NCBI GenBank assembly: GCA_903813345.2
Contig: CAIIXF020000002.1
Coordinates: 28,155,223 to 28,219,222 of the forward strand
DNA: 64,000 bases
Direction of reading: 5' to 3'
From: Owenia fusiformis
Taxonomy: Eukaryota; Annelida; Polychaeta; Sabellida; Oweniidae
A model generated the notes under the pieces. That model saw only the letters and a program-made list of their open reading frames with translations. It had not been told where the DNA came from and did not search any database. Of the stretch, positions 1 to 64,000 are shown in pieces. The translations under genes and the position numbers were made by a program. The stretch's first letter is position 1. The number at the start of each line of letters is the position of its first letter.

Positions 1-610
1 GTACGGATGGATTTCCAAAGCGAACAACTCAAACATTTGAATTCCGAGACATATTTCTGGATCTCTGGGCCATGTGTTTTGGTTATTTCTATCACTGGGT
101 TTCTTGAATTCCTATTGGATAAAAACAAAACTGACCCAGTATAGATTATCGCTATCGAAAAGTCTTGCGTTTCTATATAATCAATTGGCAGATCGACACA
201 CGGTGAGTATTGGGGCACGTCCTAACATCACCAACGATAATCCATATATTGAAGTATTCATTGTACGTGTTCTACCGATTTCCCTATAATCAGACTTGTG
301 GCATTGACTTCCGATGAAATACGTCTTCATTAGAGAAACCTCAATCCTTAAATTACTATTCCACAAAGGATTCAATGAATGATTTCACATAAAACCTCAA
401 GTCCAATTGATGCTTCTTGATAAGTATTATATCGATAACAGGAACTTACTGAGTCTCTAGCTTACTAATAGAGAAGGTTTTGGGCCTAAGTAAACAGGAA
501 CATGTATCTATGATTTTCAGTAATTTTAATTTGACGTAATGTGGATCATTTTATTAGTTCTGCATCCGTTGTCAATTTCAATTACATGCATCTTTGAAAG
601 GTTATCTTGC
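1..610. other. Non-coding flank
   Basis: No convincing gene or repeat. The open frames in both directions are short, lack family resemblance and overlap one another on opposite strands. The minisatellite begins directly afterwards. Confidence 0.4.
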
Positions 611-1971
611 CAGTATACCCTTGGTAAAGGGAGTATAACTGTCAGTAGACCCTTGGTAAAGGGAGTATAACTGTCAGTAGACCCTTGGTAAAGGGAGTAT
701 ACCTATCAGTAGACTCTTTGTAAAGGGAGTATAACTATCAGTAGACCCTTGGTAAAGGGAGTATAACTATCAGTAGACCCTTGGTAAAAGGAGTATAACT
801 ATCAGTATACCCTTTGAAAAGGGAGTATAACTGTCAGCAGACCCTTGGTAAAGGGAGTATAACTGTCAGTAGACCCTTGGTAAAGGGAGTATAACTGTCA
901 GTAGACCCTTGGTAAAGGGAGTATAACTGTCAGTAGACCTTTGGTAAAGGGAGTATTACTGTCAGTAGACCTTTGGTAAAGAGAGTATAACTGTAAGTAG
1001 ACCCTTGGTAAAGGGAGTACAACTATCAGTAGACCTTTGGTAAAGGGAGTATAGCTATCAGTAGACCTTTGGTAAACGGAGTATAACTGTCAGTCGACCT
1101 TTGGTAAAGGGAATATAACTGTCAGTAGACCCTTGGTAAAGGGAGTATAACTGTCAGTCGACCTTTGGTAAAGGGAGTATAAATGTCAGTAGACCTTTGG
1201 TAAAGGGAGTATAACTGTCAGTAGACTTTTGGTAAAGGGAGTATAACTGTCAGTAGACCTTTGGTAAAGGGAGTATAACTATCAGTAGACCCTTGGTAAA
1301 GGCAGTATAACTGTCAGTAGACTTTTGGTAAAGGGAGTATAACTATCAGTAGACCCTTGGTAAAGGGAGTATAACTGTCAGTAGACCCTTGGTAAAGGGA
1401 GTATAACTGTCAGTAGACCTTTGGTAAAGGGGGTATAACTGTCAGTAGACCCTTGGTAAAGGGAGTATAACTGTCAGTAGACCCTTGGTAAAGGGAGTAT
1501 AACTGTCAGTAGACCTTTGGTAAATGGAGTATAACTGTCAATAGACCCTTGGTAAAGGGAGTATAACTGTCAGTAGACCCTTGGTAAAGGGAGTATAACT
1601 GTCAGTAGACCTTTGGTAAAGGGGGTATAACTGTCAGTAGACCCTTGGTAAAGGGAGTATAACTGTCAGTAGACACTTGGTAAAGGGAGTATAACTGTCA
1701 GTAGACCCTTGGTAAAGGGAGTATAACTGTCAGTAGACCTTTGGTAAAAGGAGTATAACTATCAGTAGACCTTTGGTAAAGGGAGTATAACTGTCAGTTG
1801 ACCTTTGGTAAATGGAGTATAACTGTCAGCAGACCTTTGGTAAAGGGAGTATAACTGTCAGTAGACCTTTGGTAAAGGGAGTTTAATTGTCAGTAGACCT
1901 TTGGTAAAGGGAGTATAACTGTCAGTAGACCTTTGGTAAAGGGAGTATAACTGTCAGTAGACCTTTGGTAA
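611..1971. repeat. 32-bp minisatellite, about 42 copies
   Basis: Tandem array with an exact 32-base period; the core of each unit reads cagtagacccttggtaaagg and then continues with gagtataactgt. The 1,361 bases give about 42.5 units. Most differ by one or two substitutions (cccttgg/cctttgg, gtcag/atcag) with almost no length change, so the period is held throughout. Because 32 is not a multiple of three, the array has no coding periodicity. Confidence 0.97.
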
Positions 1972-2960
1972 CGTCCACATAGCGATATAACTGCATGTTA
2001 GTAGATCATGGGTAGAATTCACATCAGCGATGTACTATATCTAGTAACTAGTAGATTTACATCTTTGATAAGTTAACATAGTCGACAGAACTCCCCTTCC
2101 CAACTTACATGACAATCATGATATTTTTGCGAGTTAACCGAGGTGATATTGCAAGTGACACATGTCACTGATAGAGGAGTTGTAACACGATGGAATATTT
2201 AATTCGACATCTTGGTTGTTTCTAAAAAGTTACAAAGGAGACTATTGCACTGTATTTATTACCGCTAAGGACGTTAATGTATAAGATTAAATGTGTTTAT
2301 GTTTGATTTGAAAAACACAACTACACTGCGACACACCTTCAAGAACATTCCATACGCAATGGTGATCCGCTCTATTACGCTGGTTACCGAAACGGTTCAA
2401 AATGTTGGAATGTCAGAGGTACGATTTTTCTTTTTTACTTATTTCACGCGTTGTAGGTAGAATTCCCACGACATTTTGTCACACAAACGTGTGTCAGCAT
2501 CATATGCTTTAGAAAAGGTACATGTTTGCGAAAAGAAAAATCGTACCTTCGGTAAGCAGCGTAATCGAGTGGATCACTAGTGAAACGATCAATGTAAGGG
2601 TCCCGGGTGATATTGCAAGTAATGCATGTCACTGATAGAGAAGTTGTAACACGATGGAATATTCAATTCGACATCTTGGTTGTCTCTAAAAAGTTACAAA
2701 GGAGACTGTTGCAATGTATTTATTAACGCTAAGGGTCAAATGGGTTTATGTTTGATTTGAAAAACACAACCTACACTGCGACACACCTTCTAGTCCTAGA
2801 ACATTCCATACGATCAATGTAAGATGTCGATGAGGGGATATTGAGGGGTTTGCTTTTAGATGATTCCACAATCCACATCGATTTATTCATTCCTGAGGAT
2901 TTTCATTCGTGCACAAGTTGTAGAAACATATAAACATATAGAAAGTTAGAAACTGTCATG
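1972..2960. other. Intergenic stretch with a duplicated segment
   Basis: No gene is seen. It contains two direct copies of a roughly 210-bp sequence (see the repeat entry). Between them, the motif ggtacgatttttctttt near 2420 recurs inverted as aaaagaaaaatcgtacc near 2530. Confidence 0.5.
2147..2815. repeat. Direct duplication of about 210 bp
   Basis: The segment at about 2147-2360 recurs in the same orientation at about 2607-2815. Both copies share the run from tgtcactgatagag through gttgtaacacgatggaatat and ttgatttgaaaaacacaac to cattccatacg. They differ by point changes and a short deletion (a taatgtataagattaaa stretch is present only in the first copy). About 245 bases separate them. This could be two insertions of one element or a local duplication. 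Confidence 0.85.
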
Positions 2961-3082
2961 TACAGGGTGGTAAAAAAACTGGAAACCCTTACACCGTTTT
3001 CCTTATATCTTTATCATTTTAAGAAATAACTTTACACATTTGTACATCATTCAATTTCCTACCGGCCTACTATATGTCATGA

Positions 3083-3233
3083 CCATCAGGGGGTCATTAA
3101 CAGAAACTTAGTAAAGTTACGAATTCGTAAATCAATTGTTGTAACCAACGGATATAATGACGTCACAGTTAGAGAGCAATGGGTATTACGAATTCTTAAC
3201 TTTACGAAGCTTCTGTTAATGTCCCCCAGATTG
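3083..3233. repeat. Short inverted repeat nested in the mariner
   Basis: About 47-base arms: gtcattaacagaaacttag near 3091 pairs with its reverse complement near 3205-3225, including ttacgaattc/gaattcgtaa at the inner ends. It replaces the transposase coding region of the surrounding mariner, consistent with a MITE insertion. Confidence 0.7.
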
Positions 3234-3524
3234 ATAGTGACAGTGTTACAGCACTTTAAAGAACACTCCCGGTGGCCACTATTGCGGCATAGAAAAATCT
3301 GCACATGTCGTCCAAAATGTCCCTACCTATGGGGCTATGGCAGAGATAGAGTGTATAAGAATGACCCCAGGGCAATCGCAGACCTCAAAAGTGAGATCAT
3401 CTGTATTTTTCAGGCCATACCTGCTGAGGAATGCATTTGGGTCATTGACAACTATGCAGGTTTGCCTACAGCGCAAAGATGGCCAAACCTGAAGCATGTT
3501 GTTCAAAGTGCTGTAAAATCTTGA
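3219..3524 (+). pseudogene. Mariner transposase C-terminal fragment
   Basis: The frame holds WGYGRDRVYKNDP followed by an IADLKSEI-type helix and ends in a NLKHVV tail. This is the pattern that closes mariner transposases (WGYLKDRVY, then a leucine-rich helix, then HLEHV). The catalytic D,D triad and the DNA-binding N-terminus are absent, so it is a broken remnant inside the deleted mariner at 2963-3664. The first residues come from the nested repeat and are not transposase. Confidence 0.75.
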
Positions 3525-3666
3525 CTATCAGTCTGATGGTCTTGAAATATGGTAGGGTAATAGGAAATTGAATGATTTACAAATGAGTGAAATATCAGGG
3601 AGTAATTTCTTAAAATGACAAAGATATGACAAAAATGCAGGGTTTCCATTTTTTAGCCACCCTGTA

Positions 3667-5529
3667 TTAGTCATAGTCTGCACAAAGTGAAATGATGCAC
3701 AGCATTTAAAGATATAGGTATCAGGGAGGGGGAACACAAACCAAACAGTCCTATATTGTTGTCTATATTTTTTCCATCAATTTGTATTAATAATTAAGAA
3801 CATTATCTATATATTGATGGGCCAATGATCTCCCAATGTAATCGGACTCCATGTATTGGTTGAATTGAGTGATATTGACAGGTCACGTTAGTTCATTGGC
3901 CTTGAAAAGGAAAACAACCTTTTTCATGGGCGTTTTAAGGTGAGAGTGAACTTGTCAATAAATTTTCAAAATGGCCGAAACAGGGAGCACATTTTTTAGT
4001 TTATTTTGTCTATCAGAATATCTTTCATTGTGACTTTATCTCAATTTTGTTGGTCTAACTATCATTTATATGACCGAGCTCACTCTGGTGAAGTAAATAG
4101 AGACACTGGACATTTTGAAATTAGAAATTAATTCATCTGAAAGAAAAAGAATAGGAAAAGTCCATAGGCAATTTTTGAAAAATTTCTCAGAAACGTCACT
4201 GATATAAATCCTCAAAACAAACGAGCTTTAGAATTTGTTTGAGCCAATTTTTCCAAATGCGTTGCTTGTTCGGTTTTAATATTTGTTTGAAGAATATTTT
4301 GTGCAATTTTCATTTTGGATAAGCGTTTTTTTTACGTTCTATTGCTCGAAGAAATTGTCTCATTTCTGTCTTCATTTGACAACTTTTTTTTATCATACTT
4401 CAATTTTAATATTCTTTACACTATTTATAATGATAATATTGCACAAACACCTGTGAAACAAGAGAAATGGCTTGTCAGGAAGAGAAAAATTCAGTCTTGC
4501 ACTTTTTCAATTTTCCTATTCACTTTCTGTTCATCTAAGCGCATTTGGCGGTGCTTGTTTGACAAGCATGTTAAAATTGGAGTTGCAATTCATATTTTCA
4601 TGAAAATAGTATATTAATAAAACATTGAAAACAAACCCCAACATCCCAACAAATGATCTTACGTATACGAACAAAGAACACCTAAGATTGAATGATATAT
4701 CTTCTAGAACCAATGAGTATCTAAACCTACAACTTGGGTAGCAGAAAGGCCAGGCTTGAATTGCTATATTGTATTTCGGGTCTGTCGATCTTCGGGTACC
4801 AAATGTAGCAAACGGGGAAAGATAAAATATAAGAAACATTTATTCACGGGGGTAAAGCAGACCCGATGATGCAATGAGCTTGCTCGGCGGTATCATGACT
4901 GTGTAACGGGTCTTAATGTATAAGTGTGCTCGGCGGTAGGTTCAAACAACGCGGATCCTCAAAGCATGTGCTCATGGTATATTCGTGTTTTAACACCCGT
5001 GTTTATTTTATTGCCTTTAGCTAACCGGTGAACTGTATCGTAAGCTAAATCACCCTTATTTCATTTGTCCCTTAAGATCATACCCAAGTCTGATAAAGTT
5101 CCATCGCATTCCAAATAGTCTCGTGCAAGGTAAAATCTAGAGATGTAATGTTCATTCTCCCTTAGGGGTCCACGGAAGTTAGCAGTTCGCAATTTCAAGT
5201 CAATGCATGGAATTCTCACTTTGGGGAAGGTTGGGCTCTACGGAGGAGTGGCGTCATAGCATTTAGATCAATATGTTACTCAGTATAACCTTGATTGAAT
5301 ATCAGGATATAGCAAATCAATTCCTCGATGGTCTGGTCCGATGTTCAAAACAAGTAAGGGTATCTATAGATAATTGGTTTGATACCTACCCAATTATTTT
5401 TTGCGAGGTGACTAAAACAAATAAATACAGCCTCACTTTCAAAAATCACTCAATTAAGTATAAAGCAGACGATCAAGTTCTTGTCTTGCACATTACAAAC
5501 ATTTTGGAAACATATATTTAGAAGGATTA
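3667..5529. other. Presumed upstream region of gene 1
   Basis: AT-rich sequence without a recognisable gene. Open frames up to about 100 codons (near 4315-4839) lie on opposite strands over the same bases and have low-complexity, non-family translations. The 5' end of gene 1 should lie in the last part, but no clear TATA or initiator could be assigned. Confidence 0.35.
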
Positions 5530-5862
5530 ATGACAATGTCAAACCAATATATATCCTTTAGCCTAATCGCACAAAGTATTCTAATCATTGTCAATTTAGG
5601 ATATTCAGCTGGATCTATGACTTCTGATTCATTTGTTTCGAATTGTAATGCCGGTTTAGGTTATTCGGAAATTCATCGTTCTTTAAGTACTCGAAGCCTT
5701 CTGATGTGTTCTGCGGAGTGCTCCAAGGATGTGAATTGTGTGGCATTCAACTATAATAAAGAGACGGGGCTGTGTCAGCTGAGTGATAGCTGGTCCGTGA
5801 CTGCCGGGGATTGTACTGGGCTTGTCTCCATGCCAGGGGTCAAGTTTTATCATCTTACGCAG
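5530..5862 (+). CDS. Gene 1 exon 1: signal peptide and PAN/apple domain
   Basis: 111 codons ending at CAG|gtagtt. A hydrophobic core (FSLIAQSILIIVNLGYS) is followed by a cysteine pattern typical of PAN/apple modules: CSAECSKDVNCVAFNYN, then LCQLSD. The module is a protein- or carbohydrate-binding fold found in secreted animal proteins. Without splicing the frame would stop five codons later, which supports the donor. Confidence 0.85.
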
Positions 5863-8800
5863 GTAGTTATGTATCCATAGCAATTCTGAAAAAACAAGAA
5901 TCAGCACTGTAATAGCAAAATATCATTTCTCCGTAGCTGTTTGCCGGATTTCCATAAATAATAACCCCATAAAGTTCAATAGTTCGCACTATAGAAACAA
6001 TTAAAAAATAAAATGAAAATGCCATCAGATGCTCAGATTAGGCAAAATAAGGTTAGACAACTTTAGGTTCTTATCATCATGGATGCGCGATTTGTTTACA
6101 TTTCAGGGAACGGGCATGTGTAAAAATAACGGAGTGTACAATAGAGCGAATAGTCCTATTCGCGTTACGAGATTACTGGTCATTAACATAAATATTTCCC
6201 GCAATGCAACACGATAAAATGGACAATTTTCTATTGGTCCGCAAAACACAACGTCATAGGCATTATCCCGATTCAACATTAGTACATATGTATAAATAAT
6301 ATTCTATAATCCAGACAATAATTAGAAAAGAAGATGGAAATTCAATTTGCTTCGATTATTTTTTCTTTGGCCTCTGAGCAAGTTCCGGGAACTGAGCAAC
6401 TTCCGGGAAATCTGTGACGTCATTGAATTTTAAACTTAGGATTTTGACGATTCTGGTGAATATATTTTTTAAAAACTTGTCAAATGTCTTTATAATGATC
6501 ATATCTATCGTATGTGCAAATATAATTCATGATTAACCTCTAATAAAGTCACAATGCGTCATTGAAAAACACAGCCAATGTTATTCCAATGGGAAAGTGC
6601 CCGGATGTTGAGAAAGTTGTACCACGAAACTGAACTCTCCCATGCGGAGATAAGAATATTTCGCACGTTTAAAGTTAGCGCGTATAGGTATATTGTACTT
6701 GTGGTAAACGCTTTAAATTCCATACTTTTCAGGGGGCGTGCAAAAATGATGCAGTTTACAATGGAACAAACTGTATATGTGGTAAAAGCTCGTACGGTGA
6801 TTTTTGTCAACACTACATTTATGGTAATTTTATTTGCCAACAGTTCAATATTTCTTGCATTTGTATATTGCGCATAGTTTTATACTGAGGTAAAATGATA
6901 CTAAAAAGGTATTAAAAAGTTGATAATAGCAGACCTCGAAAATTGTGCACGTTTACTTAATTATTAATCTCAAAAAGACCCTCGCGGAACAGTTCTAAAG
7001 TAATAAAACCCATATTCCTAGTATGTTACAATAACACGATAATCTTCAAAATAAGAAGGGTTAATTGTTTTGCTTAGCTGGTAACTTAACGGCTAAATAT
7101 ATTCAAAATGTTTAGAAATATGCCTGTCTGGCAGGCCCGTTGCCAGAGGGGGGGGGGGGGGGTCGATGGGTGCGAGCGACAAGTGAATTCATAATGCACT
7201 TTTTAAGAAAATGACACTTTACTCATATTGATAGCGGTTTATAATGGCAGCAAATGGGAATTTTCCAAAATTCAAACGCCAATATCTTTGGAACGAGGCA
7301 AAAGGAACAAAAGCATCTTATTTTGAAGATCGTGTTATTGAAAACTACCAAGGAATATGGATTTTATGACTTTAGAATTGTTCTGTAGGGGGTAGATTGA
7401 TAAAGGAGGGGGAGTTGTTTCTAGAATGATTCGGGGGAGTTTTTCCATGCATTTCGCTTATGTTTTCCATCCAAAAACCATCAATACACTTAAAAGATTT
7501 TATTGACAATAAAATTGCACCAAAATCTCCCCCAAAAATATTTCTCATTTTCAAGGATTATCTATGGATTAACACCCAGGTATTTTCATTTTCCAAACTT
7601 CAGAGGACTTGGAATCATTAAACATATTCGCTTTTGATTAATAGAAATGCTGTTTTAAATAGGTTTCATGTATGCCAATAATTTCTCAAATTGTGTAAAT
7701 GGTACACATTCCTTAATCCCTAGAATTTTCTCTTTGAGGAATTCCCATTGTAATCCAACGGTACACTTCCAAGCAGATTTTTAGATTACAGGAAAGTAAA
7801 TCTTTAATACACACCTTTTTGGGTTGCGATATAAACCAATTGAAACAAAGGTTATTGCAGTAGCCGACTTCATGAATAGTATAAAAGGAAGTTTTATATT
7901 TCATATATGGTTCATCTAAAAAACCAACCCCCTCAGTTTCTCCAATCTCATAACTGTTTTTATTTTCACATCCTAGATTGTTCGCACGGAGAATCTATGT
8001 TTAATTTCGTAAGTGCAGACAATGGGGTGTTTACAATACAACCAGAGGACTGTCCCTATTCATTTGACGTTCATTGTTCATTTGGCTGGGGAGGAAATAC
8101 TCAGCTTATGGTAAGTAGAGTCAATAAAGAGCATGACCTTGAAAATGATCAGCTTGGTAACCAGGGGTCATAAAGTTTTGCGATACTTCAAAACTGAAAA
8201 AGATGACGTTTAAAAAAATTTCAACTTGCCTCAAATTGACCAAATCTTTTTTTAAATATGATCGGTCTCAGACGTGAGATTTTTCTTGAACTTCAGTGGC
8301 CTTCGTAAAAAGGTCCTCGTTTATTATGTCAAACAACGTCTGTGGCGGTCAGGAAAACAATTTTGAATGTCGTAATCGTTGTACTAAGTCGCAAAACCTG
8401 TTTTCTGATTTTCCATTGGAACCGAAGATCAACACTTTGGACTAAAATTGAAGATATTCATTTAAAGGTTCTACACAAAATAGATTTTGACTTTTTATAA
8501 TTTTTTTGCAGCAATTTTTGAGATATTAGAACAACTGTAATTAGTTTCAGCATTTGTTAAGGTCGTATCGTTTTTCAAAATCTTTTACAGGTTATTTTAG
8601 GAATGGTGTCCAATTATCAAAATTGTGGAAAAACAAGTTAACTTCGTAATGGTCTATGCCATATTGTCCTCCCCCCGTAGTGAACCTTTAAAAGTGTTGA
8701 TTTGCCGTTCTTGTGAACACTTTTGTTAGACATAAAATACAATAAAGACTCGAATTCACGTTTAAATTTCCTAATTTTGTTTACGTTTTTAATGTTCAAC

Positions 8801-11800
8801 TTCGACCTGTTGTTTCATTTCTGAGATTTTTTGCATCAATAAAGTTTTAATTGGAATTCTATAGATGGATTGGTTACTGAATACGTTTGGTTTTTGCCAA
8901 TGCCAAAAAATGTCTAGTTGGTGTCTCTTCACGTTGATGCCATACTTGAATTCCCCGGATCTAATTTCTACGCCGGACGAAAAGTGCATTATGCTTCATA
9001 TTACATTTTCCCGGGGACAAAAAATATTTCCACACTCACGAAACCATCATTTATCCCACAACCTCTTCCGCAACTGTCGACCTTTTGACACCATCCCTCA
9101 CCAGAAGTTCATATCCGATCTTTCCACTTTGATTTGTAATTTGACCTTTCGTTACATCCTAAAAGTAAAAAATTCAGTTAATTGCTTAAGGAATAAATAA
9201 TGATAGGCCATTCAATATGGTGAAATTCAGCACGAGTTGGACAGAATGTTGTACAAAGCACGAACCGAAGGTGAGTGCATTTGTACTAACATTCTGTCCA
9301 ACGAGTGCTGAATTTCACCATATTGAATTGCCTATCATTATTTATTCCGATTCAAACATAAAAATTAGTAAAAGCCGTGTCTGTGGAACGGGCATGAAGG
9401 AAGAATACGCATGCTATCAAGATTCTGAAGTCGGCCGGAAAAATTTTAGAATTTGTTTGGGCTGTTCTATTTTACTCCCCGTTTTAGATTTTATACGGTG
9501 TATGAAACATGGGGTGTTGATAAAATAGTTGCAGTAGTTACGGAGGGAGTAAAAAAGAACAGCTATCCCCGGACAGAGCCCCAGATGTGCAGCTGAGATG
9601 ACGTCACTCAAAACAATGCAAATTGCAGATTGAATAGAGCACGGTCGTGCATCTATGGAGAATTAGAGATTCAAACATGACCGTGCAATTCAAACATGAC
9701 CGTGCTCTATTCGAATTTCTCAACCAATCAGAATGCAGCATAGCCAATATAGAACGTTCTCTAATTCTCCATAGATGCACGACCATGCTCTATTCAATCT
9801 GCAATTTGCATTGTTTTGAGTGACGTCACATCTCAGCTGCACATCTGGAGCTCTCATATCGAGATTTTAGCGTCATTTTACCACGTGCTTTTAAACCTAT
9901 TGTTATTGTCACGTGATTCCGCTGATCCAATAGCGTTACAGTAATCGAGTACTAAAACGTCCGCGCGAGGTTTTATAAGTCGCGCCAAATCTTGTTTACA
10001 GTGTAGGCTAAACCAGATCATAACAAGAGGAGTGCGAGTAGATTTCCTGTCTTATTTTCAAAACAAAGCGGATCTTAGGCCCAGTAAAATTAAATTACTA
10101 TCCTACTCTGATGAGTACGATGTAGATCGTATCATAACAAAGGTAAGTTATGTCACGTTTCTTTGATGAATGGTACATTTCATTCAGATTTATGAGATTG
10201 AAATCAAACACAGAATTGGACTTGAAGTTGAAATGATGCAGAAATCATTCAAATCATAATTTGACAGTTGATAAAATAGAATTAAATTTAGCCGCATACA
10301 GCTGTTTGGACGATAAATAAATGATAAACAATGGATGGTGGTTTGAAAGTCTATAGTTTGCAATCGTCTACGTCTGGCTATCCACTAAAATTTGTTTATT
10401 TTACATTTTTTATACTCTCATCTAGGCTATTGATGTATGGTTGGCCTCTTCAGTGAAAATTCCCAATTATTTTTAACATGTGAAATCCTTACTTCAGCAA
10501 ATCCACAATTTATTATTTATCGTTCGAACTATACTAGATTCTATATAGGTAGATTGGCGCCCCAGGAATCTGTGCATTGTTCATTTAGCTTAGCATTCAT
10601 CAATGAAATCGTGTAGCCCACCTTTGACAAATAGTCTGGTTTTCCTTTTTCAGTCAACTAGTCTAGTAAAGGTTATCTAGTAAAGTGGAAGGGATTCAGC
10701 CTTTGGGATAGTACGTGGGAGCCCTTAAACAGCAGATGCTCCAGCACATTTGAATACATATACAGGTATACATTCGACCTCCATGATTTTACATAAACAT
10801 TGTCAAAGCCCATTATGAGACTTTTTAACAGTTTCAATTCAGTCTGAATTAATATTTTTCTGCAAAGTTTTGGCGAGCCAGTTGCCTCGCATACATAGAC
10901 CTATTGCATAGCCAATAGCCACTGTCATAGAGTCAAGTTGTTTGTCCAGTGCCCGTCCAGTGGCATCAAATCAGACTTGAAATTGTTTGGAAGCAATATT
11001 TTCAAAAAGCAACTTTGTTAATGTTTGTAATGATCCAAATGAATTAGGCCTTCAGTTGAGTATATCTCATCGTGTTCGTCACATTATTCAGTACATTGGA
11101 CAGTCCCTGGCCATGAATTCATCCAGGACATAAGTACCCTTCTTAAATGAATTTTATTCTTCGAAACCCTTGCCTATTTTTGAATAGTATGGCAATCATA
11201 GGCATTACATTTATGGATCATCAGCTTAATAAAAAAGTATACAGTCAGTTTGCCCAATACAACTGAGGGCCGCACAACCTATAAGATATTGAACTCTGTC
11301 TTGACATTACCTACAGTATGTCAAATTGATCTCTATGTTAACATCATCAATATGGCATTGATCTTTGTGTTAACATCATATATATAACAATGGATCTCCA
11401 TGTTAACATCATATTCACCTATCTATATAACATACTAAAGTGTAATGTATATTAAATACAATTTTGTTTTAATTCCAGTGGAGAAAACCAGGCTGTTCAG
11501 CAAAAACATAAACCATCCGTAGAAGCGCTACGTGTACGAACAAGGAAATCAATGACTGCACCATACGCTAGGAAGACGCGCAGATGGAAAAAACAAAAGC
11601 CCAAGTATAACTGAAATAAAAATTATATTGTTTCCGAGAGCTATGGTGAATTGTAAAATTAATCAATTCATACCTCTCTTATACACTATTTATCTTTTAA
11701 GCATGGGCCATTTTTCATGATTTGCGCATCGTTCTAGCGTATGGGGCAGTCTTATGACTGGCCCAGTGCCCCATGTATGCTAGGAAGGCTAGAAAGCCAT

Positions 11801-14800
11801 AGCTTTAATTATAAACTGGAAAATAAATAAATTTAAATTAATCAACTCCTCCAGTAGAGAAAATGAAAAGAACATCGTTGCAACTTACAGTGTTAAATAA
11901 GTTGTATTATGAATAAAGTACGTTATAATTAAACATGTTAAATGTGTGACGTTTTAGCTATTTATTGTTGGAAAACGGCGTCGTATTTCAAAAACGACCT
12001 TACTTGTAACTTGTCAGGAAGAAAAGTTATTAAATGTGGTGTAAATAAAATATGTTAATATAAACGTATTAGTCGTGTTCTTTCATTTCCAACCCTGAGC
12101 TAACGATTTAAAAGAATATTAAAGGCAAAAATTACATTTGTATAACGCCAATTTCGCCATTTTTGCACTTTTTTCAGATCGGTTACATGTAAAGTATAGG
12201 AATTTTTGCCAAAAAACTGTTTTTTCTGGGGGAAGAAAATATTTTCATAGTTGATCGTCAATTTTTTGCACAGTTGACCTTTGTTAGTATCTTCACCATT
12301 TCTAACCCTGAGCTAATGGATCAATTTAACATTTTTTTAATTATTTGATATTCAATTTTGTCCTATATGGACATCCCATTAGAATTCTGCAATGATGCAT
12401 GCGTGACGTCACATTATGTTAATTAGCAAATGACGTCAAAATCTCGATATGTGTCGGCCGAGGATAGCTGTTCTTTTTTCGAGGTCTCCTCTGCCGAAGG
12501 CAGCGCAAAGTAGGAGCGTAGCGACTACTTTGCGGGAGACCTCGTTTCGAGGTCTCCTCTGCCGAAGGCAGCGCAAAGTAGGAGCGTAGCGACTACTTTG
12601 CGGGAGACCTCGAACCATTGATCACGTTTGCTCCTGTAATTATTCACTTCTTCACCTCTTTAAAATGTGATTTCAATCAGTAGATCAAATTTTCGGACTT
12701 TGACCTCAAATTCAAATATTAATATTATAAGAAAAAATACTGACTCATTATTATATTTTTAAAAGTCTTTCAAATAAAGTGAAATGAAGCCAAAATCAGC
12801 TAAAATTGTGCAATGTCGTAAAATGGCGTTACTGGAATATGATGCAATCACCTGTGACGTCATACACGTATTGCCACATCAACAACTAAACAAACAATTA
12901 ATATAGACTTCACTGATTGGTTTAAAGATTCTTCGCATCATTTGTGACGTCATAAACATGTTACCAAACCAACAACTAAACAAATAACAAATAGGCATAT
13001 AGGTTCGTTCAGTGCCACGCTCTTGAATCAGTTATAAACAGGATAATCAACAGATATATGATAGGGTCAGTAATTTTTTTGACTTGGAGACCTCGATTCG
13101 AGGAGTTTTCTGCATTTTCTTGTTTACTCCCTCCGTAACTACTGTAACTATTTATTAACTATGGCTGACTTCAAGTTTGCAGTCGGTGAACTAGTCTTAT
13201 TTAACGGGGAGTAAAATAGAACAGCCCAAACAAATTCTAAAATTTTTCCGGCCGACTTCAGAATCTTGACAGCATGCGTATTCTTCCTTCATGCCCGTTC
13301 CACAGACACGGCTTTTACTAATTTTTATGTTTGAATCGGAATAAATAATGATAGGCCATTCAATATGGTGAAATTCAGCACTCGTTGGACAGAATGTTAG
13401 TACAAATGCACTCACCTTCGGTTCGTGCTTTGTACAACATTCTGTCCAACTAGTGCTGAATTTTACCATATTGAATGGCCTATCATTATTTATTCCTTAA
13501 TTAGAGAATTAGATCCATCGAGCAAAAAAACAAAATAAATTGTTTCAATTTTAGAATTTTTGGCTCGTATTATTCCTTGTCATGTCTATTGTCTAAAAAT
13601 CCCCAAAGTGCAAATTTTATTCCAGGAAAACTAAGGATTTTACAATTATGTATTATTTCTATTTTCATTTTACTTTTTTGTTATTTGGGAGAATTTAAAA
13701 CACCTTTCTCTTTTTTTGTACTTTAAATCCTTATTACTTATTTATTTACTTATTCATAACGTATTGCGGATGTTTTGAGCGACATTGTGTTTGAAATTAT
13801 AATGAATGGATTGTTTGGCCAATTGTACATGTTGGTTGCAATTTTGTAACCCCCTATAGGTCTGATTGATTTTTTATACAAGTCTACTTAAAGTCATCAA
13901 ATACCGGTATTCATTTTATATTTGCTTGAAATAGAAATTGACAACGTTATTTGTTTTAGTTACGACATCCAAATTGTTTTGACGTTGACTTTAACCGGCC
14001 ATGGGCAGATTATCGTGATGGTTTTGGGGACATGAGCATTGTACCTGGCAATAATACGGCTGACTGCACGTACTGGATAGGTATTACTACTATATTATAC
14101 ACTTAGATCGGATTTGAAATATAATTGTAATAAAAATTTTGGTACATAGAAATCCATTTTAAAACAATGTTCAAAAAATAATTTCTCAAATCACATACAG
14201 ACAGTCGGATACTCGCATGTATTCTGGTGCGTAGTCATGTAGTCCTATTTCTAAAAAAATTCCAGTTGGCTTGTGACAAAAGGACACATGTTTGTAAAAA
14301 GCACATGGAATGTGTCTATGACGAAAGGACATCATACAGCCACCTTAATCACTTCAACATCTTATTTTAATCGCTTGAATTTTAAAACTATTTAACAACA
14401 CACAAAAAGCTCACGGTACGACTACAATTAACCATTACACCTTCAATTTCGTATTCCGTTCATTCTATACGCCCAAGTGTTCTTCTTTTTAAGGTTTGGA
14501 AAAGATGTACTATTTAACTAACCAAGCTTCAATTACCCAAAATAATGTGAAAACGAGGCTTCAAATGGTGTTCCAGAATCAAGCGCAGCTAGATGGGGGA
14601 TCACCAGGGTGGCCTAGATATATTTCTTTCTTCGATAATTTCAAAGTTGAAAGCGAGGTATTACTTTTGATTTTCATTACTTTTAATTAGCATGTGACGT
14701 GATATTAAAGAGTTACCTTGAACGGGTTTTCTGGAAGAAAACTTATGCTTGAAGAGTAGTAATAGTTCGAGTCTTTCATACCCCTGGTCCTAAAGGACCT

Positions 14801-16289
14801 CCCTAACGTTTCTCGAATGTTCAGACGATTTCCTAACATTTTCGTGACGTCATCCTAACGTTGGATGGTTAACCACCGCCTATACCTCCTATAGGAGCAT
14901 CAACTTTGACCTCGGACGATTTCCGAACGTTTTAGGGACCAGAGTTGACTTCCGTGAATGACTGATGATCTGATTGGTCCAGGGGTAGGAAAAACTCGGA
15001 ATTGTTACTACTTTGAAAATTTCAATTGTACACAACGGCAAAGATGAACACCATCTGACAAACATAACAACTACTCATTCAGACAGAAATATGACGGTAG
15101 TGGTCTGTCTATTTACAGGGTGCCCCAAAAACTGTACCGAGGGTAGCACAAAATAAATAGTGCATGTGATGAAGCAAATATTCTTGAAATATAATCACCT
15201 AACAGACAAATTTAATTATCATAAACATCTACAAGTTTCACCAGACGACTCTTCAGTGTAGAGAAAAGTTTTAGTACCACCATCCATACCGTATATCAAT
15301 CTTGTATCACCAAATTGTATTCATTTCTGAATCGATCAAGACGAATGTTATTTAGAGCATGTCATCTCATATGTCAGGAAGTAATTTACTATGATTTTAG
15401 TGGCCATTAAACATGAATTTTTCTCGAAGAATGAAAAAAGAGTTATTCTTGTCTCATTTGGGTACATTTTGGGGACACCCTGTATATCTCTCTGTATGAT
15501 ATAAATAGACGACCAGTGCTGCCATCTTTCTGTCTTGAAAATCAAGGACTGCGAGTCTCATACTGCACCGTTTTTCTTCAAACTAGTTTCATTCAAAGCA
15601 AAACAAATTTTTCTGTTGGTACATTGCTTTATTGTAAAGAGTTTTAGCAGTGTTTTGGTCCCCAGTTGTGAGAAGCCCTTGATTTTCAAACATCTGGTAG
15701 GTCAACAATTCAAATTAACGGTCGAAGTTAGTACCGCGTGAGATTAGACTCCATATCTAAAATTTATTTGAATATCAAGTTGCCGTGGGATATCAAGGTG
15801 CCGTGTGAGTTGTGCATATGATCTCACCTTGAAAATATGAGCTTATGAACGCAAATGTATGGCACTTTTAGTTTCTCATTTTTGCCAATCAGATCACACA
15901 AGTGCTTATATTAGGATGTGTGTTTCTAATTTATCAGTTGCATTTCGTTAAAGGAATATCTATTCAGGGGTCATTTCGGCACATACCAGACATACGGGAG
16001 TCCAGCGGGTGGAAACTCTATACATCCGAATGGTGAACCAAATTTTGATCTCAACATGGCTTACTTTTCAACTTACGACAATGATAACGACAACGATGCC
16101 GGAAATTGTGCTGAAGACTTCAAATCTGGTTGGTGGTTCAATGCGTGCGCAGCATGTAATTGGCTTGGAATATATGCCCCCACTGCTGATGGAGTCAGAA
16201 ATTCGTCCATACCAAGCACGTGGTGGAAATATGACGTTGATACTGAGTCCATAACTTGGCAATTAATGGATGTTGTAATATTTCGATGA
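5530..16289 (+). CDS. Secreted PAN/EGF-like/fibrinogen-like domain protein
   Basis: Six-exon gene model: 5530-5862, 6733-6823, 7977-8110, 13960-14080, 14494-14657, 15954-16289. The sizes sum to 1,179 bases (392 aa plus stop), and phases agree at every junction (0,1,0,1,0). Residues about 8-27 form a signal peptide, 38-110 a PAN/apple-like domain, 112-141 a four-cysteine EGF-like piece, and about 142-392 a fibrinogen C-terminal-like (FReD) domain. FReD proteins commonly bind glycans or acetylated ligands in innate recognition or act as extracellular signals; the ligand here cannot be read from sequence. Start: a second ATG lies two codons in (5536), and either gives the same signal peptide. 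The last acceptor is the least certain point: AG at 15953 keeps the frame, whereas AG at 15937 or 15967 would shift it. Intron 3 (5.85 kb) hosts a large nested transposon. Confidence 0.85.
6104..6170 (+). pseudogene. Decayed copy of the EGF-like exon
   Basis: After an acceptor-like acatttcag, the frame reads GTGMCKNNGVYNRAN, closely matching the real exon 2 (GACKNDAVYNGTN) 630 bases downstream. The next two cysteines are missing and no matching donor follows. It looks like a duplicated exon of gene 1 that has lost function. Alternatively it is an unrelated chance match, but the acceptor and the CKN..VYN spacing are shared. Confidence 0.5.
6733..6823 (+). CDS. Gene 1 exon 2: short EGF-like module
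   Basis: 91 bases after acttttcag and before ATG|gtaatt. It carries C-x10-C-x-C-x8-C (residues in GACKNDAVYNGTNC and GDFC), the C-terminal half of an EGF pattern with four rather than six cysteines. Entered in phase 0, left in phase 1; the leftover G completes GAT (Asp) with exon 3. Confidence 0.85.
7140..7162. repeat. Poly-G tract in intron 2
   Basis: About 16 consecutive G bases (gaggggggggggggggggtcg). It is a homopolymer in non-coding sequence; the length is prone to sequencing error. Confidence 0.7.
7977..8110 (+). CDS. Gene 1 exon 3: start of the fibrinogen-like domain
   Basis: After cacatcctag; ends TTATG|gtaagt. It encodes DCSHGES through GVFTIQPE to DVHCSF, corresponding to the first disulfide loop and SGxYxIxP / VxCDM segments of fibrinogen C-terminal domains. 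Confidence 0.85.
9190..9484. repeat. Left terminal inverted repeat, hairpin-forming
   Basis: Outer arm of the TTAA element. Its first 160 bases fold back on themselves around a short loop (…gcacgaaccgaaggtgagtgc…). An open frame of about 90-100 codons crosses the arm and recurs in the right arm, but it reads through the palindrome and has no family likeness. Confidence 0.85.
9588..9850. mobile_element. MITE nested in the left arm
   Basis: Inverted repeat of about 85-base arms: cagatgtgcagctgagatga pairs with tcacatctcagctgcacatctg. The arms contain gacgtcac and the run caatttgcattgttttgag in inverted form. It interrupts the left arm between ggacagagcc and agctctcatatcg; the right arm is continuous at the matching point, so this insertion came later. 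Confidence 0.8.
9930..9979 (+). promoter_or_regulatory. Core promoter inside the transposon
   Basis: A CCAAT motif (gatccaatagcg, about 9933) is followed about 40 bases later by a TATA-like tttataag at 9972-9979 in a GC-richer patch (cgcgcgagg … tcgcgcc). Position and spacing fit a start of transcription near 10002-10008, upstream of the splice donor at 10143. Confidence 0.5.
10005..11620 (+). other. Two-exon transcription unit within the transposon
   Basis: Inferred from signals: exon 1 about 10005-10142 ending AACAAAG|gtaagtta (a strong donor); intron of 1.34 kb ending tttaattccag; exon 2 from 11479 to a polyadenylation signal AATAAA at 11615-11620. Exon 2 is open from the acceptor to TGA at 11612-11614 (44 codons, very basic), but exon 1 has a stop close to the junction in that frame. 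Translation would therefore need the ATG at 11552, giving 20 residues rich in Lys/Arg. It may be a non-coding transcript, a capsule of a cellular gene, or the remains of the element's own gene. Confidence 0.45.
12478..13121. mobile_element. Insert in the right arm bounded by cgaggtctcc/ggagacctcg
   Basis: Compared with the left arm, the right arm is interrupted between gatagctgttctttttt and tttactccctccgtaac. The insert begins cgaggtctcc and near its far end has ggagacctcg (about 13085-13095). It contains the two tandem palindromes at 12479-12613. The precise right edge is uncertain. Confidence 0.65.
12479..12613. repeat. Two tandem copies of a 65-bp palindromic unit
   Basis: Each unit opens cgaggtctcc, closes ggagacctcg and holds an inner stem gcaaagtag / ctactttgc around gagcgtagcga. 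The two units are virtually identical and separated by ttt, far better conserved than the surrounding insert, pointing to recent duplication or conversion. Confidence 0.85.
13960..14080 (+). CDS. Gene 1 exon 4: fibrinogen-like domain, second part
   Basis: After ttgttttag; ends CTGGATAG|gtatta. It encodes FDVDFNRPWADYRDGFGDM, the hallmark FxRxWxxYxxGFG stretch of fibrinogen domains, then TYWIG that precedes the LEK motif of the next exon. Phase 0 in, phase 1 out. Confidence 0.9.
14494..14657 (+). CDS. Gene 1 exon 5: fibrinogen-like domain, third part
   Basis: After tctttttaag; ends GCGAG|gtatta. It encodes GLEKMYYLTNQ (family: GLEKIHLLT) and later ISFFDNFKVESE (family: YDNFxVxxE). Phase 1 in, phase 0 out. 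Confidence 0.9.
14755..15012. mobile_element. Short inverted-repeat element (258 bp)
   Basis: The left end agtagtaatagttcgagtct, continuing to cccctggtcc, pairs with the right end ggtccaggggtagg … attgttactact; arms are about 35 bases. No coding capacity; MITE-like, in intron 5 of gene 1. Confidence 0.7.
15116..15482. mobile_element. Non-autonomous mariner with TA duplication
   Basis: The ends are cagggtgccccaaaaactg and its inverted partner gtacattttggggacaccctg, flanked by TA on both sides (15114-15115 and 15483-15484). The interior has no transposase frame. Confidence 0.85.
15954..16289 (+). CDS. Gene 1 exon 6: fibrinogen-like domain C-terminus
   Basis: It encodes YLFRGHFGTY, then FSTYDNDNDNDAGNC (the calcium-binding segment, Asp-rich as in the family), SGWWFNACAACN (family: GGWWYxxCxxxN) and ends VVIFR before TGA. 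The second-last disulfide cysteines are present. Frame continuity favours the acceptor AG at 15952-15953. Confidence 0.85.
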   Translation, partial: EYLFRGHFGTYQTYGSPAGGNSIHPNGEPNFDLNMAYFSTYDNDNDNDAGNCAEDFKSGWWFNACAACNWLGIYAPTADGVRNSSIPSTWWKYDVDTESITWQLMDVVIFR

Positions 16290-17590
16290 CATTGTCCATT
16301 CACAGCTGTTTGTCGGAGATGTATTTCCACTAAAGAAAATACAATTCCGAGACTCAATTATTTTTTTAATGTTGAATGGAATACGGTTTCTTTTCATCAC
16401 ATTCAGGGACAGGCTGTTAGTACCGACCACATACATTTGCTGCTAAAATAAAAAAGTAATGAATATGTCTATGAAAATATTTGGGCCAATTTATCCCCCA
16501 TATCTCAAATTAATGCATATCATCGTGAAGAAAAATCATTTGCGCTTCGTAAAAATATAATTTGAGCTAAATTCGACCATTGTCGTTAACATTACAGTCA
16601 GTTGAATATCACTAATACTTTTTTGGTGCTTTTGCAAAATGTCATTATCAATCATTGTCTAAGTAAATAGTGTAATAACGATAAACCAGTTGGAGTATAT
16701 TGAACTTTTTTTTAGTATTTAAAATACTGCAGAAAACAGTGATTAACATCATTCTCCTGAAAAAGCATAAAGGGCAATATTGGTACAAAACAGATGCTAT
16801 TTTGGTAGGTGCTAGGCCAGCAATGGTTAAATAACGTAAATGACTTTGTAAAGTATGACGATTAACTTTAATAGAATTAAATTAACTCATGTCTACTAAC
16901 ATTTAAATGAGCAAAAAGCACAAGGAGCAATATTTAAAGAACTTAAATACAAAGAAAACTAGGATTTTCTCTAATTTCTTAAACATGATAAACCATGAAC
17001 AAAAGTTCAACATGAATTCGAAAATTAAATGACGGCCCTTGCCCACATACCATATGTCATATGCAGTATTGAAACAGTAGCCCACTACACTACTCTGCTA
17101 TAGGCATGTACGAGATAATACCATCCAGTTACTTAACAAAAAATCAAAAACTCATTTAATGTAGGAAACCAGCTGTTTGGTACAACATGAGAGCTACTTC
17201 TTCCCTCTTCCATTCACGCTATCAATACCCTATTGTGTCTTCGTGATTAGGTGGGTTGAGTAAGCCTTGGACTGATGGGATCTACCAAAGCAAATGAGAA
17301 GATGTTGGCAGAAACAAAATTTCATACGACTGCTATACCCCCTATCAAAAATGAATGGTAATTTCACAATCTAAAATATTGTTTTTCATATAATCTCTAC
17401 ATCAGACCAAATCTTGAACTAACACTCCTCGAGTTATGAAAATATCAATCCTTGCATCTTCATATAATGTTGTTTACATTGAAAAGAAAGAACTATTGCA
17501 TCACAGATAATAAACAAAATTTTATATTTCAACAATTATCAAAACTAATTATATTCCAAATCAGAAATCTATAGTAAATGATATGGGATA
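16290..17590. other. 3' flank of gene 1
   Basis: AT-rich sequence with no gene recognised; it should include the 3' untranslated region of gene 1. Several AATAAA-like runs occur (for example aaaataaaaaag near 16446), so the polyadenylation site was not fixed. Confidence 0.35.
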
Positions 17591-18127
17591 AAATATTGGT
17601 TAACAGTGGAGAGGTTAAGCTTTGCATATATAATCGAAACTGAACCTGTACGTATCACTCGACCATATACAAATTCATGTAGCATTCTCACTCATATAAA
17701 TAGCCGTTCAAATCCAGTGTTTGTTTAGACTACACCATAGCGTGTAATGATTCTATAGTATGTCATTGATGCGGTTTTATAGCTGGTTTTCTAATACATA
17801 TTTTAAACGAGCTCGTTTCGTAAGATTTTTGGCGCTAAATCATGCATGACATACATCATCGTGTTCAGCAAGAATTCAACTGTGCATCGAAATCAAAATT
17901 GACAGCATAGTGTTCAATAGACACGAGTAAAATGGTTCCCGTTGACCCAACGTCAAATTTCAAATCTCCGGTTCTAAACCCGAAACTCTGAAGCTGAAAG
18001 AGTATCTGAAGTAGACTAAGCGCGCATAAAACTATGAGCGCTCGATACATTCCTTTGTTAATTTTTGTACTTTGCGTTCACGGTTACGTTGTGAAAAACA
18101 TCGTTAGCTTAACCTCTCCAATATTGG
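17591..18127. mobile_element. Inverted-repeat element, family A
   Basis: The left end tattggttaacagtggagag, then gttaagc, pairs with gcttaacctctccaatattgg at the right end. The right-end run gttcacggttacgttgtg … aaaacatcgttagcttaac resembles the right end of the element at 31245-31637, so they seem to be one family. Confidence 0.6.
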
Positions 18128-18201
18128 ATAAAAACAGATTCGGGACATGATCGTAGGTGGAAAACTGAATATACCAAAAACTAAATATATTATATATTTA
18201 T

Positions 18202-18691
18202 TAGACTCCAGATTGAAAATCTGGAGTCTATTGTTTTTGCCTGTTTTCTTATTCTTTTTTCTTTCTTTCTTCCTCCTAACAGATTTTCTCTCCAACTATA
18301 ACATCTTACTTAATCCAACCTACATGGTTGACTAGGGAATGTATCTGGCTTTCTGGGAAATTAGGTCAAATTTTTATCTCGGTCAAAGGTCAAGAACTAG
18401 GCCACGTCCTACATTTTCAACATTCTGACATTTATCTTCCTACATCTTTCATCTAACTCCTTCATCTTACTTTCGTCATGTAGCTTAGAAAAAGCCCTTT
18501 CATAAGTGTGCCATCAGATCTTTCATTACTCTTACCGATTTTGAGATATGGCGTCCGAAAAGTAGGTCAGAACAGCAAAATCTCCAAATTCAACATGTGA
18601 ATTATGAAATAAGTGTAGAGTTTTCTCAGGAACCCGAATCTGCAAACCAAATTTCGATCCGACTTCCGGTTCGGAAGTTATGGCGTTTTGA
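18202..18691. repeat. Dispersed-repeat-like segment beginning with a hairpin
   Basis: It starts with an 11-base perfect stem (agactccagat tgaaa atctggagtct), a T-rich run follows, and the rest reads as repeat-type sequence (gacttccggttcggaagttatggcg is itself palindromic). It abuts the broken end of the LINE at about 18692. Confidence 0.4.
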
Positions 18692-20405
18692 TTAGAGATG
18701 TATCATCTGCAAATAAGTTAATATCTGTTTCCATTGATGCTACTATATCATTAATATAAAAAAGAAATAATTAAGGGCCTAATATAGACCCTTGAGGAAC
18801 ACCAGCTTCAAACGCCAATCTGATTCGATTCCATCAATATCTACCCATTGTTTTCTATTTGAAAGGTAACTATATTTCCATTTCAAGAGTTGGCCAGAAA
18901 TCCCATGCATTTGTAATTTGAAAATAAGACCACGGTGCCAAACTTTATCGAATGCCTTGGAGATATCTAGGAAGACAAGAAGAATTTATTTTTGATCATC
19001 TAAACTATTATAGATTTTGTTCACTAAGTTCACTAACTGATTCACAGCTGAGTCAAGTGGTTTGAAACCAGAGCTTTTGAGAGTTGGTATGTTGTTTATT
19101 AAACAAAATCTATAAATAACATTAAAAACGAGACGCTCAAAAACTTTGGAAATGCAAGAAAGAAATTAAATTGGCCTGTAAGTTCCCTTGATTTGTCTAT
19201 CATCTTTTTTGAAAATCGGCGAAACATTTGCTTCTTTCAAGGTTGAAGGAAATAAACCTGTTAAAAGAGAATGGTTGAAAATACCGCATAAGGATGGTGC
19301 AAGTCCTAATGCACATTCTTTTAAAAGTTTATTTGAGACATTATCTGGACCATTTGATTTAGATATATTGAGAGAAGAAAGGACTTTAAATACTTCATGC
19401 TCTTCAAATTGAATTAGATCAAGTCTTGCATTAGTAATATATGTCAAGTTTGGAAGAGGCGAATCATTTTGATTAAGTGGTAAGATAGTTTGGTCGGCGA
19501 AGTAGTTATTCAAAACGTTTGCCTTACATCATCATTTTCAATGAGAGGAGGTATACCTCTTGAAATTTTTGAGCCATACAAATTTTTCAAGATAGTAAAG
19601 TATAATTTAAGTGAGGTTTGATTGTCGGATAATTTTGTTTTGAGTGAATTAGTATGGTCATTTTTTGCTTGGATGATTGCAAGTTTAACTTCGGTTCGTT
19701 TTCTACAAAATTTCTCATGATCATTTAAATTGTTAGATATTTTGAATTTATAATGAAGAGAATTCCTCTGTTTAATGAGACTTTTTATTTGTTTAGTCAT
19801 CCAAGGTTTGTCTCTGTTTGAAACTGTAATGATATTTCTGTGTACATACAAATTCACACAGGACCAAAATAGCAGGTACCAATCTCGAAGAATGTCATCT
19901 ATGTTAATGTTGTTAAAATAAATTACCTCCCATGGTAAGGAGAGAAGATGGTCGACTAAAAGCACAAAGTTTGTGTTTTTGTAGTCAAATATTGTTCGTT
20001 TATATGTAAGTTTTGCTTCACGCTTAAAATTGAGTGTGCCAAAAATGAAGCAGTGGTCAAGATTTGCATGTGGTTCACATACCCCTGAATTCAAAATAAA
20101 AGCTGGGGAATCTGTTATTATAAGATCAAGAATAGAGTTACCTCGAGTCGGTGTTTGGATCATTTGATAAAGATTGAAATGAGAAAGTAAGTTTGTTGCT
20201 TAATTCGCTTTGATTATGTTGGGAGTCCCATGAAGTGCAAGAGTCATTAACATCATCTAGTAAGACAAGAGAATCTGGTTTCAGATTCACTACTTCATTC
20301 AGATTTTCAGATAAAAGATCAATAAAATGGCCAGCCTCAGTTTGGTTCATTCCTGGAGAACGATAGCAAGTAAACTTGATTTGTGGGTATTCCAGTGGGT
20401 TGATG
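18692..20405 (-). pseudogene. Degraded non-LTR retrotransposon (CR1/Jockey-like), truncated at both ends
   Basis: Read on the minus strand from 20405, the pieces are: the later part of an endonuclease domain (FTCYRSPG, then LDDVNDSCTSWDS, then NSILDLIITDSP); a linker; and reverse transcriptase blocks (SKSNGPDNVSNKLLKECA, ANVSPIFKKDD, TYRPI, LVFLDISKAFDKVWHRGL, SNRKQWV, and finally LFADDTS). Frameshifts and stops break it into at least four frames (20350-20138, 20163-19510, 19513-19166, then about 19165-18692). The 5' end of the endonuclease and everything after the catalytic ADD motif are missing. Confidence 0.85.
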
Positions 20406-23400
20406 GATCTTTGGCTCTGAATTCACTTAATTGGCGTACCTAATTTCAACATTTTCATTGTCATCGTTACATGTTATGGACCCGTTTTTCAAATAAAAGT
20501 ATTAGGGATAAAACCATAGTTTTTTCATCTGTAATGGCATTTTCCAGTTGATTGGTTTATATATAGTATTTTCAATTCTTCATGAGGCGGGTGTCTTGTA
20601 ATGGTGTGGCTAATCACTTTACTGAGTGAGGAATGTTTATTCAAACAATAGATACAAAGAAATCTGGCCAGTTGTCCATCAGTAAATAAATCATCATGAT
20701 TAAAGTATAATTAAATATAGCATCCATTTGTTACCGTTCTGAATCCAAATGATACATAGTGGCATCCATTTTATACATATATGTTGACGTTTACGAAATG
20801 TTTTTCAAATATCTTCCCTATAACAGGAATATGGAAGCTGAAACTTTCACCCATTGTCATACTATGTATATTGAATATGTATGCAAGATTTCAAGTCACT
20901 ATGTTAAGTAGAAACTCTGAGATCACTCACTTCGATTTGCTGTCATATTTTTGCAATGATCCCATTCCCTATAATGTACGCGAGTACCCACGATACATTG
21001 CATATAAATGACTGCATCCACATAGATCGACTAGCCACAGTGTACCAAGTAGAGTTTTCAGGGGCATATGGCCACTGTTTCAATAGTACAAGGTGTAAAC
21101 ATAAACAAATCTTTCAAATGCATTCCACTTTTAAATTTTATATTGTAGCAGGAAGATATGCACCGAAGCGGGAGATATGGTGGGAGATATGGAGATTCTG
21201 GATATGGAAACCTCAAAATCAGGATACGGGATATATTTTACCAACTTATCTCCCTAAAACTCTACTTGGCATAGGATAAATAATGTTATTAACTGAGAGG
21301 GATTAGATATTGAGTTTATTGCACTTGACAAAATGATATCTCTAGAGGGTTTGAAGGAAATATCATATTTCTCTAGAAGTGAAAACTTAACTGAATCACG
21401 ACTAGGGAATAAGCTATTTATCCTATGATATTTTCTTGAGATGTTATATCATACTGTTTTTTCTTGAAGTGAATATGATCATGACGGATGATAAACATTT
21501 TGATATATACTGTAAACGTTTGATTTTCATAGATCCAAATTATTCTACTCAATAATCTGTTTTTGACAAGAACGGAATAAATTGAACAATAGTACAATAG
21601 TACAACAACGTCATTTCGAAGGGCAATATAGTGAAATATTGGACCGAGGGCCGACGTTATTAGTATTATTAACACCGTTAATGACCAGGACTGAAACAGC
21701 AAGAAAATCTCACGCACTGAACGATATTTAATTTCCCGGGGAAAATTGCCGGTCATTAACTGCATTATTGACCGGCAATATGGACCGCCACTATGACGTC
21801 ACATATTGCTCAGGTCGAAACAGGAAAATGAATGCCTTCTAAACTAGCACTAAAACCCCTAGAACTGGCCCGGTAAGGTGGTAATAATGTACGTCATGTA
21901 CACTTCTTGAATGCGTCGAATAACATTTTGTCCAAATCCAATGAAGCAAACTAAGGCCATTGAGTGTGTATGTTTGCCCAATTCAATTAACACAATGACA
22001 AGTAGTACACTTTTTGCCTGACCCTTACTATGTAACTTTGTATTGTATTTCTGTTTACTGCATTTAAAAGTCAAGTACTCGTAGAATACTGTAATTTCAC
22101 TTAAAAGCTTATTTCACTTATCAAAGGTATACAAAAAATGATAGTTTGAAACACATTTAGCACAACAAAATCCATGTACACAAATATTGGAAATCCAAGA
22201 TGGCTGCCACAATTTTAGTTCCATGCACATTTGAAGATGTAAGAAATAACATTATCAATTTATTGTAACCACATCCAAAATGAATGGCGGTCTGACATAA
22301 ACTGTGTGTACTTATACATGTTATATCTAAGTCTGCTTTTCGTAATTTTACTACTACCTACAAAACCAAAATTAGAGAGGATTTTTTGAAATTCAGCAAA
22401 CGATAGAGATAACTGGCGAAAATCATGTTGAAATAGATTATCTGAAGTCAATATACATATTGGGGACTCCATTACCGAAAGAATACAGTGAGTCACTAGA
22501 GGTAAACTGACTCAGTGTTGATTAAATCAATGATCTTTATACCTCGATTCCTCCGTCGAGAAAAATGGCGATCCAAACGGCAACGAACAGATGAACTGTA
22601 CGGCGGTATTTTTGACGCTGTACGTTGCCGATGGTTAGGCGGTTACAATGGAGGTTACATGTTGAATCACAAGGTTTCAATTGCTCCAACTTATTACACC
22701 TTGAAATCTAAGATGGGGGGTTAATCACCATCAATATATATACATGTTTTTAGAGAACTTTGACGTGAACCTTTGGAATTATGGTTCTTTTGGGATTAGT
22801 TCCCCCTTTTATTTACTTGACCGATTGACTGCAACTACGAATGACGTTAAATGATGCTTTGCTTGTCGATTATATTAAACGTGAACTCGCGAGGGGAAAT
22901 TAGGTTCAACAAAAATCTGTCATGAGTGTTGTTTGCATTTGTCCCTGGAGCTTTTTCAGGATAATGAAAGGGTACCGCTAGTACATGCCCCGGGGTACAT
23001 GCGTACCAGCAGACCATAAGCCAGCCGGGGATGGCAATTTAAAAAACCCAGTGTGTTCAAATATGACAATTTTGACTCAAAATCAACTGCATGATTATGA
23101 ACGGATATACCATGCAGGGGGAAGGAAGAGGTTCGAACCCCCGACCTGGCTTCGGGCCTGTATACCTAGCGGTCAGTGCCAGTATATAAAACACGCCCCG
23201 TGGCTCCTCAATCGAATTTCCAATACGAATACATTTTAGAGTATTCATAACCTAAATGAATGAATCTCAACTTGGATATCTTGAATCTTTAAGTACAACG
23301 AAGTGTTTTGAAGTTCACTTGTACAATATTCTATTTCTAAATCATTCATCCCTTCTTTATTTCGCACTTCAATATAATTATTCCGCAATGATGGGTTGTT

Positions 23401-23738
23401 TACCACAATAGATTTAAACTACGTATATCCAGCTTTTGTAATAGATAAACCAGCGGAACGAAGATCTCGTTTGATAATATGTAGGATGATTTAGAGGTGG
23501 ATAAAAAAATCATTTTTCATTACATCATCGGCGAAGGAATATTGGTTATTTATCCATACGAATATGTTTGCTATTTAACTGGACTCCGGAAGCCACCCGA
23601 TGCTCCGATACTATTTTATTTCCTAACCTCACATCGTAACTGATATCCATGTGTCACAGTCATAAAGGGTTTTTACATTCATGCACAGTTTTCCAGTTTT
23701 TGTACGAGCTCGATCAAATACTCAAAATACTTTTCACT
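20406..23738. other. Intergenic region
   Basis: No supported gene. Open frames of up to 115 codons (21418-21765, -) have no recognisable domain. The stretch holds a local near-repeat gggagatatgg (about 21170-21200) and a tRNA-like promoter motif (separate entry). Confidence 0.35.
23060..23215 (-). repeat. Possible tRNA-derived SINE
   Basis: On the minus strand, gtcgggggttcgaacctc matches a Pol III B box / T-loop, about 35 bases after ggcactgaccgctaggtatac, which could be a degraded A box. There is no complete cloverleaf, so a functional tRNA is not proposed. Confidence 0.35.
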
Positions 23739-24045
23739 CAAGGAGGATTGGCTCCCAGAGTGCAACATCGATATTCTGTCCCATATATGGACATGTCGTG
23801 ATACAAAATTCGAATTCGAACAGCCGCCATTTTGTTCACTTCAACATTTGAATCGTGAATTTTGGTCTTATTTCCTAACGAAAAGTTCCAAAACTCACAA
23901 AAAATGATCGAGATGTTGGTTCGAATCTTCTGAACTGTTTATTTTGAATTTATAGTCGGTTATAATTTCAGAAAATAACGACATAACGACGTTTTCATCG
24001 TAGGAAAATATCGAATGTCGATCCTGAGAGCCAATCCTCCTTGGT
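23739..24045. mobile_element. Short inverted-repeat element (about 307 bp)
   Basis: caaggaggattggctcccag near 23740 pairs with gagagccaatcctccttgg near 24026. Arms are about 35 bases including cgatattc/gaatgtcg. MITE-like, non-coding. Confidence 0.65.
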
Positions 24046-25090
24046 TCCAGTGAAGAAATGCGTTTTGAAAACTGTCCACTTTCGGTCAATTGGGCTTCTT
24101 ACCATATATGGCCAACTAATATAATGCTTGTACCTTTAAAATATATCCAGAAATTAAAACCGGGGGAATTTTAGAAAACATTGGGAAGATTTCAGTTGAA
24201 AGGTAAGAGAAAATATGGCGTATTGGAAGAAATTCTAATCGCCCGTGAAATACTTCATAATATTAATATTTTTCCTGATTTATTAGAGACCCTGAATTAT
24301 GAGGTGAGTGCAAGAAAATTAAAGTAGTACTTACTTAAGAAAAAGTTCTAATAAATACAATTCGCTAGAGAGGAAATAGCAATAAAACATTAAATGGTAA
24401 TCAGGTTTCAGTTGAGTAACTATGAGTAGAAAGAAATCAATTTAGAAAGTATGTAATAAGATTAAATACAAATCATTGTCTTAGTCTACTGACGTTTTCA
24501 ATTTGTATGGGCAATGAATACAACGTACAACTGTTGTACAAATTAGAATCATGTTTCTACGTCCATTTTTTATTGTATATTAATTGTACCAAACTGCAAC
24601 ATTAGTGAACTTTGATTCCGTATAATTAAACCAGATGTTATTTGACACCGCAGTTGTTTTGTATTTGTCTGTTGAGTAAATATACTAAAGCTTGACACAT
24701 TTTTTCGTTTCGGGATTCACAATTGCCCAATCCATCTTTTTCTATTGATTCTGAATATTGCATTTTTGTTACTGGAAACAATTTGCATTCTGTAACATTG
24801 TTCTGGAAAGTTTTTTATTGAGCTAAAGGTCTAAGCATATAATAAATAGTACGTCAACCTGATGATACTCGATACCATATCGCCGTTTTGTTTTAACTTT
24901 CCGGGAAATCTCATTTCTCTGGAGAATGATAGGCTCAGGTGTAAAATGTACAACAATAAATCAACGTTAGGCGGTTCTTGTCTTTAATCAAGGAACATTA
25001 ATATGGAAATATTCAAAGATTTAATATAGCAATATCTGGAAAAGTTTATTTAAGCATAAAATTGTTGCGACCTAGTTGCTATGGTAGATG
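24046..25090. other. Region upstream of gene 2
   Basis: Very AT-rich, no gene or obvious repeat seen. The promoter of the relaxin-receptor-like gene starts just after it. Confidence 0.3.
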
Positions 25091-25096
25091 AACGCG

Positions 25097-25225
25097 GTTG
25101 CTAGGCAACGCATCTTCAATTTCATTGCACTGATTGGATGGCATCACAAAGTGCATCTTGCCTAAGAGCCGTGTGTACATGATACATCTTTTAACTCCTC
25201 TTGCAATTGAAGAGCACTATATAAG
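25097..25225 (+). promoter_or_regulatory. Promoter of gene 2: X-box, inverted CCAAT, TATA
   Basis: A perfect RFX-type X-box, gttgctaggcaac, occupies 25097-25109. A half-site-like tagttgctatgg precedes it, an inverted CCAAT (attgg) lies at 25133-25137, and a TATA box (tatataag) at 25218-25225. Transcription would start near 25250, leaving a 5' leader of about 265 bases before the ATG at 25514. X-boxes bind RFX factors, which in animals often control ciliary genes; whether this one is used is not shown by sequence. Confidence 0.6.
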
Positions 25226-25513
25226 TTGGACTTTGCGAATGCGAGATCACATTTCTTAGAGAAGGCAACAATAAATTGTGAACTTTGTGAGCAAGGTATT
25301 ACTGGGCCCAAAACTCGTGAGTAAAGCAAAAAACGTCTTATTAGGTTTATTTGTCGCAAATTGGCAAATTAATTCTAGATTATTAAAATACATTGGTCTC
25401 ACTGACCTCGGACGTACAGGAACGCAAGCCAAATCAGATGTTCTCAGTTTACAATTAGATTCCAATGAACAAAGTAAAAAATTACAGCGAGAAAAATATG
25501 ACGAGAAAAAGTC

Positions 25514-25691
25514 ATGACATTGATGCGTATTCAGTGTAGGATCCATTCAACAACTACATCTAAGATGAATCTTAGAGAAGCACATACTTCTGGGAGATCA
25601 AATTATAAACGGACTGTACGAGGGCCTTACTATATTTCACATGCATGGTTTGCTATAGGATTTATCACATTCGCAACATTCTTTGACCAGG
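25514..25691 (+). CDS. Gene 2 exon 1: N-terminus and signal segment
   Basis: The frame ends in a hydrophobic run (HAWFAIGFITFATFFDQ, residues about 43-59) followed by CAGG|gtaagt, a strong donor in phase 1, which joins exactly to the phase-1 LDLa exon 12.3 kb downstream. A TATA box lies about 290 bases before the ATG. Short upstream ATGs exist in the leader, one overlapping the start. The 40-residue stretch before the hydrophobic segment is long for a signal peptide, so the inner ATG (25565) or a signal anchor is possible. Confidence 0.65.
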
Positions 25692-26886
25692 GTAAGTATT
25701 TTTTAGATTTGATTGAAACGATGTAAAAGGGTACATTTGTTTTCAGTGAGATCTTGACTAATTACACATATCATGAAATGCAATAAATATCAAAAATAAA
25801 CTCGTGGTTGTATATCTCATGGTATCAGGTCATAGTGACCAGTGATTACAATGTACAGTGTCAACAATTATACACGGTGATTATTTTGTTAATTCTGATA
25901 TAAAATATACCTACTCTAAAATAAGTGTATACTACTCCAACTACTATACGGTCGATAGTAGACACTCACTGTTAAAATCGAGAAACTATATGTAAAATCA
26001 TTACCAGCCCTCTGTGAAAAAGTCGTATGTTTGCTATTTAATTTTGATATATTATTTGAAAATATTTGCTGGGTTCACCAAATGGTCATGAGGATTGAGG
26101 ATATGAGAAAAGCCTAGTACGCCAACTAGACACAATATAAACACAACTTCTTTTCGCATGTACACCCCCCGCAATAACCTTGGAAACCATATGTCTTCTC
26201 CCATGCTCTTAAGTTATCACCCGGGCCTTAGCTATCACCCGGACCTTTTGAGGTCACTTGAAATCGTCGAATGAGTGGGGATATTAAGTCTTACACGTTT
26301 CTTAAGAAAACGTGTACGTGTGCGTGGAGAATAGTCTTTTAGGGATAAGTTATCCCCTTCGTAGTTTATAGTCAAGGGGCAGTAATTCCCTGGTGTCAAC
26401 ACATTACACGTTCACGTGTGTTCTCTTAAAAACACGTAGCTTAACCCCTGTAAGGTTCACGTTACTCAAAATGTTTCACAACCAAAATGAGAAGCTATAG
26501 CACGGTTTGATAAGGTCGTCCTTCTTTATAAATACGAAAATTAAACTTTGAAAATCGAAACAAAGAGCAAGTCTAGAAATGAGACAAAAGTGTACAGAAA
26601 CAATGATTCCTTATTAATTCAATGTTTACAAACAACTGCTTGCTTTTTCTACTGACAGATGTAATTAACACAGTTCATGTAGAATACTAGTAACTACTAT
26701 TCTCGTAGAAAGTGGATAACACTCTCGTTAGATAAAGTGTTAAGTCAGATGTTAATGAATCCCAATCGGAAAGCACTTTGTTTTTCCTTACATTTAATAG
26801 ATTGTACCAGTACTCCCTTTGGTTTCAATCTTAATGTCAAAGGATTTCTTCAGTGCTGGTTTTCAGCCTAAGGGACTTGTTAGGGG

Positions 26887-26932
<46 letters not shown>

Positions 26933-29900
26933 CGTTTTTATTATCATAGTACATTTCACTATAAAGACCGCTACAAAGCTGTCGAAGCAAACATTAGTTT
27001 TATTAATTTTAACTAGAGTAATTCGTCGTTGCTACTGATGAGGCAGACGAGGCCGCAACTGCCTCTTTACATTTTTCAGATTTTTCAGTTAAGCTTCGGC
27101 CTTTCTTTTATATTTGCCATGACGATTTTTTGGATCCTGTCAATGCTCCTTGAGAAAAAAATTCAAAATTGGTCCAAAATTTTAAAAATTCAAGGCCTAT
27201 TTTTGTTATTTTGCCTAAAAGGCCCCAGAAAACCAAATAATGCCAAAAAGGCCTACTAATTGAGGCCCTACAATTTTTTTCGGCCCAGCCCCATTGGCCC
27301 CCTGGAGTCGCCAGTGGTACCCCTGGGTATAATTTGAAGAGGCCCTACGTCGCAATAATACATATGACAGCAATCAATGTTCATTACAATCGATTGGTGC
27401 CTTTGATCACCTCGAGCATCACTCGGAAACATTTATCTCTAACGACCGACACTTTCCATTAATGTCAAGCTTTGAGTGTCATTGCCTGTAAACGCACTGA
27501 AGCTAACGGTAAGCATGTCTATGATGAGGGCATATCAAACAATAGACATCCCAAAGTGAATATACGTGCACATCACACACTGATGAGGACGAGGACCATG
27601 TGATCAGGCCCAACTAGCGTTCATCTTACAACAAGAGACCCACGAGGTCCAAATACCAGTTTTCCTCAGACCTCTGCCACATGCTCTACCGTCTACGGCG
27701 ACTGCACGTTAACCTTAGTTCATGGAATCAAAAAGATTCCGCGGCACACATATAAAAACTTTAAAGTCTGAAAATCATCCCATTTTCTTTGAAATTTGGC
27801 CTAAAATTTAAAAAAGGCCCAGTTATGAGCAAAATTGACCACTAATTGGGGTTCTAAAAAAAATTATGGCCCCAATGTTTTTTCTGCCCCAATCCGCCAT
27901 CGACTTCAAATGAAGAATTCACTAACTTTCAAACGACATTCATGTTCACGCTCTTGTCTCGAAATCAGGTGAAATACGATCTCTGGTATTCTGAACTATA
28001 AGACTCTCTCTTAGATAATCTATATTTCATTAGTGAGAGAGAAATCTTTATAATCCTTCGCAACTTTGTCGTGATGGATCTTATGGAAACACAAAAGCCA
28101 ATCCAACTATGAAAACGATGATATTGCATAACCTTATATTCTAATTTCAATTATGTTTAAGCCCGCAGATAAAAGACAACTTCGTGGCTTTATATTTAGT
28201 GTTTTCTGGTGTGTAACATATTACGTCATCAATGATGCTTACCCATTCATGCGAAACTACAAATATCTCCCACTGGACCGAGTCTGTCTGATATTTGCTT
28301 TCACTCGTACAATATGATTGAACAGCACGTAAATAAATGCTTGAAAAAGATTCAATGAGACAATCACTAGTATCAGCCTGCGGCTCCACCGTCGACGTTA
28401 ATCAAATCAATCGGTAATGTCATGGCTGAATGAGCGCATCTCTATCCCTAACTGAAAAGTTGGGAGATACATGATAGTATGTGCAAAAATAAATTGTAAA
28501 AGACTAAAGGAAGTGGACTTATGCTCATACATCTGCTGTAAACTTATCGTTTTTCTTGATTTGATGTAAAGCATTTTAAACAAGGATTACAAGAGGTTTC
28601 AAAAGTAAGGTAACTTCTTCAATAAATCCTGTATCATATACGAGCCAAATCTAGCTGATGTTTGCGCCTAGTGCATATATCAAGATAACTGATTGAATTA
28701 TGAGGTGGTATTAGGTTTTATACGTGAACAGTATCGATCATGCCTTTCTATCGTCGTTGAACACGGTAACCCTAAAATACAAATAGTTGTGTTTGTATAA
28801 AAAAGGACCCGGGCGCCAGGCTATCCGAAAGCGACGCCTATAAAACACTGTAGCATTAGCCTATCGTCAGTAATATCTGACAGAAGCTAAGATCCGGATG
28901 AAAAGGTGATGTCTTTGTGTCAGTATTTCCCAAAGGCCAAGATTATCTTTTACATTGGGCTCTTTTGCATAATATGAAGAGCTCAAATTATGTAATAAAC
29001 TAATAATTACGTACCCAAAATATCTATCGTTTTAACGTCTTAAATTTCCTACTGTAACAGTAGATTTAGTTGTAATCGATTTACGCATAGCTACCGAAAG
29101 TGACTTTTACACATTGTGGACCATTTGCATGGCAGCATCATGATGGTAGCCATCGAGAATGGAAGAAAACAGGGGATCGATGCAAGACCACTCAATTCTT
29201 GGTGTTCATTTTTCAAGAATGTTCTCAGATCATAACGGCTCTTTAACACGGGGTTAAAAATGATGCTGGTAGTTCTCTATTTTTTTCAACAAAATTAGAT
29301 AACATTAAAACTGGTCCGTCGCCCATTCTTTCTGTCCCATTGGATTACTTTCTGAGCGACGCCCACTTCTCAATTGAAACCTTGTTTCGCGCATCTTTGG
29401 AAATCATTTGCCGGGAATGGTTGGAACCAATATTCCTGTTATTATGATAAAGATTTTCTAAAATATTTAAGTTGTTCACAGAAAAAACCTTGGTGAATTT
29501 AACTGCCCGATGTGCAATTCTAAAAATGTTCGAACCCCGGACTTTGTTGAAAAGAAATCAGTGAACTACCAGCATCATTTGCAAACCCGTGTCAAAGGGC
29601 CGTTATGACCTGAGAACTTTCTTGAAAAATGAAACACCCTAGCGCAAATACACCTGCAAGGATCGTATAGACTTGCAATGCAAGACTCCAACGTTTACTC
29701 AAATATCCATTATATATCATTAAGGTCCAGTCTTTAATTACGACCGTGTCCCTTTAAACCAATTTATACAATTTAAAACAAAAGTTTGAGATTAATTGAC
29801 AGTTGTACAAATGGAATCCACATTTGTATTAATCCAGCGTTCACTTGTTTGTTCATTAATCCGATAACCCAATGTACTCCTTGATTTCTATATCATTTGT

Positions 29901-32900
29901 CGGAATTTCAATCTGGCCCAATGGTATTGACGAGGTCTTCACGACCTATTACCAAATATGATGATATTTGCACTATGTGGTGTTTTAGAAACAAATATTT
30001 CTGTCACATTATAATCTATTTACAATATATATAGAATGGTTAAAGTTGCAACAAAGAAAAGCGACTGCAAATTAAAATGCGGAATAGGCTAGTCTTTGCG
30101 AAAAGCATGCCGAAGTTTATCTTAACCATAACAACCTTAATTTTATTATTTGAAAATGAGAGCTAAGATATCTCATAACCCTTATATCCCATAATTTATT
30201 GTAACGCAAGGAGCAATAATGTTAATTATGATCTGATGACATCTAACAACAATGCTCCGTAAACAGTTGCTTCATCGTAAACCCGACACTTAAAGACAAT
30301 ACTCCCCTGTTTTTTGATGAATAATAAGTAAATCAAATCCTTTTGAAATTTCATACTTTGTAGAAATATACAATTCATGTACCATCCTACATGACCTCAG
30401 CATTTAGATATTTGTCATGTTAGTAGTGCTTAAAGGTTATTGTTAAGAATAAGTTTATAATTTGCAAATACCTTAAACGTTCAGTACATGTTACTAGTCT
30501 TTTTTATTAAAAAATACAGGAAAACGGATGTAGTCTGGTTTTACATTGCATGTTTGTCAGATAAGCAGATTAGCTGTGTCGTTTGCGTAAACTCTGCATG
30601 CTTCAACGGGTAATACGCCGAAATTGAAAAAATAATGCCAAGTATATTATCTAAAAAAGTCCACGATATTGTATCAAATGCTTCAGTTAATCACACGTTA
30701 TCGATGCGGAAATGACGAGTCGCATATCAATGTATTGAAAGAGGATCCGTAAATGTTTGAAGGGGTATTCACTGGCAGATCCAGAAGCTAACAAGGTGGA
30801 GGGGCACATTTCAAATCAGGCCAATCTTTTTGATGATCTGGCCTAAAAAAGCCCCAAAAAAGTCCAAGTAATGCCGAAAGGCCCATTAATTGAAACCCTA
30901 CCAATATTTGGGACAACATATTTTTGCGCCTCAATTTATTTTCTGGGCCCACCCAGATTGGGGGGGGGGGGGGCTCATGGACCCCCTGGATCCTCCAGTG
31001 CTATTTAAGATTTCCGACTTGGATTGCACTTTAGTCTTAATGTCAACATCATTTGCAAATGGAATGTCACGTGATCTGTTGAATTATTATCCAATTATTC
31101 ATGTTCATTGTTCATGATATCAAGCTCAACAGTCACACTATTGTATAAAATCATCTTGATCCATCAACATATTATGTGACTGAAGATTAGTGTTTGTCTT
31201 TGTGTAAGTGTAAGCCAACACAAAGAAGCGTTATAACCATCACATATTGTTACAATAGGGATGTTAAGCTACTTGTTTTCAAGAAAACGTATACGTGAAC
31301 GTGTAGAATTATGGTTCTCTGGAATTCATTTGCCCAATCAAGTCTAAAGGTATAAAAGAAATAGTTATAAGGTCCCTGGAAAAAACTATTGAGAAGAGGC
31401 CAACATTGGAGGGGGATGAGGGTTGTAAAATACTACACGTTCGGTACAAGTGCTCTTTAAGCGAACGTAGCCGGCGCGGCGTCTCAAACCAGGAGCTTGC
31501 ATATAAAATCGAAACCCCAACCTATACGTATGATCAATCGCCAATAGTAATGCATCGCTTAACAGCTTAAATATTTTCCGTTCACGTTTAGGTTTGGAAA
31601 AACATTGCAAGCTTAAACTCCCTATTGTTACACTTTTGTGATTCTAACTAGCTAAGCGATGATATTTTGTCAATTTGATTTCTTTAGTTTATTTTTATTA
31701 ATGAGATTATTTTACTTTATCACACGATGTTCTAAACTTATCGGATTACTAAGATTTACACAGGTCCTTCGATTTCCTTTTTCAATTTATCATGATGGTG
31801 GTTTTTGTGGACAGTGTTCGGCGGTTGGTGTTCGTAGATCGGGGTTCTGTGTCTGTAACAAATGGCAGGTGGTGACATTCTGCATGTTTATGCCTTGCCT
31901 TTCTTACTGCATTACATTAATCATTGCTGCAAGTTACCCACGTTGTATTTCGCATTTGATGTTGAAAAAGCAGCATCGCATCTTCCATGAGTCGTCCAAG
32001 TCATCTTATGATGCCTTTCTAAGAAAATGCAATCAAGTATTGCAATCATCGTATTTTTTATGCGGGGTTATTACAAGACGCTCATCCTTTCTAATTATCA
32101 CAATTTAATCGCTGCGATAAATATCCATCGCAAATAGACGCCGAAAATGATTTCTAAAACTCGGATAAATGTACGGGGAGGTCGATACGCAAGAGGCTTT
32201 AAGATATGGCTCGATAAAAACTCCTTCAATCACCATCCTCCGAACGCAGGTCTCCAGAACTTGTACCTCCTTCTTCCAAGAAGGAAGGATGTGGATATGG
32301 ATAGTGGATGATGTCTGGAGCACTGCGGTCGGAGGATGTCAAACATCAATCATATGATCTTCTTCTAAATAATTCAGTACCCCGGTGTAAAAGAAATTAT
32401 TGCCCCCTGGGGATTATGGTTCCCTTGCCTTGAGGCCCTTGCTGGCCCTGACTGTGTATAAATAATAGAGTAATAATTGTAATTAGGTCACCATATAAAT
32501 CAATAGAGAGTAGGACCAAAATTTGATAGGACCACCTATTCTTTAACACCGGGTCCCTTTTACAATTCTACATGGCCATTGTTGCCAGGTATGAACTACA
32601 TATCATAAGGACGAAATTATTCAGTTAGGTAATCTTATAAGTGATAATGTAGAGAAGTACCATATTTGACTAGTATGACCCAAATAACAAACAATTTCTG
32701 ACTTAGTCAGTAGGATGTACAATCACATATTTTGAGGATAGATATTCACGACTAAATTGTGACCAGGTGTAAAAGGGTAAGAGGTCCTATCAAATTATGG
32801 TCCTACTCTCCATTGATTTATATGGTGACCTAAATGCAACTCTTTCCCTCATTATCTTATACACAATCAGGGCCAGTAAGGGCCGTTAAGAAAGGGGACC

Positions 32901-35900
32901 ATAATCCCTGGGGGACCATCATTTCTTTCACACCTGGTTGAGACCATATAGAATAACCATTAAAATCGGACAATACACAATCACGACTGAATTTGTATGA
33001 TGTACAATCAAGACTTTATAGAAATCATTGTGTAGTTAGAATAAAGGTCCATTTGCAGTATGGCAAGTGATTTTAGACGGTCATATCTTAAACCATGAGT
33101 AAAACAATATGTTTCTTTCAAGTGAAGTCCCCATGATGATAAAAATATCAATCGAACAATTTCGAAAAATTATCACGTCAACAATTTTTTCAAAATGTTG
33201 AACTTATTTGCTCAAAAGAGGATCTTATTTTTCTGATTTCTATTGCATGAAAACATTATTTAACAAGGGGTCTAAAAATCCTCAAAAGTAGAATGGTATT
33301 GAAGGTTTAGTTTTCAAGATACCACTTTTCGATGACCAAAATCATGCTGAAAACAATAGATAGCATGAGTTTTCCCTTTGAGAAAATAATATGAGAAATG
33401 TGGTTTTTAACTTTATTGCATTTCAATACCCATCCCCTTTTCAGAAGTTATTAATATAGTGTAGAAGAAACTTTTGAGACATTTAAATTGAGAAAAACAA
33501 GATCCTCTTTTGAGAAAATAAGCCTTATTTTAAAAAAAGTGACAAGGTGGGGTCCTAATCCATAATTTTTCAGAGAGTTGGATTGATATTTTACTATCAT
33601 GGGGACGTCACTTTAAAGAAAACATATTGTTTTAATAAAGACCACTGTATGTATACCCAGAAAATACCCATGGTGAAAGATATGACTGTCTAAAACCACT
33701 TGCCATACTGCACATGGACCTTTACTTTAACTGTTTATCTCTAGTCACAATTTCGAGGCATATTCCATATTGGATAATCCGATTGGGATCGTATACCAAA
33801 TGATGGTTTCAATAAATATGATGAGCATCCATCTTTAACAACAGACACTTTATCTTTAATAGCGGGCATGATTTACCATTAACACCCTTGTAAACCGAGC
33901 TCTGTCTGTAGTAATTAAACGTCTACCAAAGGAACAACGAGTTCATAATATAGATGAAACTTGTTCTAAGATTTTTACGACAGAAAAGATAATCACGATA
34001 CTCACACGTCAAGTGAAGCTTATTTATTGCTTATACTTTAGCACCCCATCTTATGTAATCATCTTATCTGGGTTTGATTTATTTACATGCTAATTGAATT
34101 AATTAATAGAACACATCTTTCGGTGAATTTGAACGTCAGCACCGGGAAACAGTGTAACGAAAACATAGTAAGGTGTCTTCCTGTGCAAATACCTGTTTAA
34201 GTGGATAACAAAAGAGCTTATTCCGGGGGTGTTTAGAATGAATGGGTCTTTGGAATTAAAATGTTTAATACGAGTAACGAAGCTTTATTTCTAAATTAAG
34301 AGTGATTTCTAAGTCAGCCTCGCGTTCATTAATACGAAGGGATCATATCCTCATGCTCTTATCAGTCAACTTAATTGTTCAGAAAAGTACTATTTCTATT
34401 CCATAATGGATACTTGCTACCCTTTACATTCGTTTGACTTCACTTCTTAAAAGAGAGCTTTGTCTGTAGTTTAACTAGACTCTGCACGCAGGGTAGATAA
34501 TTGCCTGAGTATCAAGGGATAGCAAAAGATCATATTTTTGGTAAGCAATGTTAAAATAAATTTCGACTGAAACGAGGTCTTTTTTGGGTTATCATTTTAT
34601 TTGATAAAATAATGTACAGAAAATATATGCTCAATTTACTAAAAGGAATCAAAACGTCCAATTAGTTTATATGATGGTTTTACTTAAAACGAGTGCACAT
34701 CGAATGTTTGGGTAAACTTCGAGATATGTTTTATGGCTATGATCATTAAGTTGTATTCTTTGTAACCATCAGCGTCTTCTATTGACATGTATATATATAT
34801 TATCAAATCATTGAGTACACAGACCTTCTCATTATCATCAATGAACAGTGAACGTGTCTGTACCACTGCCGCAAACACGTCAGAGTGAGTAGTAGCGAAA
34901 CTGACGTTTATGGCGCACTAAGACATACCAATTGCCCGAACGCCAATATAACAGGTGCTTTCCTTGGCATTAGTCCCGAGCTCAAATCAACAGTTTATAA
35001 TGTGGCAACAAGTTAGTCTAGGAAAACATTTCAAACAATGTAATTTATCATTCCGTTCAGCTTAACCATAGAGCATGAAAGATACACTTTAACTAGCGAT
35101 CAACGCTTGCATCAAACCAGCAAAAACGACACATTGTAGAGAGGGGTGCGATAAAAAGGGACGAGATGATAACTTTGATGATACAAAGGCTATAAAAAGT
35201 GACTTCAAAAACTAAATTTTTCGATTGGATTCCAACTCAGGACTCTTAGTCCAATAAGAAGAATTCATATATAGCATTTCATTTTCGAGAAAATGCAAAT
35301 CAGCATTAGCCAGCATTGATACAGCAAAACTTGTGTAAAAGTTGGAAATGTATTTCCTCTGCCCACCGGAAAAGCTTAATTGTAGGGCAGATCACCAACC
35401 ATTATTTACCAAGCCAACTTTGCTTGTTGTGATAGGTGAAGAACATGAACAAGGGTGGACTGAGTCAGTGGTCTTAAATGCAACTCGTGCAAAAAGCTAG
35501 TAGTGTGGTTGTATTTGGTTGTATAACATGAGATAAAACAGGGCTTCTTTAAGGGGGGGGGGGGGGGGGGGGTCTTGGTATGCCTTCTTGTGATGTCTGA
35601 AATTATAGTAACCTACAATCAAAGCGAAAGTTTGGTCAACTCGTACATTTTTGAAACAAAATAAAAATAGATATTCATTTTTTCTTTAAGATGACTTGTA
35701 GTTATCATCACATTTCCTGCAAATCAAAATTCTTTTTCTTCAAGGGTTCATAAATTCGACCATGGTGGTTGTCTTTATCTTGGCCAAGTATCAATAACGT
35801 GCATGTAATCCAAATATCAATAACGTGCATGTAATCCAAGTATCAATAACGTGCATGTAATATCTTTCGCAGAACAATCATAAAAGTTAATCAAGCATTT

Positions 35901-38900
35901 TATTGTGTATCACAATATCATTAATCAAACACGATACTGCAAAACGTCATTAAGTACTTCTCGGTCAAATCTGCTCTGACCAAACTTGGGCAAAAAAGTG
36001 TTGAGTACGTTAGAGAGTTTAACTAATCGAGTGGAATTTATCGATAAATATCAATAATATTTCCTTATGGAAAGTACTGCTTGTTGCAATTATTGTTTTA
36101 GGACAACAGACTCAAGGCTGGTGTAAAAGGGTAGAGGGTCCTATTAATTTATGGTCATACTCTCCATTGGTTTATATGTTGACCTTTTTCCCTTATTATC
36201 TTATGCACAATCATGTCCAGTAAGGGCCTTTAAAAAGGGCCTAGGGGACCATAATCCCCGGGGACCATAATTTCTTTCACACTTGTGTCAATGTACAACA
36301 AACCATTGAAAGATGTAATACTGATATCTGTAAAATATGTTGTAGAGAATTCGATTTGGATTTTCCTCTAGGCTACATTTATCCATTTACACACAGGCCC
36401 GTGGCCAGCTTCCAAGGAGGAGGTTTACTTTTCAATTTGATAGAATTCATTTTTGTCATAATCCAAATTATGTTGATAAAGAAACAGAATAAGTATTCAA
36501 ACATTTGTAGGCTCCACGCTGTCAATTGAATACCTTGGTTTCTAAACTTAAGAAGGGGACTGTATCGAGCTAAGCTGACTGTTAAGTCGACGTTATTCGA
36601 GATACTATTCATGTCCTATTGTATACCAACTATCACAAATAATAATTTTCATATCCTTTGGATCCATCTTTTTTGTTTACGTAATGTCTGTAACGTATTG
36701 CTTCAGCTGTTAAGCATCTTCATTGCGATGCAGCAACAATGAATATAACCATTCCTAGTCAGCTTTGTGTCTCCGTGTCGATGTTATTCTTGTGCAATAT
36801 GTCTAGGTATATTCTAGCTTCCCAGTCAAAGACAAACATATGTACGAGGGGTGATCAATAAGTAATGGACGCTTTTCTACACAGATGCTTTTTATAGACC
36901 AATCCCTTCGATTTTCTTACCAGTGATACATCATTCAATTATCTATCAACTCTAGAGATTTGAAAACAAAACATGTAATATCTTTTGATATATCTTTATT
37001 TCAGTGAAGGATGTATAGGTACCCCGGGACCAACGTTTACGTCAAACATTCTGAAGCTATTTTAGCTTGTTTAACATGCAATGCAGGCTGAACAAAACAA
37101 ACCATTATGGTCATGAATTACCCCATTTTTTATGCCATAGTTGATTTTGAATATTTTATCATCACTATGTGGTATTCATGCCACAATTATTCTCGTATTG
37201 TATTATGTGTTTAGATTTGTGGATTTGTGGCGAAGTCTTATACACATGAACAATTGTGAATGTATTAAATAAATGTTGGCAAACTCACGGGGTATCGTTG
37301 GTTCTTTATCTACAATAGATTTTGATTCACGAGAGTTACTTCCACCCTTCCATCCAAAAGTTTGATTTCGCTTGTCTACACTCTTTAAGTTAGAGATAAA
37401 ACCCTCGTGACCGAGTAATTATAAATCGAGAGATTATTAAAACCACTTTCTCACTTACTAACTTATGCACGAAGTGGGACCCAAAAATCGTTTGCAAGTT
37501 ATTACATTAACTTATTGTTAGCTTATACGACAAATGCTATTGTGCGACGAACAGTCGTTACACAACATAACGTAACGAAGTCGTAACACTACCGTACCCT
37601 GTACAAAGTATTTTTTACACGGCTAGAAATGAAAGCACCACGTACACCCCATCAATTAAACATTTCGATTATCTCACGATGGATAGGTCATTTGCCGGGA
37701 TTAAATCTCAATAATGTTCCTTGATAATGAGGGGTCATTCTTATTTATATTAGCAGAGAGAATACTCATCACGACATATTCTCCTAATACACACCCATGT
37801 GGCTAGTTTATCTTTCTGAGAAAGCAAAGAAAATATATGTATATCCGATACAATAGAAGAACAAATACCAACCTTTGCGTTTGAAAAATGTTGAATAAGT
37901 TATTTGAAAGTAGCGATCCCTAGAGTCTAATTATACCTCATGTTCATATCATATGTTCACGCCGTTCCTTTATTTTGTATTTGCAGGGACATGCAGTGCT
38001 GATGTATTTGTCTGTCCCTTGGGGAAGTTCTCGTGTGGCAACCAATCTGTCTGTTTAGACCAGAATCGATGGTGCGACGGAAAGAGCGACTGCGACGCTG
38101 GTTATGATGAAATTCACGAAAACTGCCGTATGTACATGTATTTGCACAGGGGGAGTGTGTATTACCCGTTTACAGGGTAAGTCAAAAAAGGTAGCCAAAA
38201 TCGTAATAACTTAGCTTGTATTCGCGAATGCAACTAATGGCTATCTGCTACCGGATTAACCTACTATTGTATGGGCAACTCAATTAAATATGAATAGTAT
38301 ACGCCATTATTGCATTCATATTTTAATGAGTTAATGAGTCATAAAATAAGAGGTTAATCCGGTAACCGCTAGCCGTTAGTTGCATTCGCGAATACAAACT
38401 TAGTCATTTTGACTCATTTAGCATGGGCTTTTTGTCCAATTTGGCAGAATTAAACCTTGTCCGATGTCTTTTCATTCTAATACGTTTCATTGTTCTATTT
38501 TCAATGTTCACAATTTTATGACTATTTTACAAAACATGCTCTGAATGCCAAAATATACCTAAATCACCCTATCACCCCCATGATTTTATTTTTGAGGTTA
38601 TTAATTAAAGAAAGTGTGGAGAACTACCAGAGACCTTAAACAAGATATTAGAAGGAAAATGAGAGCCAATACACAAGATATATGTGTGTAATCAGAAAAC
38701 GGGCAAGTGCATTGCATACCTGGGTATATCGAAAAGGAACAATGAGCCCATGCATTGCAAATTACATGCTCACACGTTCTCAACAAAACCAGTTCATCCA
38801 AGCGCACTTAAACTACGCGGTGGCTACCTTGTGGGCTACTCGCGTGTGTCAACCGCGCCGACTTTTTGCTAGTGCACCACAGGAGTTCGATTGCAATAAA

Positions 38901-41900
38901 ACGTGATGTCCTTCAAAATAAGTATGTGAGTGTTAGTGCGCTTGGATGAGCTTTTTTTGTTGAAAATACATGAGCATGTAATGAGCACTGCGGGGCGTAT
39001 TGTTCTTTTTGTGATGCCTGGGCAGAAACCTTCCGCAATTCACTAGCAACGCGGGCATACAAAAATACATTGTTAGTTGAATACAAGAACATTGAACAAG
39101 GTTCAGTTGTGCCAATTATTGGGTTAAACTCATGCTGGATGACTGAGTTATAAAGATTTTGTTTGGATTACCTTTTTGACTCACCCCTTATACTAGTAGT
39201 TATACCAAAAGATGACATATTATATTTGCAAAAGGGATGGGATGAAATTTACAAAACGTGGGCCCCTGTTACACTATTCTACTATTTAGATTCGTCCGGC
39301 CCCTGTATATGAAATACATACAAGTATGAAGTAGAATAAAACGGTTTCTAGACAACTCATCCCAAGACAGGTCATCCCTAAGACAACTCATCCCAAAGAC
39401 AACTCATCCCAAGACATATCATCCCAAGACAACTCATCCCAAGACATTTCATCCCAAGACAACTCATCCGAAGACATCCCATCCCAAGACAACTCATCCC
39501 AAGACATTTCATCCCAAGGCAACTCATCCCAAGACATTTCACCCCAAGACAACTTATCCCAATTGTACAATTGATAAATTATTTTGCCCTCTATATTATA
39601 TATATCCTTTTTTCATTTTTATGATTACAAAGTGATTTTTGATTACACACTCAATTTTAATACTGATTTTTAGCATTTTGAAATGGCACTTGAAAGTTAT
39701 GTTCTACTTGTAAGTACTGCCGCTATTTTGATTAATTCTGGGATATTCTAAATATATTTGAAAATATAGAATTGAACATATAAGTCATAGACATTATTTC
39801 CAAATTTAATCATCATAAATCTGAAAGTTTGAAATTGGTAATCTTATTTAGGATTAAGCCCAAATATTTTAAAACCCCGGGTTTAAAACAAAGACTGAAC
39901 TAATCTGAGAGAATTATTCTGATAGCACCTTGGATAATCAAAGTATATATTAATTTGAACATGTTTATCTTAATCCTAATCAGTCAACAAAAATTAACTT
40001 AAACTAGGTAAAACTAGAAAAAACAAAATACATAAATATTAAGTAAATACAGCATGACAAAATATGATATGTGTCAGTGTAAAATACAGCATGAGAAATG
40101 TATATAATAAAAAAACAAAGATATTCCATGACCAGTGTACATGTGCTAACTGCTAAAATCTCTAAATATGTTTCATTCTTTCAAAAGTGAAAATTAATTA
40201 TATAATATTATGTTATATTTCAAGTCGGGAAGAGTTGTCCTGGGGATGAGTTGTCTTGGGATGAGATGTCTTGGGATGAGATGTCTTGGGATGAAATTGT
40301 CTTGGGATGATCGAGCCCATAAAATGGTGACAACAAACCACTACCAGCTTTTTAACGCTGATTCCCTAGTAGTAGTAAAATTAAAAATAATTGTATAATA
40401 CATACAAAATGTACAATGCACTAAGAGTCGATTATATTATATATTATTTTAGAATTCACTGGAGGTACATATGACACAATTGTGAAGATTTTCGGGAATG
40501 ATACCATAAGAACAATAAATCAGTCTTGCCGTAAGTACTTTTAATATTTTAATAAACTAAAAAATATCCCGAAGTATATTTAATTATTTTATTGTAAAAT
40601 CGTAAATATGCACAAATTCCAAGTCAAAAATCAGACACATGTAGATATGAGCGATTGCCAACTTATTCATTGAAATTCTATTAAAAATATCTGAGGTCTT
40701 ACTGTCATGTAAAATATAATTTTTCCCCATTTTTACACTTGAAACTTAAACAACTTTACCGATTCATATTATATCTTTCTCAAATATTGTATTTTGAGAT
40801 TGTAAGGAATACATTGGTAGGTACACGCTGCTTGCAATTTTATCGCTCTGTGTAGATCTGATTATCACTTTATTGAACCAAAGAGAATATCATCCATTAT
40901 TTTCATGTTGTGTAATACTAATCAAAAGTGCATTATGATGAGTAAGTATGATCGACCCCCCCTGGCCAGAAAATCTTTCAAAATCATGCAGTTTTCACCA
41001 TTCTGAACATTTTTAAGTGATTTTGGCCATTTTGGACCAAAATTGTCACAAGTGAACCCCCCTGGAATTTTTCAAAAAGTGAACCCCCCTTGGCATATCC
41101 TGGCTACGGGCCTGATAGAAAACAACATTAAAACCCACCGGTAGAGGTGAATGCAAATGGTAAAATTTGGTAGTTTCCCTTGGGCCAGTTTGATGGACTA
41201 TGGCTCCAAAATTGTAGGGGTTGTGTTGACATGTAGAATATTTTCAAGTATGAACTATTGACTTGATGTACCACAATTAATGCCGTTCTTTTGTTACAGA
41301 TTTCTCGAATTACCCATCATTGTGCGAATGTAAAGAGGCTGTAATAAGCTGCAAAGAAAAGGGATTCACAAGATTACCGGTTGATCTTCCGAGTAATTTG
41401 ACAAGGCTGTGAGTTAAAAGACGAAAATAATGATAAGCGAGACTATGATTAGTTGATGTAACTAGATTGACATGATTACACCATGCTAAATTGCAACATG
41501 TCATGCCATAACAACATTCTGATGTAACAGATTATGAGTGAATCTTTGTAATGAGAAACATATTTAAAACATGTAACATTTCAGAGCATATTGTTTATTC
41601 CATAAATATCCTGAAAGGTAAATATTACACAACAATAAATATATTACAAGTCATCAACATGCCAAATGTCACCAGCTGCCATTTGTTACATATGCTCAAC
41701 TCCAACCACCACCAGTCGAATGACTTTAACAATTTATGTCACCACTAGTGGTGGTGAAATAAAAAAATCATGGCATGTCTATATATGTAGCTACTTCATT
41801 CTACTGAAACGGATAACGAAACGGATAACTGAAACGGATAAAAATATATATAATACATGTATGTGCGTACAATTGCAGTGTTTTTTCAGTAAACTATAAC

Positions 41901-44900
41901 CATGGTCCTAATAATTTAGATCAACATATGTTATAATCATGATATATTTGTTTTCAAATTTAAAACGTTTATCACTTTTCCAGGATCTTCAAAGGTAACT
42001 TGCTTAAAGAGATACGTTCACATGCATTCCAACGGTTTTCCCGAATGACAGTTTTGTAAGTATGTCATACGTGAATTTGTTTTGAATATAGGAATAATCA
42101 CTCCATTCATCATTTTTTTTGTTGATTTTATAGACATCAATACAAAGCAGACATATGCATAATACAAGATGATACAATCCCGGGGATACAATAGAATTCA
42201 GGGATAAACATTTATTTGATGATTGAGAAACCCATTTAACAAAATGAAGCTCCATTTATGAAAGTTGTATTCTACCTGAATATAATCAAAATCTAAGCAC
42301 TAAGACTTCTGGCTGTAGTTGATTTTATGTTTTATATATTTTGCAGGCATCTTGGAGGAAATAAGATAGAGCGCATTGATAATGGTGGTTTTTATGGTTT
42401 AGACAGATTAGAGAAATTGTAAGAACATACAAATATTTCAGAAAATTATAAATTAAATGAACTCATCTTCGAATCCTATCATGTCATCGTTTATCATATC
42501 ATATCATATCATATCATATCATATATAGTAACCAAGAGTTTTTGATAGAAAAATCCATTCATTACATTTGTACTTATTTACAGTGTTACGTTTGTTTCCT
42601 GTGTTACAGATTCTTACAAGGGAATAATCTAACAACCATAGAAACTGGAACCATAGGAAGGCTTCACAAACTAGAATGGTTGTAAGAAATGTATTTGTAA
42701 TCCTGACGTCTTGTCAATAATCTAGAAACAAATTTGTTAAACGCAAGTGTCATTTCAACACAAATGATTTAAGTAACGGAGAACTCATAGTTGAAGATAA
42801 AGACCAAAAGGTCAGTATCATTCTGATACTCATAGCATCTTTCTGTTTCACCTGAAACATCAGGGCTGAGAAGAACTGAAAATGTCATGGTTTATCATGA
42901 TGGTCATGATTGGCATTTTACAATTTTCACTTGTAGATGGCTGAGTGAGAATAAACTGCAGAGTATTGCAATGGATGAGTTTAAATATACAAATCTGATA
43001 ACAATGTAAGAGTTTAAAGTATTTCTTTCCTAAGTATTTGTGAATTTCACTAGCTATTGGCACGTATGGTTGTTTAATATAAACTTGGCAACATTAACAA
43101 AATAAAGAATAAAAACAAATGCACAGAGACCATTAAGGATATTTTTACATTCACATTAAAACAGAACAAATAACTAATGCTTCGTTTATACTATGAAGCA
43201 AAGTTATTATTCAACTCTACTTTGCTACCTTTTTAAAATCAGTATATATTCTGAATAATTTACTTTGTATTATAGCAATCTAAAATGGAACAAACTCACT
43301 CAAGTAGAGACAATGGTTGGTCCAGCGAATGGAAATCTAGCTGTCTTGTAAGTATATCACTTAACGAATCCATCAAGTTTCAGGTGAGATCTACGGGGAA
43401 TTCATGATCAAACCCAAAGTGGGGGGGGGGGGGTGGATAGACCAGAGATTCAGATATCAGTAGAATACTGTTTTTAATACTGAATCTATTGATTAAAAAT
43501 ATTATCTTGTTTTGAAGCTTTCATTGAGATGGTATACAGTTGTTAATTGTCCCAACAAAATGGGAATAATTCCTTATGAGTTAGGAACGAATCCATACAT
43601 GTACATTCACCAGAACGCTGAAAAATGTTCATAACTCGACATGGAATGATCCCACAATGCTGAGTCGCTGACCTTGGTTAATTCATTGATTCATAAGTTT
43701 ATTCCCAAATCAATAATGATCGATATTGATCAATCCATATTTTTGGGGAATTTCAGGTTCCTAGACAACAACAAAATCCAGCGTCTTTACAGCACACAAT
43801 TTAGAAGCATGCAGAATCTCCAAACATTGTGAGTATTTTTTGTAATAGAAGTAATTGTAATTTTAATCGGTATATGCAGATGTTTATGTAGACAATGCAT
43901 AAGCTGTGAAGGACCTAAGTTTACAACATTGTATTGGGAATGCAGCCTGGTATTAGAAGGTATCTATCAAATGACTCTTCTCAGTATGTGTAACTTTTGC
44001 GTGTTAGCAATCCAGAAGTGACGTTATTACTTATACGTCTTTGGCAATGATCATTGTGATACTTAAATACTAAATAAATAAATAGATAAATGAAAAAGCC
44101 TCCATGTTACTCTTAAATTCGCTTTAAGGATATTGATAAGATTGCCCTTGGCAAGCTCGTTTCCAAGCCCTAGTGCCAATTAAAACAATTCCTTCTAGAT
44201 CGATTGTCCTAGAAGATCTCAAATATGTTTTCCCTACCTATTTTGATACTGGGATTTTAAATTTTGATTTGATTACAGAACATTGTCATATAATGACATA
44301 AGCTATATCGCCGAAGATGCCTTCAAGAACCTTCCTTCCCTGACAGATTTGTAAGTAATAATAAACGTCAATGAAAAAGATGAATTGAGTATTTGCTTTG
44401 CCCAATATCAAAGGAAATTTTGCAGACAGTTCTTGTTTCAATTCTAATAATAGCATAGCTAATAGCTATGTAGGTATACATTCATGTATATACCATGAAA
44501 TGTATTTATTTTTGAATTACCCTCTAATGTATGTAGTCTTATGTAATTCATAATAATTCATGTAACTAAAAAATTTTAATGTAACTAAGTGACTTAAGAC
44601 AAACATAAAAATCTGTACAATTGCATTTGATATTTACAATGAATTTCCATAAAGATATTTTTATATTTTTACAGATAATATGGTTAGATTATAGTTGAAA
44701 TATGTGCTTGTTTTGTTTTGTAGAGATTTGGCCTGGAATAAACTGACACGACTTCATCGTAAGGTTTTTGAGCCACTTACAGAGTTGCAGCTGCTGTAAG
44801 TTCTGTTTTATTGTTGTATTTCATTCACCAGAGTTTATATGTTTTCAAATTATTTGATATGTTCGCTTATAACTATGTATTAGAATTATTGTATATATGA

Positions 44901-47900
44901 TATTCGGACCATTCTAGATAATGACATTAATTTATGGTGTAATGGACACCCCCACCCCTCAAAAACAGAAAAAAAGAAATATTGAAAAATTTGTTGAAAA
45001 AACACTGACAAATTATAATTTGAAATGCTTAGAATGCACCATATACAATGTAAATAAAAGAAACTCCCGTATCCTTTTTGGGGCTCACTTCTCTCTCACT
45101 GTGCAAACCCCAAAACGCACCATTTTGACAATTGCTTGGTACGCCCCTGCGCTATATAATGATACTAGGTTTTGTCTTATAATGTTTTGCAGAGACTTAT
45201 CAGGCAATCCAATCATTCTACAAGTGAATGGATTCTCAGGTCTTCAGAAGTTAGAAGTACTGTACGTAAAGTATTTGTATCAGTAAATACTTCTTTCATT
45301 GTTTTCTTGACTCGAAGTTCTTCGAATTATGAATTAAGTAATAAATAAGTAAATATTAATATGATATTGTTTGCAAAAACTGAATTCAAAGACTTTAAAT
45401 TGACACAACATGTATTTGCATTATATCGATCAATTTATTTTTTGAACTACCCTTCAGTGCATGTAGTCTTATGCAATGCTTAATATGTATTGTACATTAC
45501 AGGAAGTTAGGAGCAATCTCAATTGATAACATTCAAATAAAGATGTTTTCATCTTTACAGAGCTTAAAATTCATGTAAGTGTACTTTCTTGTATATTCTA
45601 AACAGTGGTTTACAAATCGTTACAGTATACGCATAACATAACTAATGACGCCGTCTTAAATCATGAAAAAACTAGATCAGAATATTCATGAACGTGAAAA
45701 AACTAAGTTTTACAGCCAGATATTCTCAATCTTGGGACGGTGGGAAAAGGTGAACCCTCATTGCTAATGGGACAGCTTGCCTACCTTTACCTTTACGCTT
45801 CAGAGAGTTCAAAGACTTTCACTACTGTAGTTACGCTCCTCATGTTCGGAGTTGTGATCCCAAGGGAGACGGGATATCCTCATTCAACAATCTCTTGGAC
45901 AATCCTGTCCTTAGGATCAGCATTTGGATTGTGGCTTGCTTTACATGTGCTGGCAATCTGGCTGTGCTCATCTCCAGAACGCTCATAAAGACAGATCTGA
46001 ATCTTCATTCTATAGTAATCAGGAATTTATGTGGTAAGATTGCAGATTACCATTCAACGATGCAATGTTTAAAACCTCTTGAATACCAGAACATTTGACA
46101 TTTTTTCTTTACTTTTTAATATAACTGAACATTAACCAATTTTGATACATATTTTGTGCATGTGTAAATACATAGAACAAACCTTTTAAAGTTAGAAATT
46201 CTGTAACTGATATTTACATCACTTTAAGAATTCAATTTTTAAATGTAATTGGGAGTTAACCATTGATTTTCCAAAAATGTGATGTGACTGTTTAAAGAAT
46301 TGCTTATTCGTACTTTTTTCAATAAATCAACTAATGGTTTTGAAACACGAAGCCTAATTATTTAAGAGAAAGTCAAGTCCTTGACTCAATCAAGGGTCAT
46401 GCAAAACACCATTGAAATTAATTAAAAGTGTCTGTACGATGTTTTAAGAGACATGCGTGTAATAATGTCTTCTAAATGTATGTATCAAGAAACATACAGA
46501 CCAAACAAGCTTTGTATATATTTTGCTTGTTATATTAATGTAACTCTGGTATGTATTACGATGTGACTTTTTAATATATTTGTAGAATAAATGAATAATT
46601 GTGTCAATTGTTTTTCAGCTGCCGACTTACTAATGGGCATATACTTAGTAATAGTAGCTGCTCAAGACGTCAGGTTCCGCGAGACCTACAACTCGCACGC
46701 ATATGAATGGATGTCTAGCCATCTTTGCCAAGTTACAGGAGTACTTGCAATGATATCTTGTGAAGTTTCTATACTCATTCTCGTGTTTATGTCCGTAGAA
46801 CGTTACGCTACAATATCATTTCCATACAGGACTTTCCGTATGTCTTCAAAGCTAGCATGGATCATTCTATGCTCGCTATGGGTGACTGGGCTTCTCATTG
46901 GAATCATTCCTCTGACTTCAGAAAATGCATTTGGGAAGTTTTATGGCAGTAATGGAGTTTGTTTCCCGCTTCATATACACGATCCATATCTCAAAGGATG
47001 GGAGTATTCCGCTTTTATATTCATTGTATTGAACTTTACCAGCGTTGCGGTGATAGTGTTCTGTTACGTCGCTATGCTGTGTAGTATTTATAAAACTCAG
47101 CGTCTTACTGAATCAACGTGTGCACAGGAGAGGTCGTTCGCGAAAAGAATTCTCGTTATCATCCTCTCAGACCTTATGTGCTGGGTCCCTCTCATCACAA
47201 TAAAGCTCATGGCATTTGGTAGCATTAGGATATCAGGTAAATTATGTATGGTTCCTTTTATTATGATAAAGAATGGTTCTTTATTAAAGATTATGATATG
47301 CATTTGTGATCATCATTGTGATGTGTGAGGTTATGGTATTTCATAACATATGAATATCATGTCAATTTACAATCGTCTTTTCGCGTAAATCATTGCTCCT
47401 TTTTCTTCCAAAAAGGCTTTCCGGAATCTTGATAAACCATGATGGTGTACATAAGTAGACATACGTATGTGTTTCAAATACTAAAGCGTTGAAGAAGCAA
47501 GCTTCAAAAAATCTGCAATAGATTGAATATACACCATGAATAAAATTGATTTCAGATAGCATGTATGCCTGGTTGGCCATCTTCATATTACCAATAAACA
47601 GTGCCATCAACCCTATTCTCTACACATTGACCATAGTCTCGTTCAGACGAAAGTTCCTCCAATTTTGGAGAAGAAAATATAGGAGTGGAAAGACCAAACA
47701 CTGCTCAAGGTTCCAAATGGGTCGTCTAGGTGAGTTAGACTTGCATTTGATACCTAACACCTTGTGGAATGACATGAATAGCTAATTACGGTAACATTAA
47801 TTTTCCTCGAACAATCATTAAAATGGCAGCAACAGCTAACAGTAACATCTACATGTATGTTCCTTAATATATCACTAAAATGGCATCAACAGCTCGCTCA

Positions 47901-50254
47901 TTGTAACATTTATATTCCTTTGAAAAATAAATTAAAAGATATGAACATCTTACAGTAACATTTATGTTCCTTGAAAAATCAATTAAATGCTATGAACAGC
48001 TTACAGTAACATTTATATTCCTTTGAAAAATCAATTAAATGCTACGAACAGCCTACAGTAACATTTATATTTCTTTGAAAAATCAATTAAATGATATAAA
48101 CAGCTTACAGTAACATTTATGTTCCTTGAAAAATCAATAAAATGACATTCAAACAGCTAACAGTAACATTTATGTTTCTTGAAAAATCAATAAAATGACA
48201 TTCAAACAGCTAACAGTAAGATTAATGTTCCTTGAAAACAGCTAACAGTAACATTTATGTTCCTTGAAAATTCAATAGCTAAGAGTACATTAATGTTCTT
48301 TGAAAAATGATTGAAATGGCGTCAATGGCTAACAGAAGCATCTATATTCCTTTAACATCAATGAAATGACATTTAGATATCTAACAGTAACATTTATGTT
48401 CCTTGAAAATCAATAAAATGACATTTAAACAGGTGACAGTAACATTTATGTTGTCGTGAAAAAATTAATGGAATGACATACAGCTAATATTTATTATCCC
48501 CATGTCAGTGTTGTAAGGATGTATGGATGAATATAGTATTTAAGCACAGTTTGTTTTTATCATGACAAACAATTTTTAAATTGACATAACAATAAAAAGT
48601 AGCATTGCTCGTTGTTGTAAAGAATAAAATATCGAGGTACATAGAGGATATCCTATGATTTTTGAGGGATATAATTTTATCCATGAGTTGATATAGCAGC
48701 AAATGAGTGGAGATGGGCGATATCCCCGAGTGGATAAAAATAATAGCCCGAGAAAATCATTGGATATCTTTTTTATATTATGGTTGCAGATAATTGTAAT
48801 TATTCAAATCCTTTGGAAAAATGGCCATCACATTTAGTTTTTCACCTTGGTTTAGAAATCAATTCAATGCTAGTTTTTTCATTGTGTTCGGGTCCTAAAC
48901 CGAATAAAGTGATTGCATGAAAACATTTAAATCATTTTAATGAGCACATAATGTTGAACTATATTCTGTAATTTTTTCATTTAGGCAAGGCTGTTATTTG
49001 TCAAACAATTTTCGGCGATAAATTTCAAAACTAATGAAACAATAGTATCCGTCGGATACGATTGGATATCACGTCGTATCAGTCGGGTACGATTTTAGTG
49101 GCACATACCAAAATTATCTTGTGACGTTATCCCCATATATATTCCGTATCCATAGGATAAAGCCCTTTATTCCATAGTTAGCATGATATTCATAGGATAA
49201 CATGTGAAAATAAAAACGGTATTTTTGGAATCAGTGGTAAAATATGATATTTTTGACAAATTTTCACTTAACCATAGCATACGATTTTTTAGCCATGACA
49301 TACGACGTCGTATGCGATGGTTTATGGATTTTTGCTACTTCAGACTCAAAACGAGGCTAAGTGTCAACATCGCCGGATCGTTTGGAAAATTCGAATTAAA
49401 TGACTTAATTTCCGACGATTCTGATGATGACTTTAACTATGGAATAAAAAGAACATCCTATGATTTACTCGTGATATGATTTTAATCCACTCATGGTTAT
49501 TAATATCTGCACTCTCTCGCTACGCTCGCTCGTGCAGATATCATATCCATTCGTGGATAAAAATCATATCACTCATAAATCATAGGATATCCTCTATGTA
49601 TCTATATATGTATGCATTTGACAGAATATATAATTGACAGTCAGAATGACAAGGTTATTTAACAATTTCCCATTTTTTATAAAGCAAACTATGGACTCAG
49701 TCCAATTCTATATAGAAAAACAAAAACATAATTCAGTGACTAAAAATATGTATATTTCGGATTAAATGTGGCCTAACAATCAAATGAGGTTGTAATCCAC
49801 GTTTGGCAAAGCTCACGGATATCTGACCTATTGTATAGTGATTGACTCAAGTTAACTTAATAAACTAAATGACTTTAGGTCGGAGCTTTACTGCACGTTA
49901 CACTCCATATTCTACATATACAAGTGATTGATAAATTGCACTCTTGTCCATTGTTTGCTTATTTTAACTTTATCATTTTGACTGTACACGTATACAGGTA
50001 GTGATATATATCACCCTTGCATGACCCGAATTAATGCTCCATTTTTTGATATCTCCACAGCACACGACACGCTACCACGTAAAATCACGCCTGGCACATC
50101 ATTGCTGACATCTACACACGGCAAGCTTTGTGACTCCTGTTCAAATCCCTTTACACTCTCATCATCTGTTAGTCGTTCCATGAGTTGCAGCACGCGCTCT
50201 TCTAATGATGTCACACTCGTAAATGACTGCTTGCTACCTCGATCATGTTGTTAA
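25514..50254 (+). CDS. RXFP-like: Relaxin family receptor-like GPCR (LDLa + LRR + 7TM)
   Basis: Eighteen-exon model: 25514-25691, 37987-38127, 40453-40530, 41300-41408, ten LRR exons 41984-42055, 42347-42418, 42610-42681, 42937-43005, 43276-43347, 43757-43828, 44279-44350, 44724-44795, 45193-45261, 45503-45574, then 45831-46033, 46619-47236, 47556-47729 and 49998-50254. All junctions agree in phase; total 2,472 bases, about 823 aa. Layout equals vertebrate RXFP1/2 (LGR type C): one LDLa module, LRR N-cap, ten LRRs, hinge, seven helices. Such receptors bind relaxin/insulin-like peptides at the cell surface and signal through G proteins, the LDLa module being needed for activation in vertebrates. 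The ligand is not known here. Start choice: ATG 25514 or, 17 codons in, ATG 25565. Confidence 0.88.
26280..26462. repeat. Foldback repeat related to family A
   Basis: ttaagtcttacacgtttctt, with aagaaaacgtgtacgtg after it, pairs inverted with cacgtgtgttctcttaaaaa and cacgtagcttaa at the other end. The acgtgaacgtgt words recur in the element at 31245-31637. Confidence 0.5.
26886..26933. repeat. (GTT)n microsatellite
   Basis: About 16 uninterrupted GTT/TGT triplets, giving artefactual poly-Cys and poly-Val frames. In intron 1 of gene 2. Confidence 0.97.
27190..31010. repeat. Three degenerate copies of a dispersed repeat
   Basis: Copies at about 27190-27320, 27775-27905 and 30820-31010 share words such as ttggcct.aaaa..ggccc, actaattg.gg..cta, tttt.tg.cccca and ccccctggat/gagt.c.ccagtg. 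Divergence is high, suggesting an old element. The third contains a poly-G tract (about 30960-30973). Confidence 0.5.
29187..29650. mobile_element. Foldback element (about 460 bp)
   Basis: Arms of nearly 100 bases: ggtgttcatttttcaagaat … cataacggc … gatgctggtagttc at 29199-29275 pairs with gaactaccagcatcat … ggccgttatgacctgagaac … cttgaaaaatgaaacacc at 29560-29638. No coding capacity. Confidence 0.75.
31245..31637. mobile_element. Inverted-repeat element, family A
   Basis: ttgttacaatagggatgtta, then agct, pairs with agcttaaactccctattgttac at the right. The interior contains cacgtttaggtttggaaaaa, close to the matching part of the element at 17591-18127. Confidence 0.6.
32383..32938. mobile_element. 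Two inverted copies of a 175-bp MITE (family B)
   Basis: The copy at about 32383-32545 (-) and the copy at about 32762-32938 (+) are inverted relative to each other. Shared words are ggtgtaaaagg, ggtcctactctc, catt/cataaatcaatag…, tatatggtgacct, ggaccataatccc and atttctttcacacc. Ends ccaggtgtaaaag / ctttcacacctgg form a short terminal inverted repeat. Confidence 0.8.
33047..33722. mobile_element. Foldback element with 200-bp arms
   Basis: aaggtccatttgcagtatgg with caagtg following at 33043 pairs with cacttgccatactgc … atggacctt at 33722. Inverted similarity runs on through gacggtcatatctt, acaatatgtttctttcaagtga and gtccccatgat to agaggatctt. About 240 bases lie between the arms. Non-coding, MITE-like. 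Confidence 0.8.
35788..35862. repeat. Three tandem 26-bp units
   Basis: aagtatcaataacgtgcatg followed by taatcc repeats three times, the second with one change (aaatatc). Confidence 0.9.
36116..36297 (+). mobile_element. Third copy of MITE family B
   Basis: It begins ggtgtaaaagggtagagggt and ends ggaccataatttctttcaca, matching the + copy at 32762-32938 along its length with a short deletion after tgttgaccttttt. Confidence 0.8.
37987..38127 (+). CDS. Gene 2 exon 2: LDL-receptor class A module
   Basis: 141 bases, phase 1 on both sides, after ttttgtatttgcag and before AACTGCC|gtatgt. It encodes six cysteines and the calcium-binding acidic end: CPLGKFSCGNQSVCLD, then WCDGKSDCDAGYDE. This is the single N-terminal LDLa of relaxin receptors. 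Confidence 0.93.
38175..39187. mobile_element. Mariner-end element of about 1 kb with nested foldbacks
   Basis: The left end gggtaagtcaaaaaaggtag with ccaaaatc pairs with gattttgtttggattacctt … gactcaccc at the right. Inside it, 38716-38813 and 38933-39030 form a second inverted pair (gttctcaacaaaaccagttc … catccaagcgcac against gtgcgcttggatgagc…ttgttgaaaatac). No transposase remains. In intron 2 of gene 2. Confidence 0.7.
38217..38399. mobile_element. Small MITE with possible TTA duplication
   Basis: gcttgtattcgcgaatgcaa through taatggctatctgctaccgg pairs with ccggtaaccgctagccgtta … gttgcattcgcgaatacaaac; arms about 48 bases. TTA stands on both outer sides. It sits near the left end of the 1-kb element. 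Confidence 0.75.
39351..39562. repeat. 15-bp tandem repeat (aactcatcccaagac)
   Basis: About 14 units of a 15-base motif with slight variants (atttcatcccaagac). Because 15 is divisible by three, the minus strand shows an open frame of MSWDELSWDE type; this is a by-product of the period and not a gene. A short inverted array occurs at 40231-40312. Confidence 0.9.
40231..40312. repeat. Inverted short array of the same 15-bp repeat
   Basis: ttgtcttgggatgag / atgtcttgggatgag units, the reverse complement of the array at 39351-39562, about 670 bases away. Confidence 0.85.
40453..40530 (+). CDS. Gene 2 exon 3: linker between LDLa and LRR domain
   Basis: 78 bases, phase 1-1, after atattattttag and before CTTGCC|gtaagt. 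Encodes FTGGTYDTIVKIFGNDT and a cysteine near its end. Relaxin receptors have a comparable linker here that takes part in ligand binding and receptor activation. Confidence 0.75.
41300..41408 (+). CDS. Gene 2 exon 4: LRR N-terminal cap
   Basis: 109 bases, phase 1 in, phase 2 out. Encodes CECKEAVISCKEKGFTRLP with paired cysteines, the usual LRRNT pattern, then VDLPSNLTRL leading into the first repeat. Confidence 0.9.
41984..45574 (+). CDS. Gene 2 exons 5-14: ten leucine-rich repeats
   Basis: Eight exons of 72 bases and two of 69 (42937-43005 and 45193-45261), all phase 2 to phase 2, one LRR each, as in vertebrate LGR genes. Typical units: LGGNKIERIDNGGFYGLDRL, LDNNKIQRLYSTQF, LSYNDISYIAEDAF, LAWNKLTRLHRKVF. 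Together they form the ectodomain solenoid. Introns of 190-500 bases mostly contain unique AT-rich sequence, an (ATATC)n run at 42493-42525 and a dispersed repeat in the intron before 45193. Confidence 0.93.
44921..45080. repeat. Dispersed repeat shared with 61735-61880
   Basis: tttgaaatgcttagaatgca … ccatatacaatgta and the preceding cccccacccctcaaaaacag / ttgttgaaaaaacac region recur in the opposite orientation at about 61735-61880. In an intron of gene 2. Confidence 0.65.
45831..46033 (+). CDS. Gene 2 exon 15: hinge and TM1
   Basis: 203 bases, phase 2 in, phase 1 out; starts after ttcactactgtag. Encodes YAPHVRSCDPKGDGISSF, the hinge signature of LGR type C, then TM1 (ISIWIVACFTCAGNLAVLI). 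Ends TTATGTG|gtaaga. Confidence 0.92.
46619..47236 (+). CDS. Gene 2 exon 16: TM2 to TM6
   Basis: 618 bases. Begins AADLLMGIYLV (TM2), has the ECL1 cysteine in SSHLCQVTG, TM3 ending MSVERYATISFPYR (E-R-Y in place of D-R-Y), ECL2 GSNGVCFPLH with the partner cysteine, and TM6 LSDLMCWVPL. Ends ATATCAG|gtaaat in phase 1. Confidence 0.95.
47556..47729 (+). CDS. Gene 2 exon 17: TM7 and start of the cytoplasmic tail
   Basis: Encodes AIFILPINSAINPILYTLT (NPxxY-type NPILY) and a basic proximal tail (FRRKFLQFWRRKYRSGK). A strong donor CTAG|gtgagt at 47730 joins in phase to 49998. Reading through it instead gives a shorter tail ending at TAA 47783-47785, a possible alternative form. Confidence 0.88.
47788..48480. 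repeat. Minisatellite with a period of about 55-60 bp
   Basis: About a dozen imperfect units of the type cagctaacagtaacatttat, gttccttgaaaaatcaata, aaatgacattcaaa. Lies in the last intron of gene 2, directly after the read-through stop. Confidence 0.85.
48640..49598. mobile_element. 959-bp TA-flanked element with terminal inverted repeats
   Basis: Begins catagaggatatcctatgat and ends atcataggatatcctctatg, with TA on both sides (48638-48639, 49599-49600). Inverted similarity covers about 48 bases. The interior near 49510-49550 has ctctctcgctacgctcgctc. A 91-codon frame inside (49204-49479, +) has no recognised domain. Confidence 0.8.
49998..50254 (+). CDS. Gene 2 exon 18: Ser/Thr-rich receptor tail
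   Basis: After acacgtatacag; the first two bases complete Gly with exon 17, and 84 further codons follow to TAA at 50252-50254. The tail is rich in Ser, Thr and Cys (SSSVSRSMSCSTRSSND) and ends RSCC, fitting kinase/arrestin sites and possible lipidation. A good donor (CTAG|gtaagg, 50262) lies 7 bases after the stop, so the 3' untranslated region may be spliced. Confidence 0.7.
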
Positions 50255-51718
50255 TACCTAGGTAAGGGAAGAGGATATAGAAGCCCAGTAGTACTATTGT
50301 TTTTTAAATCAAAGTTTAAGTAGCATTAATGCGGCATACACTGTATGTCAATTATTTTAGAGTAAGTTCTGGGGAAATACGTCTTAACATCCAAACGATG
50401 GATGACACCATTTTGCACCTAGACATTGACTGCTCCTAGACTTCGACCATATAGTAGGGACGTACTATCTTAATATCGAATATCTTAATTAATCTCAATG
50501 CCAAATATCCTGAATATCTACTAGAAGTCTTCGTTTAAATATAATTTAGAATGGAGTGCAGGACATTTGGGCCTTTTTCATAATTTCGTATTGAACCAAA
50601 ATAGACTTCCGACGAATTTCGTGTAGAGACATGATTTACTCTGTCATTGCATTTGCTTGTTTATTCTGTCTGGGAATAAGCAGCTTCTCAGTTGCATAAA
50701 ATTAGAAAATTATTCTTAAAACGACCTGCCTTAGACGTTGACTAAATCAGGCGATGACATCACGTGATAATGAAACAATTTGTTTGAATTTCAGGAGAAA
50801 CGCATAGTAATTATAACATAAAAAGGCCTGTATATGTTGTTCAATGGGTGAATAAGGCGTTTCAAACTGATTGAACACGTGCGGCGCGACTGACAGCTGC
50901 TCAAAAATAGGATTCTCTTGAAAGGATAAAGTAGTGACCAGCTTGGCCCATAGTACGTACGTAGTAGTGCTAGGAATTCGGGGTATATTTGTTGCTATGG
51001 CAACAAGTTATATAACTGACCACTTAATTCTATGTTTTAAGTGATAACTGGAGGAATTATTATCAGATTGATTAAAACTCATACAGCAGTGATCGCCCAA
51101 ATTTTGAGGAATATTGGTTACCATGGCAATGAATTAAGGGACACATAGATAAGTTTAACACTAATACTTTGTAAAATCTTCTGTTTACACGTTGTCATAA
51201 TTGCCTTGCTTGTAAGGAATAAAGCGCCCTCTGTCATTCATTATCTAAGCTTTAAAAGCATGAGTGCGTGTACTTACCCATAAATGTACAGTAATGCACA
51301 AGGGTAGACGAAGCCCGAGTAAAATTTAAAATTAATGCATGCCTGGATGTTTTTGAATTTCTCAATTAATAAAGGTGTAGCTTTCTTCATCGCTATTCAA
51401 ATAAATTATGACATCTTTCGATCACCTTAAATGGCACTCCCCAGTTATTTATAAAACAATAAAGCACTGTAAGATGCTCAGTTGAAAATCTATATGTGAA
51501 TTAATGCACTGAAGAAGTCAAAGCTTATTGGCTGAGACGCACTTGGTGGTGTATTGAGATGAATTTTCAAAGATGATATTCAAGTGATATTTGATTGGCA
51601 TCGCTTGTGAAACTGTCACAGGTATTCCTGAAAACAAAATGAATGAGTACCACGGGCATAAGGCTACTGTTGTACGTTAGTTTTATAATTTAAGTCAAAA
51701 AGTTGTCTAGTGTTATAG
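50255..51718. other. 3' region of gene 2
   Basis: No independent gene recognised. Two short related stretches around tgttgctatggcaacaagtt (50990) and ggttaccatggcaatgaatt (51115) are palindromic, X-box-like (gttgctatggcaac, gttaccatggcaat). Confidence 0.35.
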
Positions 51719-52009
51719 TTTTCCCGTGTTTCGGTGGCCCATTCTGCCAACGCCCTTTGCGACATTGGTGATTTAACACCTGTTATAGTACCTGTTGATT
51801 CTCCATTATCATCATTAATTATTTTATTAACAGGTTCCAGCAGCCTATCTTCAGCGACAAACACATTCAATTTGCCTGGTGACATATCCCCACCTACCTT
51901 CCGAACTCAACTTAACCCGTCAATTTCATCAGAAGACGAGTCAGCTGAAAACATTGGGAAGTTACAAAACTTATTGGCAGAATCTAACGACCAGGAACAT
52001 ACAGTATGA
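51719..52009 (+). CDS. Possible alternative tail exon of gene 2
   Basis: After an acceptor-like tgttatag, a 96-codon frame runs to a stop; it is Ser/Pro-rich then acidic (NPSISSEDESAENIGKL, ending DQEHTV). It would join in phase 0 to a weak donor inside exon 18 (ACACTC|gtaaat, 50219), replacing the last 11 residues. The minus strand of the same bases is open too (51664-51885), so coding status is uncertain. It could equally be 3' untranslated sequence. Confidence 0.3.
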   Translation, partial: FSRVSVAHSANALCDIGDLTPVIVPVDSPLSSLIILLTGSSSLSSATNTFNLPGDISPPTFRTQLNPSISSEDESAENIGKLQNLLAESNDQEHTV

Positions 52010-52116
52010 AGCAGATATATATGCCAGGCGGATAAGTGTACCTAGTTCTGACTGTTACATGAGAAATGAAAAAGATTTGCGCAAGTCCTGGACTAAAATC
52101 AATCGATGATATATTG

Positions 52117-52752
52117 TAATTCTTATTTATTTATCCTTTATAACTAAGATGTGTGTGTTATATGTTATTTTAAATGAATGTTTATGTGTAGTTCCATTTA
52201 TGTGTACTTGTAGTTCCATTTCACGTTGTACGCACATTGAGGAAATTTTCCTTATTTGCCATTTTTTCATAATTTTTATTCTTATTTAGTTATCCTTTAT
52301 ATATTAGGAAGTGTGTTTTATTTGTTATTTAACGTGAATGTCTATGTACGTAGTTCCATTTATGTGTAGCACCATTTTCATGTTGTAGCATATGAGACCA
52401 CGGCCATTTAGGTAATTTTCCTTACTAATCATATTTCCTTATTTTTATTCTTATTTATTTATCCTTTATAATTAAGAAGCGTGTTCTATATGTTATTTAA
52501 CGTGATTGTTGATGTGCAGTCCAATTCATGTGTTGTACCATTTTTATGTAGTACCATACGAGACTACGACCATTTAGGTAACTTTCCTTAATAATCATAT
52601 TTCATCATTTTATTCTTATTTATTTATCCTTTATGATTAAGAAGTGTGCGTAATATGCTATCCAAGCTGAATGTTTACGTATAGTTCCATTTACGTGTAG
52701 TACCATTTAGTGCCAAACAAGACTACGGACATTTAGATAATTTTCCTTCATG
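52117..52752. repeat. Four tandem units of about 160-170 bp
   Basis: Each unit starts ttcttatttatttatccttt and contains aagtgtg…tatatgttattt, agttccatttatgtgtag, gtaccat and ccatttaggtaattttcctt. Unit starts are near 52119, 52280, 52449 and 52613. Confidence 0.85.
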
Positions 52753-52924
52753 AAATCTTGATAATTACAGAATTAGGAATGATTTATTCAAATCATTGCT
52801 CCAATACAAATAAAAATCATTACTTTCGGTTAATTCCAGTTTACGATAATGCTAATAATACACTAAATGTATTACAGTTAAAGTGCAATGTCAGTACAGA
52901 ACAGTATAGCACACAGTAAAACCT

Positions 52925-53240
52925 GTCGAAGTGGAACATCTTTGGTACCTCTAAAAAGTGTTCCACTCGAGAGGTGTTCCACTTATAGAGGTTCACTTAA
53001 CATTAATGCCCGAGTCACATTTGCTCCGATTCATCGGCCGGCGCATCGGCCGATTGAATATATCGTTCACAATTGTATTCAGTTTTGAACAGAATACTCC
53101 GGCCGGGCGCCGGCCGATGGATCTGAGCAAATGTGACCCAGGCAAGCAGTCAGTTGGTCTCGGGACTCTGACTCTGGACTCGGAGTATTCCACTTACAGA
53201 GGTGCTTCGCGTATAGAGGTATTCCACTTCACAAGTTGTA
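52925..53240. repeat. MITE inside a gttccactt/agaggt repeat
   Basis: An inverted repeat at about 53006-53047 and 53103-53146 (tcacatttgctccgattcat, cggccggcgc against gcgccggccgatggatctga, gcaaatgtga) lies inside a short repeat with motifs aagtgttccact, cttatagaggt and gtattccactt. It is a strikingly GC-rich island in AT-rich DNA. Confidence 0.7.
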
Positions 53241-53584
53241 CTGCACTATTTTAATCCACCTGAGTGACCTCGGGTATTTACCTGAACTATCTGTCAAATG
53301 TAGAACTAATGCAATCGAGTGTCTTCACAGATATTCTTTTAATAACTCTTCCTTTGTAATAGTAGAACAAAGTATTTTTCAATTTTATATTATCTGTTTA
53401 GTGAAAATCTTAATGTTTTTATTTAAATTATTTATTCAGCGTGTTGTATTTATCTTATTATGTAAATGTATTTATCATACCAGCTTTAATCTATATTATG
53501 TATATTTTAAACAGTGTAGTGTTTATATGTAGCTCATTTAATGTATTTATTTTTTTAATGTATCCACTATCCACCTACTGTACA

Positions 53585-53913
53585 TCTGTAATAACACTAC
53601 ATTTGAAACGACACTAGTTTTGTACTATCACTACATTTGTGATGACACCACCTTTGTAATGACACTACAATTGTAATGACACTGCCTTTGTAGGGACACT
53701 ACCTTGTAGCGACACTACAATTGTAATGGAACCAACTTTGTAATGAAACTACATTTGTAGTGACACCACCTTTATAACGACACTACATTTGTAATGACAT
53801 CACCTTCACCTTTGTAATGACACTACATTTGTATTGACACAGCCTGTGTAATGACACTATATTCGTAATGCCACATCTTTTATTCTATCACTACATTTGT
53901 AATGACACTCTGT
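53585..53913. repeat. Minisatellite with a period of about 18-20 bp
   Basis: Units of the type gtaatgacactacatttg / gtaatgacaccacctttg, about 17 copies with some drift and local indels. Confidence 0.85.
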
Positions 53914-56569
53914 GGATTTCACGAATTGTGCAATTTTTAATCAAATAATTTATTATATTGCACTTCATGAATATTGTATATATCAACATAATACTAGAAG
54001 GTCTAAAATATTTGTTTAAAAATATTAATTAACTCATTGACACAAATATTGAATCAGGGAGTTTAAAAAGCAGTTTCATTATACAGTTCCATGTAAGTCT
54101 AGGATAATGTAATTTCAATCTTCTACAGTATATAAGATTCAGAAAAATGGGATAGGTGTATACACTGTATAGGTCTTCAATAAATTAGTTACTCTAGAGA
54201 AAAAACATTGATATTTTGATCCTGCCGATCTTGGCCTGGCCCTGCTGCTCCACCATATGTTTCATTTATTGTTTTGTAAACTTAGAATAATGCTCATTAA
54301 TATAAATGACACTTCCTGTTTCTTTGTAAGATGTTTTGTAAATAAAAATGCTAGCATATTTTATCAAGATGCTGTTTTGTGTGTGTAAAATTTGAAACAG
54401 AGAGTGATAGAATCAATAGTGACAGACTTGAAATACATGACTTTGGGCCAATATATTTTACCAAAGTGATTTTGTTTATTGGGGTTATGAATGGCAAAGG
54501 ACTGTGAGGGGGGGGGGAGCTTGTACTAACCCACCTTTGCTAGAGTTGGACTTTAAGCTTATATGAATCTATTGATGGGGGCTTATGTCATAACTGGTCA
54601 TGGGTACTTTTGATCACTTAAGCAGCGATTTGAAATTTTCAGGGAATTAATTCAACTGTTTTATATCACCTAGCGATGCGATTAATAATCCAGTGAAGAC
54701 CCGGAATACATATGGGGAATATATAATAGTCAATATTATTGCCCACTCATTTGGACCATTCAGAATCAAGTTTTTCAGTGTCATTAATTATAAAGGTGGC
54801 AATAATGATTTTGAAAATTATGAAGTATTAAATAGAAACTACTAAAAAGATCATATATTCTTTTTCCTATTTTGTTTATTGAATCTTGACTTTTGCATAT
54901 TTAAACAAACAACATTTATTTTGTATTTCAAATAATGCCAACCAATTTACCGGCAAATTGTGTCAACAGACAAATAACATTTACTGGTTGAAAAACTTTT
55001 AAGTCTTATTAGCTAATTCAAATTAACCGATTGTCTTATCAAATAAAAATGCATTCCAAAATAGTTACAGGGGTTTCACTAGAATTTCTCACAACAGGCT
55101 AAGTAAATGAAAACAACAGGCAAAATTAATGGAAATCATAAAAACATGGAAAATTAAAAAATCCCTAAAAACAACAGGCGATTTTGTGAAAACAACTGGT
55201 GAAAATCGCCTGTTGTCTGCTGCTAATGAAACCCCTGCATAAACTACAAAATAGATCACCTTGGCTCTGTAAGCATTTTTCATTTTTGCCATTTTGTTTC
55301 TCAGTTTTTAAGGTAGACCCATAACAAACAAATTATGAGGCTTTAACATGCAAAATGTCATCACCTGCCACTTAATACAGATGCCGAATATTAACAACAA
55401 CCACAGAAAAGTAGGAGACTATAACAATATGGTGACATAAAATTGAGTGAATTGGATAAAAATTGTCAAAATTAAAGCCATTTTGGTGAAGTTTCTATGA
55501 TTGTGAATATTCTCAAGTTGCTCTGTGTATTCAAGAGAAGTATTTACAAATATTTTCCACATATTACTTAAAAGGCCCATAGGCTACAATAGATTGCTGA
55601 TTGTCACTCATATTCTTGGTTTTAATAGTGATTTTTAAAGGCACCTACTTGGGCCTACCATTTTGAATATAAATTCCAAATAGCCTTCAAAACATAGTAA
55701 CCCTATATAACTTTGCCAGTAAAGGAGAAATCATAAGGTCAACAATGATTTCAATACAATAAACTCATAACACATCAATTATTAATTCCATTCTAAATAA
55801 ATGTTGTCTAATGGTATCTCGCATTTTCTCCTATACCTGTAATGTTAAAATGACCTGTTTGAGGGTATTTTTTAATTAAAGTAGGCCATTATGACAATTC
55901 TAACTATCAGAGATCCAAATTCTGCAATAAATGGATCCAAACATTAAGAGGTAGTGTACATAAGTATAGCACCATAAGATAATTTGTGCTTATTCTTTAT
56001 TTAATGGAAGAGGAACATACAATATCAGCGCTTGCATTAGGTTAGAAAATTTGTGAGTCCCAAGGACGCAATTTTTTTTAAAAAAGTGTGTCCTTTGAAA
56101 AAAAGTGTGTCCCCTATTTCTAGCCTGTTTTGGGGTATAACTTTATTTTAAAAGCATTTTTACCAAAACACCTTTCAGTTTCTGATTTCTTGCCGCGAAT
56201 TTAAAACGGAAGTAAACGTTAAGTACGGACTGAATAAATGCATGTTCGTTCATTCGACAATGAATACATTTTATTTGATGAATAACCTAATATTTGTTTC
56301 TGAATAGGAAAAACTGTGGCGTGTCATGGTTTCAAATCTAAAAATAAACAAAGTCGAAAAAATTCGAGAGAATCATGATTATTTGTAAATATTCAACATG
56401 TTGAGCCTTATTTATGATTCAAATAAAGGTGAGAGATCATAATTATTTGTTTTTGTTAGGTATTGTTGTAAACACATTGTAATATTGACCTAAAAAAATT
56501 TTGCGTCCAAAAAACGGATGTTTAAATGGTACATGACTAAATGCATATTGTGAATTTAATGACTGTCCT
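53914..56569. other. Intergenic region between genes 2 and 3
   Basis: AT-rich. The segment 55075-55230 carries a small local repeat of aaaacaacaggc-type words with an inverted copy (cgcctgttgtctgct). One dispersed-repeat copy lies at 55343-55440. The 3' end of gene 3 transcript lies at the right edge. No gene seen. Confidence 0.4.
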
Positions 56570-57661
56570 TTATGTTGCAATAAACAATGACTTTAATAAA
56601 TACTTTTGGAGCAAAAATAAAATAAAAACAGAAATTACAGTGAATGTTAACATAAACTTGATAAAATCCACAGCAGTATAGTTTCTATCTACAGTACTCT
56701 CAAGTTGATGGCTATATGCTATATCTGTAAAAACTCTAATTTGAGCTCTTGGTATAAAAATTGATACAATCATAGTATGTATTGGTGCATCTCCCCATCG
56801 TGCTAAATAAATGCCTCCTGATTGGTCGATATATTCTATAATGTCTCTGACTTGGGAGCTCCGCCAAAATTCCAGTGACGCGATTTCGAAATTGTTATAG
56901 ATCTGATCTACAGGATCACTCCAGGACCATTCATTGAAGAAAGTTGGCGTCAAATTATGAGTTTTGATATAATGCGTAAAATTGTTTTTGAGTCCTAGCA
57001 CACAATCATCTCTTTCCTGAGAGATTAATGCATAGCCATATTTGTAGTTCTGATTCTCCATATGTTTAAATATATCATAATCAATGTGCTGAAGAATATT
57101 AGAGTCGTCATCTAGTCTCCAGTACCATTCAGCTGTGTGCATAATTTCTGTCTCAAACACCAACTTGGTGTGAAATCGGCACATGTGGCGGTATCCAATA
57201 TGACTAGGGTACGGACAAACTTTCATATAATCCTCAGCAGGTTTCCGTAGAAAATCAGGTGTACTAAAGCTGACCTCATGAAATATTATTTCAGCAGATG
57301 TAGAAAATCGTATTGCTTCTTTATCACTTTGCGTCAAATCAGGCTCATGAAATAAAACAACAGGATATTTAAATCTCTTTATAAAGAACTTATCCAGCTG
57401 TTTTAATGTCTTGATAAATGTAGAGTAAATCCGAGGCTTAAATAGGAGAAAGTATATCACAGCTTTTGGTTTATCGTGTGGCCAATTGTTAAACAGGTAT
57501 CTGAATCGTTCAATCTCAGACATTCCTTCTATACCAGGGACGGAAACATGTCTGTTATGCTGCCATAACATTGAGCTGTAATAAGGCACTGTTATAAAAG
57601 TATATGACGCAATAATGAGAATTATAACCACAGCAGCAATAATTTGATTTTTACGCTCCAT
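56570..57661 (-). CDS. KRE2/MNT1-like: KRE2/MNT1-family alpha-1,2-mannosyltransferase (GT15)
   Basis: A single intact exon of 363 codons. Family GT15 enzymes move mannose from GDP-mannose to protein- or lipid-linked mannose in the Golgi; in fungi they extend O- and N-glycans. Visible: N-terminal membrane segment (residues 7-27); conserved blocks YRHMCRF (157-163), WYWRLDDDSNI (179-189), NFEIASLEFWRS (257-268) and ARWGDAPIHT (287-296). Family members usually have an EPD-type metal site in the WYWR block; here it is DDD. A second hydrophobic segment at 333-355 near the C-terminus is unusual, since fungal members are type II proteins with only the N-terminal anchor. A 5' untranslated exon edge (acceptor ttattacag|g) is visible at 57841. 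The family call is firm; substrate and true enzyme activity are inferred. Confidence 0.9.
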   Translation of the reverse strand: MERKNQIIAAVVIILIIASYTFITVPYYSSMLWQHNRHVSVPGIEGMSEIERFRYLFNNWPHDKPKAVIYFLLFKPRIYSTFIKTLKQLDKFFIKRFKYPVVLFHEPDLTQSDKEAIRFSTSAEIIFHEVSFSTPDFLRKPAEDYMKVCPYPSHIGYRHMCRFHTKLVFETEIMHTAEWYWRLDDDSNILQHIDYDIFKHMENQNYKYGYALISQERDDCVLGLKNNFTHYIKTHNLTPTFFNEWSWSDPVDQIYNNFEIASLEFWRSSQVRDIIEYIDQSGGIYLARWGDAPIHTMIVSIFIPRAQIRVFTDIAYSHQLESTVDRNYTAVDFIKFMLTFTVISVFILFLLQKYLLKSLFIAT

Positions 57662-57841
57662 GTTGTCGCCGAATGCTGAATGAGCTCAATGAGTTCTGGT
57701 CCAATGACCTCGCAAGTCACCACCACTAGGTCACTACCTTGATGTGCTAGGTGGATCTAACTTTGATGGGACTTCACAATCTGACATGTTGGTTGTAGGC
57801 TGTTCTACTAGCCTACAGTGCAGATTCTTCAACACTCCAAC
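57662..57841 (-). promoter_or_regulatory. Likely 5' untranslated exon part of gene 3
   Basis: On the minus strand, ctaatttattacag precedes a non-coding run that leads to the ATG at 57661. This implies an upstream non-coding exon that was not located. No TATA box was assigned. Confidence 0.4.
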
Positions 57842-58121
57842 CTGTAATAAATTAGAAGTTATCTGAAATAAATATGATTCATGAGCAAAAGTCTAGTTTT
57901 TATAGATTCTGAATCTTTTCAAAAAGGAATAAGAGTGGATCTGCCTGTAAGATTGGCCTGTACTCTCTTGTTACATGTACTTCTCATTACTGAAGAGCCT
58001 GTGATTCTAACACAGTCAAGTTTACCTCTTTCAAAGTCTGTTGACCAGGTCTGATACACAAGGACATTCCTTTGCTCGTCCCATATCAGCTGCTGGAGAA
58101 ATGTGATGACTGAAACTGAAA

Positions 58122-58445
58122 TCAGCTGAGCACTTACTTTATATCTCCAAATGTTTCCTGCTTCTGTGCCAATCAGGGCTTCTCTTTATCCTCAAGTGGA
58201 TATTCTATTTTACTGAGAAATCAAAATGGCGGTTTTAAAAGAAATTCACGAAGTATAGCCTTTGGAGATTATTGAATGAACTTAAAAAAAATTCTGGTAA
58301 GAGCTCTCAGTAAATTTCCATCAAACTGCCATTTTGATTTCTCGCTAGAAAATGTCCACTCGGGGATAAAGACAAGTCCTGATCGACACAGCAGCAAATG
58401 GAGGGCAGTAATGTGGAAAACATGTAAGTAGCTGATTTCAGTTCA
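58122..58445. mobile_element. Foldback element upstream of gene 3
   Basis: ctgaaatcagctgagcactt … gagaaatcaaaatggcggtt at the left pairs with aactgccattttgatttctc … agtagctgatttcag at the right; arms about 115 bases, loop about 75. Non-coding. Confidence 0.8.
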
Positions 58446-59307
58446 AGCCGTCATGATTCTTAGGCAGAAGATAAGAGCAGCAAAGGATGTTCTATCAGAT
58501 CAGTCAGCCTTTGAAAGAGGTTACAGTGAGCAATATCCATTCTAAATACTGCTAAGTAGTTATAGAGGTTGTCTTCCATGTTGGCCAATAGGCTTACTAA
58601 AATGCCAGTCTGCAATGCAATATTTATTTCAGTTGATGCATTCAAGTTCCTGTGAAAAAAATTCTGCCACAATTGTGTGAAGGCTAAACAAATACAGTAA
58701 TTATCAGATTCATCATGGGCTTTATTATATGAATGATAGGATGGGGCATTATATCTAAAATATTAATAAGCTGATAATTACCTGCATTCCCACTCGTGGG
58801 CAAATCAAAGTTTTTAACTAGTTTTTGTTCATGGCCGCAGCCATTTTTATTTTGAAACACTTCAATGAGAACTTTTTTGATTGGCTTATTCTCTACTATT
58901 AATTGGTTTTGGACCAATCAAAAGGGATTTTTGAAAATGGGTTTGGAAACTTAACAAGAAAAAGACCCGGATATAAAAACAGGTATGAAATTTGCTAAAT
59001 TCTAATTTGTGGTCTAATTTGTTAGTTTATTTAACACATTCGGACTGGGTGATGGGAATGTTGACACAGTTTTATTCAACCAAGTCAACTTATGCTATTT
59101 GGGCTTAATATACTGACAGTGGCACTACTTTTAGATCGTCTTTAGGGAAGAGACTTGGACGGGTCATCATCACAGAAATCACAGATTTCGTCCAGTGTTT
59201 ATATCGAAATCATCGGGGCTATGGATAGGTAATAAGACAAGAAACCAAGTAACGAAAGAAACTAAAGTACATATTTGATTACCTGATCTCTGCCATTTAT
59301 TCATCCA
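58446..59307. other. Unassigned stretch
   Basis: No gene seen; two minus-strand frames of 70-77 codons lack family resemblance. Confidence 0.3.
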
Positions 59308-61033
59308 GATCATAGGCCAAGGGAAAAGTAATAGTAAGCTGTATATAGAAGAGACAGGTCCACAAGTAAGATTGAAAATTTTTCAAATTTTTTTAGTCTT
59401 GGCACTAGTTCTCCTTACTGGTATCAAATTGTATTCCCAAATCTCTCCAAAATCTTCTTCAAAGTGTTTTTCAAACTTATATCATTGTTTTTTTCAAATC
59501 TTTATCTAAAAACTGCATATAATACTGCATATAAAACAACAACTATGGATACCTGCAATTGCCTGCGGCTATTTCACACTATTGTGCGCAAACTGTACCT
59601 TGGTCTTGTTATAGGACTCAAACAGAAAACTTAGTTCACTTGCAAAGTATTTTGTCATGTTATAATACTTGGATATAACCAGTCTTACTTCCTACAAAAT
59701 TCTGTGTTGATAGGTCTGATGGTTTAGGAGTTATGGCCCAATTATATACGTTGAAAGCTGTAAATTTCAGCGTTATGTTGTTGCACTAAATTTTTCCTTA
59801 ATCATAACGTAATAATATCTTTATTATTCAATTTTCAGATCTTGAACTGTTTAGTTCTGTTGAAAAGTGTATTTAATTTCCTGCATTTTACAATTTATTT
59901 GATAGAAATCTGATCATTAGATCATTTTTAGTGGCTTTTTCAAAAAATGTCTTCTTCGTTATGGAAAATGCCATTTTATCTATTGTACAAATTTCACAAG
60001 GTAGAAAGGAAAATGTAATGGTCAGATTATACATCTGTTGCCTTGATTACACACTCTCATACATATTACATGAAATATAAAAGTTGCATGAAACACAAGT
60101 TTCTTTTCCAGCAGCAGTAGTAGATTTTGTAGAAGTTGGTAAAAGTGTAAAATTTCCTGTAGTGTCCGTAGCCCCCTTGCTTTAAAAGGTTTGAATGGGA
60201 GTATCAAACAATGGGTCTCTATTTTAATTGCTCTCATCTTGGGCTACATTTATGCAAAAATAAAAACAGTTGTCTTTCAATCTTTCTCATTTTACATGGT
60301 GAGAAACATGAAATGTAGTGTCCGTTACCCTGTAGTGTCCGTAGCCTAGTTGAACTAAATCACACATTATCCACAAGTGTTTGCCTGTTTGTTACATGTT
60401 TCTGTTATGAACATACATAAGAGGTCTGAAATAAGTGTTTTAAAAGTGTTTTGTGTTGTTTTGGCGTGAGCTATTTTTTCAAAAGACATTTTTTCAGATG
60501 GAATGATAAATTAGATTTCTGAAAATTTGGAACTTTTTATGTTTTTGTTTCTAATATGTGATGATGGCATCATGTCTGAAAATAATTTATTGATGACACT
60601 TGTTCATTAATCTCCTTATTTGGCAGTGTAGGAGTATATTTCCTAAAAAGGGCTACGGACACTACGCAACACATTTGCGCACAATAGCGTGAAACAGCCG
60701 CTGGCAAGCTGAAACTGATTGTCACTGGTGGAGGTCAGGGAGGTCAGCAGTGACCAATCAGATCACTTGTTTACTAATGAACTTGCCAAGCAATTGTAGG
60801 TTTTCAGAAATTCTCTCTTTTAGACAGCATTATTCACTCTATATCATCTGACTGAGTTTCAATCTTAGGTAAGAGCTACAAACTATCAATTTTCTATCAA
60901 CTCCCCATGGCTTTTTGAAAATAATACACTAAATATTGTTGAAATCTCCATCTTAATAAGTGGTCTAAGTCAGAGTTGTTAACCTGTCTCTTCTATATAC
61001 GGCTTACTATTACTTTACCCTTGGCCTATGATC
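59308..61033. mobile_element. Large foldback element (about 1.7 kb)
   Basis: gatcataggccaagggaaaa … agaagagacaggt at 59308-59357 is inverted at 60980-61031. A second inverted pair lies deeper (ctgcggctatttcacactat … tgtgcgcaaac near 59568 against gtttgcgcacaatagcgtga … cagccgctg near 60675). Inside, tagtgtccgtagcc occurs at about 60162 and 60340 (plus a variant at 60316), with its reverse complement ggctacggacacta at about 60651. Confidence 0.7.
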
Positions 61034-61960
61034 CAGATTACAGCCGACAAACAAAGAGAGACAAGTGGAACTCCGGGTATCATCAAAAAAGGTACTTTCG
61101 ATTTATTTTGGTACATGTACGTCGTTACTTGTCTTCTTACATGTACCTATCTATAGAAGTCCCAGATGATTTCGATAGAAACACTGAACAAGCTGTGCAC
61201 AAAATTAAATTTACAGGGGTAATATCCCCATTCCATTGCCATATCCCCAAGGGGGGGTGCGATTATTTGGATTTGCATCACTGCAATTGAAGCAAACCCT
61301 AAAAAGGGGGTTACGGTGTTTAAAAATAGTACCATGGGTACTGGGCTCACATGTTGTTGCTCAAAAGTGAATGATGGCTAAAATGACAGAAAATAAAAAA
61401 AACGGATATAATTTTTTGCCGATTTTTGTAACAAAATTATTTCATACAACTACTCTTTACAAAAACATAGCTTTTTACAATGCAGGACACCTGAAATTAT
61501 TGGTAAAGCTAGGAAATGGGTCAAAAGTGAATTTTTCGAGAAAAAATTGTGGCCATTTTGAAAATAGGCAAGCTTTTGAAGCAGGAGTCATAGGGGAGTT
61601 TTTTGTTTTGATGTTGAACAAAAATAACTTAAAACAGGAATCCTATCGACAGAGGTTTTAAAACGTGCCACTATTGTTGACGGACGGATGCACGGACAGA
61701 CAGACAGACAGACAGACGGACAAGTGAGTGATTGCAAGATTTCACCATGTGAGCTAATAAAAATTACATTGTATATGGTGCATTCTAAGCATTTCAAACT
61801 TTAATAATTTGTTAATGTTTTTTCAACAAATTTTACAAAATTGCTTTTTTTGTTGGGGTGGGGATGGGGTGCGATCCCACACCTTGGCTACGCCCATGTA
61901 CATGCACATTTTGAACATATCCCCTAAAATTTGGATATTTTACATTTTGTATACTCTCAT
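61034..61960. repeat. Dispersed repeat with (CAGA)n and mariner-like edge
   Basis: Contains gacagacagacagacagaca (61697-61721) and, at 61735-61880, the inverted copy of the repeat at 44921-45080. Frames of 96-104 codons across it mix repeat types and are not genes. Confidence 0.55.
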
Positions 61961-63916
61961 CCACTGATCCACTGCCTCTTAAAAATTCTCTTATTTTTAA
62001 CATTGCAAATCCTCATTTCAGCAAATCCATGACTCTGTGACTAATTTATTTATGGTCCAAACTCTAGCTACTGTAGGTTATCCAAATCCTGATCCAAATG
62101 ATCTCAGGTTGAGGGGTTTGCATAAAAAAGGGGTTCATATTTTAAAGAAGTATTGGGGGGTGGGGTCATGAGCTCTTTGAATGCTCGCTCTCAATGTTTA
62201 TGATTGCATAGTTGAGATGAAAAGTACCAGAATATATATAAATTGTACATAACTTGTACATGACAAGTACATGCACATACATTGTACATGAGCTTCAAAA
62301 CATGAGTTGATGGACACTAGAGAATGACATGACAGAACTTTACAACTGAAGCCCTGGTACCAGTCAGTAACTGAGAATCTGAGTGAATACCCCTCACCCA
62401 CCTTTTTTATAAATTTACATTATGTGCATTAAGTACTGGGGGCACTTTTTAAACCCCTCCATCTGATCCCCCCTCCATCCAATATTAATTTATTTCGATT
62501 ATTTTTTGTAAACGCATGGAAACTAACTTTAAAAAGTGTGCAATGTCATTAGTATTGTGATAATAACGTCCCTTATACCTATTTATTACAGGTCGTGTAG
62601 ACCATTGTTGCCCAATTTATAGCAAAAGCATTGACTTTTGCACGTTGGTGATGATGCACCTTTTTAAAGCGATCTCATATCTCAGAAGGGTATCGGTTCA
62701 AAAAAATACTAGATGACCTAACATTTTTGCCATGCACTGCGCCTATTCATTTGGCAATTCAGGTGTAAATTTTCTCATGAAAAAATAAATCTTCCAAATT
62801 AGTTGAGTTTTCTTGCAGAAATCGCCTGATCCCCCTCCATCATTTTTGTACGATCACCGGGCGTGAAAGATGGACAATGTGTATTAATAAGGAAGTTGTG
62901 CTCTCTCCATTATGATCTCCCCATGAAAAAAAAATTGTTCATCTGATTTTTCAAAATGAGTATACTGCTTTAATTATTACATTTATATGCACACTAGTAT
63001 CTTGTTGACCTATATTGAGCACTTTATTGATGTATGGGCCATTATCAGGGTCATAATTCAATCATGAAGTGTAGAGGCATAGATTCCAAACCAGGAAGTA
63101 CATGTATTTTTGTGTCTGTCAAAATCCATTTGCATCCTTCACATTCTTACATCTTATCCAAATATGTTATAAATTAATGAAACATAACAGTATAATCTTT
63201 TGATTTACAAAGTTGCGTGGCATTTCATAAGTGTAAAAGTTGCTTTTGAAGCATTTTCTATAGCCATTTTGTAGGAAAAAAATGATGAAAAAATGTAGAA
63301 TCTTTTAATTTGAAGTATGACCTGAATCGATTGCAAACTTCAAATTTGCACATTTGATGAGATGAACCATTTGTGTCATATTGTGACATTATTTAATTTG
63401 AAATCAATTCAGGTCATAGTGTTTTTTAGGTATTTTTGTGGAAATCAATAGAAACCAAAGGCCTCCATTGGAATCTGATGGTATCCACATGTTAAGTCAA
63501 TAGAACACATCTGATGATATCCACATGCTTAAATATTTTCCAAAGTATTATGTGACATTGTATTCTTTATGTTACACCTAAAATGATTCATTTTGTTCAT
63601 GGGGAAATCATAATGTAGAGTGCACTAGACCTTTTGTAAATAAAATCAGTGTACAGTATACAGTCATTTAGATATCACCATCACAAGCGGTGACAAACAT
63701 GTATTGTTATGGTCTCCATTTTTATCATTTTTATTGTGGAGGGTGTTCAGCCTCAATTAGCAGTACATAGTCAGCATTCAGCGGTTGTTGTTTTTTGTTC
63801 AGCTTGCGGCATCTGTATCAATTGGCAGATGGTGACATTTTAATTTGCATGTTAACGCCTCTTATATATTTTACACTAGGTCACTCATTTTATATCTAAG
63901 GATGATATAAAAGAGA
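61961..63916. other. Intergenic region near the window end
   Basis: No supported gene. A short inverted pair at about 63318-63345 / 63398-63419 (atgacctgaatcgattgc against aatcaattcaggtcat) and one dispersed-repeat copy (63748-63866) are present. Confidence 0.4.
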
Positions 63917-64000
63917 ATGCAGAACAGTAACTTGGATGACTTGAACCAGTCAAGCCAAAGTGGACACTCATCATCAAGATGGAATCTGGCATCCCCAAAA
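63917..64000 (+). CDS. Possible N-terminal start of a gene running off the window
   Basis: An ATG after an in-frame stop opens 28 codons to the window end without a stop; the translation starts MQNSNLDDLNQSSQSG and is Ser/Asn/Gln-rich, as in disordered N-termini. A frame of this length is expected by chance at times, so this rests on composition only. Confidence 0.3.
   Translation, partial: MQNSNLDDLNQSSQSGHSSSRWNLASPK

Follow-up and report, generated by a model that had tools for sequence, protein, structure and literature searches.

The gene occupies positions 56570-57661 on the minus strand of the 64-kb window, which is the whole stretch of Owenia fusiformis DNA that was analyzed. It is an ATG-to-TAA open reading frame of 363 codons without an internal stop, and it encodes a 363-residue protein in a single coding exon, as the earlier note had reported for these exact coordinates. 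When 30 random 64-kb sequences were generated with matching base composition, their longest ATG-to-stop frames averaged 114 codons and reached 187 at most, so the length of the open reading frame is not the product of chance. The GC content is 0.348 in the frame compared to 0.351 in the window, the start context read by eye is gacaacATGG, and the blocks YRHMCRF, WYWRLDDDSNI, NFEIASLEFWRS and ARWGDAPIHT are all found in the translation. A tblastn search detected one GT15 copy within the window. A motif scan located a possible polyadenylation signal, ATTAAA, directly 3′ of the stop codon (56555-56560, minus strand) and further candidate AATAAA signals near 56275 and 56147. There are 10 acceptor-like sites upstream of the gene, six of which fall inside 58084-58473, and the suggested 5′ exon boundary at 57841 failed the 68% pyrimidine filter of the acceptor-site scan. 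Within the 769 bases 3′ of the stop codon, A runs reach a length of 8 at most, which leaves the retroposition option of the earlier note unsupported; an old retrocopy could have lost its A tract.

Ten other frames in the window were scanned with Pfam, and four of them gave matches to PAN_1, Fibrinogen_C, Ldl_recept_a and 7tm_1. In a second set of ten frames, most of which lie near the GT15 gene, no viral or fungal family scored above its cut-off. The matched domains identify the window as animal DNA. An apparent LDL-A/leucine-rich/7TM receptor gene lies at 37914-47785 on the plus strand; Ldl_recept_a and 7tm_1 were matched by Pfam, the leucine-rich part was recognized by eye, and we take the order of the three parts to recall the snail receptor GRL101. 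A tandem simple repeat at 39330-39635 translates into SSQDN/SSQDI-like units (by eye). Nested imperfect inverted repeats that begin about 420 bases upstream of the GT15 ATG pair 58084-58127 with 58430-58473 (73%) and 58159-58204 with 58351-58396 (83%), and in sequence the 58084-58473 element resembles a small inverted-repeat transposon. A 298-base inverted repeat (9186-9483 and 13203-13500) is 99% complementary, with arms 3.7 kb apart that each contain an inner inverted repeat, and the pair appears to be a mobile element or a duplication of recent origin. Another inverted repeat, at 9599-9828, is 71 bases long and near-perfect (99% complementary), with 88 bases between its arms. Apparent remains of a non-LTR retrotransposon were recognized by eye at 18779-20422 on the minus strand, and the RVT_1 match there (E 6e-6) is just below the curated cut-off.

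The Owenia protein matches Pfam Glyco_transf_15 (PF01793) with 157.3 bits (E 8.1e-46) against a cut-off of 25. The match places the GT15 catalytic domain at residues 58-319 (56705-57490, minus strand) and covers profile positions 41-324 of 325. Yeast Kre2 matches the protein with E 5.5e-36, and the relatives of solved structure with E values up to 0.001 comprise three sequences, all of them fungal GT15. An AlphaFold model built from 35 sequences has a mean pLDDT of 87.1 and a pTM of 0.78, with weak loops at residues 24-26, 32-36 and 323-328. When the predicted model was searched against PDB folds, the best eleven matches were fungal GT15 chains (E 7.4e-24 to 3.3e-20), and the twelfth was a xylosyltransferase (E 7.6e-8). 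The best match in BFVD was the Megaviridae protein A0A5J6VLB3 (E 1.8e-16), and the next had E 2e-8. The Pfam score, the Kre2 match and the eleven PDB chains bear out the GT15 membership proposed in the earlier note, and they identify the product as a GT15-family protein with a predicted GT-A fold. The protein shares the family and the predicted fold with Saccharomyces cerevisiae Kre2p/Mnt1p (PDB 1s4n, 1s4o), and likewise with yeast Ktr4p (PDB 5a07) and Aspergillus fumigatus Ktr4/CmsA (PDB 7boo).

Two hydrophobic segments flank the catalytic domain. The N-terminal segment at residues 7-25 (57587-57643, minus strand) has a hydropathy of 2.77, lies within model helix 2-36 and is a predicted membrane anchor. 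The C-terminal segment at residues 333-351 (56609-56665, minus strand) has a hydropathy of 2.47, lies within model helix 330-362 and is predicted to be a second membrane helix. The N-terminal segment is common to the Owenia protein and Kre2p, the family of which is described as having a type II layout in PMC4546622. The second segment is absent from Kre2p, and with two segments predicted by hydropathy and the model, the Owenia protein would depart from the one-segment type II layout of the Kre2/Mnt1 (KTR) type. The N-terminal helix would anchor the protein in the membrane, and the C-terminal helix probably does so as well. With two membrane helices, the GT-A catalytic domain would sit in the Golgi lumen and both ends in the cytosol. 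Three N-glycosylation sequons are found at positions 227, 236 and 327, and those at 227 and 236 would fall in the lumenal domain of this predicted topology.

The active site was compared by alignment. The metal site of the Owenia protein is D-D-D at residues 184-186 (57104-57112), followed by serine, and E259 (56885-56887) is the equivalent of Kre2 position 329, which we take to have a role in catalysis. Y157 (57191-57193) corresponds to the phosphate contact Tyr235 of Ktr4p, and H318 (56708-56710) to its Mn ligand His411; both contacts are given in PMC4546622, and all four codon positions are on the minus strand. The Kre2p positions Tyr220, Glu329, Asp361 and His388 are kept in the Owenia protein. 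Among the 33 non-fungal rows, Owenia included, Y157, D184, D186, D291 and H318 are identical in all 33, and E259 is kept in 28. The metal motif was counted in 103 rows composed of the Owenia protein, 3 fungi, 3 archaea and 96 viral sequences. The pattern R-[ILVMF]-D-x-D-S is found in the Owenia protein and in 98 of the 99 archaeal and viral-contig rows, but in none of the three fungi, where the site reads E-P-D in Kre2 and E-P-N and E-P-K in the two Ktr4 proteins. D-x-D-S is present in 95 of the 96 viral rows, and the sole locus row without the full pattern, L126, is likely in the wrong frame.

The nucleotide pocket differs from the fungal type at the base. The guanine contacts of Ktr4p include Asn172, Asp173 and Trp204 (by stacking), and Tyr229 is a further contact residue (PMC4546622); residue numbers were assigned from chain lengths, and the letters match those named in that source. 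Ktr4p Asn172, Asp173, Trp204 and Ser234 align with Owenia H105, E106, F132 and G156, letters that occur in 25, 25, 29 and 33 of the 33 non-fungal rows (Owenia included), and Tyr229 has no aligned partner. The Asn-Asp pair is the guanine contact of Kre2p too, in place of the Owenia His-Glu. The active site therefore looks complete, with Y157, D184, D186, D291 and H318 kept, and its nucleotide pocket differs at the base. The label fungal-type given in the earlier note does not hold for these positions, which have D-D-D-S rather than E-P-x and guanine-contact residues of the archaeal and viral-contig type. These alignments make the Owenia protein a D-x-D form of GT15, unlike the fungal Kre2/Ktr4 structures, which have E-P-x. 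The fungal comparison consists of three sequences, two of them Ktr4 proteins and two from a single yeast species; other fungi may therefore have the D-x-D form.

Relatives of the protein were found in archaea and on viral contigs. The first alignment query combined the Owenia protein with three fungal stretches and gave 39 viral-contig loci from 104 pattern matches and 3 archaeal loci from 87. Wider alignments yielded 146 relatives among 158 matches and 99 among 139 on viral contigs, of which 80 were kept each time. A single-sequence scan of the viral contigs gave no match where the alignment-based scans succeeded, and tblastn at E 1e-3 gave no match in the phage and plasmid collections. The three archaeal relatives are L040 and L041 from Ca. 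Methanoperedens and L042 from archaeon Arabian11_MAG_21, which is incomplete. Their identities to the Owenia protein (41, 38 and 43%) are the highest found, compared to 30% for Kre2p, 25 and 26% for the Ktr4 proteins, and 25-36% for the viral rows. Three-sequence profiles scored the Owenia protein at 222 bits (archaeal), 141 bits (fungal, from shorter stretches) and 145-158 bits (three viral sets). The archaeal proteins have an R-L/F-D-T-D-S metal site and share the G-G-I-Y, I-A-Y/V-P-Y and R-W-G-D blocks with the Owenia protein. The viral-contig proteins (e.g. L001, L047 and L002, with the Megaviridae protein in BFVD) share D-x-D-S and the family, and Pfam GT15 was matched in all three viral rows scanned. 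The membrane segments set the Owenia protein apart from both groups, since no such segment is present in any of the 99 archaeal and viral locus rows, where the highest hydropathy is 1.45.

GT15 is rare among the archaea searched, where the seed genomes alone matched (1 of 392, 1 of 87 and 2 of 31) and controls gave 0 of 14. By eye, the archaeal genes are surrounded by ordinary prokaryotic genes, and they therefore have no appearance of eukaryotic contamination. The surroundings of L040 and L041, found in 2 of the 31 genomes of the genus, differ from the Owenia locus in having prokaryotic glycosyltransferase and methyltransferase genes; FkbM-like and GT2 genes adjoin, with a GT2 gene near L040. 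In Ca. Methanoperedens, GT15 thus appears from its sequence context to be a patchily held surface-glycan gene. Viral contig L047 has two GT15 genes (1041-2003 and 3986-4930) clustered with other sugar genes and FkbM methyltransferase genes. GT15 is common in viral glycosylation clusters and undescribed there as far as the literature was searched; for GT15 in giant viruses, this search gave nothing that looked relevant.

Trees were built from Owenia, fungal, archaeal and viral rows after thinning rows of at least 60% identity. In the 41-row tree, the Owenia protein groups with viral L095 and L002 (support 84/84). The 38-row tree leaves out L126, L116 and L118, which have very long branches, and places the protein among five viral rows (94/97). 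With three fungal rows, the AU p in this set is 0.0415 for an Owenia plus fungi clade and 0.159 for Owenia plus archaea. The third tree additionally drops the long viral rows L095, L002, L052, L058 and L061 and pairs the protein with archaeal L042 (90/82). The omission of these five rows removes the rejection of the Owenia plus fungi clade (AU p 0.221, three fungal rows). The Owenia branch is long in all trees (1.35 to 1.61), and its position shifts with the rows used. A fungal origin is without support from these trees, yet compatible with them.

The published distribution of GT15 is patchy. Tables in PMC6260743 count five GT15 genes each in the cryptomonads Goniomonas avonlea and Guillardia theta, no GT15 at all was found in the green and red algae whose genomes are covered by PMC3797821, and the family is expanded in Mucoromycota and Zoopagomycota (PMC8778642). 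A table count gives one GT15 gene in the land snail Achatina fulica (PMC10295696), the sole source of an animal GT15 count in the part of the literature searched. This mollusc gene belongs to the same CAZy family and may be an orthologue of the Owenia gene. In the part of the literature searched, neither a D-x-D GT15 nor one with two helices was described. The GO term 'glycolipid 2-alpha-mannosyltransferase activity' also covers ALG11, which belongs to another family. The term is listed for hookworm (PMC2882930), and given its breadth this entry was left uncounted as an animal GT15. An octopus mannosyltransferase match was rejected as GT15 because it is DPY19L1 (PMC8976471), and a choanoflagellate glycosyltransferase of fungal origin has no family named in the text consulted (PMC7971027). 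The occurrence of GT15 in a snail and in cryptomonads, with none found in green and red algae, fits an old presence with losses, and old eukaryotic retention with many losses is the history these published tables lead us to favor.

The relatives found with the same metal site are archaeal and viral, the trees place the Owenia protein with rows from these two groups, and the coding part has no intron. These observations give a modest chance to a transfer in which the donor was a microbe with a D-x-D GT15 or a large DNA virus and the two membrane helices were gained later. The archaeal and viral neighbors may only mirror the sequences sampled, however, as the search covered archaea, viral contigs, phages and plasmids, and the rarity of GT15 in archaea, the lack of a membrane segment in all 99 relatives and the listing of GT15 in the snail and cryptomonads argue against such a transfer. 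Transfer from a fungus, an option of the earlier note, is highly improbable. Most described GT15 enzymes are fungal, the third row set leaves an Owenia plus fungi clade unrejected, and the early fungi with expanded GT15 lie outside the three-sequence sample; against this, the metal- and donor-site residues are unlike those of all three fungal sequences, identity to them is lower than to the archaea, and the 38-row set rejects the clade. A recent fungal transfer is unlikely because the active site is nearer to the archaeal and viral relatives than to the yeast enzymes compared. The closest relatives detected are non-fungal, which makes a chimera with fungal DNA unlikely.

With old retention as the favored history, we consider it reasonably probable that the gene encodes a membrane-bound D-x-D GT15 of the Golgi that depends on Mn2+ and likely uses GDP-mannose. 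In the proposed mechanism, D184 and H318 would hold Mn2+, which would bind the diphosphate of the nucleotide sugar, with Y157 as an additional contact; the transfer would be a retaining one in which E259 has a part. Most likely, GDP-mannose would supply an alpha-mannose, and a glycan on a secreted protein or a lipid would accept it. The donor is the uncertain element because the guanine-contact residues differ (His, Glu and Phe, with Tyr229 unpartnered). The replacement of the guanine-reading Asn/Asp by His/Glu and of the stacking Trp by Phe, mostly as in the archaeal and viral rows, would suit a GT15-fold enzyme with a donor other than GDP-mannose. We think such a donor unlikely, since Glu could hydrogen bond to guanine as Asp does, the remaining active-site residues are kept, and Kre2-family enzymes use GDP-mannose (PMC4546622).

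Invertebrate glycans include mannose-containing glycolipid cores and O-mannose (PMC6367135), and a link of the Owenia GT15 to either is speculation. A tentative proposal, which may well prove wrong, is that some animals keep a non-fungal, D-x-D, two-helix GT15, and that with it they form a linkage of alpha-mannose, or of another sugar, that is currently assigned to no animal enzyme. If this is true, glycolipids or secreted glycoproteins of molluscs could, for instance, bear the linkage. GT15 is best known as a family of the fungal cell wall and as an antifungal target. If animals have an intact GT15 that differs in its metal and nucleotide site, the family would not be specific to fungi, and some animals may make a linkage that is considered fungal. 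The older GT15 site would in that case perhaps have been an ordinary D-x-D and not the E-P-D of yeast.
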